64,000 nucleotides of DNA, taken from assembly GCF_004634425.1 (NCBI RefSeq), contig NZ_SBJL01000002.1:372001-436000 (forward strand), in the 5' to 3' direction. Position numbers and translations under genes: made by a program. Shown here in pieces: positions 1-64,000 of this stretch; position 1 is the first letter of the stretch; every line of letters starts with the position of its first letter. Under the pieces are notes generated by a model. That model made no database searches. It saw only the letters and a program-made list of their open reading frames with translations, and was not told where the DNA came from. Source of the DNA: Vitreimonas flagellata (GTDB lineage Bacteria; Pseudomonadota; Alphaproteobacteria; Caulobacterales; Aquidulcibacteraceae).

Positions 1-131
1 CTGAAGGCACGCGACGCATGGGCGAGGCTGGCCGCGCTCTGGCGCTAGAGCGCTTCAATCTGCTGACGCTCTCGCGCCGTTTGCAGGATCATTTGCTGCG
101 CGTTGCCCAAGCAAAGCAAACAAAGCAGTAA
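1..131 (+). CDS. C-terminal end of a probable glycosyltransferase (partial)
   Basis: The window opens inside a reading frame (codons in phase from base 3) that ends with TAA at 129-131. The visible tail of about 42 residues contains RRMGEAGRALALERF, which looks like the closing helix of GT4-family glycosyltransferases (commonly MGEAGRxxxxERF). The rest lies upstream of the window, so neither the catalytic motif nor the substrate can be seen. The call rests on that one motif. A different frame in the same stretch stops at base 48 and shows nothing recognisable. Confidence 0.4.
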   Translation, partial: EGTRRMGEAGRALALERFNLLTLSRRLQDHLLRVAQAKQTKQ

Positions 132-206
132 GAGGCGGAGCCGCTGCGGTCAGGGCTAGGGGGCGAACAACGGCCCCGCCTTTGGTCGTGACGAACGAGA
201 TGGGGA

Positions 207-347
207 TCACGCCACGACCGCCGCGCCGACGGCCAAAACCGGCAACGCGACAACGAGAACCAAGATGGCGGCCACTACAAGTGAAGCGGCCTTTACAGCA
301 AACGGCGAACCGTTTTCGAGGATGTCGAGATAGGGATGGCCACGCAT
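207..347 (-). CDS. Small single-span membrane protein, 46 aa
   Basis: Begins with ATG at 347 and ends with TGA at 209-207. An AGGAGAG ribosome binding site lies at 360-354, six bases ahead of the ATG, which is among the better Shine-Dalgarno matches in the window. The product starts MRGHPYLDILENGSPFAVKA and continues into about 25 hydrophobic residues rich in Val, Ala and Leu, then stops. It should be one transmembrane helix with a short polar N-terminus. The gene diverges from the LysR gene at 495. I do not recognise a family. Function unknown. Confidence 0.6.
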   Translation of the reverse strand: MRGHPYLDILENGSPFAVKAASLVVAAILVLVVALPVLAVGAAVVA

Positions 348-494
348 TGGATACTCTCCTGAAAGTTTAATGCCGGCTGTTTTTGAGGGAGGATCGCCGG
401 CTACAACGAGGATTTGGGAAGCCGACCCTTGATCGCGAACGAGCGATTGACGACTTGGGTGTGAGCGGTTTTCACATCCTCAGCGGCGCGCCTC

Positions 495-1415
495 ATGAGC
501 CATTTGCCCTCGCTGCAGACGCTGCGCGCCTTCGTCGCCGCGGGTCGGCACAAATCCTATTCCAAGGCGGCGGAAGAGCTCGGCCTCACGCATGGCGCGG
601 TGAGCCATCGCATTCGCGAACTGGAAGAGCGCTTGGGCGTGGCGCTTTTCAAGCGCGTCGGCAATTCCATGCAATTGACAGAAGCTGGCCAGAAGCTCGA
701 AGCGCAAGTGCGGCAGGGTTTATCGCTGTTAGAGCAAGCCTTCGCGCCACCGAAGAACACGACCAGCGCCGGCAAGCCGCGCCGGCATATCGTCGTGACC
801 TCTGTGCCGAGCCTGGGCTCGACGTGGCTCTTCGCGCGCCTCGGCGAATACCAAGCCGAGCATCCCGACATCGACATCGATCTGCGCGTCTCGGAGACGC
901 TGAACGACTACAAGCGCGAAGGCATCGACATCGGCGTGCGTCTAGGTTCAGGCGGCTGGCCTGGCCTGCACGCGGAAAAGCTGTTCGATGAAGCGCTGAC
1001 GCCGGTGTGCACGCCGGCTTATCGCGATCAGCTCAATCTGCGCGAGCCCGCCGACCTGCAGCGCGCAACCTTCCTGCGCAATCCGTGGACGCCGTGGTCG
1101 CGTTGGTTTCGCGCCGCCGGGCTCGATTGGCCGGAGCCCGCACGCGGACCGCGCTTTGACGATGCGCCCTTGCTGTTGCGCGCAGCGCTAGCCGGCCAAG
1201 GCATTGCGCTCGGCCGGCAATGGCTCGCCGTCGAGGAAATCCGCGACGGCCGCCTGGTTGCGCCGTTCGATTTGGCCGTGCGCGATGATTTCGCCTATTG
1301 GCTCGTCTGGCCCACGGGCCGCCCCGCGCATCCCGAAGTCACCCGCTTCCGCGACTGGCTCGCCGCCCAAGCCGCCGCCGAAAAGCCGCCCTGCCCGATC
1401 CAGGTCGTGGGCTAG
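495..1415 (+). CDS. LysR-family transcriptional regulator (GcvA-like)
   Basis: A 306-residue protein of normal LysR length. The N-terminal winged helix covers about residues 1-65 (LPSLQTLRAFVAAGRHKSYS, then AAEELGLTHGAVSHRIRELE). The effector-binding domain follows from about residue 95, with the usual VTSVPSLGSTWLFARL and DIGVRLGSGGWPG stretches of the GcvA/AmpR branch. It should bind DNA as an oligomer and respond to a small ligand that cannot be deduced. The ATG at 495 places the HTH at the proper distance from the N-terminus. A terminator-like hairpin follows the stop, so it is probably monocistronic. Its targets may include the divergent small membrane gene, but this is only positional inference. 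Confidence 0.85.
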   Translation: MSHLPSLQTLRAFVAAGRHKSYSKAAEELGLTHGAVSHRIRELEERLGVALFKRVGNSMQLTEAGQKLEAQVRQGLSLLEQAFAPPKNTTSAGKPRRHIVVTSVPSLGSTWLFARLGEYQAEHPDIDIDLRVSETLNDYKREGIDIGVRLGSGGWPGLHAEKLFDEALTPVCTPAYRDQLNLREPADLQRATFLRNPWTPWSRWFRAAGLDWPEPARGPRFDDAPLLLRAALAGQGIALGRQWLAVEEIRDGRLVAPFDLAVRDDFAYWLVWPTGRPAHPEVTRFRDWLAAQAAAEKPPCPIQVVG

Positions 1416-1423
1416 ATCGAAAA

Positions 1424-1450
1424 CCCCAATCGCCGGCATTGGGGCTTTCC
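1424..1450 (+). terminator. Rho-independent terminator-like hairpin after the LysR gene
   Basis: Seven-base perfect stem CCCCAAT (1424-1430) and ATTGGGG (1438-1444) with a 7-base loop, followed by CTTTCC. The T-run is short, so it is a modest terminator, but it lies 8 bases after the LysR stop codon. Confidence 0.55.
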
Positions 1451-1561
1451 AATCGCCAAGCGCGCGCAAATGACGGAGAGTTCACCGTCACCCAGCGCAT
1501 GCGGCCGGTTGAGGGAAAGCCTCCGCCGGCCTATTTGGTTGGGAACCAAGATAGGACGAAA

Positions 1562-2422
1562 ATGAACCCCGCCTCCGTGATCCGTATTCCGCGCGTCGAA
1601 AGCACGCCGCTCGAGATCGGCAATAATCTGCCGCTCACCTTCATCTGCGGCCCGTGCCAGCTCGAGAGCCGGGCGCATGCTCTGGAATCGGCGGAATTCC
1701 TGCGCGACGTGTTCAAGCGCGCCGGCGCCGGGTTCATCTACAAGACCAGCTTCGACAAGGCCAATCGTTCAAGCCTCGCCACAAAGCGCGGCGCAGGGCT
1801 TTCGGTGTCAGGGCCCATCTTCGAAGAAATCCGCACCAAGCTCGGCATCCCGGTGATCACCGACGTGCACTTGCCCGAGCAATGCGCCGACGTCGCCGAA
1901 GTGGTCGACGTGCTGCAAATCCCCGCCTTCCTCTGCCGCCAGACAGATCTGCTCGTGGCGGCGGCCGAAACCGGCAAGCCGATCAACGTCAAGAAGGGCC
2001 AATTCCTGGCGCCGTGGGACATGAAGAACGTGATCGCCAAGATCACGGGCTCGGGAAACCCCAACGTCATGGCCTGCGAACGCGGCGCTTCGTTCGGCTA
2101 CAACACACTCGTTTCCGACATGCGCGCACTGCCGATCATGAAGAGCTTCGGCGCGCCGGTCGTTTTCGACGCCACGCACTCGGTGCAGCAACCGGGCGGC
2201 CGTGGCGATACGTCGGGCGGCGAGCGCCAGTTCGTGCCGATCCTCGCCCGCGCGGCGGTGGCGATCGGCGTGGCGGCAGTCTTCCTCGAAGCGCACCCCG
2301 ATCCCGACAACGCCCCCAGCGACGGCCCCAACATGGTGCCGTTCGATCAGCTGGAAGACCTCGTCAACGACCTCGTCGCCTTCGATAAGCTCGCCAAGCA
2401 AACCGCGATCGCGGCGGAATAG
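1562..2422 (+). CDS. kdsA: 3-deoxy-8-phosphooctulonate synthase (KDO-8-P synthase)
   Basis: Condenses phosphoenolpyruvate with arabinose-5-phosphate to give KDO-8-phosphate, precursor of the inner-core sugar Kdo of LPS. The 286-residue length from ATG 1562 fits the family. Recognised stretches are FICGPCQLES, YKTSFDKANRSS, ITDVHLPEQC, IPAFLCRQTDLL, NVKKGQFLAPWDM, FDATHSVQQPGG and EAHPDPDNAPSDGPNM. The Cys in GPCQLES occupies the position that binds a divalent metal in metal-dependent KdsA enzymes (Asn in the E. coli type), so this one is probably metal-dependent. The frame is open upstream of 1562, but the conserved core begins just after this ATG. The next gene is a sugar-nucleotide decarboxylase. 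Confidence 0.95.
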   Translation: MNPASVIRIPRVESTPLEIGNNLPLTFICGPCQLESRAHALESAEFLRDVFKRAGAGFIYKTSFDKANRSSLATKRGAGLSVSGPIFEEIRTKLGIPVITDVHLPEQCADVAEVVDVLQIPAFLCRQTDLLVAAAETGKPINVKKGQFLAPWDMKNVIAKITGSGNPNVMACERGASFGYNTLVSDMRALPIMKSFGAPVVFDATHSVQQPGGRGDTSGGERQFVPILARAAVAIGVAAVFLEAHPDPDNAPSDGPNMVPFDQLEDLVNDLVAFDKLAKQTAIAAE

Positions 2423-2447
2423 CCGAGATTATCCGGGTTTGCATAAT

Positions 2448-2475
2448 GTGGGCGAGCCAAATTGCGCCCGCCCAC
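2448..2475 (+). terminator. Hairpin between kdsA and the UDP-glucuronate decarboxylase gene
   Basis: Perfect 7-base inverted repeat GTGGGCG (2448-2454) and CGCCCAC (2469-2475), with a 14-base loop and followed by AAACTTG. It could end kdsA transcription or only slow it. There is no clear T-run. Confidence 0.4.
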
Positions 2476-2496
2476 AAACTTGCCTAAGCCAGCGCC

Positions 2497-3468
<972 letters not shown>

Positions 3469-3558
3469 GGCTGGCGCCTGCCGTAACGGCGACGCTTGCC
3501 TCGGCGCCCATCGCGGCCCCACTCTGGCGTACAAGGAAACGCCAGGGAGAGCGCCGCC

Positions 3559-4593
3559 ATGAGCGCACAGGATCAACCGCTCCGCTTGCTGGGCGCGCCA
3601 GGCTCGCCGTACACGCGCAAAATGCTGGCGCTGCTGCGCTATCGGCGCATCCCGCACGCGATCATTTGGGGCGGACACCAATCGCCGCCGCCGGGTTTGC
3701 CGGCGCCGAAAGTCAAATTGCTCCCCACCTTCTATTTCCCCACCGCTGACGGCGACGTGGAGGCCGTGGTGGATTCCACACCGATCATTCGCCGCCTCGA
3801 ACGCGAACACCGCGATCGTTCTGCAATACCAGAGGATCCGATCGTCTCGTTTCTCAACGATCTGATGGAGGATTACGCGGACGAGTGGCTTACCAAGGCG
3901 ATGTTTCATTATCGCTGGGCGCACAAGCCCGATCGCGACAACGCGGGTCCGCTTCTGATCTTTTGGTCGCTGCCGATGTTGCCAGCGGCGGAAGCAACGA
4001 ACTGGTCCGCAATGATTACGAAGCGCCAATTCGATCGGCTTTACGTCGTCGGCTCGAACGATGTGACCGCGCAAACGATCGAGCGTTCTTATGAGCGCTT
4101 TCTCGCGGTGTTCGATGCGTTGCTGCAGCACAAGGGTTTCACCCTTGGCGCGCGCCCAGCCGCCGCCGATTTTGCCATCTATGGCCAGCTCACCCAGCTC
4201 GGCATCGTTGAGCCCACAGCCGCCGCCGTCACCGCACGCTATCCACGCGTCCGCGCCTGGATCGATCGCATGGAAGACCTCTCAGGGCTTGAGCCCAGCG
4301 CAGCAGATTGGATGTCGCGCGAGCAGGCGCTGCAGGCGTGCGCGCCTTTGCTTGCGGAAATCGGGCGCGTCTATGCGCCTTTCCTGATTGCCAACGCCGC
4401 CGCAATTCAGGCTGGCGAAGCGAATTTCGAGACCGCCATCGATGGCGCCGCCTGGTCGCAGCCCACCTTCCCGTACCAAGCCAAATGCTTGCATTGGCTG
4501 AGAGATACGCTTGAAGCGCTGACGCCCGCGGATCGCGCATGGCTCAAGCCGCACTTGCAGAACGCCAATCTCGCGGACGCATTGGGCGCCTAG
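3559..4593 (+). CDS. Glutathione S-transferase-fold protein
   Basis: The start ATG at 3559 is preceded by AGGGAG. The 344-residue product has an N-terminal thioredoxin-like half (LGAPGSPYTRKMLALLRYRRIPH, then a cis-Pro region KLLPTFYFPTADG and an SxxI motif, DSTPIIRRLE, at about residues 72-81). A helical C-terminal half includes GFTLGARPAAADFAIYGQL, with the conserved Asp of the GST N-capping box. It is longer than a standard GST (about 200-220 residues), with an extra C-terminal helical segment. The substrate is unknown. The last 4 bases overlap the convergent deaminase gene. Confidence 0.75.
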   Translation: MSAQDQPLRLLGAPGSPYTRKMLALLRYRRIPHAIIWGGHQSPPPGLPAPKVKLLPTFYFPTADGDVEAVVDSTPIIRRLEREHRDRSAIPEDPIVSFLNDLMEDYADEWLTKAMFHYRWAHKPDRDNAGPLLIFWSLPMLPAAEATNWSAMITKRQFDRLYVVGSNDVTAQTIERSYERFLAVFDALLQHKGFTLGARPAAADFAIYGQLTQLGIVEPTAAAVTARYPRVRAWIDRMEDLSGLEPSAADWMSREQALQACAPLLAEIGRVYAPFLIANAAAIQAGEANFETAIDGAAWSQPTFPYQAKCLHWLRDTLEALTPADRAWLKPHLQNANLADALGA

Positions 4594-5024
4594 CGCGGCT
4601 CCCAGCGCGCAAAGAAATCCGCGTTCTGCGCGCGGGCTTCTTCTTCGAGCACAAACTCAACGCGCACGCCCGCGGCTTGCAGCCGTTCAACGCCCACGCC
4701 TGCCGCAAACGGATGTGGATCACGCGCCGCGATCACCACGCGCGCCACGCCCGCTGCGATCAGCCGATCCGTACAGGAGGCCGAGCCGTTGCTGCGTTTG
4801 GCGCATGGTTCGAGCGTGACGTAGGCGGTCGCCCCACGCGCATCGCCCGCTTGTGCAATCGCCTGTTCTTCAGCGTGTGGCCGGCCGCTATCGGCGGTAC
4901 GCGCTTCGCCCAGCACAACGCCGTCGCGCACGAGCACGCAGCCAACAGAGGGGTTTTCGCCAGTCCGGCCGACGCCCGGCGCGGCGACATCAAGCGCGCG
5001 CTGCATGTGCGCGCGATCGCTCAT
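4590..5024 (-). CDS. Orphan RibD-type deaminase domain protein
   Basis: A 144-residue cytidine-deaminase-fold protein matching only the N-terminal (deaminase) half of RibD. Seen: [11 protein letters not shown], the zinc motif H50-A-E52, and TLEPC74...C84. RibD usually has 8 residues between the two cysteines; here there are 9 (AKRSNGSAS). The tail [20 protein letters not shown] is also RibD-like. The reductase half (about 200 residues) is absent and no reductase gene is next door. It may deaminate the riboflavin pyrimidine intermediate or a different damaged nucleotide. Its ATG overlaps the TGA of gpmA (ATGA at 5024-5021), so the two are translationally coupled. Confidence 0.75.
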
Positions 5025-5740
5025 CCCGGAAACGGCGGCAGCTTTTCGGCGCGCGCTTCATCGAGATAGCGCGCCGCGATCGGCTTCAGGTTTGCATCGA
5101 GCTCGATCAGCAGCGGATTGCCGGTCGGTATTTCCACGCCGACGATCTGATCATCCGGCACGCCGAACAAATGCTTCACGATCGCGCGCAGCGAATTGCC
5201 GTGCGCGGCGATGATGAGGTTCTTGCCGGCCTTGAGATCGGGCGCCACCGCCTCATTCCAATAGGGCAGCACGCGATCGAGCGTCGTCTTCAACGATTCC
5301 GTGGTCGGCAGATCGACGACGCCCGCGTAACGGCGATCCTTGGTGAAATCGAACTCACCGCCCGGCGCGAGCGGCGGCGGCGGCGTGTCGTACGAGCGGC
5401 GCCATACCTTCACTTGCTCTTCGCCGTGCTTAGCCGCGGTCTCGGCCTTATCGAGGCCGGTCAGCGCGCCGTAATGGCGCTCGTTCAGCCGCCAATTGCG
5501 CTCCACCGGCAGCCAGGCGAGGCCAGCTTCTTCGGCGGCCAGATTGCCGGTGCGGATGGCGCGGGTTTGCACCGATGTGAACAGCTTATCGAACGGCACG
5601 CCGCTCGCCTTGAGCAACGCGCCGGAGCGGCGGGCCTGCGCCTCGCCCTCGGCGGTCAAATTCACATCGACCCAGCCGGTGAAGCGGTTTTCGAGGTTCC
5701 ACTGGCTTTGGCCGTGACGGAGCAGCGCGAGATAGGTCAT
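5021..5740 (-). CDS. gpmA: 2,3-bisphosphoglycerate-dependent phosphoglycerate mutase
   Basis: Interconverts 3- and 2-phosphoglycerate in glycolysis. The start ATG at 5740 gives 239 residues beginning [15 protein letters not shown], with catalytic His9 in RHG. The frame is open upstream, but the RHG motif fixes this start. Further marks of the dPGM type are [37 protein letters not shown] and the second histidine in [14 protein letters not shown]. It heads a two-gene unit with the RibD-like deaminase. Confidence 0.95.
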
Positions 5741-5826
5741 GGGCGGCTTGGTTTCAGCCCGGCCCGGCCCCGTCAAGAGCCGAAGCCGCTTGGAGCCCTG
5801 CGGCCCAAAGGCTAAACCCTCCGACC

Positions 5827-6414
5827 ATGCGTTCCTGGCTTTTTCATCCGCTGGTTTTCTACCCGTTGGCGATCATCATCGCGGCGCTGATTGTCGTTGT
5901 GAGCCTAAGGCCGCAGGCTTGGCCCCGTGAGCCCGCGCCTGTGGCGGCGCAGATCGTGGATGGCGCGCTTGTGTTTGAGGGCGCGGCGTTCAATTCGCCC
6001 GCCGTCGGCCCTGAACAGCGCATGACGGTCGTCCGCGATTTCTGGGGCAATCCACAGGCGCTGCGCATCGCCCAGCTCCCCGGCCAACCGCCGCCAACGC
6101 CGGCCGAGCAAGGCGTGCGCCTGCTGCTGACGCCCGAGCAGGCCGCCCTGCTGGAAGACAAGCCAGTCACGATCGAGGTCACTTACAATCCGCTGCCGAT
6201 CAACATGGCCTCCAATCTGGCCGTCAGCGTCCAAGGCATTGGCCCGGCCGATTGGGTGAGCCTTGCCATGCCGCCGGAACCCGGCCGCTTAACCTTTGAA
6301 GCGCCAGCACAATTCGCGGTGAACGGGATCGGCCTGCGGGCGCTCAGCGGCAGCGAGGATCAGGCCTATGGGGTGGAAATCACCCGCGTTAGAGTGACGC
6401 CGCATAGCTCCTGA
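5827..6414 (+). CDS. Membrane-anchored protein of unknown function
   Basis: The 195-residue product starts [20 protein letters not shown]. One strongly hydrophobic segment spans residues 9-27, and the rest is a soluble, Pro- and Gly-rich domain expected outside the cytoplasm. The C-terminal two thirds ([39 protein letters not shown]) suggests a beta-sandwich. No catalytic motif is visible. It lies between gpmA (divergent) and the phosphohexomutase gene, 77 bases upstream of the latter, so a role in envelope or sugar metabolism is possible but unsupported. Confidence 0.6.
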
Positions 6415-6491
6415 GCGGCAGCGTGCAATTGCACTTTGCGGCCATTTCCCCCAAACCCCCGGCTTCCCCGGGTCTTTGACGGACAATCCCC

Positions 6492-8015
6492 ATGCTGCCT
6501 GCGCCGCGCGCAAGCCTTGCCGCCAATTCTGCTGAGTTCGAGAACCTGCCGCTGGTGAAGCCCACGGGCTTCCGCGAATACGACGCGCGCTGGTGGTTCG
6601 GCATTCCGGGCGCGGAAAAGCCGCCGGAACTCAATCTACTCGGCGTGCAGGCTTTGGGTTTGGGCCTCGGCACGCTGGTGCATGAGATGGGTGTGGCGCC
6701 GCGCATCGTCGTCGGCCACGATTTCCGCTTCTACTCGACCTCGATCAAGCAAGCGCTGACCCTGGGCCTTATGCAGGCGGGCATGGAGGTCAATGATATT
6801 GGCTTGGCGCTCTCGCCGACCGCCTATTACGCGCAATTCGCGCTCGACATTCCGTGCGTCGCGATGGTGACGGCCAGCCACAACGAAAACGGCTGGACCG
6901 GCGTGAAGATGGGCGCGAACAAGCCGCTCACCTTCGGCCCTGAAGAAATGGGCGCGCTGCGCGAGATCGTGCTCGGCGGCAAATTCAAGCCACGCGCCGG
7001 CGGCGCTTACAAGCGCGTCGAAGACATGCGCGAGCGCTACATTGCCGATGTCGCATCCCGCGTGAAACTCTCGCGCCCAATTAAAGTGATCGCAGCGTGC
7101 GGCAACGGCACCGCAGGCGCGTTCGCACCGGACGCGCTGCGCCGCATGGGCGCGGACGTGATCGACCTGCACACCGCACTCGATTGGACCTTCCCGAACT
7201 ACAACGCCAATCCCGAAGACGCCGAAATGCTGCACGACATGGCGCATGCGGTGAAGAAGCACGGCGCCGACGTCGCGCTGGGCTTTGACGGCGACGGCGA
7301 TCGCTGCGGGGTCGTCGATGACGAGGGCGAGGAAATCTTCGCCGACAAGATCGGGCTTATGCTGGCGCGCGATCTTTCTGCACAACACAAGAATTCGACC
7401 TTCGTGGTCGACGTGAAATCCACCGGCCTCTACGCGATCGACCCGGTGCTGCAAGCCAATGGCGTCACGGTCGATTATTGGAAAACCGGCCATTCCTACA
7501 TTAAGCGCCGCACCACCGAACTCGGCGCGCTCGCCGGCTTCGAGAAGAGCGGCCACTTCTTCTTCCGTCCACCGTACGGCCATGGCTATGACGACGGCAT
7601 CGTCGCCGCCGCCGCCGTGCTGTCGATGCTGGACCGTAATCCGGGCAAGAAGCTCTCCGATCTGCGCAAGGCGCTGCCGAAGAGCTACACGTCGCTGACG
7701 ATGAGCCCCCATTGCGACGACGAGACCAAGTACGGCATCGTCGATCAGGTCATCGCGCAATACCAACAGCTCGCGAAGGATGGCGGCAAGATTCTCGGCC
7801 GCGCCATCCGCGACGTGAACACAGTCAACGGCGCGCGCGTCACGTTGGAAGACGGCGCCTGGGTGCTGGTGCGCGCCTCCTCCAACAAACCCGAACTGGT
7901 CGTCGTGGTTGAAAGCATGACCAGCGACGACGACATGAAGGCGCTCTTCCGCGATGAAGTGAAGCCGCGCCTCGCCCGCTTCGCTGAAGTCGGCGCTTAC
8001 AATCAGGAGATTTGA
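6492..8015 (+). CDS. Phosphomannomutase/phosphoglucomutase
   Basis: Alpha-D-phosphohexomutase of 507 residues. It interconverts sugar-6- and sugar-1-phosphates and so supplies mannose-1-P for ManC and glucose-1-P for GalU. The active-site phosphoserine is Ser129 in TASHNENGWTGVKM, the metal loop is GFDGDGDRCG, the sugar-binding loop is FEKSGHFFFR, and the phosphate-binding loop near the C-terminus is VRASSNKPELVVV. The N-terminal FREYDARWWFG segment matches the AlgC/ManB group. It is followed after 3 bases by ugd, so the two are probably co-transcribed. Confidence 0.9.
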   Translation: MLPAPRASLAANSAEFENLPLVKPTGFREYDARWWFGIPGAEKPPELNLLGVQALGLGLGTLVHEMGVAPRIVVGHDFRFYSTSIKQALTLGLMQAGMEVNDIGLALSPTAYYAQFALDIPCVAMVTASHNENGWTGVKMGANKPLTFGPEEMGALREIVLGGKFKPRAGGAYKRVEDMRERYIADVASRVKLSRPIKVIAACGNGTAGAFAPDALRRMGADVIDLHTALDWTFPNYNANPEDAEMLHDMAHAVKKHGADVALGFDGDGDRCGVVDDEGEEIFADKIGLMLARDLSAQHKNSTFVVDVKSTGLYAIDPVLQANGVTVDYWKTGHSYIKRRTTELGALAGFEKSGHFFFRPPYGHGYDDGIVAAAAVLSMLDRNPGKKLSDLRKALPKSYTSLTMSPHCDDETKYGIVDQVIAQYQQLAKDGGKILGRAIRDVNTVNGARVTLEDGAWVLVRASSNKPELVVVVESMTSDDDMKALFRDEVKPRLARFAEVGAYNQEI

Positions 8016-8018
8016 TCC

Positions 8019-9323
8019 ATGCGCGTTACGATGATCGGCACCGGCTATGTGGGCCTCGTGTCCGGCGCATGCTTCGCGGATTTCGGCCATACGGTCACCT
8101 GCGTCGACAAGGACGCGAGCAAGATCGAGCGCCTGCAGAAGGGCGAAATCCCGATCTTCGAACCGGGCCTCGATGAGCTCGTGAAAGACAACGTCGAACA
8201 GGGCCGCCTGTTCTTCACCACCGACCCGACCGCCGCCATCCGCGACGCGGACGCCGTGTTCATCGCCGTAGGCACGCCGTCGCGCCGCGGCGACGGCCAC
8301 GCCGACCTCTCCTACGTCTATGCCGCCGCCGAAGAGATCGCCGGCCTGATGAAGGGCTACACGGTCGTCGTCACCAAATCGACGGTGCCGGTCGGCACGG
8401 GCGACGAAGTCGAAGCCATCATCAAGAAGACCAATCCGAGCGCGGATTTCGCCGTCGTCTCGAACCCCGAATTCCTGCGCGAAGGCGCTGCCATCGGCGA
8501 TTTCAAGCGCCCTGACCGTGTCGTTGTCGGCACCGACGATGAGCGTGCGCGCGAAGTGATGCGCCAGCTCTACCGCCCGCTCTTCTTGAACGAAACGCCG
8601 ATCGTCTTCACCGAGCGCCGCACCTCGGAATTGATCAAATATGCAGGCAACGGCTTCCTGGCGATGAAGATCACCTTCATCAACGAGATCGCCGATCTCT
8701 GCGAAGCCGTGGGCGCCAACGTGCAGGAAGTCGCAAAGGGCATTGGCCTCGACAACCGCATCGGCCGCAAATTCTTGAACGCTGGTCCCGGCTATGGCGG
8801 CTCGTGCTTCCCGAAGGACACGCTGGCGCTGATGAAGACCGCGCGCGACAACAACGCGCCGATCGAATTGATCGAAGCGACCGTGCGCGTGAATTCCGCA
8901 CGCAAACAAAAAATGGCGCAGAAGATCATCGAAGCCGTTGGCGGCAGCGTCGCAGGCAAGACGATCGCCGTGCTGGGCCTCACCTTCAAACCGAACACCG
9001 ACGACATGCGCGACGCGCCAGCGCTCGACATCGTGCCGACACTGCAAGCCGAAGGCGCCAAGGTGCGCGCGTTCGACCCTGAAGGCATGAACGAAGCCAA
9101 GCACATGCTGAAGGACGTCCAATTCGCCAGCGGTCCGTATGATTGCGTGCAGAACGCTGACGCCGTCGTGATCATCACCGAATGGGATCAATTCCGCGCG
9201 CTCGATCTCGATCGCATCAAGGACGCACTGAAGGCGCCGACCTTGATCGATCTGCGCAACATCTACAGCCCGGCCGAAATGAAAGCCAAAGGCTTCCATT
9301 ATGTGAGCGTGGGCCGGGTCTAA
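8019..9323 (+). CDS. ugd: UDP-glucose 6-dehydrogenase
   Basis: Oxidises UDP-glucose to UDP-glucuronate with two NAD+. The 434-residue product has the N-terminal Rossmann motif GTGYVGL (residues 7-13), the TKSTVPVGTG loop, SNPEFLREG, and the catalytic nucleophile Cys263 in GPGYGGSCFPKD. The C-terminal UDP-binding domain contains VLGLTFKPNTDDMRDAP. It supplies the decarboxylase at 2497-3468 and the 4-epimerase at 44831-45841. It starts 3 bases after the mutase stop and is followed by pgi after 12 bases, giving a sugar-phosphate operon. Confidence 0.97.
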   Translation: MRVTMIGTGYVGLVSGACFADFGHTVTCVDKDASKIERLQKGEIPIFEPGLDELVKDNVEQGRLFFTTDPTAAIRDADAVFIAVGTPSRRGDGHADLSYVYAAAEEIAGLMKGYTVVVTKSTVPVGTGDEVEAIIKKTNPSADFAVVSNPEFLREGAAIGDFKRPDRVVVGTDDERAREVMRQLYRPLFLNETPIVFTERRTSELIKYAGNGFLAMKITFINEIADLCEAVGANVQEVAKGIGLDNRIGRKFLNAGPGYGGSCFPKDTLALMKTARDNNAPIELIEATVRVNSARKQKMAQKIIEAVGGSVAGKTIAVLGLTFKPNTDDMRDAPALDIVPTLQAEGAKVRAFDPEGMNEAKHMLKDVQFASGPYDCVQNADAVVIITEWDQFRALDLDRIKDALKAPTLIDLRNIYSPAEMKAKGFHYVSVGRV

Positions 9324-9335
9324 GCGGGGATCGCA

Positions 9336-10865
9336 ATGGGTGACGCTTGGTTGAAGGTGGAAGCTGAAGCCAAGCGGCTCGCCTCCACCCCTCTGCTCGA
9401 TCTCTTCGCGGCCAATCCGCGTCGCGTCGAAGAGTTGACGTTCCAAGCGCCGCACCTGATCGCGGACTTTTCCAAGCAACGCATCGATGGCGCTGCGTTG
9501 AACGCGCTCGGCGCGCTGGTGCAGGCGGCGGACTTTGACGGCTGGCGGGCGAAACTCTTCGCGGGCGAAGCGGTCAACAACACCGAAGGCCGCGCGGCCA
9601 AGCATTGGGCGTTGCGCGGGGCAGACTCGCCGGCGGCGGTGATGGAAGTACGCGCGCGCATGGCTGCGTTCGCCGAACACATCCGCCCACAGATCAACGC
9701 CATCGTGCATTTGGGCATTGGCGGCTCGGACCTTGGGCCGCGCCTTGTGCTCGATGCGCTGAAGCCGTTGCGTGTCAGCGGCATCGACGTCCGTTTCGCC
9801 GCGAACGTGGACGGCGCGGACGTGGCTGACGCGATCGATGGCCTCGATCCCAAACGCACGCTGCTGATCGTCGTCTCGAAGACATTCACGACGCAGGAAA
9901 CGCTCGCTAACGCCGAGTTCGTGCGCGCCTGGGGGCCAGCCCATCTCGCCGCTGCGACCGCCGCGCCGGATAAAGCTGTTGCTTGGGGCGTGCCGCCAGA
10001 GAACGTGTTCGCGTTCTGGGATTGGGTCGGCGGGCGCTATTCGCTGTGGTCGAGCGTGAGCCTTGCGTGCGCGATCGCGCTGCAAGACGGCGCGTTCGAG
10101 AATCTGCTGAGCGGCGCCGCCGCGATGGACGCGCACTTCCGCGAGGCGCCGTTCGCACAGAACCTGCCGGCGCTGTCTGCGGCGCTGCAGATGTGGAATC
10201 GCGAGGCGCTCGGGCACGGCTCCTACGCGCTGCTGCCCTATTCCGAACGGCTACGGCTGATGCCTGCCTACATGCAGCAGCTCGAAATGGAATCGAACGG
10301 CAAGCGTGTCTCGCGCGATGGCGCAATATTGGAGCGCAGCGCCTGCGGCGTCACTTGGGGCGCGGCGGGCACCAATGCGCAGCATTCGTTCTTCCAATTG
10401 CTGCACCAAGGCGTCGGCGAAATTCCGGCCGAGTTCATCGTCAATGCAGGCCGCCACGAAGGCCCGGTTTCGCACCGCGCCAAAGTGTTCGCCAACGCGC
10501 TCGCGCAAACGCGCGCGCTGATGGTGGGCAAGAGCGCCGCACAAGCGCGCGCCGAAATGGTCGCCAAAGGCATGAGCGAAGCGGAAGCGAACCGCCTCGC
10601 GCCGCACCGCGCCTTCCCCGGCAATCGCGCGTCCACGTTGATGGCGATCGACGCACTTTCACCCGAAGCTATAGGCGCGCTGCTCGCCTTCTACGAACAC
10701 CGCACCTTCAGCCAAGCCGTGCTCGCCGGCATCAACCCGTTCGACCAATGGGGCGTCGAACTCGGCAAGGAAATGGCCAACGCGCTGTTGCCGTCGCTCG
10801 AAGGTGGCGCCGCGAGCAGCGATTTGGACGCCAGCACCGCGGCCTGGGTGAAGCGGTTGGGTTAA
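9336..10865 (+). CDS. pgi: Glucose-6-phosphate isomerase
   Basis: Interconverts glucose-6-phosphate and fructose-6-phosphate. The 509-residue product shows the sugar-phosphate-binding motif GIGGSDLGPRL, the signatures VVSKTFTTQETL and FWDWVGGRYSLWSS, the catalytic Glu region AGTNAQHSFFQLLHQG, and the C-terminal NPFDQWGVELGK. Fructose-6-phosphate from this enzyme feeds GlmS and, through mannose-6-phosphate, GDP-mannose. It is the last gene of the plus-strand unit. The convergent MepK-like gene ends one base away, with no terminator visible between them. Confidence 0.97.
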   Translation: MGDAWLKVEAEAKRLASTPLLDLFAANPRRVEELTFQAPHLIADFSKQRIDGAALNALGALVQAADFDGWRAKLFAGEAVNNTEGRAAKHWALRGADSPAAVMEVRARMAAFAEHIRPQINAIVHLGIGGSDLGPRLVLDALKPLRVSGIDVRFAANVDGADVADAIDGLDPKRTLLIVVSKTFTTQETLANAEFVRAWGPAHLAAATAAPDKAVAWGVPPENVFAFWDWVGGRYSLWSSVSLACAIALQDGAFENLLSGAAAMDAHFREAPFAQNLPALSAALQMWNREALGHGSYALLPYSERLRLMPAYMQQLEMESNGKRVSRDGAILERSACGVTWGAAGTNAQHSFFQLLHQGVGEIPAEFIVNAGRHEGPVSHRAKVFANALAQTRALMVGKSAAQARAEMVAKGMSEAEANRLAPHRAFPGNRASTLMAIDALSPEAIGALLAFYEHRTFSQAVLAGINPFDQWGVELGKEMANALLPSLEGGAASSDLDASTAAWVKRLG

Positions 10866-10866
10866 A

Positions 10867-11394
10867 TCACCAGCGTCGCACACGACCCACGTCTACATGG
10901 ACGAAGCCGGGGTTGGGATAATGCCCCACGCCGCCTCGGCCGAGCGCGAGCGCAGCATCCCGGATCAATTCGGTGGACGCACCCTCAAGCGCAATGTCGA
11001 TGGCCATGCCGTCCATATGCAAGCTACGACGGGCAACCCCGCTACTCGCATCGGCCAAAGCAGCATTGGTGCGCGGCGAACGGTAACCAGAAATGACCTG
11101 AAACGGTTCACGCGTTTCAAGCTGGCCCGCGAGGTCATGCAGCAAGTCAAGCAAGCGCACATCGATCGCGTGGGTCTCATTTGTACGATGATCACGCAGC
11201 ACATGATTGATCGCCGCCAGCGCGTCTGGCGCATAAACGCCATTCTGCCAATATTCCGCATTCAAGGTTTCGGCCGTATGCAGATTGCGGAAACGCAATG
11301 CGCGGGGCTCTAATGCAGAGGCAAAAGCAATCCCGGGCGAAGCCGCAAAGGCAGTCGCACCAAAGCCAAGGAGCGCTGTTCGACGTGTCAGCAT
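10867..11394 (-). CDS. MepK/YcbK-like murein endopeptidase (peptidase M15 fold)
   Basis: A 175-residue exported protein with a Tat-like signal (LTRRTALLGFG, residues 2-12, then a hydrophobic stretch and SPGIAFA). The zinc site is visible as H126-MDGMAI-D133 and H166 in FVHVDVG, with the preceding SGYRSPRTN loop, as in YcbK/MepK. E. coli MepK cleaves 3-3 and 4-3 murein cross-links. It is divergent from the LdtD-like gene 52 bases away. In E. coli the homologous ycbB and ycbK are also neighbours, which supports a shared role in L,D-cross-link turnover. Confidence 0.85.
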   Translation of the reverse strand: MLTRRTALLGFGATAFAASPGIAFASALEPRALRFRNLHTAETLNAEYWQNGVYAPDALAAINHVLRDHRTNETHAIDVRLLDLLHDLAGQLETREPFQVISGYRSPRTNAALADASSGVARRSLHMDGMAIDIALEGASTELIRDAALALGRGGVGHYPNPGFVHVDVGRVRRW

Positions 11395-11446
11395 GGCTTG
11401 AAACTAGGACGCCAAAGCCGCGTCGCCAATCGGCAGACTGCTGAAG

Positions 11447-12799
11447 ATGGGTCGGGTTAGGTCCTTCGGGCTAGGGCGTGGATTTGTCTTGGCGTTCGCG
11501 TTCGGACTTTCTGCGTGCGCCGGACCAAGCGGCGAGATTACACCACCTGCACCAGCTGAGCGCCCCGCGCGCGCGTGGAGCGCCGCGGCCCTGGCCGATC
11601 TGCGCACGACGCTAGAGACAGCGCCGGCGCAGGGCTTCGCAGCGGAAACACGAACGATCGACGCACTGGACAGGCTCGACCAAGAATCCGCACACGTTGC
11701 CGAAGCCGCCTCAGCGTTGGACGGCTTGGCCGACGAAACGTTCACCCGATTGGCGATGCAGTTCGCCATGGGCGCAGTCGATCCAACGCGCGTCGATCCA
11801 GAATGGCGCTTTGCGCGCCCCGCGCCGCCGGACGTGGCCGCGCTCCGTGCGTCCGTGGCGAGAGGTGCAAGCCCCGCGACATTGCTCGAGGCATTGTTGC
11901 CGTCGGCTCCGGAATATTCGGCGCTTGTAGATGAGTTGGCTCAGTTGAAGACGGCGCCCCATGCGACGATCAATGCCGGCTCGCGGGAGGCCCGCATCGA
12001 CGCGGTGCGCGCCAATCTGGAGCGCTGGCGCTGGCTTCCGCGCACGCTGCCGGCGCGACGTATTGACGTGCTCGTACCGTTTTTCGAACTGCGCTTACGC
12101 GATGGCGGGGCGCCCGTGGTTACGCATCCCGTGATCGTCGGCGCACGTCGAACGCCATCACCCAGCTTTGGCGCGGCGATCAACAGCATCACGCTCAATC
12201 CCACGTGGACACCGCCATCGAGCATTGTGAACAACGAATTGCTTCCACGCTTCCGGCGCGATCCAGGCGCGGCCGCGGCCGATGATTTTGACGTGCTCGA
12301 CAGCGCCGGCGAGATCATCGATCCCGCGCTGGTGGATTGGCAGATTCGACCGTTTCCCTACACGCTGCGCCAACGCGCCGGCGCTGGCAACGCGCTTGGC
12401 CGTCTGCGTTTCAACTTGCCGAACCCGTACGCAATCTACCTGCACGACACGCCGAGCCGCGGCCTGTTCGCGCGCACCGATCGCGCCTTGAGCCACGGCT
12501 GCATTCGCGTGGCGCAGCCAGAGGCGCTCGCGGCGGCGGTGTTGGCCGACCCCACTTGGACGGCTGCGACATTGCAGGCGGCGATCGACACGCAAGAGAC
12601 CCAAGCGATTCAAGTCGCGACGCCGCTGCAGATCTACATCCTCTATCTGACAGCATCGCCTGACGCTTCCGGCGCTATCGCATATGCAGATGACATTTAC
12701 CGACGCGACGCGCCATTGGTGCGCGCATTGGATGGCGCGAGAGATCAGGTCGCGACACTGGATCGCGCGGAGACGGAATGCGCCTCGTTGGCGCGTTAA
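11447..12799 (+). CDS. L,D-transpeptidase, YcbB/LdtD-like lipoprotein
   Basis: A 450-residue protein with a lipoprotein signal (FAFGLSAC, modified Cys24), an alpha-helical scaffold domain (about 60-190), and the YkuD catalytic domain (about 205-380). The catalytic motif is S349-H-G-C352-I-R, with His333 in YLHDTP, as required for forming 3-3 peptidoglycan cross-links. The segment LERWRWLP before the domain is typical of the YcbB group. YcbB proteins are usually larger and signal-anchored; here the anchor appears to be lipid. The last 4 bases overlap the convergent glmM stop. Confidence 0.87.
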
Positions 12800-14157
12800 G
12801 CCGCCCGCGCCGCCGCAACCACGGCGCTCTTCACTTCGGCCACGGCGGCGCGTACGAGCGCTTCATCATCGCCCTCGGCCATGATGCGCACGAGTGGTTC
12901 GGTGCCGGATTTGCGCACCAGCAAGCGGCCTTTGCCGATGAGCTGCGCTTCGGCGGCCTTGATCGCTTCCTTCACGCTGGCGGCTTCCATCGGATCGGTC
13001 GCGCCCTTCTCGTAGCGCACATTTTCCAGCACTTGCGGCGCGGGTTCGAAGAGCTTGCAGACTTCGCTCGCCGGCTTGCCGCTTTGCACGATCACGGCGA
13101 GCACTTGCAACGCCGCGAGCAGGCCGTCGCCCGTGGTCGAGAAATCGCTCATGACGATGTGGCCGCTCTGCTCGCCGCCGACATTGTAGCCTTTGGCGCG
13201 CATGGCCTCGACCACATAGCGGTCGCCGACCTTGGTGCGCTCGAGTTTCAGCTTCATGCCGTCAAGGAAGCGCTCAAGCCCCAGATTGCTCATCACGGTC
13301 GCGACGATGCCGGCCTTCGAGAGCGTGCCAGCGGCTTTCCAGCTCTTCGCGATCAAGGCCATGAGCTGATCGCCGTCGATCGAATGGCCCTTCTCGTCCA
13401 CGATGGCCACGCGGTCGGCGTCGCCATCAAGCGCGATGCCGATATCGGCGCGATATTGCAGCACGGCCTCTTTCAGCGCGCGTGTATCGGTGGAGCCGAC
13501 TTCTTCATTGATGTTGAAGCCATTGGGATCGACGCCGATCTTGATGACTTCCGCGCCCAATTCGTAGAGCGCCACCGGCGCCACTTTGTAGCCAGCGCCA
13601 TTGGCGGCATCGATGACGATGCGGAGACCTTTGAGCGACAGCCCCTTCGGGAAGGTCGCTTTGACGATTTCGACGTAGCGCGCTTGGGCGTCATCGATTC
13701 GCTTGGCGCGGCCGAGCTTGTCAGGCGCGGCCAAGTGTTCATCGAGCTTTGAATCCATCAATTGCTCGATCTCGATCTCGGCGTCGTCGGAGAGCTTGTA
13801 GCCGTCGGGGCCGAACAGCTTAATCCCGTTGTCGGCGAACTTGTTGTGCGAGGCCGAGAGCATGACGCCGAGGTCCGCGCGCAGCGAGCGCGTCAGCATG
13901 GCCACGGCCGGCGTCGGCAGCGGGCCAAACAGCACCACATCCATGCCGGCGGCGGTGAAGCCTGCCGTCAGCGCCGGCTCCAGCATGTAGCCGGACAGGC
14001 GCGTGTCTTTACCAATCACAACGAGGTGGCGGCGGTCGTCTGCCGAGCGGAAACGCTTGCCGGCGGCGAGGCCCACCCGCATGGCCACTTCGGGCGTCAT
14101 GGGATAAGTGTTCGCAGTGCCGCGGATGCCGTCTGTCCCGAAATAGGCCCTGCTCAT
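12796..14157 (-). CDS. glmM: Phosphoglucosamine mutase
   Basis: Converts glucosamine-6-P to glucosamine-1-P on the way to UDP-GlcNAc. The start ATG at 14157 has GGAG upstream and gives 453 residues beginning [20 protein letters not shown]. The active phosphoserine is Ser103 in [11 protein letters not shown], the metal loop is DGDADR, and the C-terminal phosphate loop is [13 protein letters not shown]. It diverges from glmS, whose product is its substrate, so both may share the promoter region between 14158 and 14358. Confidence 0.96.
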
Positions 14158-14358
14158 GCTTTGGAACTCCGTCCATGTTTCGTCGCATGTTGAAAGACTA
14201 ATTGAGATGCAAATCAATGGCCGCCAGTGCATGAGGAGCCCGGGACAAATCCTCTAAGCGGCGTAAAGCATAAGCGGCGTCGCCCTGGCCTTCGGCCGGG
14301 GCTAAAACGGCTCGCATCCTGCATGACGCGGCCGTATCCCAGGCGGTGAGAATTAAGC
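14158..14358. other. Divergent glmM-glmS intergenic region with one GC-rich hairpin
   Basis: These 201 bases should hold promoters for both genes. The one clear structure is a 9-base stem GCCCTGGCC/GGCCGGGGC (one T-G pair) with a TTC loop at 14282-14302. It lacks a T-run, so it is not a normal terminator. It could be a leader structure of glmS. I see no convincing -35/-10 pair. Confidence 0.3.
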
Positions 14359-16182
14359 ATGTGCGGCATTATCGGCATTCTTGGCGGCGAAGCAGCCGCG
14401 CCCCGCTTGGTCGACGCGCTGAAGCGCCTCGAATACCGGGGCTATGATTCAGCCGGAATCGCCACTTTGGAGGCCGGCGGCATGGCGCGTCGCCGCGCCG
14501 CGGGCAAGATCCGCAATCTGGAAGCCGAGCTGAACGGCAATCCGCTGGCGGGCGTCTCCGGCATCGGCCACACGCGTTGGGCCACGCACGGCGCGCCGAC
14601 GGAAAACAACGCCCACCCGCACGCGACCGACAAGGTCGCCATTGTCCACAACGGCATCATCGAAAACTTCCGCGCATTGCGCGACGAGCTGATGAAGGCT
14701 GGCCGCAAGTTCGAGTCCGAAACGGATTCCGAAGTCATTGCCCATCTCATCAGCGCTGGCCTCGACGCGGGCCTCAACCCTGAGCAAGCGACGATCACCG
14801 CGGTGCGTCGTCTCGAAGGCGCGTTCGCGATCGCCTGTTTGTTCGCCGGCCACGAAGACACGCTGATCGGCGCCCGCAAAGGCAGCCCGTTGGTCGTCGG
14901 CCTCGGTGACAATGAGACCTTCCTGGGCTCGGACGCGATCGCCGTCTCCCCCTTCACGACCCGCGTGATCTATTTGGAAGAAGGCGACACAGCCATTCTC
15001 TCGCGCACCAAGACCAAGATCATCGATGCGAAGGATCAAGTCGTCGAGCGCCCGGTGACGGTGTTCTCCGGCGGCGCGGCGGCGGTGGAAAAAGGCAATC
15101 ACCGCCACTTCATGCAGAAGGAAATCTACGAGCAGCCGGAAACCACCGGCCGCACCATCGCGCGCTACGTGAACGCCTTCGATGAGAAGGTGGAAATGCC
15201 TGATCTCGACGGCGTCGATCTCGCCGCCGACAGCGCCATCCTCATTGGTTGCGGCACCGCGCACTATGCCGGCCGCGTCGCCGAATATTGGCTGGAGCAG
15301 ATCGCGGGCATCACCGTCGAAACCGACATCGCCTCGGAATTCCGCTACCGCAAGCCGGCCTTCGGCAAAAAGGCGTTTTCGGTGTTCGTGTCGCAATCGG
15401 GCGAAACCGCCGACACGTTGGCGGCACTGCGCTATTGCAAAGAACAAGGCTTGAAGACGCTTGCTGTCGTCAACGTGCCGGAGAGCACGATCTGGCGTGA
15501 ATCCGATGCGCGCTTGCCGACGCTTGCGGGGCCAGAAATTGGCGTGGCCTCCACGAAAGCCTTCACAGCGCAGCTTTCGGCGTTGGCCGCGCTCACCATC
15601 GCCGTCGGCCGCGCCAAGGGCACGCTCTCAAGTCAAGAAGAAGGCCAACTCGTCCGCGCTTTGATGGAGACGCCGCGCTTGATCGCCGATGCGCTTGCTG
15701 CGGAGCCTGAGATCGAAAAGATCGCACTCGAGCTCAGCCACGCGCGTGACGTGCTCTATCTTGGCCGCGGCGTGCACTATCCGGTGGCTCTCGAAGGCGC
15801 GCTGAAGCTGAAGGAAATCTCCTACATCCACGCCGAAGGCTATGCCGCGGGCGAGCTGAAGCATGGGCCGATCGCGCTCATCGATGAAGAAACACCTGTC
15901 GTAGTCGTAGCGCCGCACGATGCGTTGTTTGAGAAGACGCTTTCAAACATGCAGGAAGTCGCCGCGCGCGGCGGCAAGATCGTGCTAATCACGGATGAGG
16001 CGGGTGCGGCAACCTCCGGCGGCATCGCCAAGCACATCATCCTGGCGCCGGCTTGCGATAGCTTCGTTGCGCCGCTTGTTTACTCCGTGCCGATCCAGCT
16101 GCTGGCTTATTTCACGGCCGTGCACAAAGGCACCGACGTCGATCAGCCGCGCAACCTCGCGAAATCGGTGACGGTGGAATGA
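14359..16182 (+). CDS. glmS: Glutamine-fructose-6-phosphate aminotransferase (isomerizing)
   Basis: Makes glucosamine-6-phosphate from fructose-6-phosphate and glutamine. The 607-residue product begins MCGIIGILGG with the catalytic N-terminal Cys of the glutaminase domain, then RLEYRGYDSAG, GHTRWATHG and HNGIIENF. Two SIS domains follow (GCGTAHYAG, VSQSGETADT, EIGVASTKAFTAQ, YLGRGVHYPVALEGALKLKE), ending DQPRNLAKSVTVE as is standard. Its stop overlaps the start of the oxidoreductase gene by 4 bases (ATGA), which suggests coupling to the next two genes. Confidence 0.98.
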   Translation: MCGIIGILGGEAAAPRLVDALKRLEYRGYDSAGIATLEAGGMARRRAAGKIRNLEAELNGNPLAGVSGIGHTRWATHGAPTENNAHPHATDKVAIVHNGIIENFRALRDELMKAGRKFESETDSEVIAHLISAGLDAGLNPEQATITAVRRLEGAFAIACLFAGHEDTLIGARKGSPLVVGLGDNETFLGSDAIAVSPFTTRVIYLEEGDTAILSRTKTKIIDAKDQVVERPVTVFSGGAAAVEKGNHRHFMQKEIYEQPETTGRTIARYVNAFDEKVEMPDLDGVDLAADSAILIGCGTAHYAGRVAEYWLEQIAGITVETDIASEFRYRKPAFGKKAFSVFVSQSGETADTLAALRYCKEQGLKTLAVVNVPESTIWRESDARLPTLAGPEIGVASTKAFTAQLSALAALTIAVGRAKGTLSSQEEGQLVRALMETPRLIADALAAEPEIEKIALELSHARDVLYLGRGVHYPVALEGALKLKEISYIHAEGYAAGELKHGPIALIDEETPVVVVAPHDALFEKTLSNMQEVAARGGKIVLITDEAGAATSGGIAKHIILAPACDSFVAPLVYSVPIQLLAYFTAVHKGTDVDQPRNLAKSVTVE

Positions 16183-17114
16183 GCAAGCCCATGACTCGTC
16201 TTAGGGCAGGCGTTCTGGGCGCCGGCGCCTTCGGGCGCATCCACGCGCGCAAGTACGCCGAAGATACCCGCGTGCATTTCGTCGGCGTGTACGATCCTGA
16301 TGATGAGCGCGCCGATCAGCTCGCCGATACGCATGGCGCGGAATCATTCGGGGCGCTCGATGCATTGCTGAAAGAGATCGATGTCCTGACCATCGCCTCT
16401 CCGCCCTCGTTCCACGCCGCAAACGCCCGCGCAGCCCTGCTCGCGGGCAAGCATGTGTTGGTGGAAAAGCCGTTGGCGACGGACGCCGCACTTGGCGCCG
16501 AGCTTGTCGCCATCGCGGCCGCCAACAAGTGCGTGCTCGCCTGCGGTCACCAAGAACGCTTGGTGTTCGACGCGATGGGGCTCTTCAGCGCGCCCGAGCG
16601 CCCGACGCGCATCGAAAGCGTGCGCGAGGGCCCGTGGACGGGCCGCAGCGCCGATGTCTCCGTCACGCTCGACCTCATGGTCCACGATCTCGATCTTGCG
16701 CTGAAACTGATGGGCCGCAGCGCCGATCGCGTGAGCGCCACGGCGCACGCCGAACACGGCAAAGCCGCGGATCAGATCGTCGCCACGCTTGGCTTCGGCG
16801 ACGCCGAAGCCGTGTTCACCTCGAGCCGCATCGCCGCAGATCGCAAGCGCACCATGCGCGCGGTTTACCCTTCCGGCGAAATCCGCATCGATTTCCTGGC
16901 GCGCTCGTTTGAGAACACGACAAGCTTCCCCCTTAATGCCGCCTTCGCCGAAACGCGCATCGGCGCTGATCCGCTCGGCGCGAACGTCTCAATTTTTATT
17001 GACGCCGTGCTGGGCGTCGCGCCGCGCCCCGTCGTCAACGGCGAGGAAGCACTCGCGGTCTTGAAATTGGCGCTGGACGTCGATCGCGCGTCCGGTCTGC
17101 CGTCCCATTCGTAA
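16179..17114 (+). CDS. Gfo/Idh/MocA oxidoreductase, probable UDP-GlcNAc 3-dehydrogenase (GnnA-like)
   Basis: A 311-residue NAD-dependent oxidoreductase with the Rossmann motif GVLGAGAFGRIHA (about residues 11-23), the family motif EKPLA, and a C-terminal alpha/beta domain with the catalytic-type HDLDLAL segment. CGHQERLVFDAMGL is, to my recollection, typical of GnnA. GnnA oxidises UDP-GlcNAc at C3 and GnnB then transaminates it, giving the 2,3-diamino sugar used for amide-only lipid A. Support here is contextual: translational overlap with glmS (UDP-GlcNAc supply) and a DegT aminotransferase 13 bases downstream. A role in another 3-amino sugar cannot be excluded. Confidence 0.7.
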   Translation: MSKPMTRLRAGVLGAGAFGRIHARKYAEDTRVHFVGVYDPDDERADQLADTHGAESFGALDALLKEIDVLTIASPPSFHAANARAALLAGKHVLVEKPLATDAALGAELVAIAAANKCVLACGHQERLVFDAMGLFSAPERPTRIESVREGPWTGRSADVSVTLDLMVHDLDLALKLMGRSADRVSATAHAEHGKAADQIVATLGFGDAEAVFTSSRIAADRKRTMRAVYPSGEIRIDFLARSFENTTSFPLNAAFAETRIGADPLGANVSIFIDAVLGVAPRPVVNGEEALAVLKLALDVDRASGLPSHS

Positions 17115-17127
17115 TTCGAGGTAAGCC

Positions 17128-18258
17128 ATGATCCCCTTCATCGACCTGCAAGCGCAACGTGCGCGCATTGCCGACAAAATCGATTCAGCGATCGCGCGCG
17201 TGCTGGCGCATGGCCAATTCATCTTTGGCCCGGAGGTGAAAACACTCGAAGGTCAACTTGCCGCGTTCGGCGGCGCCAAGCATTGCATCGCCAACGCCAA
17301 CGGCACCGACGCGCTCGTGCTGCCGCTTTGGGCCTGGGGCGTGGGCGAAGGCGACGCGGTGTTCTGCCCGTCTTTCACCTTCGCGGCGACCGCTGAGATC
17401 GTGCCGTGGGTGCAAGCGACGCCAGTGTTCGTCGACGTGCTGCCCGACACTTACAACATGGATCCCGCGTCGCTCGAAGCGGCGATCGCTGGCGTGAAGA
17501 AGGCCGGCAAGCTCACGCCGAAAGTCGTGATCGCCGTCGATCTCTTCGGCCAACCAGCGGATTATCCGGCCATCAGCGCGATCTGTAAGCGCGAGGGCCT
17601 GAAGCTCATCGCCGACAGCGCGCAAGGCTATGGCTGCACGCTCGCCGGCTTGCACCCGATGCACTGGGCCGATGCTGCGACCACCTCGTTCTTCCCAGCG
17701 AAGCCCCTCGGCTGTTACGGCGACGGCGGCGCGACGCTCTCGAACGACGATGCTGAAACCGTGCTCATGCGCTCGATCGCCTTCCACGGCGCCAGCGGCG
17801 ACGACAAATACAATTGCGCCCGCATCGGCATGAATTCGCGCCTCGACACGATCCAAGCCGCGATCCTAATCGAGAAGCTCGCGATCTTCGCCGAGGAAAT
17901 CCGCGCCCGGAACGAGGTCGCGAACCGCTACGCGCAAATGCTCGAAGGCTTGGTGACGACGCCAAAGGTGATCGAAGGCGGAATCTCCACCTGGGCGCAA
18001 TATGTGGTCGAGCACGAGAAGCGCGACGCACTGGCCGCGCACCTGCGCGAAGCTGGCGTTCCGACGGCGCAATATTATCCAAAGCCCCTGCACAAGCAGA
18101 CGGCCTATGAGAGTTTCCCGGTCGGCGCCGGCGGCTTGAAGGTGAGCGAAGACATCGCGCATCGCGTGCTTGCGCTGCCGATGCATCCCTATCTCGATGG
18201 GCAAACGCAAACCAAAATCGCGGGCGCCATTCGCGAGTTCGTGACGGCGGGCGGCTGA
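17128..18258 (+). CDS. DegT/DnrJ/EryC1/StrS aminotransferase (GnnB-like)
   Basis: PLP-dependent sugar aminotransferase of 376 residues. It opens with MIPFIDLQAQRARI, followed by NANGTDAL, FTFAATAEIV, IADSAQGYGC (the PLP-stacking region) and TTSFFPAKPLGCYGDGGA, with the Schiff-base Lys in the last motif. NSRLDTIQAAIL is also standard. Paired with the upstream dehydrogenase it would convert UDP-3-keto-GlcNAc to UDP-2-acetamido-3-amino-glucose. The substrate assignment rests on gene order after glmS. The family assignment itself is certain. Confidence 0.75.
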   Translation: MIPFIDLQAQRARIADKIDSAIARVLAHGQFIFGPEVKTLEGQLAAFGGAKHCIANANGTDALVLPLWAWGVGEGDAVFCPSFTFAATAEIVPWVQATPVFVDVLPDTYNMDPASLEAAIAGVKKAGKLTPKVVIAVDLFGQPADYPAISAICKREGLKLIADSAQGYGCTLAGLHPMHWADAATTSFFPAKPLGCYGDGGATLSNDDAETVLMRSIAFHGASGDDKYNCARIGMNSRLDTIQAAILIEKLAIFAEEIRARNEVANRYAQMLEGLVTTPKVIEGGISTWAQYVVEHEKRDALAAHLREAGVPTAQYYPKPLHKQTAYESFPVGAGGLKVSEDIAHRVLALPMHPYLDGQTQTKIAGAIREFVTAGG

Positions 18259-18275
18259 GGCGCTAGCGTTCGCGG

Positions 18276-18803
18276 ATGGACATCAAAACCGCCATCCGCA
18301 CCATCCCGGACTATCCCAAGCCTGGGATCATGTTCCGCGACATCACGACGCTGCTCGGCAACGCGCGCGCCTTTCGCACCGTCGTTGACCAATTGGTGCA
18401 GCCTTACGCCGGCATCCGCATCGACAAGGTCGTCGCCATCGAAGCGCGCGGCTTCATTCTGGGCGGCGCGGTGGCGCACCAGCTCTCCTGCGGCTTCGCG
18501 CCCGTGCGCAAGAAGGGCAAGCTGCCGTGGCAAAGTGTGCGCCAGGAATATGAACTTGAGTATGGCGTGGACGTGATGGAGCTGCATGCCGACGCGCTTG
18601 CGGCCGGCGAGCACGTGCTGATCGTGGATGATCTCATCGCCACAGGTGGCACGGCGACCGCCGCCGTCAAACTCATCGAACGCCTTGGCGCCAAACCCAT
18701 CGGCGCAAGCTTCGTGATCGACCTCCCCGACCTCGGCGGCGCGGATCGATTGCGCGCACTGGGCATTCGCGTGGACGCGCTCTGCGCGTTCGACGGTCAC
18801 TAG
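18276..18803 (+). CDS. apt: Adenine phosphoribosyltransferase
   Basis: Salvages adenine with PRPP to give AMP. The 175-residue protein begins [20 protein letters not shown], with [27 protein letters not shown] and the PRPP-binding loop [17 protein letters not shown]. It starts 17 bases after the aminotransferase gene and may simply be the tail of that transcript. No functional link to the sugar genes is evident. Confidence 0.96.
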
Positions 18804-18863
18804 AAACGTGAACGCCGCGCTCGCGCATTGCGGGCGCCCGCGCCGCCGCTTAAAGGAAGCCAC

Positions 18864-19841
18864 ATGAGCAAGACAGTCTTCGTCACCGGCGGGGCCGGCT
18901 ATGTCGGCAGCCATTGCTGCAAAGCGTTCGCGAACGCCGGCTGGAAGGTTGTCGTCTTCGACAATCTGTCGCGCGGCTGGCGCGAGATGGTGCGCTGGGG
19001 CGATCTGATCGAGGGCGACATTCTCGACATCGAAACGCTGAAAGCGGCGATGGCGCGCGTGAAGCCGGACGCTGTCGCGCATTTCGCGGCCTTCGCTTAT
19101 GTGGGCGAGTCCGTCGAAGAGCCTGGCATGTATTATCGCAACAATTCGCTGGGCACGCTCAACATTCTCGACGCGATGCGCGCGAACGCGATTAAGAACA
19201 TCGTCTTCTCCAGCACCTGCGCCACCTATGGCGTGCCGGTGCGCACGCCGATCGACGAAGAGCATCCGCAAGCGCCGATCAATCCCTATGGCTGGTCGAA
19301 ATTCATCGTGGAAAAAATGCTCGCCGATTATTCGGTCGCGCACGGCCTTCGCTACGCGGCGATGCGCTATTTCAACGCCGCCGGCGCTGATCCCGACGGC
19401 ACGATCGGCGAGCGTCACGAACCGGAAACACACGTCATCCCGCTCGCCATTCGCGGCGCGCTCAAGAACGACTACACCTTCACGATCTTCGGCAATGATT
19501 TTGACACGCGCGACGGCACGGGCCTCCGCGACTACATCCACGTCGCCGATCTCGCCGACGCCCATTGCCGCGCGCTCGAATATTTGTTGAACGGCGGCGC
19601 GAGCGACGTGTTCAATCTGGGCACCGGCAACGGCACCACGGTGGAAGAAATCGCCGCCGCCGTCGAATATGTCTCCGGACGCCCACTGCCGCGCAAGATT
19701 GGCCCACGCCGCGCCGGCGACCCGCCCGCGCTCGTCGCCAGCGCCGAAAAAGCCGAACGCATTCTTGGCTGGAAGCCGCAGCACTCCGACATCAAGAACA
19801 TCATCGCGTCCGCATGGCGCTGGCACGCCCAGGAGAACTGA
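18864..19841 (+). CDS. galE: UDP-glucose 4-epimerase
   Basis: Interconverts UDP-glucose and UDP-galactose. The start ATG at 18864 has AAAGGAAG upstream and gives 325 residues beginning MSKTVFVTGGAGYVGSH. Motifs: GGAGYVG, FAAFAYVGESV, SSTCATYG, the YGWSK (Tyr-x3-Lys) catalytic pair, MRYFNAAGADPDG, and the RDGTGLRDYIHVADLA signature diagnostic of GalE. It ends 9 bases from the convergent lipoprotein gene. Confidence 0.94.
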   Translation: MSKTVFVTGGAGYVGSHCCKAFANAGWKVVVFDNLSRGWREMVRWGDLIEGDILDIETLKAAMARVKPDAVAHFAAFAYVGESVEEPGMYYRNNSLGTLNILDAMRANAIKNIVFSSTCATYGVPVRTPIDEEHPQAPINPYGWSKFIVEKMLADYSVAHGLRYAAMRYFNAAGADPDGTIGERHEPETHVIPLAIRGALKNDYTFTIFGNDFDTRDGTGLRDYIHVADLADAHCRALEYLLNGGASDVFNLGTGNGTTVEEIAAAVEYVSGRPLPRKIGPRRAGDPPALVASAEKAERILGWKPQHSDIKNIIASAWRWHAQEN

Positions 19842-19850
19842 AGGCCACAG

Positions 19851-20882
19851 CTATTGGCTCACGTGCTCCGAGATGACGAGCCGGGCGGGATGTGTGCCCG
19901 GCTCACCAAATATCCCCACCCAGATGTCGTATTGGCCTGCGCTCGGCGCCTCGAACATCAGCATGGGATTGGCGCCGCGCACGCCGCTATCGTCGTCGCA
20001 ATACCAGCGCCCATCGGGCCCATTGATCACCAAGGTGGTGTCGACGTCTGAATTCACCGAGAAGATGAGCGGCGCAGGTTGCTCACCGGGCGTAAACACC
20101 ATGCGATAGTCGGGATTCTCGGTGATAAAGCCGCGGCACGATTCAATGCGCCCCTGCATGTCGACATAGCCGCCCGCGTCGAGGTCGAGCACGTGTGGAT
20201 CGGCAAAGACGCCCGACCCCAATTGCACCTCGCCGTAATTCGGAGCCATGGCCCAACTTGCACGCTGCTCCAGCACGCGTACGCCTGCATAACAGGGCTC
20301 GGCGGAGCATGAATACATCGCCAGCTGCAGCAGATACTGGCCGTCGCTTGGCGGCGTGAATACGACGACCGGGTAATTGTCGACGAGCACGTCTTGGATT
20401 GGCTCTCCATCCTCGCCAACAATTGGCGCGCCGCTTTCGTCGAGCAGCATCAAGTCCACATCCTCGCATTCATTGTCGCACGCGCCAATGAAGCGATATT
20501 CCACGCCGCCCGTCAGATAGCGTTCGAACACGTGTGCGTCGCCGTTGCGCATCGCGATGATGCCGTCGAAATAATCGAGGTTGCGCACGAGCGTGCCGCC
20601 AAACGTGTCCTGGTAGAGATCGAGATATTCGAGGACGAGTCCGCGCAGGCGCGCATCGGTGTCTGAGAACACCGAGCACGCGCGATCGTAATCGAATGCG
20701 CCGCGCGTGCGCTCCTGGCGGCCCACGCCAATCAAGCTCGCCGGATAATTGTCGGCTTGGGCATGCTCGCCCCAGAGCTCGCAATGACTGGGTGCTGCGT
20801 CATCAGCAGCCTGTTCCACCGCGACCGGCGAACACGCCGCCGCGATCAGGACAGCAAAAAAAGCGAGGGTGCGCTTAAGCAT
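19851..20882 (-). CDS. Secreted lipoprotein of unknown function with repeated beta-type modules
   Basis: The start at 20882 gives 343 residues beginning MLKRTLAFFAVLIAAACSPVA, a lipoprotein signal with lipobox AAAC. The mature part is acidic and Cys-containing. Two stretches look like pre-peptidase C-terminal (PPC) type modules: VEYRFIGACDNECEDVDLMLLDE...VVFTPPSDGQYLLQLAMYSC, and PAPLIFSVNSDVDTTLVINGPDGRWYCDDDSGVRGANP...AGQYDIWVGIF. These modules are usually accessory domains of exported enzymes, yet no enzyme domain is visible. Its start overlaps the stop of the hydrolase gene by 8 bases, so they form a unit. Confidence 0.6.
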   Translation of the reverse strand: MLKRTLAFFAVLIAAACSPVAVEQAADDAAPSHCELWGEHAQADNYPASLIGVGRQERTRGAFDYDRACSVFSDTDARLRGLVLEYLDLYQDTFGGTLVRNLDYFDGIIAMRNGDAHVFERYLTGGVEYRFIGACDNECEDVDLMLLDESGAPIVGEDGEPIQDVLVDNYPVVVFTPPSDGQYLLQLAMYSCSAEPCYAGVRVLEQRASWAMAPNYGEVQLGSGVFADPHVLDLDAGGYVDMQGRIESCRGFITENPDYRMVFTPGEQPAPLIFSVNSDVDTTLVINGPDGRWYCDDDSGVRGANPMLMFEAPSAGQYDIWVGIFGEPGTHPARLVISEHVSQ

Positions 20883-22344
20883 GGGCGCTCTCCGCTTGCG
20901 CAACGCCTGCGATGTAATCGCCGATGCGATCGACGACCTCCGGCTGGTCGAAATAGGTGGTGTGGATGAGACTATCCCAAGTCATGGAATCCTTGGCGAG
21001 CTCATTAATCGCGTTCGTCTCGTCAGCGCTCACGCTAAAAATCGCGGCGCGATACCTGTCAAACAAGCGCTTGGACGCCTCGGCGGCGTTAACCGTCATA
21101 CGGTCCGCCACCTCTCCGCCGAGCACATCACTTTGCGTGCCGTATGAGTGAGAACAGGTGGAGACCTTGTCGATGCGGTGATCGCCGTCGCGGCCGAAGG
21201 CGATCGCGATCAGCGTGCCGCCAATGGTGTTGTTCAGCATGCCGCGCAACGACAATTCCAGCACCAGCGCCGCAAACAGGCGGTAGAAGAAATAGGCCAC
21301 CATGAAGACCAAAGGCGCACCAGCAATGCCGATCACCACGAGATAGGCGCCGATCGATTGGAAGGGCTGCACCAAGACGTTGATGCCTCGAAAGAAATCA
21401 AACGCCAGGAAACCAGCGCCAATCAGGATAAAGCCAATGACGGCGTTCACACCCCAATGGACGCCTGTGGTGCGCGAACTTCGAAACAAGGACCAGCGCG
21501 GAAACGGTTCGAGCGGCACGCTTTCGAGCCGCCGCAGGAAAGCGATCGCTTCGTCACTCGGGTGCCAGATCGAATAGATCAATGTGTCGGCGCTCGGGCG
21601 TCGTGAGGCGCGGCGAATGCGCGCCAGGCCATAGAACGCCACCGGCAGCATCAATAGCAACGCGAGGCCGCTGACCACCGGATAGGCATGCTGCGTCATC
21701 CAGGTCAGAACACCGACCAAGAGCCCCGTATCGGAAGCCCGTGCGATGTCTGCGCCCTGCTCGAACATGGCGCGCCGTTCGTCTGTGTGCGCCACTACAT
21801 CCTTGAAGGGCATATTGACGAGGTCGAGCGTGGCGTTGACGACCCCGTCGCTTGCGAAGGCCGTGATCGCGGGGATCATCAGGATGCTGAGTGCCGCAAT
21901 GGCGGCGAACAACCAAGCGCCGAAGCGTTCCGTGCCTGTCGCGTGCGTACGAAAAAAGGGCGTGCCCACGGTGGTGATGCTTGCGATTTTCGGGTCGCGT
22001 TGCGCGCGTGACCAATTCAGCATGCGCGCGGCGTCATTGGCGACATTGCCGCCATGAGAATGGCCAATGACATGCACGGGCCCGCCATTGCGGCGCGCCG
22101 CGCGCTGGATGGTTCTGACGAGGGCGCGGGCGCCGCGCTCACGCTCCATGGCGCTATTTGCGCCAGACCAGAGGTGAGGAATGATTTCGGCCTCGAGCCC
22201 GCGGCCAGCCAGGCGCTGCTTCAGCGACGCCATGAATTTCGACCGCGTTTGAAACCAATGGTCGCCGTCGATCGGTCCATCAGGCTCCGCGGCGGTGTCG
22301 CCCGTGCCATGAACCGAAACAATAGTTACACGATTGCCGCCCAT
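20875..22344 (-). CDS. Alpha/beta hydrolase with several membrane segments
   Basis: The ATG at 22344 is preceded by GGGGAG at a 6-base spacing, giving 489 residues. An earlier in-frame ATG (22350) is badly spaced, and longer starts add sequence of poor quality. The N-terminal hydrolase part has VSVHGTGDT (residues 9-17) and the lipase box G94-H-S96-H-G. Four or more hydrophobic stretches follow (for example FGAWLFAAIAALSILMIP, VVSGLALLLMLPVAFYG, VIGFILIGAGFLAFDFF), then a soluble C-terminal region with HSYGTQSDVLGGEVADRM. The substrate is unknown. It may be a membrane-associated esterase/lipase, possibly an effector-type phospholipase, but no secretion genes lie nearby. Confidence 0.65.
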   Translation of the reverse strand: MGGNRVTIVSVHGTGDTAAEPDGPIDGDHWFQTRSKFMASLKQRLAGRGLEAEIIPHLWSGANSAMERERGARALVRTIQRAARRNGGPVHVIGHSHGGNVANDAARMLNWSRAQRDPKIASITTVGTPFFRTHATGTERFGAWLFAAIAALSILMIPAITAFASDGVVNATLDLVNMPFKDVVAHTDERRAMFEQGADIARASDTGLLVGVLTWMTQHAYPVVSGLALLLMLPVAFYGLARIRRASRRPSADTLIYSIWHPSDEAIAFLRRLESVPLEPFPRWSLFRSSRTTGVHWGVNAVIGFILIGAGFLAFDFFRGINVLVQPFQSIGAYLVVIGIAGAPLVFMVAYFFYRLFAALVLELSLRGMLNNTIGGTLIAIAFGRDGDHRIDKVSTCSHSYGTQSDVLGGEVADRMTVNAAEASKRLFDRYRAAIFSVSADETNAINELAKDSMTWDSLIHTTYFDQPEVVDRIGDYIAGVAQAESAHA

Positions 22345-22511
22345 CCCCATGCTCCCCAACCCCAATAGGGAACCTGGAAAATCAACTTGTCCAGCAACAT
22401 GTGGATGGCGAGCGCCCACATTTTTCTGCGCCAAGGACTTTGAAGGCTTTGGCGTCGCGTACATGAGGGCGCTGCGCTCGGCGCGCGCGATATGCCAAAC
22501 GTTACGCAGAT

Positions 22512-23015
22512 TCAGGCGTGTGCGAGAGATTGCCAGAGATGGGCGCGCCCGCTTTGGATCAAGGCATAGGCGTGATCGTCCCAATCATAGGGCCCTTGAA
22601 TAAGCAGACCCATGTCGATTTGGGCCATGGCGGCTTCCAAGGATTGAGGCCTGGTCTGCGCAATACGGGCCGCGGCGCGATCGAGTTTTCGGTCAGCGCT
22701 TTTGATGTCGCGGTTGAGGACTTTAAGCGCCCTGGCGTCATCGAGATTGCTGCGGAGGATTCTGCTGGGCGAAAGCCCAAGCGCCTTTGCTTTCAAGAAG
22801 AGGCGCCCTTCTGCGTCTGAATAGGCGCAGACCATGGCGTCACGGGCGGTGTGGGTTTGTATCCAGGCGCGGATCTCTTCGAGCAAGTCGTCGACGGCCG
22901 AGGGAGCAATGCGAGCTGGACGAAGTTGAGGAGCCTCAGCTGGACGAGGATGGAGAGCGGCATCAACGGCCAAGGGTAAAGCGCCGATGAGAGTGCGGCG
23001 GGAGAGCTTGGGCAT
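22512..23015 (-). CDS. Tat-exported protein of unknown function
   Basis: The 167-residue product begins MPKLSRRTLIGALPLAVDAA, a Tat-like SRRTLIG motif with a short hydrophobic stretch. The mature part is helical, Arg- and Ala-rich, without recognised catalytic motifs; DDLLEEIRAWIQTHTARDAM and GRAHLWQSLAHA are its most protein-like parts. Between its start and the XRE gene lie 112 bases of AT-richer sequence. I do not recognise it. Confidence 0.5.
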   Translation of the reverse strand: MPKLSRRTLIGALPLAVDAALHPRPAEAPQLRPARIAPSAVDDLLEEIRAWIQTHTARDAMVCAYSDAEGRLFLKAKALGLSPSRILRSNLDDARALKVLNRDIKSADRKLDRAAARIAQTRPQSLEAAMAQIDMGLLIQGPYDWDDHAYALIQSGRAHLWQSLAHA

Positions 23016-23127
23016 GGGCGTGATCCAGCGGACTATCAGCGAACATTAAGAGGTTTCCTCCTAATACTTGGAGGATTTCGCTGAGTTAGTCAACGAAATT
23101 CGCCGACTTTTCGGAGTTTTTCACGCA

Positions 23128-23370
23128 ATGGCGTCGCCTGAGCAGATTCGAATGGCCCGCGCTGCCCTCGGCGTCAGCGTTCGCGAACTCTCAGAAATGA
23201 GCAATGTCGCAGCATCTACAATTCTGCGCTTCGAGACCAACAAAGGTGGGATGCAGTCAGGAACCCTGGCGCGTGTACAAAAAGCGCTGGAAGCGGCGGG
23301 TGTTGTCTTCGTTGAAGCTGACGATGCTTTGGGTGCAGGGGTACGTTTGAAACTCAAGCGCAAACGTTAG
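23128..23370 (+). CDS. Small XRE-family helix-turn-helix regulator
   Basis: An 80-residue protein from ATG 23128 (TCGGAG upstream). The HTH is in MASPEQIRMARAALGVSVRE followed by LSEMSNVAASTILRFE. The C-terminal GVVFVEADDALGAGVRLKLK is the usual ending of this short XRE group, which often has MTPEQIRAARALLGWSQ at the start. An in-frame TTG at 23068 would add 20 residues but would place the HTH oddly far from the N-terminus. Such proteins are common in accessory regions and often self-regulate. No toxin partner is visible. Confidence 0.75.
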   Translation: MASPEQIRMARAALGVSVRELSEMSNVAASTILRFETNKGGMQSGTLARVQKALEAAGVVFVEADDALGAGVRLKLKRKR

Positions 23371-23382
23371 GATTTGGTCTGA

Positions 23383-23414
23383 GCGTCGCCGCCCTTTAGC
23401 GGGCGGCCAGACGC
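23383..23414 (+). terminator. Strong GC hairpin after the XRE gene
   Basis: Stem GCGTC-GCCGCCC (23383-23394), loop TTTAGC, then GGGCGGC (23401-23407), CA bulge, GACGC (23410-23414), giving about 12 pairs. No T-run follows. Probably a transcription end or an attenuating structure on the plus strand. Confidence 0.4.
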
Positions 23415-23433
23415 TCGTGCTGGCGCATCGAGC

Positions 23434-23451
23434 CCTTGCGAATACGCAAGG
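23434..23451 (-). terminator. Short hairpin downstream of the 23505-23855 gene
   Basis: Perfect CCTTGCG (23434-23440) / CGCAAGG (23445-23451) with a 4-base loop AATA. It lies about 55 bases beyond the stop of the minus-strand gene. No T-run, so a weak candidate. Confidence 0.3.
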
Positions 23452-23504
23452 TCTCGCCCCTTCGAGCCTTGCTCCCTGACGCAAGTCTGGCGCGCGTTCG
23501 CGGC

Positions 23505-23855
23505 TCAGCCGTAGGGCGCCTCGTCGTCGGGACCGAGCTCTTCTTCATCATCATCGTCTTCGCGATAGGGACCGAAAGCCGACACGCGGATCATAGCGAG
23601 CGCGCCCTCGCCGATTACACGTCGTTCGGGCAGAGGCAGACGCTGCAGGCGAATGGCGAGCGCGATCGCCAATGCATACATGGCGTGCGAATTCTGTTCC
23701 TGATCCGAGCCCGAAAAAATACTGAGCACTGCTTCAATAGGCGAGATCAATCGCAGCACGCGCTCTCCGGCCGCCTCCGCAGGAACAGGCAGATCGTCGT
23801 CGCGGAATTCAAGCTCCATGCGCCGAACGATGCGCGCCAGAAACCAAAGAGGCAA
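23505..23855 (-). CDS. Acidic-tailed protein of unknown function
   Basis: A TTG at 23855 preceded by AAAGGA would give 116 residues. The internal ATG at 23819 (MELEFRDDDLPVPAE) gives 104 residues and cannot be ruled out. The middle is helical (ERVLRLISPIEAVLSIFSG and MYALAIALAIRLQRLPLPER), and the end is a run of acidic residues (REDDDDEEELGPDDEAPYG). It could be a small DNA-mimic-like or protein-binding factor, but nothing supports that beyond the charge. No family recognised. Confidence 0.45.
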   Translation of the reverse strand: MPLWFLARIVRRMELEFRDDDLPVPAEAAGERVLRLISPIEAVLSIFSGSDQEQNSHAMYALAIALAIRLQRLPLPERRVIGEGALAMIRVSAFGPYREDDDDEEELGPDDEAPYG

Positions 23856-24017
23856 TTTTTCCTTTGTTTCCTGGCTATTCCATTGCTTTCCGGATTCTGA
23901 CGATTGCTGAGAATGCAGCTAAGACGCCCATGATTGGATCATGCGCACGCCTAGCGATCGTGCGTCATCAACAGAGCTTTAAGTATCTGAGCGTCCCCTT
24001 CGGCCGAGGAGCTCAAA

Positions 24018-24509
24018 ATGCCGCCGCACCGATGGTCGGTCCTGCTTGCCATGGCCAACAAGTTCGACGCAGAGACCATCCAGGGCGTCTTGCGCAGCGC
24101 TGGCGTGACGCGCGCGCTTGCCGTTAGAGACGGCGATGAGGCCTATAAGCGCGCCGATACAACCGGACTTAATGTCATCATTCTATCTGAGGATTGCGCG
24201 CCCACGCCTGCGCTCGACTGGGTCAAGATGTTGCGCCGTGACACGCGCCATCAGGCGCGCGAAGCGGCGATCTTCGTCACATCACGAACACTCACGCTAT
24301 CTAAGGTCGAGGCCTGTCGCCGTGCCGGCGCCAACGCCATGATCGGTCTGCCGATCACCAGCAATTCGCTTATCAACACAATCACCAAAGTGCTGGCGCG
24401 CCCGCGTCCGTTTATCGAAACCGAAATCTATACCGGCCCCTGCCGGCGCGCAGGTATTGTGACGGCCGGCGCAGGGGCTCGCCGGCGCAAAAGCGACGCA
24501 GCTTCTTGA
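24018..24509 (+). CDS. Receiver-like protein lacking the phosphoacceptor aspartate
   Basis: The 163-residue protein from ATG 24018 (AGGAG at a good distance) has the CheY-like beta/alpha pattern at about residues 5-130. At the phosphorylation position (LNVIILSED, residues 51-59) Ser57 stands where Asp is expected, and the conserved Lys before the last helix is replaced (AMIGLPIT). The Thr/Ser in IFVTSR is kept. The tail RPFIETEIYTGPCRRAG resembles the GPDRR tail seen on some alphaproteobacterial receiver proteins. It probably acts without phosphorylation, through protein contacts. No kinase gene is nearby. Confidence 0.65.
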   Translation: MPPHRWSVLLAMANKFDAETIQGVLRSAGVTRALAVRDGDEAYKRADTTGLNVIILSEDCAPTPALDWVKMLRRDTRHQAREAAIFVTSRTLTLSKVEACRRAGANAMIGLPITSNSLINTITKVLARPRPFIETEIYTGPCRRAGIVTAGAGARRRKSDAAS

Positions 24510-24524
24510 GGACGCCGCGCTGCC

Positions 24525-25634
24525 CTACCCAGCCAAGCGGGTGAGACGTCCGAGCTTTTGATCCAGCAACGCAAAGAGATGATGCACCAGCGCTAAATCG
24601 TCGAATTGGTGCGCCAGACGCTCGACCTCGTCCAATTCAGCATCGCTCAAACAGGCAGTCGCCGCGCTTGGCGCTGCATGGAAGAGGCCCGTCGTAGACG
24701 TCGGCGACACGTATTCATAATCATCGAACAGCCGCTCACGGATTTTTTCGCCCGCGCGCGTTCCCGTCACTTTGAGTTCAATGTCGCGGCCGGAGCGTCG
24801 AATAAGTTCCTGCGCCATGGCGAGAATGGAGCGCGGCGCGCCCATGTCCACGAAATAGGCGCCACCAGCCGCCACAGTCTCAGCGTGCTCTGCTGCGCTC
24901 ACGCCGAGTACAAGATCGACGGCCTCGTCGTGCGACATGAAAAACCGCTCCATGTCGGGATGGGTAATCTCAACGGGACCACCCGCTTCAATCTGCGCTT
25001 CGAACCGCGGCAGGACCGAGCCGCTGGAGCCCAGGACATTGCCAAAACGCACAGAGCGCATGCGCATCTTTGAGCCGGCAAGCTGGCGACCGCCCAGATA
25101 AAGTTCGCCCAAGCGCTTGCACGCCCCCATGACGCAAACAGGTTCTGCCGCTTTGTCGGAAGACACGAAGGTAAAAGCGCTGACGCCCGCTTGCTCGGCC
25201 GCAGCCACCACATTGCGGACGCCCAAGAGATTTGTGCGCACGCACTCGCCGGGATGACGCTCGCCCATATGCACGTGTTTCAAGGCCGCCGCATGAATCA
25301 CGATGTCGGGACGTTCGCGCTCCATGATGCTGGTAAGGCGCGCGCGGTCGCGAATATTGGCAAGCGCCTCTACGACTCGGATTTGCCGTGCACGCCCGGC
25401 AGTCGCCTCGGCGACTTCGAGTAGCCCATGGTCGTGGTGGTCGAGCACAATCAGTGCTTCGCACTGGGAGTAAGAGAGACTTTCGGCCAGAGCCCGCCCT
25501 ATCGATCCGGCAGCGCCCGTGACGAGCACCTTCTTACCCGCCCACTGCACATTGCGCGCGCATGCGCCTCGCAACTCACTCAACCCCGCCCCCTTCGACT
25601 TTCCCGCAGGGATTGTATTGGAGGCCACATCCAA
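24525..25634 (-). CDS. Short CapD-type nucleotide-sugar 4,6-dehydratase
   Basis: A 369-residue soluble SDR resembling UDP-GlcNAc 4,6-dehydratases (FlmA/PseB/short WbpM). The nucleotide-binding motif GAAGSIG is at 40-46, HAAALKHVHMGE at about 115-125, VSSD160K161, and the CapD-type active site VMGACK173R in place of Tyr-x3-Lys. No membrane domain is present, unlike full-length WbpM. With the WbpV-like reductase (41028-41921) it could make UDP-QuiNAc. No ATG is available near the start: TTG 25634 and GTG 25628 are both possible. It is the last gene of the long minus-strand polysaccharide operon. Confidence 0.82.
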   Translation of the reverse strand: MDVASNTIPAGKSKGAGLSELRGACARNVQWAGKKVLVTGAAGSIGRALAESLSYSQCEALIVLDHHDHGLLEVAEATAGRARQIRVVEALANIRDRARLTSIMERERPDIVIHAAALKHVHMGERHPGECVRTNLLGVRNVVAAAEQAGVSAFTFVSSDKAAEPVCVMGACKRLGELYLGGRQLAGSKMRMRSVRFGNVLGSSGSVLPRFEAQIEAGGPVEITHPDMERFFMSHDEAVDLVLGVSAAEHAETVAAGGAYFVDMGAPRSILAMAQELIRRSGRDIELKVTGTRAGEKIRERLFDDYEYVSPTSTTGLFHAAPSAATACLSDAELDEVERLAHQFDDLALVHHLFALLDQKLGRLTRLAG

Positions 25635-25756
25635 AAGCGAGTCTTAGCAACATACGCACGGGAAATGTCGCATCTTGCACAAGCGGAGTGCGTCACGACC
25701 TTCTAACGTGCAACGCCAGAAATTATGTCACAAACCTAGCCGAAAAAGCGGAGCAG

Positions 25757-26260
25757 CTACTGAGGCACGCTCCAAACTACGTCGCCACCCTCAGAAATGT
25801 ATTGGGCGACGCCGGCATCCTCGACCCTCAGAGTGAAATTTCCGACGGGAGCCGACGAGCCGGAAGCCCAAACCGGCCGACCCTCATGGTCATAAATTAC
25901 GAGATTGCCATCCGCTTGCACACCCAAATGGCGAGTGCGGGGCGCGCCGCCAGAAGAATGCGAACTCCAGAGGATTGTGTCACCATCGGACCCTGGCTGA
26001 ATCAGTTCCAGATCGCCCGAAGAGCGCATGGTGAGCACAAATTGTGCATTTGGCGACACGATGCAATCGCCCGGAGTGAGCACGCCATTCGCGCCAGAGA
26101 CTGCAAGATGTGGCGCGCATTCAGCATAGGGCGCGACCGTCTCCGGAGATTCTTCAGGCGCGACCGGCTGTTGGTTACAGGAAGCAGCAAGGACTCCAGC
26201 CCCCAGCAACGCCAGCGTTAGCGGCCACTTTGACTTTCTTGAACTTTGTACCCGTTGCAT
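25757..26260 (-). CDS. Lipoprotein with a bulb-type (mannose-binding) lectin domain
   Basis: A 167-residue protein with an N-terminal basic region, a hydrophobic stretch and the lipobox L24-A-A-S-C28. The mature part (about 55-167) has the layout of a B-lectin domain: LTPGDCIVSPNAQFVLTM, a degenerate first site SSGDLELIQ, an intact sugar site Q115-A-D117-G-N119-L-V121-I-Y123, and a degenerate third site before VVWSVP. In plant lectins and lectin-like bacteriocins QxDxNxVxY binds D-mannose or D-rhamnose. Its start lies 43 bases inside the end of the upstream glycosyltransferase gene, so it belongs to the operon. It probably sits in the outer membrane. Ligand unproven. Confidence 0.8.
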   Translation of the reverse strand: MQRVQSSRKSKWPLTLALLGAGVLAASCNQQPVAPEESPETVAPYAECAPHLAVSGANGVLTPGDCIVSPNAQFVLTMRSSGDLELIQPGSDGDTILWSSHSSGGAPRTRHLGVQADGNLVIYDHEGRPVWASGSSAPVGNFTLRVEDAGVAQYISEGGDVVWSVPQ

Positions 26261-27486
26261 CGCTCAACCCCAGTTCCAGAGATCGCCCGCACGAACCGTT
26301 CAGGCGCAAACGCGCGCGCCGCATATTCAGCCGCGCGTTGTCCTATTTCCTCTCGGTATACTTTGTCACTACGCAACTTTTGTAACAATCGCGCAGCCTC
26401 TTGCTCATCGGGCTCAGCCCACACCTCGTCTCGATAGGTTGATTGAGGATCATTGACCTCAACCAACCGATAACCCACCGGGCATCCGTGAGCACTAGAG
26501 ACAAAATCTTTCGTGCCCGACCAATCGGTCACTATGACGGGCTTTCCTCTCAACATGGCCTCCGCAGGAACAAGGCCAAATCCCTCAGCACGGTGCAGTG
26601 ACAGCACCACATCGGACTGAGCATAAAGGTCATCAATCCCTTCGTCCGTAAGTGATGACTCCTGCAGTACAATATTCGTCGCACCGCCGATCGCGGCTTG
26701 CATTTGCCTGACCGCTTCCGGCCAATGCGAGGAATTACTGAACTGCACCAGAAGGGTAGCCGACGGATCGTCGCCAAAAGCCGTTTTGAATGCACGGATC
26801 GCAGCACAAGGATTCTTCCGTGCAAAGCCCGAAGCTACGTTGAATATTACCAACGCACGAAAAAAGCCATCCGCCACCCGATCGGCCTTTGAGCTGAACT
26901 TTATCGGCATCGGCACGACAGACACATCGCACGGGGCGCCAATTGCTTTGACGGCCTGTAAAACGAACTGAGAATTGACCCAAATCTCGTGGATGAACGG
27001 CAAGGCGACGCGCCATTCTTTGGGCAGGCGAGACAACTCCCAAAACCAGTGGGCTATTACGCGCTTCTCGCGCACCCACCGGCGGCCCAGCACGGCAATC
27101 GCAAGAGGCAAAAGGTCGCCACTAACGTGCATAAGCGCTGTGCCGCGCCCCTCAATCTTTCGCCCGTCGCGAAACTTGAACTGTGGAAAGTCCTCCTCGC
27201 ACATAAGGGCGCGCGAAATGTCTATTCCGTACACATCGAGACCCGCGTCACGCAGCGCATCGTGGCAGCTCCGCGCTACAGCTCCCAACCCACTAGCATT
27301 CCGCAACCGACCCACCACGATGATCGGCGACACCCTGCTCGCGCCGCGATCCGGCTTGGTGGCGAGCAACGTCGCTCCGCGCAGCAAAGCCCACCGCCGA
27401 AGTCTCTTGGGCAACCTGCGCCAAACTTGTTGATGTATAAATTGGGCAATTGGACGGGAGCTCGTGAACAAATCAAACGATCTCAA
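26218..27486 (-). CDS. Glycosyltransferase family 4
   Basis: A 422-residue GT-B transferase. The N-terminal half has VGRLRNASGLGAVARSCHDA. The C-terminal half shows the GT4 donor site: FNVASGFARKNPCAAIRAF, then LTDEGIDDLYAQSDVVLSLH and the E-x7-E motif in AEGFGLVPAEAML, followed by GKPVIVTDWSG. It would add a hexose to the growing chain; sugar and linkage are unknown. The start is a TTG at 27486 that overlaps the upstream methyltransferase gene by 14 bases. No nearby ATG exists, so the N-terminus is uncertain. Confidence 0.87.
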   Translation of the reverse strand: MRSFDLFTSSRPIAQFIHQQVWRRLPKRLRRWALLRGATLLATKPDRGASRVSPIIVVGRLRNASGLGAVARSCHDALRDAGLDVYGIDISRALMCEEDFPQFKFRDGRKIEGRGTALMHVSGDLLPLAIAVLGRRWVREKRVIAHWFWELSRLPKEWRVALPFIHEIWVNSQFVLQAVKAIGAPCDVSVVPMPIKFSSKADRVADGFFRALVIFNVASGFARKNPCAAIRAFKTAFGDDPSATLLVQFSNSSHWPEAVRQMQAAIGGATNIVLQESSLTDEGIDDLYAQSDVVLSLHRAEGFGLVPAEAMLRGKPVIVTDWSGTKDFVSSAHGCPVGYRLVEVNDPQSTYRDEVWAEPDEQEAARLLQKLRSDKVYREEIGQRAAEYAARAFAPERFVRAISGTGVERCNGYKVQESQSGR

Positions 27487-28720
27487 TCTCTGGAAACGGA
27501 AGAATTAGCTTTCCACCCGCCTCCAAGTATTTTTGCTCACGCCTGATGATCCCATCTTTGAAATGCCACGGGAGAACAAGTAGGTAATCCGGGTTCATAG
27601 CGCGCGCGTCTTGCTCAGACACAATGGGGATGTGCGTGCCCGGCGTGAAGCGCCCAAATTTTTCCTCGTTGACCTCTGCAATCGCTGGAATTTCGGTGGC
27701 GCCCAATCCGCAGAATTGAAGGAGTACATTCCCCTTCGTCGACGCTCCGTAGCCAAGAACCCTCTTGCCGTCCGCGACCAATCCCTTAACGAGCCGGCCA
27801 AGATCTTCTCGGTGACGAAACACGCGCTCTTCGAATTCGCGATACGGTCGCGGCGTCGAGAGGCCCATTCTGTCCTCTTGCTCAAGCAGCCAATTGATCA
27901 CAGGCAGATTCGGCTTGATGGACGTGTTGTCGCGCCGTACGGCAGTGACCGCAAAGCTTCCCCCGTTGATATTGTTCATCACTACATCGACGAGCTTCAT
28001 ATCTGCGGCATCAAGAATGCTCTGCACAACCTGAAGCGAATAGTACTCGACATGCTCGTGACAGATGGTGTCGTAGGAATTCAACCGAAGCATCGAGGGC
28101 ATGTAGCTCTGCTCGAAGTGCCAAACGCCGTCTCGATCAAGGATGTTTGCGATCTGACGTGCGAAAGAGATCGGATCTTCAAGGTCGTAAAACATCGCGA
28201 TCGAAGTAACGACCTTAGCCGATCGACTGCTCACCGACCGAAAGGCGTTCTCAGAGAAAAAGTCCGGGACGAGCTGCACGTCCGCCGGATAATACTTCGC
28301 GAACTTCCTTCCGGTTGGATCGATACCGATGCGGGTGAGAGAGGAAACCGAATAGGCGCGCAACGTAGTAGAATCGTTGCTTCCGATGTCGAGAACCACG
28401 TCACCAGGCGCCAGGCTCACCAGCCGCTCCAAGTACCTGACCTTTTGCGTCAGGTGATCGACCATCGACTGGTTTAGACCCGACCTATAGCCGTAGTTTT
28501 CGCCATACATCTCTTGTGGGGCGTATGAGTGCTTCAATTGGAGCAACCCACTGGAGGGCGACCAGACGAGCTCCAATGGGCCCACCGTCACGTTTTCACC
28601 TGTTGAGCGCGGGAACACCCCAGTCAGCGCCTGATGCCCCAGATTGAGCACGGAGATCAGATCGTTCCGACCACCCACGCGGCATCTTTCGATAGCAGTG
28701 TAGTTAGATGCCTCTTTCAT
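27473..28720 (-). CDS. Nucleotide-sugar C-methyltransferase-like protein
   Basis: A 415-residue protein of the three-part family (zinc-binding N-terminus, SAM domain, C-terminal domain) that includes the TylC3-type sugar C-3 methyltransferases. Seen: NYGYRSGLNQSMVDHL, SAM motif VVLDIGSNDST (108-118), the His-rich active-site stretch TICHEHVEYYSL, and GYGASTKGNVLLQF. The N-terminal zinc site is damaged: the first CxxC reads CRVG (Cys13 kept, Gly16), and the second pair is missing (LVWSPSSGLLQL). Its ATG overlaps the stop of the giant gene (ATGA). It probably methylates a keto-sugar for the surface glycan. Confidence 0.8.
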   Translation of the reverse strand: MKEASNYTAIERCRVGGRNDLISVLNLGHQALTGVFPRSTGENVTVGPLELVWSPSSGLLQLKHSYAPQEMYGENYGYRSGLNQSMVDHLTQKVRYLERLVSLAPGDVVLDIGSNDSTTLRAYSVSSLTRIGIDPTGRKFAKYYPADVQLVPDFFSENAFRSVSSRSAKVVTSIAMFYDLEDPISFARQIANILDRDGVWHFEQSYMPSMLRLNSYDTICHEHVEYYSLQVVQSILDAADMKLVDVVMNNINGGSFAVTAVRRDNTSIKPNLPVINWLLEQEDRMGLSTPRPYREFEERVFRHREDLGRLVKGLVADGKRVLGYGASTKGNVLLQFCGLGATEIPAIAEVNEEKFGRFTPGTHIPIVSEQDARAMNPDYLLVLPWHFKDGIIRREQKYLEAGGKLILPFPEIEIV

Positions 28721-31700
28721 GCGGAAACCCCATAACGTGTTCCGGTTACAACCAGGTCTGACTTCTTCAACGGCGCAAAAACGTCTTTCGGATCCTCTTG
28801 CGCAGCTGGCGCGCCGATCCCATGCGCCTTCTCATAAAGCGTGATCAACTCCGCCTCACATACCGTTCTGAACTCTTCTAAATGCGCAAATCGAGCTACC
28901 AACCTCGAGGGCGAGAAATATCGCGCGTTGCCCTCCGGATCAGTGTGCAAAATCTCTCTAAAATAGTGAATGACAGAGGGCAATGTATGCCGTCTCCATC
29001 CGTCCATCAGTGCTTGAGGCACACCACGAGCCTCGGCGACGTCGTAGACCTCTGGTATCCGTTCCAATATCCAAAGCGGGGCATATCTCATCCACGAGAC
29101 GTTCATGTTCACGACGACCTGCGGCTCCCCAATCCATACGGCCGGCTCCTCCATCATGTTGTTAAGGACATAATGGGTGGTTGGAATGCAGGTGAGCATC
29201 GTCGAGAACGGCCGTCCAACAGTACTTTGGGAGTAGGCGAGCCAAGCATGATCGCGGCGAAACACGAGCGTATAAATCGCGGTGAAGAAATTCTCGTTCT
29301 GGGCGCATACCTCTCTTAAGGTCGATGCAGCATCGGGCCCAGGCGCAACGATCGGCGTTGCCTCCCGAATGAACTGATCAAAGTCAGATACGCTACGAGC
29401 GTCTTCTGTGCGCGTGTACGCGTAGTTCAGATAGCAAAGAGCCACCCCCGGATTTGCGTCGATTGCCGCCAGAACCTTTTCAATTGCCCCGGGCACGAGA
29501 AGATCATCATCCCCCAGGATCCAAACATACTCGCCATTTGCGGCAAGTGCTGTCTCTCGAAGATTGCCCAACATACCGACGTTAACGGGATTGCGCACGT
29601 AGGTGAAATCTTCCCGCCCGAGGTACGGGGCGACTATCTCCGCCGTATTGTCGGTCGACGCGTTGTCACAAACAACAATTTCCACCTCATCGTGCGCGTT
29701 CGGCCACAAGCGACTCAAATTGGCCAAGGCCGCGGATAACCAGGACGCTCGATTGTACGTCGTTATACAAAGCGACAAGCGTGGGCGACGCGACGGCTCT
29801 ACAGCGAATGCCAGACCTCGAGATCGAACTGTCGCCGGCCTCGCTGCGAAACCCAAAACCGATGCGACATCGGACGCGTACTCGCACCAGCCACGTAGCG
29901 GTCGCGTGACCGCTTGTTCGGCAAGAGTCAATCTCAGTGCGGTGTTCTCCGCCATCTCCACCAGAGCCTCCGCCAACCGCCGCTCATCGCGAACATCGGT
30001 CTGCAAACAGCCTCCCTGCTCGGCAACCTCCGCCATCGCCCCAAAATTCGCGCAAATGCACGGCTTTCCAGCCCACAAGCTCTCCAGAATGGGAAGGCCA
30101 AAACCCTCCTCAATCGAAGGAAACACCGTGCATTGAGCGCGCGCGTAATGTTCGCGCAGTTGCCGGTCATCCGCTTCGGCAAACCAATACACATTTGGTG
30201 TCGCGGCGATGAGAGCCTTTACGCGTTCGGAGAGAACAGCATCGAGGGCATCTTCGCGCCCCACGATGGTCAAGCGAAGGCTGCGCCTTGAATTCTCCCG
30301 CGCAATGGCGAAGGCCTTGAGCAGAGTTTCGTAGTTCTTTCTGGGCTCTAAAGTACCGACCGCCAAGATGTTGATATCGTCGGACTCGATCGCTCGGACC
30401 TCTGTGGTCCGACTCGTCTCCGGGAATTCTCCCGCCAACTCAACGCCTACAACTTTTGCCGCGTCGCTGGCGCCGAGATCGAGAAGATCTACGAAGTCGC
30501 GACGCGACCAATTCGAAATTGGCATCACGACGTCGTACTCGCTCAGCACACGCATGTAATTTTGGTGCGCATTCGCGTAAGCGCCCGAGTAAATGCTGCT
30601 GAGCTTCCATGGTATCGCATCGTAAAATAGACATGCGGTGCGCAAGCCGTGATCGAATGCATGCGTCCGAAGCAGCTTCTGGTGAGCCATTGAGAAGGCG
30701 AGAGGCAGTTCGGGCATGAGGAAGACGCTCCCCGCCGGCGCTGCACCTAGATCCGACCACTCGGCCCACGCGTCTACACGCGGACCGTTCCACTTCTGGA
30801 GATGCAGAAGATCTTCGTGACTGGCGCGTTGAAAGACTTGAGCCTCACCCGCCCAAACCACCGGAATGACCCGAAGACCGAGGTCGAGCAAATGCTTCGC
30901 CAACATTCGAGTGACGCGCTGTATCCCTGTATTGCTCCCGAATGCCCGCGTTGCCTCTACCCAATAATAGATGATTGATTCGGACGATGCCGCCTGAAGG
31001 CCTGTATTGATCATCAATGCCGTCGCGAAACGATCCCAGGTCTGGAGTGGGCGCGCTGCGGCCTCGGCGCTAAGCGCCTTCAGCAGCGAAGGCTCCTCTA
31101 TCAATCTCTCTAGCGCGTGTTGAATCGTATCGGCATTGCGGACGTCTATTGTGAGACACCCCCCGCCACGCGCAACTTCCGCCATCGCGCCAAAATCGGC
31201 ACAGATGCAGGGTCGCGCGTGCCAAATGCTTTCCAGGATCGGAAGACCGAATCCCTCCTCAACCGATGGAAACACGGTGAACGCGCAGCGCTGATACAGC
31301 GCAACCAACTCATCATCCGTCGGTACGCCAAGATATTGTATCGACGGACCCAATGCGCCGCGAAGCTCTTCGCTTACGTCTGGATGCAGATTTCCAACGA
31401 GCACCAAGCGCCAACCGCACGTGGGCTTTTCCTGCAACATCTGCGAAAATGCTCGGACAAGCGTAAGCTGATTTTTGCGCGCCTCGATCGTGCCCACACA
31501 TAAAACCAAGTTCTCGGTGACATCCGCCTCGACCGATCGAGCAACATCAAATGAAGCGCCCGGCAGGTGCAGGGTCGTCACAACGGGCATGGTCGCCGGC
31601 TCCGCCAGATCGTTCTGGCGCCAGTACTCGATGAGGTCCGCATGCACATGATCCGAGATGGGCCAAACCGCGTCGGCCAAGCGCAACAACGACATGTACT

Positions 31701-34644
31701 CGGCATGAATGGGCGCGAGGGCCGCGAACTCGGTGCGCTTGATTGGTATCGCATCGTAAAATGTGAAGCCGCAGCGAATTGAGGCGTTTCGAACCCAGCG
31801 CAAGAGGTCATTGGTGACCTGTTGCGCGTGGTAGGTAATGTGCGTGACCTCAGGCACCAACAGCCATGTCGATGAATTTGATTGGGCCAATTGACCACCA
31901 AGCAACCCGTAAAACCGACGCTCCTCCTCTGCGACCGAGGGACCGTTCCACTCAGCCAGGTGCAAACGCTCTTCAAGGGAGATGTACACACAGGCGCGCA
32001 TCGCAGCGTCCCACCGGACGAAGCGCACGTCGCGCGCGACGGCTAGCATACTTGACGAGAGTCCGCGTACGACGCGCTGCACCCCCGAGTTTACGGGACA
32101 GCGCACGGTGTGATCCACAAAGATCAGATACCTGACCACATTAGGCGCTAGATCAATCTCCGATCTTGAAGCCATGGCTGGCGTTGGCGTGATGGCGGCC
32201 ACTTCGGTCGGCGAGGGACCTCGGTCGTGCAGAACGATCGCCACCATTCGCCGCTTCAACGGCGGAAGCAGATTCAGCACGGGTCGCAGCACGGTCCGGA
32301 GGATTGGCCGACGCAACACCATATTTGACATCGAGAGTACGCCATATCGTGCAATACGACGCGGACGAACCCCTGGGCGCATTGTGAGCCAAGCCCACCC
32401 GCCGCGCGTGACCAGGCGAGCCAAGTTCTTTGCGAAACGCATCGGTGCAGTCAGTCGCCACGACGTTGAGTTACGCATTGCCTCGAGGGCGCCTTGTACT
32501 TGCCTGACCTGCAACTCCAAGCTCTTCGCCCGCGCTGCCGCTGTATCGGCGTCACCACGCGCCACGTTCAACGCGTGCTCCAACGACGCCAGTTCAGCGT
32601 TTCTGTCCGCTACCTCGCGCTCGCGCGCATGCAAATCTGCCCTCGCCGCGATCAATTCCTCGCTGTGGGCAGCAGCACGTTGGATCGCCAGTTGATCGAT
32701 ACGTTCGAGCTCCGCGCGCAAGCTCTGGGCGAGCCCCTCGGCCTCAACAAACTTAGCACGCAGGACCACAAGCTCCTGGCGTAAGGCATTAGAATCTTTC
32801 TCGTACTGGTCACGTGCTGTGGAAACTTGGCCTAACTGCTCAACCAAAGAAGCCTTTTCTACGCCAGCGGCATCAACCGACGCTGCGAGGGATGAGGCAC
32901 GTCGAAGCTCGGCGTTCAGGAGCTCCTGCGTCTGCGCCAAATGAGCAGCATGCTCTTCGGCTTGTCGAGCGCGCATTTGAATCGCTGCGTTAGCGGCCTC
33001 CAGCTCCGCGTTCAGCGAACTAATGGCCTTATCTCGCACCTCAATCTCATGTTTGTCGGCGTTTCGCTGAGCTAATGCAGATTCAAGTTGATCGGCAAGT
33101 CGCTCCCGGCGCTCTGTTTCTTCAGCAAGCGCAGCTGCAAGAGCTAGACCATCCCGCTCAAGGCTCTCGCTCACGCCTTGATGAGTAGCGATGGCCGAAT
33201 TAGCCGCGGCCAAAGCCTGCTCGACACGCTCAATGTATGATTGGCAATGGTTCGAGAATTCCTCCACCTTCAACAAGAGATCCAACATGGCTGGATCGCT
33301 CGATAGGTCCCTTGTCTGCTCGGTCAACGCACGCTGAAAATCGCGAAAAGAGCGCTGCGCAGGCCAGGTGCGCACCAGTTGTAAGGCGGGCTCACGGAAG
33401 GCGCGAGGAAGGGCCAAGGGGTAAAGCAACAATGGCCTAATTGAGTGAGATCGCGGCTGCGCTCCAAGCGCGAGCTCCCTCACGAACATCAGAAATGCCA
33501 GAAAGACGTCGCTGGGCGGAACGCAATCCTTCCGCGACTCGCTTATCGAGCCGAAGTCGATCAAGCGCGCCTTCCCTGTTCTATCTATCAACACATTCCA
33601 GGCGCGCAGATCGCCATGGTAAAGTTCATTGGCCTCCAACAACGTCAAGTCAGCCAGTACTTCCCTAGCCACCTTCTCTGCTGAATACGGACGTCCCTGG
33701 GCAATTATCGTGTCAAGCAGGTCGCCTTCTATCAGTTCACGTACAATCCAGGCGGCGTTGTTCGACCTGCCATGCGACACAAGCCCTGGCGCCTGAAAGC
33801 CATCCGGTGGGTCCGACAAAAAGCTGATCTCGTTACGCCACTCTGAGATGTTCACATCACTCAGAGCAGGATGGTCGAGAGCATAGGTCTTCGCAACGAG
33901 TGCATCCGAGAAATAGTAGCGCCGCGTGCCTTGGTGCACGAACGGTGCGTTTGAGTTTGAGTACGGCAACCACCTTTTGAATTCCTGCGCCTCATCCCCA
34001 AGATACCAGGCGCGATTGCTCGCAAACATGAGCGGCCGGCTCACGGACGAAAGGTGTGTGTCAAATCTCGCAATCTCCCGGACAAAAGCGTAGCTAGTTA
34101 GGAACTCCCGCGCATCCGGCGGCAGCGATTGCGCCCAATAAAGCGGCTCTTCTGCTGAAGCAAACTCGTATAGCCCCACCAGACTGCTCGATGAAATCTG
34201 ACGCAACAGCTCGTTGACAAAACCTGAGCCTCGCCCGTGTGCGATGTGGTGAAACACACTAAGGCCCAAAACAAGATCATAGTCACCCGCGCGCAAAGTC
34301 GGGACCAAGTCCTCGATTGAACGAAGCTCAAAGGAGACATCTAGTTCTGGTTGCTCCACTGCAAGCGCGTTGCAGAGGGCGATATTCGCTTCCAACGTGT
34401 CGACACCGCTGACACTTGCACCCAATTTGGCGAGGTGCAGGCTAAAAAAGCCCTGCGCACAGCCCAGATCCAAGACCTTGAGCGGACGCGCCAACATGCG
34501 CTCCAGCGCAAGATAGACCTGAGCAACGCGCTCAAGCCGATCCCAACACCCTCGCGATGTCGCCGCAGAGTGCTCCGGATGCTCAAAGATGGGCTGGTAC
34601 ACCTCCGGGAGCGAGCGCACGAGTTCGTCGATTCGATGCGTCAT
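28717..34644 (-). CDS. Giant fusion: methyltransferase-kinase-coiled coil-GT4-GT4-GT2 (WbdD/WbdA-like)
   Basis: One uninterrupted 1975-residue frame from ATG 34644. Residues 1-215: SAM methyltransferase (VLDLGCAQGFF, 57-67). About 245-440: protein-kinase-fold domain with Lys252, H343-G-D345-L-R-A-W-N350 and D363-F-G. About 455-735: coiled coil. 728-800: basic, partly amphipathic stretch that may touch the membrane. About 836-1215: GT4 with GTIEARKNQ and E1130-x7-E1138. About 1223-1600: second GT4 with GTLEPRKNY and E1513-x7-E1521. About 1620-1900: GT2 with D1660 and the D1712-D-D1714 motif. The first three parts match WbdD, which caps E. coli O9a chains and sets their length; tandem GT4 domains match WbdA. 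It starts one base after the wzt stop. Expected role: polymerise, measure and cap the O-polysaccharide at the inner membrane. Confidence 0.85.
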   Translation of the reverse strand: MTHRIDELVRSLPEVYQPIFEHPEHSAATSRGCWDRLERVAQVYLALERMLARPLKVLDLGCAQGFFSLHLAKLGASVSGVDTLEANIALCNALAVEQPELDVSFELRSIEDLVPTLRAGDYDLVLGLSVFHHIAHGRGSGFVNELLRQISSSSLVGLYEFASAEEPLYWAQSLPPDAREFLTSYAFVREIARFDTHLSSVSRPLMFASNRAWYLGDEAQEFKRWLPYSNSNAPFVHQGTRRYYFSDALVAKTYALDHPALSDVNISEWRNEISFLSDPPDGFQAPGLVSHGRSNNAAWIVRELIEGDLLDTIIAQGRPYSAEKVAREVLADLTLLEANELYHGDLRAWNVLIDRTGKARLIDFGSISESRKDCVPPSDVFLAFLMFVRELALGAQPRSHSIRPLLLYPLALPRAFREPALQLVRTWPAQRSFRDFQRALTEQTRDLSSDPAMLDLLLKVEEFSNHCQSYIERVEQALAAANSAIATHQGVSESLERDGLALAAALAEETERRERLADQLESALAQRNADKHEIEVRDKAISSLNAELEAANAAIQMRARQAEEHAAHLAQTQELLNAELRRASSLAASVDAAGVEKASLVEQLGQVSTARDQYEKDSNALRQELVVLRAKFVEAEGLAQSLRAELERIDQLAIQRAAAHSEELIAARADLHAREREVADRNAELASLEHALNVARGDADTAAARAKSLELQVRQVQGALEAMRNSTSWRLTAPMRFAKNLARLVTRGGWAWLTMRPGVRPRRIARYGVLSMSNMVLRRPILRTVLRPVLNLLPPLKRRMVAIVLHDRGPSPTEVAAITPTPAMASRSEIDLAPNVVRYLIFVDHTVRCPVNSGVQRVVRGLSSSMLAVARDVRFVRWDAAMRACVYISLEERLHLAEWNGPSVAEEERRFYGLLGGQLAQSNSSTWLLVPEVTHITYHAQQVTNDLLRWVRNASIRCGFTFYDAIPIKRTEFAALAPIHAEYMSLLRLADAVWPISDHVHADLIEYWRQNDLAEPATMPVVTTLHLPGASFDVARSVEADVTENLVLCVGTIEARKNQLTLVRAFSQMLQEKPTCGWRLVLVGNLHPDVSEELRGALGPSIQYLGVPTDDELVALYQRCAFTVFPSVEEGFGLPILESIWHARPCICADFGAMAEVARGGGCLTIDVRNADTIQHALERLIEEPSLLKALSAEAAARPLQTWDRFATALMINTGLQAASSESIIYYWVEATRAFGSNTGIQRVTRMLAKHLLDLGLRVIPVVWAGEAQVFQRASHEDLLHLQKWNGPRVDAWAEWSDLGAAPAGSVFLMPELPLAFSMAHQKLLRTHAFDHGLRTACLFYDAIPWKLSSIYSGAYANAHQNYMRVLSEYDVVMPISNWSRRDFVDLLDLGASDAAKVVGVELAGEFPETSRTTEVRAIESDDINILAVGTLEPRKNYETLLKAFAIARENSRRSLRLTIVGREDALDAVLSERVKALIAATPNVYWFAEADDRQLREHYARAQCTVFPSIEEGFGLPILESLWAGKPCICANFGAMAEVAEQGGCLQTDVRDERRLAEALVEMAENTALRLTLAEQAVTRPLRGWCEYASDVASVLGFAARPATVRSRGLAFAVEPSRRPRLSLCITTYNRASWLSAALANLSRLWPNAHDEVEIVVCDNASTDNTAEIVAPYLGREDFTYVRNPVNVGMLGNLRETALAANGEYVWILGDDDLLVPGAIEKVLAAIDANPGVALCYLNYAYTRTEDARSVSDFDQFIREATPIVAPGPDAASTLREVCAQNENFFTAIYTLVFRRDHAWLAYSQSTVGRPFSTMLTCIPTTHYVLNNMMEEPAVWIGEPQVVVNMNVSWMRYAPLWILERIPEVYDVAEARGVPQALMDGWRRHTLPSVIHYFREILHTDPEGNARYFSPSRLVARFAHLEEFRTVCEAELITLYEKAHGIGAPAAQEDPKDVFAPLKKSDLVVTGTRYGVSA

Positions 34645-34645
34645 T

Positions 34646-35929
34646 TTAGGTGACCTCGAAGGAAGCGCGCATATCGAAGACCCCCCAGAACCCCATCGGC
34701 CGGTCCACCGCCACCATCACGGAATCGTACCTCCGGTCGAGTGGCGCGAGATTCTCGACCGGCCCAGAAGAGACGCCAAAGGAGACCAGGTAATGGCCAG
34801 CATTCAGATCCAGCGGAAGGCGGAATCGAAATACCTTTCGCTCGCCAGCAGAAGCTCGCATCGCGCTTTGCCCGCGGCTCGCCAGGAAGCTGTTCGTCCC
34901 ATAAATGAATAGGCCATCAAGGCCTTTGACGAGAATTCCGGGCGTAACGCTTTCAAAATCCCGCTCAAACAACACCGAAAAGGAGAAGTCGACGTTCGCA
35001 TTGCTAGGCAAAGTTGACGGAAACTCTTCACCGTCGACCGTGATGAGATAGTCGACAATCTTAGCGCCTCCATTGCCCCAACGATGCTCCTCCTTCCGAT
35101 AGCCAGGGCGCTGATCAAAGACATCAGCCCCCATGCTCAGTCGGTCTGCGGCGGCGCTACCCGGGGCAACATTCACTTCCTTCAGGTCCCGTTCGCCGTG
35201 GCCGAACAATTTGTCGAGATACAAATTGCAAGCGTCTCGCGGGGCGCCGACAAACGCTTGCGTTCCCTTATCAAGCAGAAGCGCAACATCCGCATGGCGA
35301 ACAACATCGCTGACCGCGTGAGTGACCAGAAGTAACGTAGTCCCCTGTTCGCGAAAGGATGCGATGCGCTCGAAACACTTCGCCTGGAAATATGGATCTC
35401 CAACCGACAAAACTTCGTCGACGATCAGCACATCCGGCCGAACAGCCGTGGAAAGAGCAAACGCGAGTCTCGCCTGCATTCCCGACGAGTACACCCTCAG
35501 CGGCTCGTCAATATATTCACCAATCTCAGCGAAATCTTCGATGCCGGGTAGCAGCCGCAAAATCTCGCGCCTCGGAAATCCCATCATTCCGCCAGCTTGG
35601 AAGAGGTTCTGCCGCCCAGTTAACTCCGCACTAAACCCCAGCCCTAACTCAAGCATGGCGCTCACACGGCCCGAAACGCCGACGGAGCCGATCGTGGGGC
35701 GCACGGTTCCCGCGATTAACTTGAGCAAGGTGCTTTTGCCTGCGCCGTTGCGTCCAAGTATCGCGAGCGAGGCGCCGCGTCCCACATCCAGCGTGATGTC
35801 CCGCAACACCCAATGACTCGCCGACGGCGCAACACGGGCGCCAAACCAGCCAGCAAACCGATGAAGGTTTGAGGCGTAGGAATCGTAGCGTTTCCCGACG
35901 CCGCTCAGACTGAGAGCAAGCGGTCTCAC
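34646..35929 (-). CDS. wzt: O-antigen ABC exporter ATPase with C-terminal extension (Wzt)
   Basis: A 427-residue ATPase that energises export of undecaprenol-linked O-polysaccharide. Walker A is GRNGAGKST (59-67), the ABC signature YSSGMQARLA starts at 147, Walker B is VLIVDE (167-172), and the switch His is 204. The extra C-terminal part (about 270-427), ending with RFRLPLDLNAGHYLVSFGVSSG, fits the Wzt carbohydrate-binding domain that recognises the capped chain end in O9a-type systems. The start is GTG at 35929, overlapping the wzm stop (GTGA). The presence of that domain agrees with a capped, length-controlled chain. Confidence 0.93.
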   Translation of the reverse strand: MRPLALSLSGVGKRYDSYASNLHRFAGWFGARVAPSASHWVLRDITLDVGRGASLAILGRNGAGKSTLLKLIAGTVRPTIGSVGVSGRVSAMLELGLGFSAELTGRQNLFQAGGMMGFPRREILRLLPGIEDFAEIGEYIDEPLRVYSSGMQARLAFALSTAVRPDVLIVDEVLSVGDPYFQAKCFERIASFREQGTTLLLVTHAVSDVVRHADVALLLDKGTQAFVGAPRDACNLYLDKLFGHGERDLKEVNVAPGSAAADRLSMGADVFDQRPGYRKEEHRWGNGGAKIVDYLITVDGEEFPSTLPSNANVDFSFSVLFERDFESVTPGILVKGLDGLFIYGTNSFLASRGQSAMRASAGERKVFRFRLPLDLNAGHYLVSFGVSSGPVENLAPLDRRYDSVMVAVDRPMGFWGVFDMRASFEVT

Positions 35930-36711
35930 AGGGCGTCAACCAAATCTGCGCTCGCGCGCCGGAACACGAACAGCGCCACGATCAGAACCAGGGTCGCAAT
36001 AGCTGATGCGATGGCGAACTCCGCATTTGTTGGGAAGCGGCCATAAAGCATCGCGCCTTGGTAAAGCTGCACTAGCGGTGTCATCGGATTGGCTTGCATT
36101 AAGGGCAAGAATTGTGCGGGCACGCTCTCCAGGAAATACGCAATTGGCGTCAACCAGAACCACAACTGAAGCACCACTCCAACGAGTTGCGCGACGTCCC
36201 GCTCGAACACATTCAAGGTCCCGAGGATAAGACCAAGCCCGATTGCGAAAGCGCTTATGAGAATTATTCCAACGGGGATAATCGCCCACGCGATGGTTAA
36301 AGGATGCCCCAAGAGCACAAACAGACCACCCACGGCTAGAAGCAAAAGCACATGGTTGAAGATTGCCCCGCCACAAACAATCAACGGCAAGCTGATGCGT
36401 GGAAACGCAATTTTCTTCAGTGCGTTTGAGTAATCGAGAAAAATCGAAACGCTTCGTGTCAAAATTTCTGAGAACAAGCCCCAAGCCGCCAGCCCAGCCA
36501 TAAGGTAGACTGGGTAGGCGGTGCGATCGTCGATTCCAGGCACCCGGGCACCCAGCACCTCGGCGAGGATCAAAGTGTAGATTGCGGCCTGCGCGAGAGG
36601 GTGAAGAATCGACCAGACCAATCCAAGCTTGGACCCGGCGAAGCGCGCTCGCACGTCTCGAACGATAGAGGCCCAAATGAAATGCCTGTATCTCCAAGCA
36701 GCGGCTAACAC
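35926..36711 (-). CDS. wzm: O-antigen ABC exporter permease (Wzm)
   Basis: A 261-residue ABC-2 type membrane protein with about six hydrophobic segments. It opens with a cytoplasmic amphipathic stretch (FIWASIVRDVRARFAGSKLGLVW) typical of Wzm/KpsM/TagG permeases. The NPMTPLVQLYQ motif lies before the last helices, as usual for the family. It forms the channel with Wzt for the polysaccharide. Its start overlaps the end of the rmd gene by 7 bases. Confidence 0.93.
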   Translation of the reverse strand: MLAAAWRYRHFIWASIVRDVRARFAGSKLGLVWSILHPLAQAAIYTLILAEVLGARVPGIDDRTAYPVYLMAGLAAWGLFSEILTRSVSIFLDYSNALKKIAFPRISLPLIVCGGAIFNHVLLLLAVGGLFVLLGHPLTIAWAIIPVGIILISAFAIGLGLILGTLNVFERDVAQLVGVVLQLWFWLTPIAYFLESVPAQFLPLMQANPMTPLVQLYQGAMLYGRFPTNAEFAIASAIATLVLIVALFVFRRASADLVDAL

Positions 36712-37661
36712 GCACCACTCCTTGAGACTTTCTGTCGCGCAGACGCCAACACATCCGCGAGCGTGTCATCGAAAGCGACCTTCGGACGCCAGCCCATCGT
36801 AGTTGATGCACGCGAAGCATCGCCAACGATACGCATCACCTCATCTGGGCGAACCCGCAATGGGTCCTGCTCAATGCGAACTGGGATTTCACTCATTTCA
36901 AGAAGCGCGTCCAAGATGTCGCCAATGCGCCTTGGAGCACCCGACGCGACATTGAAAATTGCGCCTTGATCGAGGCTATCGCTCAATTCAATTGAACGAA
37001 CGTAGCAACTCACAACATCCCTAACGTCGAGAAAGTCTCGCTCCGCGAGCAAATTGCCCACCCGCATTGTCGGCTCAGATAGCCCCGCCTCAATTCGAGC
37101 AATCTGCCCCGCAAAATGAGGAACAACAAAAGCTTCACTCTGACCTGCGCCAGTGTGGTTAAACGGACGCATCCTCAGGACGCGAAGACCGCGACGGACA
37201 AGCGCCCCTAACGCGAGGTCGGCCGCGGCCTTTGTAACTGCGTAGTCATCGGCGGGCGCCAGCGGCGACCCCTCGTGGTAACCGAATTGGGGACAATCGG
37301 CATCGCCGTAAACCAATCCAGAACCCACCTGGATGAGACAACATTGCGGTGCGTCGGTCAGAATGGCATTCGCCAAATTGAGCGTACCAAAAACATGAGT
37401 ACGCCAAGCGCCGTCGGGATCAGCACGCGCATCCGAAGCGGATGCGATCGCCGCAAGGTTCACTACGTGCGATGGCCGATACTTTCGCAGCGCAGCTCTC
37501 ACGCTTTCGAAGTTATCAATGTCCAGAGAGACTATCCCTGGTTCGAGGCCTGAGACATCGGCCCTAGAGGTCGAAATGACTTCCACGCTAGGCGCCGCAC
37601 TCAGCGCCTCACAGAGATATCGGCCTACAAAGCCGCTCGACCCGGTTACAAGGACACGCAT
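36705..37661 (-). CDS. rmd: GDP-6-deoxy-D-mannose reductase (Rmd), GDP-D-rhamnose synthesis
   Basis: A 318-residue SDR that reduces GDP-4-keto-6-deoxy-D-mannose to GDP-D-rhamnose. The NAD(P) motif GSSGFVG is at residues 7-13, Ser114 lies in VGSGLVYG, catalytic Y140-AVT-K144 follows, and the Rmd-typical RPFNHTGAGQ is at 165-174 before SEAFVVPHFAGQIARIEAG. That last stretch separates Rmd from fucose or perosamine pathway enzymes. It is separated by 7 bases from gmd. Product: the activated monomer for a D-rhamnose-containing glycan. Confidence 0.88.
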   Translation of the reverse strand: MRVLVTGSSGFVGRYLCEALSAAPSVEVISTSRADVSGLEPGIVSLDIDNFESVRAALRKYRPSHVVNLAAIASASDARADPDGAWRTHVFGTLNLANAILTDAPQCCLIQVGSGLVYGDADCPQFGYHEGSPLAPADDYAVTKAAADLALGALVRRGLRVLRMRPFNHTGAGQSEAFVVPHFAGQIARIEAGLSEPTMRVGNLLAERDFLDVRDVVSCYVRSIELSDSLDQGAIFNVASGAPRRIGDILDALLEMSEIPVRIEQDPLRVRPDEVMRIVGDASRASTTMGWRPKVAFDDTLADVLASARQKVSRSGAC

Positions 37662-37668
37662 AGCGCGC

Positions 37669-39906
<2,238 letters not shown>

Positions 39907-39907
<1 letters not shown>

Positions 39908-41031
39908 CACGCTTCGCTCACAGTAGCCCAGGCACGCGCAGCCGCGTCGCCAGCGTGCAACACGCTGTAACCGGAAACCACGCGCAGGCGACCTAATGCG
40001 CCCATGCGCCGACGTATTCCCACATTCATCGCCAACATTCGCAGCGCAGTCGCCAATTCGACAGCGTCCCCCGGCTTCACAAGAAGGCCGATCTCGTTTT
40101 CACCAACGAAGTCAGCACAGCCAGGCGTTCGCGTTGTCACGATTGGACGACCACAAGCGGCGGCCTCTATGAGCGAACGCGGGAGCCCCTCGCCACCAAG
40201 CGATGGCAGACATGCTATGTGGGACAGGGACCAGAATGCGTTGACGTCCTGCACATGGCCGATGAACTCAATGCCGTCCAACGTGCTCCAGCAGTGCAAT
40301 TGTGCAGCGCTGATACTCTCAGGATTTTGGTCGTCCGGGCGCCCAGCGACCCGTAGAACGATGGAAATTCCCTCAGCGCGCAATCGCCTGACGGCCTCCA
40401 CAGCCACACCAACGCCCTTTGAACGAACAAGGCGAGCGACTACACCAACGACAAGCGGATCATTGGTAGGTTCCGGCGCAACTTTGAACTTGTTGAGGTC
40501 GACGCCGGCTCCAGGCATGAGCACGACCTTCCCAGCCCCCAGCCGCTCGTCGTGCGCCACCCAGTCTGCATCACTCATATTCTCGACCAAAAGGAGCGTT
40601 TGCGGCTGGGACAGCGCACGACGGATGAGGCGACGCAAGCGCCAACGGATCAATCGAGTCCAGGGCGCGCTTCCGAGCGCTATATAGCCCCGTCCAGTTA
40701 GCGCCAGTATTTGCGCGACACCCCGCATACGAGCCATCACGAGTAGGACTATCGACTTAAGGGCAATCGCGTGAACGATGCGCGGCCGCTCGCGGCGGAT
40801 GATCGCGCGCACTTGCAGCGCTTGTTTGATCAATGCCCAAGGCGCAAAAGAGCGACGGCGAAACGGCAAATCGACCAATCGTACGCCCTCAAGGTTAGGC
40901 ACCGCGCCGGTGTTGCGCGCAACCACGACGCACTCGTAGCCTTCACGAATTGCGCGCTCCACCAAGAACATGAAGTGCGATCGAAAGAACCAATCCTCGG
41001 TCACCAAGAAGAGAAGTTTGGGCTTGATCAT
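39907..41031 (-). CDS. Glycosyltransferase family 4
   Basis: The ATG at 41031 overlaps the previous gene's stop (ATGA) and gives 374 residues beginning MIKPKLLFLVTEDWFFRSH. This group (also IVHAIALKSI and ALTGRGYIALGS) is common in LPS clusters, often beside a WbpV-like reductase. The donor half has VGVVARLVRSKGVGVAVEA and the E-x7-E motif in GGEGLPRSLIEAAA, followed by GRPIVTTRTPGCADFV. It may act early, on the adaptor sugar. Substrate not known. Confidence 0.87.
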
Positions 41032-41921
41032 ATGCGCGCCTTCCATGCACGCGCGGTTTGCGTGAGCAACGCGACAGCGTTCGTTGGTGGCAGATCATAT
41101 GCCGAGCGAAAGGCGCTATCGTCGATTGCGAGACTTTCGGTGAGCGTGTCTGGGCCGAGCGTCGCGATCCACGGCGCGGCGAAGAGATTGGACTTTCGAC
41201 CGAGCCCTTCACGCACAGCACCGATGATCTCCCCCGTTGAGAGCGCCGGCGCGTCGGCGAGGTGAAACACTCCAGCGGGCCCGTCGGGCTTTGCCAACAG
41301 AGCCCGTATCGCCGCGATGAAGCTTGAAAGCGCAAGCACGCTGCGCCGGTTGCGCACGTCTGCGTACGGCAGCGGCAGCGGCGTATCGGCAAGGCGCAAC
41401 AAGTTTGCGAAATTCGCCTTCGCACTTGGCCCGTGCACAAGTGGCGGGCGCAGAATGATCGGTCGCAAAGTCGGATGCTTCCGCACGGCAGCCTCGGCCG
41501 CCAGTTTTGCGCGACCATAGGCGTCGCCTGGCTGCGGCGTGCCCGCCTCCACAAGCGCATGATTACCATAGGTTCGCGGCGCGACAGCCTTGATAGAGCT
41601 GACATAGATGAACCGCGACACGCCCGCGGCTTCCGCTTGCGCGACAAGCGCGCCCGTGGCGTCAGAAATTTGCGCCTTCAATTCATACTCGGCGAAGCGC
41701 GCGTGCGCGGGGCCGGCAAGATGGACCACGGTGTCGACGCCCTCAAGCGCTGCGCGCCAATTGGTCTTTGCGCTCAGGTCGCCGACGATTACGTTCTCAA
41801 CCCCCGGCAACGCGAGCGGCATACGCGACACCCCGCGCACGCAAGCGCCGCCGTCCACCAGAGCCGACGCGAGCGCGCTGCCGATGAAGCCCGAAGCTCC
41901 GGTGACCAATATGCGCGCCAT
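41028..41921 (-). CDS. WbpV-like nucleotide-sugar 4-keto reductase/epimerase
   Basis: The start ATG at 41921 gives 297 residues beginning MARILVTGASGFIGSAL. It belongs to the WbpV/WreQ branch of extended SDRs: YVSSIKAVAPRTYG, the YGRAKLAAE catalytic pair, and the characteristic LRPPLVHGPSAKANFANLLRLA...LPLPYADVRNRRSVLAL. WbpV reduces UDP-4-keto-6-deoxy-GlcNAc to UDP-QuiNAc. The matching 4,6-dehydratase is at 24525-25634, the other end of the locus. QuiNAc is a common first (adaptor) sugar of rhamnan-type O-antigens. The initiating transferase itself is not in the window. Confidence 0.8.
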   Translation of the reverse strand: MARILVTGASGFIGSALASALVDGGACVRGVSRMPLALPGVENVIVGDLSAKTNWRAALEGVDTVVHLAGPAHARFAEYELKAQISDATGALVAQAEAAGVSRFIYVSSIKAVAPRTYGNHALVEAGTPQPGDAYGRAKLAAEAAVRKHPTLRPIILRPPLVHGPSAKANFANLLRLADTPLPLPYADVRNRRSVLALSSFIAAIRALLAKPDGPAGVFHLADAPALSTGEIIGAVREGLGRKSNLFAAPWIATLGPDTLTESLAIDDSAFRSAYDLPPTNAVALLTQTARAWKARI

Positions 41922-41950
41922 CGCCCCTCTTGGCGCAAGTCTAGCCCGGC

Positions 41951-42712
41951 TTAGCTGCGCTGATAGCTGCGAATGTCGAGTTGCGCCGCCCCCACCGGCG
42001 TCGGCACCGTGATCCGCAAGGGTGCTGCAAAGCCCGGCTGGGCCGGCAGCGCGAACCAAGCTTGCGCGCTAGGCACGTTCGAGCGGTTGAAGTTCGAGCT
42101 GAAGCCAGAGATGGGCTCGTAACGAAAATCACAATGCAGTGCCGGCCCATTATAGCCCCCGCCATTGAAGGTCGTTTCTGCCCGAGGCGCGACGGCCAAT
42201 CGATAGTGGGAGCGTCCATCGAAAACGAGGACTGAGCCACGGCAGGCACGATTGATGCCCACCTGGCGGCCTAGCGCAAACACACCGGTCAAAGGATCAT
42301 AGGACCCGCGTCTCTGCGCATCGCTCGCAGGCGGCGATCCCAGATCGCGATAATTGGGACTGATCGTCGCGGCGAGACCCGAGGCGCTGCGGGTCATCTG
42401 CGTTCTGCGAAACTTTCCCGAGTACGCATGCGAGATGTCGTAGCGCGCCCAGTTGATCGCAGCCTCATTCAGTTCCCCAGCAGCGGTCGCCGTGATTTCG
42501 GTCTGGTCAAAAATGCGCGCAGCGCCCGACGTCCGGATATTTGCCCGCACAGCATAACGTGTCGGCGTTGACGTCACCTCGTATGAAGCCTCGCCCAACA
42601 CGACCACGCCCAGCACCGCAGCCTCATAATTCAAGCGAAAGGTCTCAGCGTGCGCCGAGCGCCCGAACGTCAGGCCAATCGCTAACACTGCCGCGAACAT
42701 CCAGCGCAACAT
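41951..42712 (-). CDS. Exported DUF3108-type protein
   Basis: The ATG at 42712 has GGAG seven bases upstream and gives 253 residues with a clear Sec signal (MLRWMFAAVLAIGLTFG, then SAHA-ETF). Longer starts in the same frame lack a comparable RBS. The mature part begins FRLNYEAAVLGVVVLGEASYEV, a beta-rich start typical of DUF3108, and contains SYDPLTGVFALGRQ, also typical. Function of the family is unknown; it is periplasmic or outer-membrane associated. It lies 29 bases upstream of the WbpV-like gene and may be part of that transcript. Confidence 0.7.
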   Translation of the reverse strand: MLRWMFAAVLAIGLTFGRSAHAETFRLNYEAAVLGVVVLGEASYEVTSTPTRYAVRANIRTSGAARIFDQTEITATAAGELNEAAINWARYDISHAYSGKFRRTQMTRSASGLAATISPNYRDLGSPPASDAQRRGSYDPLTGVFALGRQVGINRACRGSVLVFDGRSHYRLAVAPRAETTFNGGGYNGPALHCDFRYEPISGFSSNFNRSNVPSAQAWFALPAQPGFAAPLRITVPTPVGAAQLDIRSYQRS

Positions 42713-42820
42713 CACGATCTCCGATTGCATACCGTAGGTTGGTCCTAGCGTACGAACCATGAACCTGTCACGACGAGCGATACGCGCGCCGACCAACTCC
42801 CTTGATGATTTCGCTATTAG

Positions 42821-43381
42821 TTAGGGCGCGTGCGCCAGGAACAATTCAGCAAGTTCCAAGTGCGGGTCATGATAGGGCACGGCCCCTTCGAATGAACCGC
42901 CACCATAGGATATTGGCATCGGCTCAATCGGCGCAGGAACTGGCGCGAGCGTTGACACGGGCTCGCTCAGTGTCAGACGGAGATCGTCGCGCGGCGAAGC
43001 CTCCGCCACGCGTGTCGGTTCGAACGTGACCAATGCATCGGCATCAATTGCGAGCGCACGTATGCGCTCAATGCGATCGTTCGTGGCGGCTCGTGTGAAT
43101 TCGAGTGACGCAGCGCTTTGTGCGAGTTGGCTATGGATCGCATCGAGTTCTTGCGCCGAGAGTGGAGTCGCAAACGGAGGTAGCGCTGCATAGGGGCTTT
43201 CAGGTGTGACGTTCGTGTCGGCGCTGCCGCCGAAGGCAGAACTCACGCCAATTATGCCGCCTAAACCGGCCGGAGAGAAAATCGCTACTGCCAGAACTGT
43301 CGCAGCGACGCCGGTTAGACTCGATTTCACAACCGTATCGATGGCCTCGGCCTCATGAGATTGAGCTGACCGTTCTGTCAT
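42821..43381 (-). CDS. Single-span membrane protein of unknown function
   Basis: The ATG at 43381 has GGGAG at a 6-base spacing and gives 186 residues beginning MTERSAQSHEAEAIDTVVKS. A hydrophobic segment lies at about residues 20-45 (SLTGVAATVLAVAIFSPAGLG), followed by a mostly polar, Pro-rich region with one helical stretch (SAQELDAIHSQLAQSAASLE). No family recognised. It is on the same strand as the DUF3108 gene, 108 bases upstream. Confidence 0.5.
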   Translation of the reverse strand: MTERSAQSHEAEAIDTVVKSSLTGVAATVLAVAIFSPAGLGGIIGVSSAFGGSADTNVTPESPYAALPPFATPLSAQELDAIHSQLAQSAASLEFTRAATNDRIERIRALAIDADALVTFEPTRVAEASPRDDLRLTLSEPVSTLAPVPAPIEPMPISYGGGSFEGAVPYHDPHLELAELFLAHAP

Positions 43382-43594
43382 CGATGGCTCCCGCACGCAC
43401 ATAGCGCGCTGTCCCTCAAGGGCAGCCCTCAATACGCGCTATAGGCGTAACAAAGCCTAAATAACGCCCGGCGCCAAGCACTAAGGCAGCTAATCCGGTG
43501 ACGATGCTGAAAGATTGGCGTCGAAATGAGCGGCCCATTGCGCAGGGCGCCTCGCCCGTGACATCGGTTCGGTTCTGAACTGACGGAGCAGAGG
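43382..43594. other. Divergent intergenic region upstream of the O-antigen ligase gene
   Basis: These 213 bases separate the start of the minus-strand unknown gene from the plus-strand ligase-like gene. I see no repeat, hairpin or convincing promoter hexamers beyond the two ribosome binding sites. An antisense frame covers part of it but shows no protein character. Confidence 0.3.
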
Positions 43595-44767
43595 TTGCGG
43601 CATCCCGATTTCGGCGCGTTTGCGCGCGCGGCCTTCTTCGCGCTTTTGCCGGCCGTCACGGTCGGCGGCGCCATGGGCCTGCCGGTGCTGTTGAGCCTTG
43701 GCGGCTTGGGGTCGTTTCGGCTCTCGCCGTTGCGGCAAGTGCTTGAAAAGACACCGCTCGCGATCTTTCTGCTGCTCGCGTTCACGGCCTGGGCCACCGC
43801 TTCGGCGCTCTGGTCGCCGAACGCCGGCTCGCTGCAATGGCTGAAGCTCACCGCGCTGGTCCTGCTCGGCTTGGCCTTCGCCGCCGCGGCACGAAAGCCC
43901 CGCGCGCTGACCCTGTCGGGCGCGCAGGCGGCGCTCTTGGTCATCGCGCCGCTTCTGGCTGTGGAAATCCTCTTCGGGATGCCTTTCAACCGGGCAGGTC
44001 AGCCCGACACCAGCCTTTTCGAACTCTCCCGCAATCTGGGTCGCGCCACCAGCGTGCTGACGGCGGTGACCTGGGCCGCCGCCGCCGGCCTCCTGGCGCT
44101 GGGCGGGCCGATCCGAATCGTATGCGCGATCGGCGCGCTGGCGATCACTGGCGCGGTCGTGGCCATTCAACCGGAGCAGACGGCCAATTGGGTGGGCTAT
44201 AACGTGGGCGTTGCGGCCTTCCTCTTTGCGCTCGCCGCCCCCCGCTTTGCACTGATGGCGGTGACGGGCGGCTTGGCGGCCTGGATGCTGGCCGCCCCCT
44301 TCGTAACTCCGCTCGTCCTGGGCGATCCCGCACTCTTGGACACGCTCCCCTATTCCTGGGCGGCGCGGATTGGGATATGGGATTTTGTTTGCGCCGAGAT
44401 CATGAACGCCCCGCTGATCGGGCACGGCATCGACGCGGCGCGCCTCGTCGAAGAACGCATGATCATTCAGGGCGTCGAAAGCAGCGCTGTGCCGGCGCAT
44501 CCCCATAGCGCCAGTTTGCAAATCTGGTTCGAGACGGGCGCTGTCGGCGCGGTGCTGGCGGCGGCGGCACTGCTCGCAGGCGGGTGGACGTTGGCGCAAA
44601 AGCTGCGCGGCCAACGTGCGGCGCTTGCGGGCGTCACGGCGGCGTTTGCGTCTTTAGGTTTCAGCGCCAATTTGAGCTACAGCCTCTGGCAGGAATGGTG
44701 GACGGCGACGTTGCTGCTTGCCGGCGCGCTGCTCGTGGCCGTCGCGAAGCCTTCGCATGACGTCTGA
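43595..44767 (+). CDS. O-antigen ligase/polymerase-family membrane protein (WaaL-like)
   Basis: A 390-residue polytopic membrane protein with about ten hydrophobic segments. Motifs of the Wzy_C/WaaL family are present in the large loop and after it: LPYSWAARIGIWDFVCAEI, then LIGHGIDAARLV, and the His-containing VPAHPHSASLQIWFETGAVG. WaaL joins finished O-polysaccharide to lipid A-core in the periplasm, and ABC-exported chains need it too. A Wzy polymerase cannot be excluded from sequence alone, but the locus has Wzm/Wzt rather than Wzx. The start is TTG 43595 with GGAG upstream. Confidence 0.75.
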   Translation: MRHPDFGAFARAAFFALLPAVTVGGAMGLPVLLSLGGLGSFRLSPLRQVLEKTPLAIFLLLAFTAWATASALWSPNAGSLQWLKLTALVLLGLAFAAAARKPRALTLSGAQAALLVIAPLLAVEILFGMPFNRAGQPDTSLFELSRNLGRATSVLTAVTWAAAAGLLALGGPIRIVCAIGALAITGAVVAIQPEQTANWVGYNVGVAAFLFALAAPRFALMAVTGGLAAWMLAAPFVTPLVLGDPALLDTLPYSWAARIGIWDFVCAEIMNAPLIGHGIDAARLVEERMIIQGVESSAVPAHPHSASLQIWFETGAVGAVLAAAALLAGGWTLAQKLRGQRAALAGVTAAFASLGFSANLSYSLWQEWWTATLLLAGALLVAVAKPSHDV

Positions 44768-44830
44768 GCTTCACCCGCTGGACGCTGCTTGGTTGCTTTT
44801 GTCGCCAACGGCGCCTATCGAACGCACGCG

Positions 44831-45841
44831 ATGACACCCATTCTTGTGACCGGCGCCGCGGGCTTCATCGGCTTTCACCTGTCGCAACGCCTGTTGTCGA
44901 TGGGCCGCCCTGTCGTCGGCCTCGATAATATGAGCGCCTATTACGACGTCGAGCTGAAGCGCGCCCGGCTGCGCGAGTTGCAGCGGGCGCCAGGGTTTTC
45001 GTTCTCCGAAATCGACCTCGCCCACGAAGCCGCGTTAAAGCAGCTTTTCGCCCAGCATCGTTTCGAGACTGTGTTCAATCTGGGCGCTCAGGCGGGCGTG
45101 CGCTATTCGCTCGACAATCCGCAAGCCTATGTGCGCTCCAATCTCGACGGCTTCGTGAACCTGCTTGAATGCTGCCGGCATGGCGGTGTGCAGCATTTGG
45201 TGTTCGCCTCCTCGAGCTCCGTTTATGGCGCGGTGACGAAGATGCCGTTCAACGTGCATCAAAACGTCGACCATCCCTTGAGCCTCTATGCGGCGACGAA
45301 GAAGTCGAACGAGCTCTTGGCGCATGCCTACGCCCATCTTTTCCGCGTGCCGATGACGGGCCTGCGCTTCTTCACCGTCTATGGCCCGTGGGGCCGGCCG
45401 GACATGGCGATGTATCTGTTCACGCGCGCCATCTTTGCGGGCGAACCAATCGACGTGTTCAATAACGGCGAAATGGAGCGCGACTTTACCTACGTGGACG
45501 ATGTCGTCGAAGCTTTGGTGCGCGTGGGCGACAAGCCGGCTGAGGTCAATCCGAATTGGACGGGCGAGGCGCCCGATCCCGCAACGTCGAACGCGCCCTA
45601 TCGCATCTACAACATCGGCAACAACGCGCCCGTGAAGCTAACGCAGCTGATTGAACTCATCGAAAATGCGGTCGGAAAGAAGGCCATTAAACGCATGCTA
45701 CCAATGCAGCCAGGCGATGTGCCCGCGACCTATGCCGATGTGAGAGACTTGGCGGCGGCCGTCGACTTTGCGCCCCGCACCGGAATCGAAGACGGCGTGC
45801 GGCGCTTCGTCGATTGGTACAAAACCTATTACGGCGCTTGA
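44831..45841 (+). CDS. UDP-glucuronate 4-epimerase
   Basis: The start ATG at 44831 gives 336 residues beginning MTPILVTGAAGFIGFHLSQR. It matches the bacterial GAE/LspL type: GLDNMSAYYDVELKRARL, NLGAQAGVRYSLDNP, FASSSSVYGAVTKMPF, the Tyr-x3-Lys pair in LYAATKKSNE, and RFFTVYGPWGRPDMAMYLFTRAI. It turns UDP-glucuronate (from Ugd) into UDP-galacturonate, an LPS core sugar in many alphaproteobacteria. Its 3' end overlaps the convergent AGE-family gene by 13 bases. Confidence 0.93.
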   Translation: MTPILVTGAAGFIGFHLSQRLLSMGRPVVGLDNMSAYYDVELKRARLRELQRAPGFSFSEIDLAHEAALKQLFAQHRFETVFNLGAQAGVRYSLDNPQAYVRSNLDGFVNLLECCRHGGVQHLVFASSSSVYGAVTKMPFNVHQNVDHPLSLYAATKKSNELLAHAYAHLFRVPMTGLRFFTVYGPWGRPDMAMYLFTRAIFAGEPIDVFNNGEMERDFTYVDDVVEALVRVGDKPAEVNPNWTGEAPDPATSNAPYRIYNIGNNAPVKLTQLIELIENAVGKKAIKRMLPMQPGDVPATYADVRDLAAAVDFAPRTGIEDGVRRFVDWYKTYYGA

Positions 45842-46983
45842 CCCACGCGCTTCTGCGCTTTGAGCTCAGGCTCCAACCGCAGAACTTCCGAGAACGCCAA
45901 AAGCAAATGATAGACGATGCCGGCCGGCGCCGCCTTGGACATAGGCTCGCCCTCGCCGTCGAATTGATCGATCCAGAGGCCAGGCTTCGCCACGGCGAAA
46001 TAGCGATCGAACAAGAGCCAAAGCGCGGACTTGAGTTCACCGGTTGGATCGCGGCCGGTAAGCTCGTACACTCCGAGCCAGGCTTTGATGCGCTCGGTAT
46101 TGGTCCAAGCGCGCGAGCTCTTGGCGATCGGCGTTCCGTCGTCGCGCACGGAATCGAACACCGCGCCTGAAACGGAATCGACGCCGTGCTGCTCGGCGAA
46201 TTCGGCAAGCGCGAGCGCCTGTGTGGAGACATCGACGCCGGTGAGACGCTGGTATTGCGCCAAGATCCAAGCCCATTCGAAATGGTGACCCGGCTCGACA
46301 GCGCGGCCCTCTTCGCAGGTGAGACGGCGCCAATCTTCATCGAAGCGCTCGCCCAGCGTGACGCCGTCGAACAGGCGCGTGCGCAAGAGGTTCACGAGTT
46401 CAGCAGCTTGATCGAGGAAGCGCTGGTCATGGGTGGCTTCGAACGCCGCCAGGCACGCCTCCGTCAGATGCATGTGCGGGTTCTGCAAACGCGGCCCCCC
46501 AGGAGGCAAATGGCTCCAAAAAGCCATGCCCGGGCCGCGCATGTTGGTCTGAATATAATCCAGTGTGGAGTGGAGCAGGCGCAGCGCGTCGGCGTCGCGT
46601 GAAACACGATACCGCCAAGCCATCGCAAATATCACAAACGAAAGTTCATAGAGATCAGGCGTTGGATCGAGAATCCCACCTTCGCGCGTGAGCGTCTTGG
46701 CCCAGCCGCCGTCGGGCAACGAAGCATGGGCCTTGAGATAATCGACACCGAGCCTGGAGAGCGCATCGCCCTCGGCCCAGCCCAGATGCGCGGCATGGGC
46801 GAAGGCATAAGTCTGGCGGCAGATCACGCGGACGCGCTTGAAACCGCAGGCGGTCGGGCCGCCGTCGAGGCCCACCTCCTCAAGGAAACCGCCATGAACG
46901 CGATCAATTCCATGCGCTGCCCAGAAAGGCAGCGCGTCCTGGAAAAGCCAAGCGCGGACGGCGTCGAACGGGATCTGGCTCAT
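45829..46983 (-). CDS. N-acylglucosamine 2-epimerase (AGE) family protein, possible mannose isomerase
   Basis: The start ATG at 46983 gives 384 residues beginning MSQIPFDAVRAWLFQDALPF. The (alpha/alpha)6-barrel family motifs are HGGFLEEVG, VRVICRQTYAFAHAAHLGW, NPHMHLTEACLAAFEAT and EPGHHFEWAWIL, carrying the conserved Arg and His residues. Family members epimerise or isomerise hexoses (GlcNAc/ManNAc, mannose/fructose, glucose/mannose). It is divergent from manC, 80 bases away. No type I or II phosphomannose isomerase is visible in the window, so it may supply mannose for GDP-mannose. That is inference from position. Confidence 0.75.
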   Translation of the reverse strand: MSQIPFDAVRAWLFQDALPFWAAHGIDRVHGGFLEEVGLDGGPTACGFKRVRVICRQTYAFAHAAHLGWAEGDALSRLGVDYLKAHASLPDGGWAKTLTREGGILDPTPDLYELSFVIFAMAWRYRVSRDADALRLLHSTLDYIQTNMRGPGMAFWSHLPPGGPRLQNPHMHLTEACLAAFEATHDQRFLDQAAELVNLLRTRLFDGVTLGERFDEDWRRLTCEEGRAVEPGHHFEWAWILAQYQRLTGVDVSTQALALAEFAEQHGVDSVSGAVFDSVRDDGTPIAKSSRAWTNTERIKAWLGVYELTGRDPTGELKSALWLLFDRYFAVAKPGLWIDQFDGEGEPMSKAAPAGIVYHLLLAFSEVLRLEPELKAQKRVGQAP

Positions 46984-47063
46984 TCTGTAGGCGCCCTCAA
47001 TCCAACACACGCAAAGGTCGAAATCCTCTTGCAGCCCCTAGAGGTTCAACGCAAGAAGCCGCA

Positions 47064-48119
47064 ATGCGACAGCGTATCATCCCAGCGATTATGTCAGGCG
47101 GCGCGGGCACGCGGCTTTGGCCGGCCTCCACTGAGGCGCGACCGAAGCAATTTCATGCGCTGGGCGGTTCTGAAACCATGATCGGCGAAACCGCGCGCCG
47201 GGTGAGCGGCGATGTCGGCGCGCTTTCCTTCTTGGCCCCGATGGTGTTGTGCAACGAACGCCACGCAGCGCTTGTGCGCGAGAGTATCACGAATCCAGCC
47301 GCTCTCGTGTTCGAACCGCTGCCGCGCAACACTGCGGCCGTCGGTGCGATTGCGGCCGCACTGGGCGCGGAGCTCGCACCCGACGCATTGGTGCTCTTGC
47401 TGCCGGCCGATCACCTCATCAACGACGTCGCTGCTTTTCACGCAGCGATCGCGCGCGCCGCGCCATTCGCACGTGAGCGGATCGTGACCTTCGGCATAGC
47501 ACCCGATCGCCCGGCCACGGGCTATGGTTACATCCGCAGAGGTGCTGAATTGGCGGACGGTGTGTTTGCGATCGATAGTTTCCGCGAGAAGCCGAACGAG
47601 GCGATTGCGCGCGACTATCTGGCAACCGGGGAATATTCCTGGAACAGCGGCATGTTTTTGTTCAGCCCCGAAGTGTTGCTGCGCGAGTTCGCGGCAAGCG
47701 CTGAAATTCGCGATCGCGCATTGGCGGCGCTGCATGCGGCAAAGCGCGACGGCGTGAATATCCATCTGGACGTCGAGGCGTTCGCTTCTGTGCCGTCGCT
47801 GCCGCTCGATATCGCGGTGATGGAAAAGACCGCGCATGCGGCGGTCGTGCCGTGTGAGATCGGCTGGGCGGACGTGGGCTCGTGGGACGAGATCTGGCGC
47901 CTGGCGCCAAAGGATGCGGACGGCAATGCCTTGCAGGGGCCGATCGTCGCCATCGATACGTCGAACACGCTCGTCCGCAGCGATGGGCTCAAAGTGTGTG
48001 TGGCCGGCGTCAGCGATCTCGTCATTATCGCAAGCGGTGACGCGATCGTCATTTTGCCGAGAGACCGCGCCCAAGAGGTCAAGGAACTCGGCGCCCGCGC
48101 GGCGAAGCTCGAAAATTGA
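47064..48119 (+). CDS. manC: Mannose-1-phosphate guanylyltransferase
   Basis: Makes GDP-mannose from mannose-1-P and GTP. The 351-residue product starts MRQRIIPAIMSGGAGTRLWP with the nucleotidyltransferase signature GGAGTRLWP and the nearby PKQFHALGG Lys. Also seen: LPADHLI, GFGIAP-type loop FGIAPDRPATGYGYI, FREKP, and the F-loop YSWNSGMFLFSPEVLL. Only the transferase half is present. The isomerase half of bifunctional ManC/AlgA proteins is absent. GDP-mannose goes to Gmd/Rmd and possibly directly to the giant polymerase. Confidence 0.93.
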   Translation: MRQRIIPAIMSGGAGTRLWPASTEARPKQFHALGGSETMIGETARRVSGDVGALSFLAPMVLCNERHAALVRESITNPAALVFEPLPRNTAAVGAIAAALGAELAPDALVLLLPADHLINDVAAFHAAIARAAPFARERIVTFGIAPDRPATGYGYIRRGAELADGVFAIDSFREKPNEAIARDYLATGEYSWNSGMFLFSPEVLLREFAASAEIRDRALAALHAAKRDGVNIHLDVEAFASVPSLPLDIAVMEKTAHAAVVPCEIGWADVGSWDEIWRLAPKDADGNALQGPIVAIDTSNTLVRSDGLKVCVAGVSDLVIIASGDAIVILPRDRAQEVKELGARAAKLEN

Positions 48120-48194
48120 TTGTTCCGCTTTGCGAATTTGCTGGCTTTACCCCCAAGCGCGGCTAAACTCGCGCTGGGGTTGAAGGAGGCGAAG

Positions 48195-49073
48195 ATGGGC
48201 GATCGCACAAACGGCCCGGCGCGTGCGCGCACGGCTACGCGAGAGTTCATGACGCGCGCTAACATGGCGGACGCGGGCATGATGGCCGTGATGACGAGTT
48301 CGGCACTCATGATGTCGTGCGCGGCCTTGGCCAAGCTCTTGGACCAAAATCCAAACCTCATTGATCTCGTGGATTTTGGCGGAACGGCGCACCAATCCAT
48401 GGCGCGCGACACAGATGCGCGCAATGCGCCAGCCTCATTCGCCATTGAACGCCTCGAGGGCCCAGCCGAGCAGGCCCAACCTGTCCGCCTCGCCATCCCG
48501 CCCGCAAGCCCCAATTTGGTCGCTCGCGATCTGGCGCATTTGGCGCCGTCAGTCCCGGCCAGCGTCAATGTCGCCGCACTCGACACCAATTATGATGTGA
48601 GCGAACCCATGGCGCTCGACGCCTATGCGGTCAGCTTTGATGAAACCGGGCGCTTGATCCTGCATGCGCCCCGGCCCGCTTCGGACAGGCCCCCATCAAA
48701 CAACAGCGCCGCCGAAGCCCGTTCTGACCTGCAGACCAACGAAGGATTGCGCGATCGGCTGCACGAAATCGGCCAAATCTTCGTCGCCGATCTGCGGGTT
48801 TCGCCTAGTCATCAGAGCGATGTCGCGGTGTTTGTAGCGGCCGACGACGAGACGCTGAGCTGGGCGCTCAATCGCACAAATCCCAATCACGGCACGCTCG
48901 CCTACGCCGACGATCAAGTCGAATTGGGCGACCTTGCCATCGGCGTCTCTATGTCGATGGGCGAAGCGCGCGTGGCGGCCGCTTACGTCGAACGCGAGTA
49001 CATAGCCCCGTTCCGCGGCGCGAACGGTGTGGATGAAAGTTTTGCGGGCCTGACGCTGACCTATCGCAACTGA
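48195..49073 (+). CDS. Protein of unknown function with a possible beta-rich C-terminus
   Basis: An AAGGAGG ribosome binding site five bases before ATG 48195 fixes the start (292 residues; a longer frame begins right after manC). The N-terminus MGDRTNGPARARTATREFMT is followed by a Met-rich hydrophobic stretch (MMAVMTSSALMMSCAALAKLL, about 29-50) that could be a membrane anchor. The end alternates polar and hydrophobic residues (VELGDLAIGVSMSMGEARVA...FAGLTLTYRN), as in outer-membrane beta-strands. No family recognised. It ends one base before the convergent subtilisin gene. Confidence 0.55.
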   Translation: MGDRTNGPARARTATREFMTRANMADAGMMAVMTSSALMMSCAALAKLLDQNPNLIDLVDFGGTAHQSMARDTDARNAPASFAIERLEGPAEQAQPVRLAIPPASPNLVARDLAHLAPSVPASVNVAALDTNYDVSEPMALDAYAVSFDETGRLILHAPRPASDRPPSNNSAAEARSDLQTNEGLRDRLHEIGQIFVADLRVSPSHQSDVAVFVAADDETLSWALNRTNPNHGTLAYADDQVELGDLAIGVSMSMGEARVAAAYVEREYIAPFRGANGVDESFAGLTLTYRN

Positions 49074-49074
49074 A

Positions 49075-51381
49075 TCAATTCGCGACGCGGATGCCGAGGC
49101 GAAGCAGAGCCTCCGGTTCGGCATTGCCGATGTGGCCGGGCTCGAGCACGTACATGGTCTCACCAAAGGCCGAAAGCGTCTCGCCGGCGAAGTAATTGTA
49201 GCCCAGCCCCAACCGCAGCTCTCGACCACTCGGAATCGGCGCGAAGCTGCGCTCTTCGTACGCGAGCGAACGGCGGCCATATTTCGTCGCGGTCGGCGCC
49301 ATGAAGCTCAACTCACCGTCCTCCACGCGCATCGGCTGCGAGATCGAGAAGCGGAAGAAGCCCGCGCCATCTTCGCGCAACGCGACGAGCCATTCCGGTG
49401 TGAAATTGCGTTCGGCTTGCAATGAGAACGCTGTGGTGCTGAGCGGTTCAACGACACGGAGCCAACCAATCTGCGCTGCATCCGCCACGCCATACTCGGC
49501 CGAAGCATTGAAGCGTACGTCCGGCGTGGCGCTCAAGGACCAAGAAAGTCCGGTGAATTGCGTCTCACCTGTGGGCGTTTCGCCGAGCGCATCGGCCCAG
49601 CTCATGCCGAGCAGCGCGCCCTCTTCAGTGATCGCGCCGAGCGTCACGTCGAAGCGGTGCGATGCGGCGTCGAAGCTGGCGCGGATGGCGTTGGCGGTGC
49701 GGGCGTCTTGCGCGAAATTCAAACCGGCTTCGCCGTGCGAGGTTTCGGTGATGAACGAGACGCGCGCGTGCTCGCTCAAGCGGCTGGTGAGACTGAGCGA
49801 CATATCGGCGTTGATCGAGGCGAGATGGCCGACGGCGTCGCCCTGCTCATAGTGCGTCCGGCCACCATTGGCGGCGAACGAGACGCTGAGGCCGGCGCCG
49901 AGGTCGGCGTCGATTCGCGTGGGCGCCTGTTGCAAATCTGCGCGATCGACCGGCACGCGATATGAGTCCGGGGCGACGTCATCGGCGAAGGACATCTGCA
50001 CGCGCAGGCCGCTTTCGTCATGCGCGCTGCGCCAAAGACGCGGCGCCAAGGCGACGTGCGCGGGGCCGGCGCTGGCGCGGAGCCAATTGTCGGCAAGTTG
50101 CAGCGGGAACGTGCGGCCATAGGCGTCGAAGCCCGCGACGGACCAAAGTGCTGCATTGCCATTCAAGCCATCGCCGAACGCAGGGCCGATCACGCCGAGT
50201 TGTGTGGTCTCGTTCACCGACGACATGCCAGCAACGAGCGGCGATGCGAGCGGGCCCACGGGTTGAAACGCGCGGCCGATATTCAAGCGGCCGCGACCAT
50301 TGAGCGAGTCCGTGCCTGCGGGGCCTGTGTCGTCAGCGGTGTTGAATAGAAGATCGACGACTTGTTGCGGCGTCAGTCCCGGAAACGCATCCATCACCAA
50401 CGCAACAGCGCCAGTGACATGCGGCGACGCGTACGACGTGCCTTGAATACGGCAGAGATCGCCATTGGGCCCAAGGCCGCAGGTCTGAAAACCTGGCACC
50501 GGGCCGGCGGGCCCATGATCGGGCACGATGATCTGCCAGCCAGGCGCGGTGATGTACCAATTCGCCGTGGAGCCCGGAGGGTTCGACACGGGGTTTACGG
50601 AGCCGTCCGGATTGAGCCCGCCGGCGACCATGATAAGCCCGTTGGACACAGACGAATTCAGCGCGAGCAAGCCCGGATAGTTCGGCGCCGAGGCGCCCTG
50701 TAAACCAGAATTGCCGGCGGAGACGACGATGATCACGCCCGCGTCGGTCGCACGCTCGATCGCATCGATGAAAGATTGCGGCGGCACGAAATCGCCGCCG
50801 AGCGAGAAATTGATCACGTCGACATTGTTGGCGACGGCGTAATCGAGTGCATTGGTGAGATCGTTGTAGGCAAAGCCGCCGCTCGTATCGGCGCGCACGG
50901 CCAGAATGGTGGCGTCGTAGGCGACGCCAACAGTTTGCCCGCCGTTGTAATTGCCGGCGATCAGCGAGGAGATCTCGCTGCCGTGCGATTGCGTCGTCAC
51001 CAACGCATTGCGGCCCGCCACGATGTCGGTCGAGAGCGGCGAGATGCGGCCAACGAGTTCGGGATGGCTGGGATCGATGCCGTCATCGATCACACCGACG
51101 ATCACGCCCGCGCCTGTCGCGCCATTTTGCCAGGCGATCTGCGCGTTCGTGCCTGCGGGCCCCCAATTGTTCAGGAACTCCGCGCTCGACAAATTCGGAA
51201 TGTCGCCCGGCGCATGCGGCGGCGCGAGCGGCGGGAAAACAGGCGGGCCAACCGGCGGCGGTGGCGGCGGCGAAATGATTCCGCCTCCCCCGCCTCCGCC
51301 TCCACCACCGCCAGCGCACGCGCTCAAAAGCGCAAGAACAACAGCGTTCAACAACAGGCGGCTGATTTGGAGCGGAGCCAT
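49075..51381 (-). CDS. Subtilisin-family (S8) surface lipoprotein with autotransporter-like C-terminus
   Basis: A 768-residue exported protease. The lipobox is LSAC22, directly followed by Ala and eleven Gly (24-34) and then a Pro-rich linker. The S8 catalytic domain (about 65-375) has Asp99 in GVIDDGIDPSHPE, His133 in QSHGSEISS, the oxyanion Asn224 in SAGNSG, and Ser316 in GTSYASPHVTGA. The C-terminal part (about 480-768) alternates beta-like segments with a late region (ELRLGLGYNYFAGETLSAFG) resembling an autotransporter beta-domain, though it ends in RVAN rather than an aromatic residue. The layout recalls NalP of Neisseria, a lipidated subtilisin autotransporter. Confidence 0.82.
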   Translation of the reverse strand: MAPLQISRLLLNAVVLALLSACAGGGGGGGGGGGIISPPPPPPVGPPVFPPLAPPHAPGDIPNLSSAEFLNNWGPAGTNAQIAWQNGATGAGVIVGVIDDGIDPSHPELVGRISPLSTDIVAGRNALVTTQSHGSEISSLIAGNYNGGQTVGVAYDATILAVRADTSGGFAYNDLTNALDYAVANNVDVINFSLGGDFVPPQSFIDAIERATDAGVIIVVSAGNSGLQGASAPNYPGLLALNSSVSNGLIMVAGGLNPDGSVNPVSNPPGSTANWYITAPGWQIIVPDHGPAGPVPGFQTCGLGPNGDLCRIQGTSYASPHVTGAVALVMDAFPGLTPQQVVDLLFNTADDTGPAGTDSLNGRGRLNIGRAFQPVGPLASPLVAGMSSVNETTQLGVIGPAFGDGLNGNAALWSVAGFDAYGRTFPLQLADNWLRASAGPAHVALAPRLWRSAHDESGLRVQMSFADDVAPDSYRVPVDRADLQQAPTRIDADLGAGLSVSFAANGGRTHYEQGDAVGHLASINADMSLSLTSRLSEHARVSFITETSHGEAGLNFAQDARTANAIRASFDAASHRFDVTLGAITEEGALLGMSWADALGETPTGETQFTGLSWSLSATPDVRFNASAEYGVADAAQIGWLRVVEPLSTTAFSLQAERNFTPEWLVALREDGAGFFRFSISQPMRVEDGELSFMAPTATKYGRRSLAYEERSFAPIPSGRELRLGLGYNYFAGETLSAFGETMYVLEPGHIGNAEPEALLRLGIRVAN

Positions 51382-51409
51382 GTTTCCCCCAAGGCTTCAA
51401 CGCCGTGGA

Positions 51410-51592
51410 TCATTGGCTTGTTTTCGGCCGAGCGCAATGGCGCGGCGATCCGCTGAGCAGGCGGGCTTCCAGACCATTGTGCGTAGGGCGTTTCACGCCA
51501 TTCTTGTCGAGCCACGCAAACACATTGGGGCCAAACCTGGCGCCTTCGAATGCGATCACGCCGTCCGCAAAATCACCACCGCCATCGAGCAA
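51410..51592 (-). pseudogene. Possible gene remnant between the subtilisin and SIMPL genes
   Basis: The 312-base gap 51382-51693 contains a minus-strand frame with protein-like content: FADGVIAFEGARFGPNVFAWL and DKNGVKRPTHNGLEARLL. The frame continues upstream to about 51706 (AIQRAFKDARCQIYPTHSLL just before), but the only plausible start codon is a TTG at 51592, in the middle of that coherent stretch. This suggests the end of a gene whose 5' part was lost. I cannot name a family. It might also be a short functional gene starting at the TTG. Confidence 0.35.
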
Positions 51593-51693
51593 GGAGTGGG
51601 TCGGATAGATTTGGCAGCGCGCGTCCTTAAATGCGCGTTGGATGGCGCTTGTGCTTGAAAAACTCAGGCTGACGTGGATCCGACGACCCGCGC

Positions 51694-52419
51694 TTACCCG
51701 CGCAGCTCAAACACCACGGTGACGCTGGCCTGGTTATCGACTTGACCGGGCGCGATGGCGCCGTTGGCGACTTGTTCGGCAGCGACAGCGCGCGCCGCAA
51801 AAAGGCCCTGTTCACGCTCGTAGGGCGGCACGATGCCGCCAGGTTCGGTGATCGAATCCATCCCCACCACGCGCATGCCCGCCGCTTGCGCGTACGCATT
51901 GGCGCGGGCTTGTGCGGTGGCGAGCGCTTGAGCGCGCGCAGCTTCGCGTGAAGCTTCCTCGTCGCGATGGGTGAATTGAATGCCGTGCAATTCGTTGGCG
52001 CCTTCCGCGACGGTGGCGTCGATCAATGCGCTGACGGCGTTCACGTCCGGCACGCGGACGCTGACGATGTTGCGGCTGACATAGCCGGTGATGCGCGGTG
52101 CGGCGTTGCGCGGATAGACGTATTGGGGCTCGATCGAATAGCCGATGGTTTGCACGTCGGCCTCCGGTACGCCGGCTGCGCGGGCGGCGCTCATGACATC
52201 GGCCATGCGCGTGGCTTGCGCCTGTTGCGCGGCTTGCGCATTGGCCCCGCGTGCGAGCACGCCGATGGTGACGATGGCGAGATCAGGCGTAGCGCGCGTC
52301 GTGGCGCTCGCGTGCACCGTCAGCAAAGTGGCGCGTTGCCCACCGGCGCCCAATGCCACGAGCGCCAAGCCGGCGCAGATAAACCGCCCAGCGCCACGTA
52401 AAGGTGATGAAAGTTCCAT
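51694..52419 (-). CDS. SIMPL-domain (DUF541) periplasmic protein
   Basis: A 241-residue protein with an N-terminal signal (FICAGLALVALGAGG, about 13-27). The SIMPL domain pattern follows: TVHASATTRATPDLAIVTIG, AAGVPEADVQTIGYSIEPQY, GYVSRNIVSVRVPD, and the late TAQARANAYAQAAGMRVVG and ASVTVVFEL. Homologues include E. coli YggE, linked to oxidative stress and envelope functions. The molecular role is unclear. It is followed upstream by transketolase on the same strand with 64 bases between. Confidence 0.85.
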   Translation of the reverse strand: MELSSPLRGAGRFICAGLALVALGAGGQRATLLTVHASATTRATPDLAIVTIGVLARGANAQAAQQAQATRMADVMSAARAAGVPEADVQTIGYSIEPQYVYPRNAAPRITGYVSRNIVSVRVPDVNAVSALIDATVAEGANELHGIQFTHRDEEASREAARAQALATAQARANAYAQAAGMRVVGMDSITEPGGIVPPYEREQGLFAARAVAAEQVANGAIAPGQVDNQASVTVVFELRG

Positions 52420-52483
52420 GCTCCGTCTCCTCCTGGAGGCGAAGCTTGCTGCGGTGTTGTGGCGGCGCAGTGGCGCGCGAAGC

Positions 52484-54481
52484 TTACGCTTCTAGCAAGT
52501 CTTTCGCGGCTTCGGCGATGGCTTCGGCGGTGATGCCGAAATGGGCGTAGACATCTTTTGCCGGCGCTGAGGCGCCGAATTCGGTCATGCCGATAAAATC
52601 GGAGATGGCGAACATTTCGTACCAACCCTGCCCGATGCCGGCTTCGCAGCCGATGCGGATCTCGTCGGGACTGCCCAGCACTTCGTCCTGATACTCTTCG
52701 TCCTGCAGATCGAAGAGTTCGAAGCATGGCGCGGAGACGACGCGCGTGGGGATGCCTTGCGCTTGCAGCAGCTCGCGCGCTTTGACGGCGAGCGCGACTT
52801 CAGTGCCGGTGGCGATGAGCGCGACTTGGGCCGCGCCGCCTTCAGCCGGCAGCAATTCGTAAGCGCCGCGCGCGGAGAGATTGGAGCTGGAATCGTCACG
52901 CAGGGCGGGCGTGGCTTGGCGCGAGAGTGCGAGGACGCTCGGGCCATTGTCGCGCAGCAGCGCAAGCTGCCAGCATTCGGCGGCTTCGACCGCATCGGCG
53001 GGGCGGAAAACGAAGAGGTTCGGGATCGCGCGCAGAGCTGCGATCTGTTCGACGGGTTGGTGCGTCGGGCCGTCTTCGCCGACGCCGATGGAATCGTGCG
53101 TCATCACATGGATCGCGCGCACGCCCATGAGCGCGGCCAAGCGGGTGGCGGGGCGCGAATAATCGGCGAAGGCGAGGAACGTGCCGGCGTATGGGATGAC
53201 GCCACCGTGCGCGGCCATGCCGTTCATCGCCGCGGCCATGCCGTGTTCGCGGATGCCGTAACGAATGTAGCGGCCGGCGCGATTTTCCGGCGTGAAATCC
53301 TCCGTGCCTTTGGCCAGCGTGTTGTTCGACGGCGTGAGGTCGGCCGAGCCTCCGATCAATTCGGGCAATGCGGCGAACATCGCTTCGATGGCGCTGCCGG
53401 ATGAGGCGCGCGTGGCGACAGCCGGCTTTTCAGCGGCCATTTTCGCGGCGTGCAGGGCGAGTGCGCCGATGGCGGCTTCGACATTGTCGCCGTCAATCGC
53501 GGCGCGGAACGCGGCTTTGTGTTCGGAGGCTTTGAGGCGATCGGCCCAGAGGCCTCGCTCCTTCACGCCGCGGCTGCCGATCTTTTTCCAAGCAGCGCGG
53601 ACATTGTCGGGAATCTCAAACGCGCCGTGCGGCCAATTGAGGGCGGCTTTGGTGGCGACGATCTCTTCGGCGCCGAGGGCCTCGCCGTGGGCTTTGTGCG
53701 TGCCGGCCTTTTTCGGCGAGCCAAAACCGATCGTGGTTTTGCAGGCGATCAGCGTGGGCTTGTCGGATTTGGTGGCGGCGTCGAGCGCGCGGGCGACGTC
53801 ATCCATGTGGTGACCGTCGCAGGAGAGCACGTTCCAGCCGCTGGCGGCGAAGCGGGTTTTTTGATCGGTGATGTCGGAGAGCGACACCGCGCCGTCGATC
53901 GAGATCGAATTGTCGTCCCAGATGACGACGAGCTTGTTGAGCTTCTGGCGGCCAGCGAGCGCCAGCGCTTCTTGGCTGATGCCTTCCATCAAGCAACCGT
54001 CGCCAGCGATCACCCAGGTGCGGTGATTGACCAATTCATCACCAAAGCGCGCATTGAGATGCGCTTCCGCGATGGCCATGCCGACGGCGTTGGCGAGACC
54101 TTGGCCGAGCGGGCCCGTGGTGGTCTCCACGCCTTCGGTGTGGCCGTATTCGGGGTGGCCCGGCGTTTTGGAGCCGAGTTGGCGGAAGCGCTTGATCTCA
54201 TCGAGCGGCATGTCCTCGTAGCCGGTGAGGTGCAGCAGCGCGTAGAGCAGCATCGAGCCGTGGCCGGCGGAGAGCACGAAGCGGTCGCGATCCGGCCAGC
54301 GTGGGTCGGAGGCGTCGAATTTCAGGAATTGTGAGAAGAGCACGGTCGCCGCATCAGCCATGCCCATCGGCATGCCGGGGTGGCCGGACTTCGCCTGCTC
54401 CACCGCATCCATCGCCAGCGCGCGGATGGCGTTCGCGAGATCAGCAGCGGGCACGCCTTCGATCTGGTCGATTTTGCTCAT
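52484..54481 (-). CDS. tkt: Transketolase
   Basis: Thiamine-diphosphate enzyme of the pentose phosphate and Calvin pathways that moves two-carbon units between sugar phosphates. The 665-residue product has the N-terminal signature [35 protein letters not shown], the ThDP/metal motif [18 protein letters not shown]...[10 protein letters not shown], and the middle domain [18 protein letters not shown] and [18 protein letters not shown]. It diverges from transaldolase across a 123-base gap, so both halves of the non-oxidative pentose phosphate pathway may share regulation. Confidence 0.97.
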
Positions 54482-54604
54482 GGGATGTCCTTCGCCGGCT
54501 CGGAGAGTTTTTGGGCTTTTAGCGTCGATTCGGACGCTTTGCTCTGCGCGTGCAGTCCGGTATCAGCGGAGAGCCGCCGCGGGAATGCGGCAGCGGAGCA
54601 AAAC

Positions 54605-55258
54605 ATGCAGATTTTCATCGATAGCGCTGACGCAAAGGAACTGGCGGCGCTGGCAATGACCGGCCTCGTCGACGGGGTCACGACCAACCCTTCCCTGGTG
54701 GCCAAGGCCGGCGGCGATTTCTTCGAAACGCTGAAGGCGATCTGCGCCTCCGTTTCAGGACCGATCAGCGCCGAAGTGGTGGCGCAGGATTACGAGACGA
54801 TGCTGGCCGAGGGCCGCAAGCTGCGCACGGTCGCCGACAATATCGTTGTGAAGCTGCCGCTGACGCCGGATGGCTTGCGTGCGTGCAAGACGCTCGAGGA
54901 CGAAGGCCACCCGTGCAACGTGACGCTCTGCTTCTCGGCGGTGCAGGCGTTGTTGGCGGCGAAGGCGGGCGCTACGTTCATCTCGCCGTTCCTGGGCCGG
55001 CTCGATGATGGCGGCCAAGACGGCATGCAGCTCATCCGTGAAATCCGCGCCATCTACGACAATTACGATTATCCGACGCAAATCCTGGCGGCGTCGATCC
55101 GCACCGCGTCACACGTGCGCGATGCAGCGATCGCGGGCGCCGATTGCGCGACGATCCCGCCGGCCGTGTTCAAGAGCCTCTACAAGCATCATTTGACGGA
55201 TTCAGGGCTTGCGGCGTTCATGAAGGATTGGGCCGCGACCGGTCAGAAAATTCTCTGA
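54605..55258 (+). CDS. tal: Transaldolase (small, TalC/MipB-like)
   Basis: The start ATG at 54605 (GCGGAG upstream) gives 217 residues beginning [16 protein letters not shown]. This is the short class of transaldolases. Seen: [36 protein letters not shown], the Schiff-base Lys in [49 protein letters not shown], and [12 protein letters not shown]. Small members are either transaldolase or fructose-6-phosphate aldolase; divergent placement beside transketolase favours transaldolase. A strong bidirectional terminator follows. Confidence 0.93.
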
Positions 55259-55270
55259 CCCCACGAAACG

Positions 55271-55298
55271 AAAAGGCCCGGCTTGCGCCGGGCCTTTT
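55271..55298. terminator. Strong bidirectional rho-independent terminator
   Basis: Perfect 12-base stem AAAAGGCCCGGC (55271-55282) and GCCGGGCCTTTT (55287-55298) with a TTGC loop, flanked by A- and T-runs so that it works on either strand. It separates the converging transaldolase gene and the small membrane gene at 55320. Confidence 0.92.
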
Positions 55299-55319
55299 GC
55301 TGAAACTTGTGCGCCGGGC

Positions 55320-55607
55320 TTAGCGGCCAGCGAGACGCGCGAGCGTGGCGACTTCGTCGGCCGTGGTTTCGCGCATCGCGAGCATTTCGGTGTCGGCTTT
55401 CGCCAATTGCGCTTCAATCGCGGCGACATCGAGCGGCTCGATGATCGGCTCAGGCTGCACGAAAGCGGACGCCGCAGCGTCGCTCATCGCCAAGCCGCCT
55501 TGCATCGCGACCGGCGCGACGAGGCCGACAAGCACCATGGCGCCAGCGCCAGCGACGAAGCTGCCGATGACCATGCGCAGAGTGGTCTTGCGTTGCGAGG
55601 GCGACAT
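55320..55607 (-). CDS. Small membrane-anchored protein of unknown function
   Basis: A 95-residue product beginning MSPSQRKTTLRMVIGSFVAG, with one hydrophobic segment at about 12-38 and a soluble helical tail (PLDVAAIEAQLAKADTEMLA). The tail has the look of a short coiled coil. GGGAG lies about 11 bases before the ATG. A shared bidirectional terminator ends it. Function unknown. Confidence 0.6.
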   Translation of the reverse strand: MSPSQRKTTLRMVIGSFVAGAGAMVLVGLVAPVAMQGGLAMSDAAASAFVQPEPIIEPLDVAAIEAQLAKADTEMLAMRETTADEVATLARLAGR

Positions 55608-55692
55608 TTGTGGAAAACTCCCGGACCGAGGCGGTCGCTTAACAAAAGGTTACGCGTGTTGCAATTGCGAACTTAGTGTCTTGGGAGAATTC

Positions 55693-55707
55693 CTGCCGTG
55701 ACGGCAG
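55693..55707. promoter_or_regulatory. Perfect 15-base palindrome in the region upstream of galU
   Basis: CTGCCGT-G-ACGGCAG (55693-55707) is a perfect inverted repeat with a single central base. It lies in the 272-base gap 55608-55879 between the divergent small membrane gene and galU. The size and symmetry suit a dimeric repressor site; no T-run follows, so it is not a terminator. The rest of the gap also holds a short CCCA/TGGG hairpin (about 55727-55745) and no gene that I can support. Confidence 0.4.
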
Positions 55708-55879
55708 TCACCTTCCTGAACACCCCGAACTCCCATCTCATGTGGGTTGCTCAAACCGTAGCGTACAAACATGAATTCTAGCCGAATCCGATGCTCACGC
55801 GCTGTTGCGCGGAAGAGCGCCTTCAGGTCTAAAGACCCCCATCCCGGCGCCATTTTGCGGCGCGGCATACGGACCCACA

Positions 55880-56779
55880 ATGAATAGCGTTACCGCCACT
55901 CAGCGACCGCTACGGAAAGCGGTTCTTCCGGTCGCCGGCTTCGGCACGCGGGTGCTCCCCGCGACCAAGGCGATCCCAAAAGAGATGCTTCCCGTCTTTG
56001 ATCGGCCGGCGATCCAGTACGTCGTGGACGAGGCTTTGGCCGCCGGCATCGAACACATTGTGTTCGTCACCGGACGCAACAAGGGGGCGATCGAGGACTA
56101 TTTCGATCACGCTTATGAACTCGAATTAACACTCGCGCAGAAGAACAAGAATGCGCTGGTGGACGAATTGAAGTCGTTTTTGCGCCCGGCGGGCTCAATG
56201 AGCTTCGTGCGCCAGCAAGCAGCGCTTGGTCTGGGCCACGCGGTCTGGTGTGCGCGCGACATTATCGGCGACGAGCCGTTCGCGGTGATGCTGCCCGACA
56301 TGCTGATGATGGCGAAGCCCTCATGCCTGGCGCAGATGGTCGAGGCCTACAACAAGGTCGGCGGCAATGTGATCGCGGTGGAGCCCACCGATACGCCGGA
56401 GCAATACGGCGTGATCGCACCCGTGAGCCGCGACGGCCGTTTGATCAAGATGAAGGGCATGGTGGAGAAGCCCAAGCGCGAAGATGCGCCGTCGAACCTC
56501 TTCATCAGCGGCCGCTACATTCTGCAGCCGGAAATTTTCGAGCTGCTCGCAAGCCAGAGCCCAGGCGCCGGCAACGAAATCCAACTCACGGATTCGATGG
56601 TGCGGCTGATGGAAACGCAAAGCTTCCACGCGCTCGAATACGAAGGCCGCACCTATGATTGCGGCGATAAAATCGGCTATTTGCGCGCCAATGCCGCCTA
56701 TGCGCTGGCCAGCGAAGAGTTTGGCGACAAGGCTGCGGCGACGCTGCAGGCAGCGTTGGCGACTGCGTCGCGGAGCTGA
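55880..56779 (+). CDS. galU: UTP-glucose-1-phosphate uridylyltransferase
   Basis: Makes UDP-glucose, the substrate of Ugd and GalE. The start ATG at 55880 gives 299 residues beginning MNSVTATQRPLRKAVLPVAG, followed by the signature FGTRVLPATKAIPKEMLPV. Further: RPAIQYVVDEALAAGIEHIVFVTG, LGLGHAVWCARD, the Asp of LPDMLM, VEPTDTPEQYGVI, VEKPKREDAPSNLFISGRYIL and AGNEIQLTDSM. The frame is open upstream, but the conserved N-terminus fixes this start. Overlaps pgl by one base (TGATG). Confidence 0.96.
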   Translation: MNSVTATQRPLRKAVLPVAGFGTRVLPATKAIPKEMLPVFDRPAIQYVVDEALAAGIEHIVFVTGRNKGAIEDYFDHAYELELTLAQKNKNALVDELKSFLRPAGSMSFVRQQAALGLGHAVWCARDIIGDEPFAVMLPDMLMMAKPSCLAQMVEAYNKVGGNVIAVEPTDTPEQYGVIAPVSRDGRLIKMKGMVEKPKREDAPSNLFISGRYILQPEIFELLASQSPGAGNEIQLTDSMVRLMETQSFHALEYEGRTYDCGDKIGYLRANAAYALASEEFGDKAAATLQAALATASRS

Positions 56780-57459
56780 TGCCGCATCTTTCCGTGTTCG
56801 CCACGCGCGAAGCGTTGATGCAGGCCGCAAGCGATCGCTTAGTACGGGCGCTTGAGCGCGGGATGAAAGCGCGCGGGTATGCGTGCGCAGCGCTTTCTGG
56901 CGGCGGCACGCCGGAGCCTGCCTATGCCCTGCTCGCGCAAGCCAAGCTCGATTGGCGCAAAGTGACGTTTGCATTGGTGGACGAGCGCTTCGTGCATCCG
57001 AAGGACGATGCGTCGAACGAGAAGATGCTGCGCCGCGCTTTGGCGCCGGCGCTTGATGCGGGCGCGACGCTCTTGCCGATGTTCTCGACCGATGGATCGC
57101 CCGCCGAAGTCGCAGCGCGCGCGGACGCGATGTATGCGCCGCTTCACATCGATGTGGCGCTGATGGGCATGGGCGGCGACGCGCATGCGGCGTCGTGGTT
57201 TCCGGGGCACGCGCGCGAAGCGTTCGAGAGCACGCGCACAATAATCGCGGTGCATGCGCCGCAAGCGGCGGGCAAACCGGATAGGATCACGCTGACGAAG
57301 CGCGCCATCGCGCGCGCCGACGAGGTGCTGCTGTTGATCCACGGCGAGGACAAACGCGCCCGACTTGATGCGGCGCTGGCGGAGCCGCCTGAGGCCGCGC
57401 CCGTGGCGGCGCTGTTCGATGATCCGGAGAAGCAGCCGGAAGTGCTTTGGACCGCGTGA
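56779..57459 (+). CDS. pgl: 6-phosphogluconolactonase
   Basis: Hydrolyses 6-phosphogluconolactone in the pentose phosphate/Entner-Doudoroff route. The 226-residue product of the DevB type shows ALSGGGTPEPAYALLA, VTFALVDERFVHPKDDASNEKML, DVALMGMGGDAHAASWFPG (HA replaces the more usual HTAS) and RITLTKRAI. Translation is coupled to galU by a one-base stop/start overlap. No zwf or edd lies in the window. Confidence 0.9.
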   Translation: MPHLSVFATREALMQAASDRLVRALERGMKARGYACAALSGGGTPEPAYALLAQAKLDWRKVTFALVDERFVHPKDDASNEKMLRRALAPALDAGATLLPMFSTDGSPAEVAARADAMYAPLHIDVALMGMGGDAHAASWFPGHAREAFESTRTIIAVHAPQAAGKPDRITLTKRAIARADEVLLLIHGEDKRARLDAALAEPPEAAPVAALFDDPEKQPEVLWTA

Positions 57460-57553
57460 ACGCCGTTCAGGTCGCGACTTAGCTTGCCAATGACACCGGT
57501 GTCGGTTATCAAAACCTCCTTCAAGACCGGCGGTCAGCCGGCGGGGAGGTTTC

Positions 57554-58357
57554 GTGACCAGCTCTTTGCGCGACATCGCAGGATCGTTCGTGGCCGCACG
57601 CCAAGAAGCGCGCGCGCTGCCGGACTTTCCGGGGCAAATCCCCGCTGATTTGGCCACCAGCTACCGCATCCAGGACACCGCCATAGAATTATGGCCGGAC
57701 CAGGTGGTGGGCTGGAAGATCGGCAAAGTGCCCCCGCACCTGGTTGGCCCGCTGGGCGCCGAGCGCGTCTCCGGCCCTGTGTTTGCGCACAATCTCTGGA
57801 TCGCCAAGGCCGGCGAAGAGATTGCATTCCCGATTTTCGAGAACGGCTTCGCGGCTGTCGAAGCCGAATACGTCTTCCGCATCGGCGTCGACGCAGCCGC
57901 GGACAAGATCGAATGGACGCGCGACGAGGTCGCTGGCCTGATCGGCGCGATGCATATCGGCGTTGAAACCGCGGGCAGTCCGCTGGCGACGATCAATGAT
58001 CTCGGGTCCACCGTCGTCGCCTCCGATTTCGGCAACAATTACGGGCTCATCCTTGGGCCGGAAGTCGCCGATTGGCGCGCGAAGCTCGAAGCGGGCTTGA
58101 GCTGCGAGACGTTCATCGACGGCCAATCTGTTGGCAAAGGCGTCGCCAATGTCGATCCGCTCGATGCCTTGATCTTCCTTGCCAGCCACCTCGCCAAACG
58201 CGGTAAGCCGCTGAAGGCCGGCCAATACATCACGACGGGCGCCGTCACCGGCGTGCACGACATTCGCATCGGCCAACATTCACGCGTGAGCTTCAACGGC
58301 TCCGGCGATATTCTGTGCACGGCGGTGAAGGCCGTCGCGAATGGTCGGAGCGTCTAA
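57554..58357 (+). CDS. 2-keto-4-pentenoate hydratase-like protein (FAH superfamily)
   Basis: The start is GTG 57554 with GGGGAGG four bases upstream. The 267 residues match hydratases/decarboxylases of aromatic meta-cleavage pathways: YRIQDTAIELWPDQVVGWKIG, the metal ligands in FAAVEAEYVFRIG (Glu-x-Glu), HIGVETAGSPLATINDLGS, and the C-terminal GQYITTGAVTGVHDIRIGQH. It likely acts on a 2-keto acid. It overlaps the TRAP binding-protein gene by one base (TAATG), so the pathway substrate may be what the transporter imports. Confidence 0.82.
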   Translation: MTSSLRDIAGSFVAARQEARALPDFPGQIPADLATSYRIQDTAIELWPDQVVGWKIGKVPPHLVGPLGAERVSGPVFAHNLWIAKAGEEIAFPIFENGFAAVEAEYVFRIGVDAAADKIEWTRDEVAGLIGAMHIGVETAGSPLATINDLGSTVVASDFGNNYGLILGPEVADWRAKLEAGLSCETFIDGQSVGKGVANVDPLDALIFLASHLAKRGKPLKAGQYITTGAVTGVHDIRIGQHSRVSFNGSGDILCTAVKAVANGRSV

Positions 58358-59346
58358 TGATTTCGCGCCGCACGTTGTTGAGCACCGGCGCTGTCGCGAT
58401 TGCGGGCGGTGCGGGTGTCGCCGCCGCGAACGCGCCATCGGCGCATACGCTGACGGCCGTGGATGTGCATCCGCGCGATTATCCGACCGTTGAGGCCGTG
58501 CGCTGGATCGGTGATGAGATAGCGCGCGAAACGGACGGCCGGATCAATTTCCGGCTTTATCCCTCAGGCCAACTCGGCAACGAGACGGATACAGTGAACC
58601 TCGCACGCTTCGGCGTGCTGGATATTGCGCGCGTCTATCTGGGCGCTGTGAACAACATGTTCCCGGCGACCCAGCCGCTGGCGTTGCCCTACATCTTTCA
58701 CAACGAAGCGCACATGCGCCGCGTCGTCGATGGCGATATCGGCCGCGAGATTTTGGCGACGTTTGAGCGACGCGGCCTGATCGGCCTCGCCTTCTACGAT
58801 TCCGGCATGCGCTCGATGTACAATGCGCGCCACCCGATCCACACGCCGGAAGATATGCGTGGGCTCAAAGTGCGCGTGCCGCGCGCCGACATCTTCATGT
58901 CGATGCTCGACGCGATGGGCGCGAATGCGACGCCGATCCCGTTCGGCGAAGTGTTCACCGGCCTGCAAACGCATCTGATCGATGCGGCGGAAAACAATTG
59001 GGCGACGTTTCAATCGACGCGGCAATACGAAGTGGCGCGCTATTGGTCGGAGACCGAGCATTGCTGCGCGCCGGAAGCGCTGCTGCTATCGAAGCAACGC
59101 TTCGATACGTTCTCATCGCGCGACAAGGAATTGATCCTGGCGAAGGCGCAAGAATCCGTCGCGGTGATGCGTGGGCTTTGGGATACGAAGCAAGCGAATG
59201 CGCGCCAAACCGTGCTCGATGCCGGCGTGCAAGCAAACCAAGCCGACAAAGAGGCATTCCGCCGCGCCGTGGAGCCGATGCGGCGGCGCTATCTGGCCGA
59301 TAGCGCGATCGCGCGCGTGGTTCGGCGCATCGAAGCGCAAGCATAA
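58357..59346 (+). CDS. TRAP transporter substrate-binding protein (DctP family)
   Basis: The start ATG at 58357 gives 329 residues with a Tat-type signal (MISRRTLLSTGAVAIAGGAG, cleavage near AAANA). The DctP domain includes FRLYPSGQLGNETDTVNLARFG, LPYIFHNEAHMRRV, GLKVRVPRADIFMSMLDAMGA and GLQTHLIDAAENNWATF. Arg173 in KVRVP is at the position that binds the substrate carboxylate in SiaP-type proteins, so the ligand is probably a carboxylic acid. Delivers substrate to the DctQ/DctM pair encoded next. Confidence 0.92.
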   Translation: MISRRTLLSTGAVAIAGGAGVAAANAPSAHTLTAVDVHPRDYPTVEAVRWIGDEIARETDGRINFRLYPSGQLGNETDTVNLARFGVLDIARVYLGAVNNMFPATQPLALPYIFHNEAHMRRVVDGDIGREILATFERRGLIGLAFYDSGMRSMYNARHPIHTPEDMRGLKVRVPRADIFMSMLDAMGANATPIPFGEVFTGLQTHLIDAAENNWATFQSTRQYEVARYWSETEHCCAPEALLLSKQRFDTFSSRDKELILAKAQESVAVMRGLWDTKQANARQTVLDAGVQANQADKEAFRRAVEPMRRRYLADSAIARVVRRIEAQA

Positions 59347-59379
59347 GAACGTCGAAACGGCGAATTTGGGGAGGGAGTG

Positions 59380-59868
59380 ATGGCGGGATCAAATGCGCTC
59401 GCGGGCGTCTTCTCCGCGCTGGCCAAGGCGGCCATCGCCATCGCGGCGACGTCGCTCTGTGTGTTGGTGCTGGTGCTCGCATGGCAAGTGATCGGCCGTT
59501 ATGCGCTGAATGACTCGCCGGGTTGGACTGAGCCGGTCGCGTTGATCTTGATGAGTGTGGCGGCGCTGTTTGGCGCGGCGGTCGCGGTGCGGCGCGAAAG
59601 CCATTTCAATTTTCCGACTTTCGTTGAATCGGCGCCTGCGCCGTTGCGCGTTGGGTTCAAAGCGTTGGCGCGGCTGATCGCGCTCGCGTTCGGCGCGGCT
59701 CTCGCCTTCTACGGCGGCTATCTCATGCTGGATTCATGGGACATTCCGATGGCCGGCGCGCCGGCGCCGGAAGGGCTTTCCTACATCGGCGTCTGCTTGG
59801 GCGGCGCGTTGATCGCGCTCTTCGCACTCGAACGCCTGGTCGCGGGCGATCCTGAGAAGGAACACTAA
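59380..59868 (+). CDS. TRAP transporter small permease (DctQ family)
   Basis: The start ATG at 59380 has GGGGAGGGA upstream. A GTG one codon earlier would also be possible. The 162-residue product has four hydrophobic segments, with the DctQ-typical VIGRYALNDSPGWTEPVALILM after the first and ALFGAAVAVRRESHFNF. It ends 5 bases before dctM. Partners with DctM in sodium-driven uptake. Confidence 0.9.
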   Translation: MAGSNALAGVFSALAKAAIAIAATSLCVLVLVLAWQVIGRYALNDSPGWTEPVALILMSVAALFGAAVAVRRESHFNFPTFVESAPAPLRVGFKALARLIALAFGAALAFYGGYLMLDSWDIPMAGAPAPEGLSYIGVCLGGALIALFALERLVAGDPEKEH

Positions 59869-59873
59869 GCGTC

Positions 59874-61154
59874 ATGGAAATCGCTGTCCTTTTCGGCGTC
59901 TTCGCGCTGCTCTTGATCATTGGCGTGCCGGTGGCGTTTTCGATCGCCGCGGCGAGCTTGGCCTGTGTGCTCTATATGGGCCTCGATCCGATCGTGGTCG
60001 TGCAGCAAGTGGCGTCCGGCTTCGGCAAAGTGTCGTTGCTGGCCATTCCGCTCTTCATCTTCGCGGGTGAATTGATGCTGCGCGGCGGCATTTCGGAGCG
60101 ACTGATCTCACTCGCCTCCTCGCTGGTCGGGCATTTGCGCGGCGGCTTGGGGCAAGTGAGCGTGGTGGCGTCGACCTTGTTCGGCGGCGTGTCGGGTTCG
60201 GCGTTGGCGGACGTGTCGGCGATTGGCTCGACCATGATCCCGCAAATGGAGAAGCGCGGCTTCGGCAAGGATTACGCGGTGAACGTCACCGTGACGGCCG
60301 CACTCGTGGCGCTGTTGCTGCCGCCCTCCCACAATTTGATTTTGTTCTCCGCCATCGCCGGCGGCGGCGTTTCCATCGCCGACCTGTTTGCGGCGGGCAT
60401 CGTGCCGGCTTTGCTGCTGGCGGTCGGGATCATGGGCGCGGCGTATGTGATGGCGCGCGTGCGCAACTATCCGACCGAGCCATTCCCGGGATTCGGCGCG
60501 ATTGGCATACGCTTGATCGCGGCCATTCCGGGCTTGTTGCTGATCTTCGTGATTTTCGGCGGCATTCGCGCCGGCATTTTCACCGCGGTTGAATCCGCGG
60601 CGGTCGCGGTGATCTATGCGCTCTTGGTGACGCTGCTGGTTTATCGCGGCATGGGCTGGGGCGCGTTTACAGGCGCTGTGGCGCATGCGGCGCGCTCATC
60701 GGGCGCGGTGTTGTTCGTGATCGGCGCCGCCGGCGCGTTCGGCTGGCTGATGGCGTATCTGCAAATCCCGTCGATGGCGGTCGATGCGCTGCAGGCGATC
60801 ACGCAGGAAAAGCACCTCGTGCTGCTGCTGATCCTGGTGATCCTGCTGATCCTCGGCACATTCATGGATCTGGCGCCCATGATCATCATCTGCACGCCGA
60901 TCTTCCTCCCGGTCGCACGCGCGTATGACGTGGAGCCGTTGCATTTCGGCGTCATCCTGGTGCTCGCCGCTGGCATCGGACTGATCACGCCGCCCGTCGG
61001 TTCAGTGTTGTTCGTGGGCGCCGCCATCGGGCGCATACCGATCACTGAAGCGGTGAAATCAATCTGGCCGTTCTTCCTGGCCGCGCTGACCGTGCTGCTG
61101 CTGGTGACGTTCATACCTGAGCTGTCGCTGACACTGCCGGCTCTGTGGCGTTGA
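59874..61154 (+). CDS. TRAP transporter large permease (DctM family)
   Basis: A 426-residue integral membrane protein with about 12 hydrophobic segments. Family motifs: IPLFIFAGELMLRGGISERL, VVASTLFGGVSGSALADVSAIGS, ILGTFMDLAPMIIICTPIFLPVA and FGVILVLAAGIGLITPPVGSVLF. It forms the transport channel, taking a carboxylate from DctP with a sodium gradient. Last gene of the four-gene unit starting at 57554. Confidence 0.95.
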   Translation: MEIAVLFGVFALLLIIGVPVAFSIAAASLACVLYMGLDPIVVVQQVASGFGKVSLLAIPLFIFAGELMLRGGISERLISLASSLVGHLRGGLGQVSVVASTLFGGVSGSALADVSAIGSTMIPQMEKRGFGKDYAVNVTVTAALVALLLPPSHNLILFSAIAGGGVSIADLFAAGIVPALLLAVGIMGAAYVMARVRNYPTEPFPGFGAIGIRLIAAIPGLLLIFVIFGGIRAGIFTAVESAAVAVIYALLVTLLVYRGMGWGAFTGAVAHAARSSGAVLFVIGAAGAFGWLMAYLQIPSMAVDALQAITQEKHLVLLLILVILLILGTFMDLAPMIIICTPIFLPVARAYDVEPLHFGVILVLAAGIGLITPPVGSVLFVGAAIGRIPITEAVKSIWPFFLAALTVLLLVTFIPELSLTLPALWR

Positions 61155-61262
61155 GGCGTCGCAGAGATGGTGAAGCGGACGTAAACAACACGCCCGCACA
61201 CCATTCCTTTAGCGATCTTGTGTAAGCTTTGGTGTTGGCAGCTTCCATCACCAGGGCTCAGA

Positions 61263-62039
61263 ATGACCGCCGCTTGCGAAGGATGCCGTGGCGGTGCGCT
61301 GTTTGAGACGCCCATCACCATGGCGTTTCACCCCATTGTCGATGTCCGATCCAAGCGTACGTTTGCGTACGAAGCGTTGGTGCGCGGAGAGGGCGGACAA
61401 AGCGCCGGCGCGATCCTGGCGGAAGTGTCGCCAGAGAACCGCTACGCCTTCGACCAGAATTGCCGCGTGAAGGCGATTGAGCTTGCCGCGGACCTGAAGC
61501 TCGCCGCCGAAGACGCGTTTCTTTCGATCAATTTCCTGCCCAACGCGGTCTATGAACCGCGCGCCTGCATCCGCCTCACGCTGGCCGCGGCGATGCGCAC
61601 GGGCTTCCCGGTGCAAAAGATCATCTTCGAATTCACCGAAGTTGAGCGTCTGGATTCCACGCACGTGCTCAACATTTTGCGCAGCTATCGCGCGATGGGA
61701 TTCAAGACGGCCATCGACGATTTCGGCGCCGGCTATGCCGGACTTGGCCTGCTTTCCGAATTCCAGCCGGACTTCGTCAAGCTCGACATGGACCTCATTC
61801 GCGGGATCGAGAAGAGCGGTGTGAAGCAGACTATCGTGCGCAACACGCTGACGATGCTGAAAGAACTGGGCGTGTCCCCGATTTGCGAAGGCATCGAGAC
61901 CATCGGCGAATACGAAGCGCTACGCGAGCTGGGCGTGGATTTGATGCAAGGCTATCTGTTCTCGAAACCTGGTCTTGCGAGCTTGCCTGCCCCGATATGG
62001 CCGCAAGCTTCGCCAGCAGCTTCGCGCGCGATCGCGTGA
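61263..62039 (+). CDS. Stand-alone EAL-domain cyclic-di-GMP phosphodiesterase
   Basis: From ATG 61263 the product is 258 residues, essentially one EAL domain. All key catalytic motifs are kept: Y-E-A-L-V-R-G, the Asn in SINFLPNAV, FEFTEVER, DDFGAGYAGLGLL, the Lys in FVKLDMDLIRGI, CEGIET and MQGYLFSKP. It should hydrolyse cyclic-di-GMP to pGpG. The N-terminal MTAACEGCRGGALFE has a Cys-x2-Cys that could be a small sensor or metal site. No GGDEF domain is attached. Convergent with the TetR gene, 4 bases apart. Confidence 0.9.
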   Translation: MTAACEGCRGGALFETPITMAFHPIVDVRSKRTFAYEALVRGEGGQSAGAILAEVSPENRYAFDQNCRVKAIELAADLKLAAEDAFLSINFLPNAVYEPRACIRLTLAAAMRTGFPVQKIIFEFTEVERLDSTHVLNILRSYRAMGFKTAIDDFGAGYAGLGLLSEFQPDFVKLDMDLIRGIEKSGVKQTIVRNTLTMLKELGVSPICEGIETIGEYEALRELGVDLMQGYLFSKPGLASLPAPIWPQASPAASRAIA

Positions 62040-62043
62040 AGCG

Positions 62044-62655
62044 CTAAGGCTTCACGACCCGTTCCAGCACTTTCAGCACGCTATCCGCGCCTGCCAAGCG
62101 CGACTCCATGCTTGCGCCGAAATGCTTGTCGAGTTTGCCTTCGAGCAAGAGTGTGGCGAGGCCGTGCACCATCGACCATGAGGCGAAGATGAGCGCGTGG
62201 TCGCGTTCGCCTGTGCGCGCGATGGACACTTCGTCGACGATGTTCACGAGCACATCGAAGGACGATTGCGCGCAGGCCATGGCCTCTTCGTGTTTGTCTT
62301 CGCGCACGAGTTCGGAGCGAAACATCAGTTTGAAATGCGCAGGATTGCTGAGCGCGAATTTCACGTAGGCGCGACCGAGCGCGTGGTAGCGGCAAGCAGG
62401 ATCAGCGAGCCCTTCGGTGGCGGCGAGGCTATCGGCGCGCAGGCGCTCGAAGCCTTCGGCGACGATGGCGGCGAGGATGGCTTCGCGGTCGGGGAAGTGA
62501 TGATAGGGCGCCTGGTGACTGACGCCGGCGCGACGCGCGACCTCGCGCATGCTGAACCCTTCGAGCCCCTCAGCCGTAAGCAAATCCAGACTCGCGTCGA
62601 GCAGCGCGCGGCGGGGTTCGACGGTGCGCGGGGCGGGTTTGGTCGCTGCTGTCAC
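62044..62655 (-). CDS. TetR-family repressor of the adjacent efflux operon
   Basis: The chosen start is GTG 62655, giving 203 residues with the HTH (EGFSMREVARRAGVSHQAPY, then HHFPDREAILAAI) about 15-60 residues from the N-terminus. A longer frame reaches 62775, but it would run through the operator palindromes. The C-terminal ligand domain has FALSNPAHFKLMF and SWSMVHGLATLLLEG, typical of the TetR_C WHG group. It diverges from the RND adaptor gene and is its likely repressor. The start lies very close to a possible -10, so the mRNA may be leaderless. Confidence 0.85.
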   Translation of the reverse strand: MTAATKPAPRTVEPRRALLDASLDLLTAEGLEGFSMREVARRAGVSHQAPYHHFPDREAILAAIVAEGFERLRADSLAATEGLADPACRYHALGRAYVKFALSNPAHFKLMFRSELVREDKHEEAMACAQSSFDVLVNIVDEVSIARTGERDHALIFASWSMVHGLATLLLEGKLDKHFGASMESRLAGADSVLKVLERVVKP

Positions 62656-62677
62656 GAAAACATCTTTCGCTAAAGGC

Positions 62678-62710
62678 TTGACAGTGTCAAGTTTCGACCT
62701 GACACTGTCT
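62678..62710. promoter_or_regulatory. Paired TetR-type operators
   Basis: Site 1 TTGACA-G-TGTCAA (62678-62690) and site 2 TGACA-C-TGTC(T) (62700-62710) are palindromes with the same TGACA core. Their centres (62684 and 62705) are 21 bases apart, two helical turns. Together they also form a perfect long inverted repeat with 10-base arms. This arrangement fits two TetR dimers bound on one face of the DNA. TTGACA on the minus strand could serve as the -35 of tetR, giving autorepression. Confidence 0.65.
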
Positions 62711-62765
62711 AGCGCGTTCACGCCGAATTCGATCGCCGGTTCCAGATTAAGCTTGTGAATGCTGA

Positions 62766-62778
62766 ATATTGTCAATAT
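62766..62778. promoter_or_regulatory. Third palindrome near the efflux gene start
   Basis: ATATTG-T-CAATAT (62766-62778) is a perfect 6-base-arm inverted repeat lying 24 bases before the GTG of the adaptor gene. It is AT-rich and differs in sequence from the upstream pair. It may be part of the promoter or bind a different regulator. Confidence 0.35.
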
Positions 62779-62801
62779 GCTTCACCGCAAATAGGTGGCC
62801 T

Positions 62802-63827
62802 GTGCAGAAAGCGGCAGTTTTTCAAACCCTTGCATTGGCCGTGAGCGCTTTGGCGCTGGCTGCCTGCGGCGCGGCTGAGTCCGATGCGCCGGCCCAGGCC
62901 GAAGGCCCGCTGGTTCAAGTGGTCGAAGTGGCCTCCGCCTCGGCGGCCGGCGCCATCCGGGCGAGCGGCCTGGTCGGCTACAAGCGCGAACCGCAACTTT
63001 CCTTCACGGCGCCAGGCATCGTCGGCGATCTGCTGGTGGATGCCGGCGACAGCGTGCGCCGCGGACAGCGCCTGGCCACGCTGCGCCGGACCAGCGGCGG
63101 CGCGAATGTGGATGAAGCCGCGCTCGCGCGCGCCAATGCCGAGCGCGATCTGGCGCGCACACAAGAACTCTACGATCGCGGTTTCGTCTCCGAAGCGCGC
63201 TTGGATGATGCGCGGCTCGCGGTGCAGCGCGCGAGCGATTCATCGGTGCTTGTGGCGCCAGCAGACGGCGTGATCCTGCGCCGCGCGGCCGAGACGTCGC
63301 AGACCGTCAACGCCGGCACGCCGATCCTGGTGTTTGGCGAGACGCGCTCGGGCATCGTCGTGCGCGCGCCTGTCGCCTCGTCCGAGGCGTCGCGCATTCG
63401 CGTGAATGATCAGGTGCAAGTGCGCGTGAACGAATTGGGCGTGACGCGCACGGGCCGCGTGGCGCGCGTTGGCGCCAAGGGCAATGACTCAACCGGCGCG
63501 TTCGAAGTTGAAGTTGAGATCGCGGATGCTTCGGGCTTGCGCTCCGGCATGGTGGCGGAAGTGGAGATTGCGGCGACGCCAGGTGCGGCGGCGACGGCGA
63601 CCTTGATGGTGCCGACGCTGTCGCTGCTCGATGCGCGCGCAGATCAGGGCATTGTGTTTGTCGTGGACGCGCAAGGCGTGGCGCGGCGGCGCGCGGTGAC
63701 GACCGCTGGCGTAACGCAAGCTGGCGTTATCGTGATCAGCGGGCTGGAGCCTGGTGATCGCGTGATCTCGGCAGGCGCTGCCTATGTGCGCGACGGCGAG
63801 ACCGTTCGTATCTCGGCCGGCACATAA
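62802..63827 (+). CDS. RND efflux periplasmic adaptor lipoprotein (MFP)
   Basis: The start GTG 62802 (AGGTGG upstream) gives 341 residues with lipobox LAAC22. The membrane-fusion protein layout is clear: barrel-sandwich hybrid start PQLSFTAPGIVGDLLVDAGD, then SVRRGQRLATL, a helical hairpin (AALARANAERDLARTQELYD), the returning lipoyl strand VLVAPADGVILRRAAE, and the beta-barrel/proximal domains (GMVAEVEIA, VISGLEPGDRVISAGAAYV). It links the RND pump encoded next to an outer-membrane channel, not visible here. A TTG at 62769 is a less likely start. Confidence 0.9.
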   Translation: MQKAAVFQTLALAVSALALAACGAAESDAPAQAEGPLVQVVEVASASAAGAIRASGLVGYKREPQLSFTAPGIVGDLLVDAGDSVRRGQRLATLRRTSGGANVDEAALARANAERDLARTQELYDRGFVSEARLDDARLAVQRASDSSVLVAPADGVILRRAAETSQTVNAGTPILVFGETRSGIVVRAPVASSEASRIRVNDQVQVRVNELGVTRTGRVARVGAKGNDSTGAFEVEVEIADASGLRSGMVAEVEIAATPGAAATATLMVPTLSLLDARADQGIVFVVDAQGVARRRAVTTAGVTQAGVIVISGLEPGDRVISAGAAYVRDGETVRISAGT

Positions 63828-63830
63828 AAC

Positions 63831-64000
63831 ATGCAGGCCATTACCCGCTTCTTCGTTGATCGGTGGCAATTCACCGCGGTGCTGTTTGCGCTTTTGATCG
63901 CGCTCGGCTTCGGCGCGATCCAGGCGATTCCGAAATCGGAAGACCCGATCGTCGAATTTCCGGGCGTGGCGATCGCGGTCGTGCTGCCGGGCGCGGACGC
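63831..64000 (+). CDS. RND efflux transporter, N-terminal part (cut by window end)
   Basis: Starts at ATG 63831, four bases after the adaptor stop, and runs off the end. The visible part (MQAITRFFVDRWQFTAVLFA, a first membrane helix, then IPKSEDPIVEFPGVAIAVVLPGA) is the standard N-terminus of AcrB-type inner-membrane transporters. Pump specificity cannot be told. Confidence 0.88.
   Translation, partial: MQAITRFFVDRWQFTAVLFALLIALGFGAIQAIPKSEDPIVEFPGVAIAVVLPGAD

Follow-up and report, generated by a model that had tools for sequence, protein, structure and literature searches.

A WbdD-type terminator and a putative GT4-GT4-GT2 polymerase share one open reading frame in Vitreimonas flagellata

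Background

In Escherichia coli O9a the polymerase and the terminator of the O-antigen are two separate proteins. The length of the O9a chain has been credited to the length of the coiled coil of the terminator WbdD and to the occupancy of the polymerase site on that protein (PMC11231755), and a model based on the abundance of WbdA and WbdD is cited in PMC4878081. A long open reading frame of V. flagellata, which appears to carry both functions, lies in a stretch of 64,000 nucleotides (NZ_SBJL01000002.1, positions 372,001 to 436,000) that we refer to as the window.

Results and discussion

The gene and its operon

The initial annotation of the window proposed one frame of 1975 residues at 28717..34644, composed of a methyltransferase, a kinase, a coiled coil, two GT4 domains and a GT2 domain. 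The frame is present as such: it lies on the minus strand (34644 to 28717), which the initial annotation left unstated, starts with ATG and counts 1975 codons without an internal stop. The position directly behind wzm-wzt was correct as well, as a single base separates the wzt stop from the ATG, and at its 3' end the gene shares four bases with the start of a C-methyltransferase gene. All listed domains were recovered, by Pfam, by the match to WbdD and by the heptad model described below. Pfam placed the methyltransferase at residues ~55-150, two GT4 stretches (the best at 1417-1578) and the GT2 domain at 1624-1748; its protein kinase match (293-369, 29.9 bits) lies slightly below the cut-off of 31.7. 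The modules are arranged as follows:

34015..34644, minus strand: WbdD-type methyltransferase domain, residues 1-210 (Pfam methyltransferases; WbdD alignment with R36, D82, H132, H133 and R203 kept)
33280..34014, minus strand: WbdD-type sugar kinase domain, residues 211-455 (Pkinase just below cut-off; catalytic residues kept, Y230 and R270 lost)
32470..33279, minus strand: predicted coiled-coil ruler, residues 456-725 (proline-free 452-733; heptad model; weak SMC profile match 445-724)
32140..32469, minus strand: SxSWRxTxP motif and WbdD-like C-terminal tail, residues 726-835, presumed membrane-proximal (motif in related loci)
31000..32139, minus strand: GT4 domain A, residues 836-1215, EX7E at 1130-1138 (Pfam, motif, homologues)
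29845..30981, minus strand: GT4 domain B, residues 1222-1600, EX7E at 1513-1521 (Pfam, motif)
29065..29793, minus strand: GT2 domain, residues 1618-1860, GDDD at 1711-1714 (Pfam, motif, 70% identity to Oricola)
28717..29064, minus strand: C-terminal extension of the GT2 module, residues 1861-1975 and stop (kept in Oricola, locus L040, and in locus L089)

A search for homologues with the identical module order returned a protein of 1859 residues with all modules in Oricola cellulosilytica (L040), encoded in a corresponding operon. This recurrence of the full order makes chance or misassembly very unlikely. A frameshift or assembly artefact was ruled out, since Oricola carries the same modules in one frame. 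The genes surrounding the fusion gene in the window are:

34646..35929, minus strand: wzt, with C-terminal carbohydrate-binding module (PF14524; module 264-424 matches 2r5o, E 1.5e-57)
35926..36711, minus strand: wzm (PF01061; 56% identity to Oricola)
36705..37661, minus strand: probable rmd, GDP-6-deoxy-4-keto-mannose reductase (SDR families only; adjoins gmd here and in Oricola)
37669..38673, minus strand: gmd, GDP-mannose 4,6-dehydratase (TIGR01472, 438.6 bits, cut-off 415)
27473..28720, minus strand: sugar C-methyltransferase (PF08484, PF08421; 77% identity to the Oricola neighbour; synteny; distribution)
26218..27486, minus strand: GT4 protein, possible adaptor or early transferase (Pfam)
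38840..41046, minus strand: two GT4 proteins (38840-39910, 39907-41046), possible adaptor transferases (Pfam)

The order gmd, rmd, wzm, wzt, fusion gene, C-methyltransferase gene is common to the window and Oricola, with identities of 79, 50, 56, 61, about 50 and 77%, respectively. Beside the cluster, four open reading frames (22512-23015, 23436-23900, 24018-24509 and 25562-26221) gave no Pfam match at 0.001 and may be non-genes, and an O-antigen ligase-like (Wzy_C) protein, below the Pfam cut-off, is encoded nearby at 43595-44767.

The terminator half

Residues 1-417 match the crystal structures of E. coli O9a WbdD with an E-value of 2.8e-98 and 41% identity. We compared 12 residues, which are those discussed in the consulted sections of the WbdD structure paper (PMC3482155), and ten proved identical. 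Five of these (R36, D82, H132, H133 and R203; window numbering) correspond to the SAM- and phosphate-site residues of WbdD, and the other five (D345, W349, N350, D363 and E268) are the equivalents of the kinase catalytic-site residues D351, W355, N356, D369 and E274. All are invariant among 42 aligned rows, except E268, which is found in 38; the rows represent the window and 41 of the 62 related loci described below, broken, cut and near-identical loci having been dropped by eye.

The two remaining residues, the acceptor contacts Y230 and R270 of WbdD, are replaced in the alignment by N230 and V264. A Y230F exchange abolished the activity of WbdD in vitro (PMC3482155). Across the 42 rows position 230 varies (His in 28, Tyr in nine, Asn in four and a gap in one), and Y230 is therefore no family-wide feature. 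The four rows with N230 are those of the window, Oricola, an Afipia metagenome-assembled genome (MAG; L042) and Aurantimonas (L059), which form a supported clade (97/94) in the tree of the terminator domain; L089 is outside that alignment. With both contacts replaced, the acceptor would therefore differ from that of WbdD, and we read the pattern as a changed acceptor rather than a dead kinase. The terminator has its catalytic residues intact, and catalytic activity on its own acceptor is predicted rather than proven.

The coiled coil and the junction

Residues 452-733 contain no proline. In the heptad model, which scores residue preferences, the stretch 456-725 obtained a positive score (z 8.0) that was reached by none of 1000 shuffles; the coils of two stand-alone WbdDs scored z 7.6 and 10.0. 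All eight control stretches of the same protein scored negative, five of them lying modestly above their own shuffles (z 2.1-2.9). In a cruder hydrophobic-moment test the coil scored z 1.9, a value matched by 13 of 500 shuffles, whereas one of two controls reached z 2.3. As this test failed to separate the coil from that control, the assignment rests on the heptad model and the composition. Residues 445-724 also match the SMC profile weakly. We predict that a WbdD-like C-terminal coiled coil is present.

Behind the coil lies a motif, SxSWRxTxP, that is shared with 25 of 56 related loci (>430 residues). From this motif to the first GT4 domain the window protein has ~110 residues, and the stand-alone WbdDs that carry the motif end 19-146 residues past it. 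Since the motif and the tail match the ends of stand-alone WbdDs, the fusion looks like a whole WbdD followed by a polymerase. The length from the conserved F433 to the motif is 293 residues in the window, 159 in Oricola, 184 in Afipia and 165 in L089, and ranges from 104 to 297 among those stand-alone motif proteins that were aligned. The homologous rulers of the window and Oricola are thus 134 residues apart, or about 19 heptads and about 20 nm.

The polymerase half

The EX7E motifs of both GT4 domains (at 1130 and 1513) and the GDDD/DxD motif of the GT2 domain are present, and they are kept in Oricola and L089. The initial annotation had compared the GT4 pair with WbdA of E. coli O9a, which has two GT4 domains as well. 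This part of the fusion reading did not hold, although the joining of a WbdD-type terminator via a coil to a multi-GT polymerase did: identity to WbdA is 27-28% over partial stretches only, and the GT4 domains represent a separate lineage, with 30-37% identity over whole domains to separate, also GT2-bearing, polymerases of Rhodovastum and Azospirillum. Orthology of the GT4 pair to WbdA was ruled out, as these separate alphaproteobacterial proteins are closer over the whole domains. A profile search of the GT half against solved structures gave no matches at an E-value of 1e-15.

Between the window and Oricola the modules share 52% (terminator), 48% (GT4 A), 50% (GT4 B) and 70% (GT2) identity. 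Among the 62 WbdD-like loci the GT2 profile was found in L040 and L089, besides a weak match in L090. The conservation of the GT2 domain together with the adjoining C-methyltransferase favours a C-methylated sugar over an adaptor as what this domain may add.

Relatives and the history of the fusion

Scanning one genome per species with two short peptide patterns, an approach that misses diverged WbdDs, yielded the 62 WbdD-like loci; since those are missed, three fused among 62 is no frequency. Intact fusions other than that of the window were found in two of them, Oricola and the Afipia MAG. The latter (L042:10004-14770; 1588-1608 residues, depending on the start codon) combines a WbdD-type terminator with two GT4 domains but lacks a GT2 domain; its GT4 domains are of another kind, and it is perhaps an independent event. 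In an alphaproteobacterial MAG (L089:916-6550) the same order occurs in a frame of 1688 residues that is broken within the terminator region, either by a sequencing error or because the gene is dead. In-frame stops within the WbdD match were also seen in Sodalis and Xanthomonas (L070, L092, L097 and L101), which maybe are decayed genes.

In the terminator tree (L070, L092, L097, L100 and L101 left out, L089 represented by its first 255 residues only) the four fused rows require three label changes: the window, Oricola and Afipia share a clade that excludes L089 and takes in the unfused Aurantimonas. One fusion with later loss and several fusions are both possible, and a single origin is unsupported by the tree.

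For 52 of the 62 loci the gene directly downstream of a stand-alone WbdD could be tallied; the fused L040 and L042, loci with stops (L070, L089, L092, L097 and L101) and those at a contig end (L064, L096 and L100) were set aside. The neighbour encodes at least two GT4 domains in 21 loci, a single one in 15 and none in 16, two of the last (L093 and L095) having less than 1.2 kb of downstream sequence. As 21 of 52 adjoin a gene with at least two GT4 domains, the fusion joins natural neighbours.

The GT half can be found without the terminator in a plasmid-encoded protein of Rhodovastum atsumiense (L102:7345-11277; 1310 residues), which has the order GT4, GT4, GT2 (GT2 51% identical); a C-methyltransferase gene (68%) lies upstream, with one gene between. 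A GT4-GT2 protein follows gmd and a second SDR gene in Azospirillum thermophilum. Both halves, as predicted from their domains, occur as separate proteins elsewhere. No plasmid record matched the fusion along 80% of its length.

At an E-value of 1e-15 the WbdD domain turned up once in 299 genomes sampled from the order and once in 398 from the phylum, and at 1e-12 once in 385 from the class; in these overlapping samples it was always the genome of the window itself. The GT2 module likewise was found in one of 385 genomes, again the same one, and a Xanthomonas class sample gave the WbdD domain in one of 350, the centre genome itself. That the fusion is common in relatives was ruled out by the restriction of the WbdD domain to its own genome in the samples of 299, 398 and 385. 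The cluster coincides with a stretch of lowered G+C content (55-60% between about 25 and 40 kb, mostly 60-65% outside), which, together with the absence of the gene from the sampled relatives, suggests that the cluster was gained horizontally. Compared with plasmid records, the transketolase of the host is closest to copies from rhizobia, Afipia and Paracoccus (59-62% identity), which weakly indicates an alphaproteobacterial host.

Sugar supply, export and the proposed mechanism

We think it probable that the single chain builds its O-chain from GDP-D-rhamnose and that the coil determines the length at which a methyl phosphate cap is added. The GDP-D-rhamnose would be made from GDP-mannose by Gmd and the probable Rmd. 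Located at the membrane end, the GT4-GT4-GT2 part would use it to extend an undecaprenol-linked chain, to which the GT2 domain perhaps adds a C-methylated sugar. The coil, which as in WbdD is probably a trimer, would position the methyltransferase-kinase at its distal end. When the growing chain has become long enough to arrive there, its terminal sugar would be phosphorylated by the kinase and the methyltransferase would then methylate the phosphate, stopping growth. The cap-binding domain of Wzt would select the capped chain for export.

With respect to the sugar, Gmd passes a curated cut-off, but the probable Rmd matches SDR families only, with no equivalog or named model above cut-off; GDP-D-rhamnose is for this reason likely, still short of established. 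The protein might instead be the polymerase-terminator of a mannan or mixed glycan, with gmd and rmd serving the sugar of the GT2 domain or another glycan. Apart from the reductase, which no curated model identifies, this would fit the ManC-like and phosphomannomutase-like genes in the window and the action of O9a WbdD and WbdA on mannan (PMC3482155). We nevertheless consider a mannan or mixed glycan unlikely, because gmd and the SDR gene stand immediately before wzm-wzt in the window and Oricola alike, the same pair precedes wzt-wbdD in Aurantimonas, separated from it by a transposase gene, and the GT4-GT2 polymerase gene in Azospirillum, and the acceptor residues are unlike those of the mannan enzyme.

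A relative of the C-methyltransferase was present in two of 65 loci (the 62 WbdD loci and three plasmid loci), Oricola L040 and Rhodovastum L102, both of which encode a GT4-GT4-GT2 protein. This distribution suggests that the GT2 domain and the C-methyltransferase may share a substrate, a C-methylated 6-deoxyhexose, which is the weakest step of our reconstruction. It could be taken further: if the GT2 domain adds this sugar last, the true cap acceptor would be the C-methylated residue, and GT2, kinase and methyltransferase would form a relay within one chain. Besides gmd, the GT2 domain (70%) and the C-methyltransferase (77%) are indeed the best conserved between the window and Oricola, compared with 48-50% for the GT4 domains. 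Such a relay seems doubtful to us, since N230 is not tied to the GT2 domain (the unfused Aurantimonas and the Afipia fusion have N230 without this GT2 type), and no relative of the C-methyltransferase was found in the L089 and Azospirillum (L103) sequences, which have the same GT2 type and are short or end nearby.

Among the best 60 of 389 matches of the Wzt carbohydrate-binding module, 2r5o, which we take to be the cap-binding module of O9a Wzt, ranks first; it is also the best match of an E. coli Wzt that carries an O9-family annotation (E 2.1e-114). Wzt thus keeps a predicted O9a-like cap-binding domain, which fits with ABC export of a capped O-chain. That the terminator half is degenerate, the coil a mere scaffold and the length set otherwise, is highly improbable in view of this domain and of the nine catalytic and phosphate-site residues invariant in 42 rows, in spite of the two changed acceptor residues and of examples of ABC-transporter export without capping, such as the Haemophilus influenzae b capsule (PMC11231755).

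Comparison with known systems

In the fusion of a methyl/phosphate type of terminator to its polymerase the initial annotation claimed too much, as a methylphosphate terminator fused to polymerase modules has been published and tested (ORF6 of Klebsiella pneumoniae O7; PMC11231755), and a methyl terminator fused to GT domains has been published for WsaE (PMC2943079). The terminator half has a homologue in the WbdD of E. coli O9a and Klebsiella O3, a methyltransferase-kinase-coiled coil protein (41% over 417 residues), which is separate from the polymerase and has Y230 and R270, whereas the fusion has Asn and Val and a long ruler (293 residues). The protein of the window is not separate from its polymerase, and this difference is architectural rather than one of domain family.

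O7 ORF6 also combines methyltransferase, kinase, coiled coil and GT modules (methyltransferase-kinase-coil-GT2-GT2); its terminator forms methyl phosphate in vitro (Kelly et al. 2024, PMC11231755), and the joining of its orthologues to GT modules varies (PMC11231755). It differs in its AmiN-like kinase, which has no recognised kinase domain and is unlike that of WbdD in sequence and structure, in the presence of a CBM and of two GT2 modules, and in requiring a separate ribofuranosyltransferase, as described in PMC11231755; the Pfam matches of the fusion protein are to a protein kinase, two GT4 domains and one GT2 domain, with none to a CBM. WbbB of Klebsiella O12 and Raoultella terrigena likewise has polymerase, terminator and coiled coil in one chain (PMC11231755). 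Its terminator is a Kdo transferase and its GT domains belong to other families; the N-terminus of the fusion is a methyltransferase-kinase and not a Kdo transferase. WsaE of Geobacillus stearothermophilus, encoded beside wzm-wzt, has an N-terminal methyltransferase and two GT domains and caps a polyrhamnan; in the consulted sections of PMC2943079 no kinase is described, the cap is 2-O-methyl on an S-layer glycan, and methylation in vitro is independent of chain length.

Single-chain polymerase-terminators (O7 ORF6, WsaE, WbbB) are therefore already known. New are the fusion of a WbdD-class terminator to a GT4-GT4-GT2 polymerase and the occurrence in nature of two homologous rulers, 293 and 159 residues long. 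In the open-access texts consulted we recognised neither a WbdD-class terminator fused to its own polymerase nor anything relevant on the LPS of Oricola. In Pseudomonas syringae the fourth gene of a wzm-wzt operon has been called a glycosyltransferase, likely wbdD (PMC12608077); it may be another terminator-GT fusion.

Conclusions

Provided that the chain stays uncleaved, the covalent link fixes the ratio of terminator to polymerase at 1:1, and chain length would be set within one molecule. The occupancy factor invoked for O9a would therefore be removed. It is conceivable, if rather unlikely as a whole, that an alphaproteobacterial family of single-chain D-rhamnan enzymes exists with a fixed ratio, in which the length of the chain depends on that of the coil alone and the built-in GT2 domain supplies a C-methylated terminal sugar that receives the cap. 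The homologous natural rulers of 293 and 159 residues make the ruler idea testable without engineering, at a fixed terminator-to-polymerase ratio. For the modular evolution of O-antigens, the fusion is a case of a separately existing terminator and polymerase being merged into one gene where they often are neighbours.
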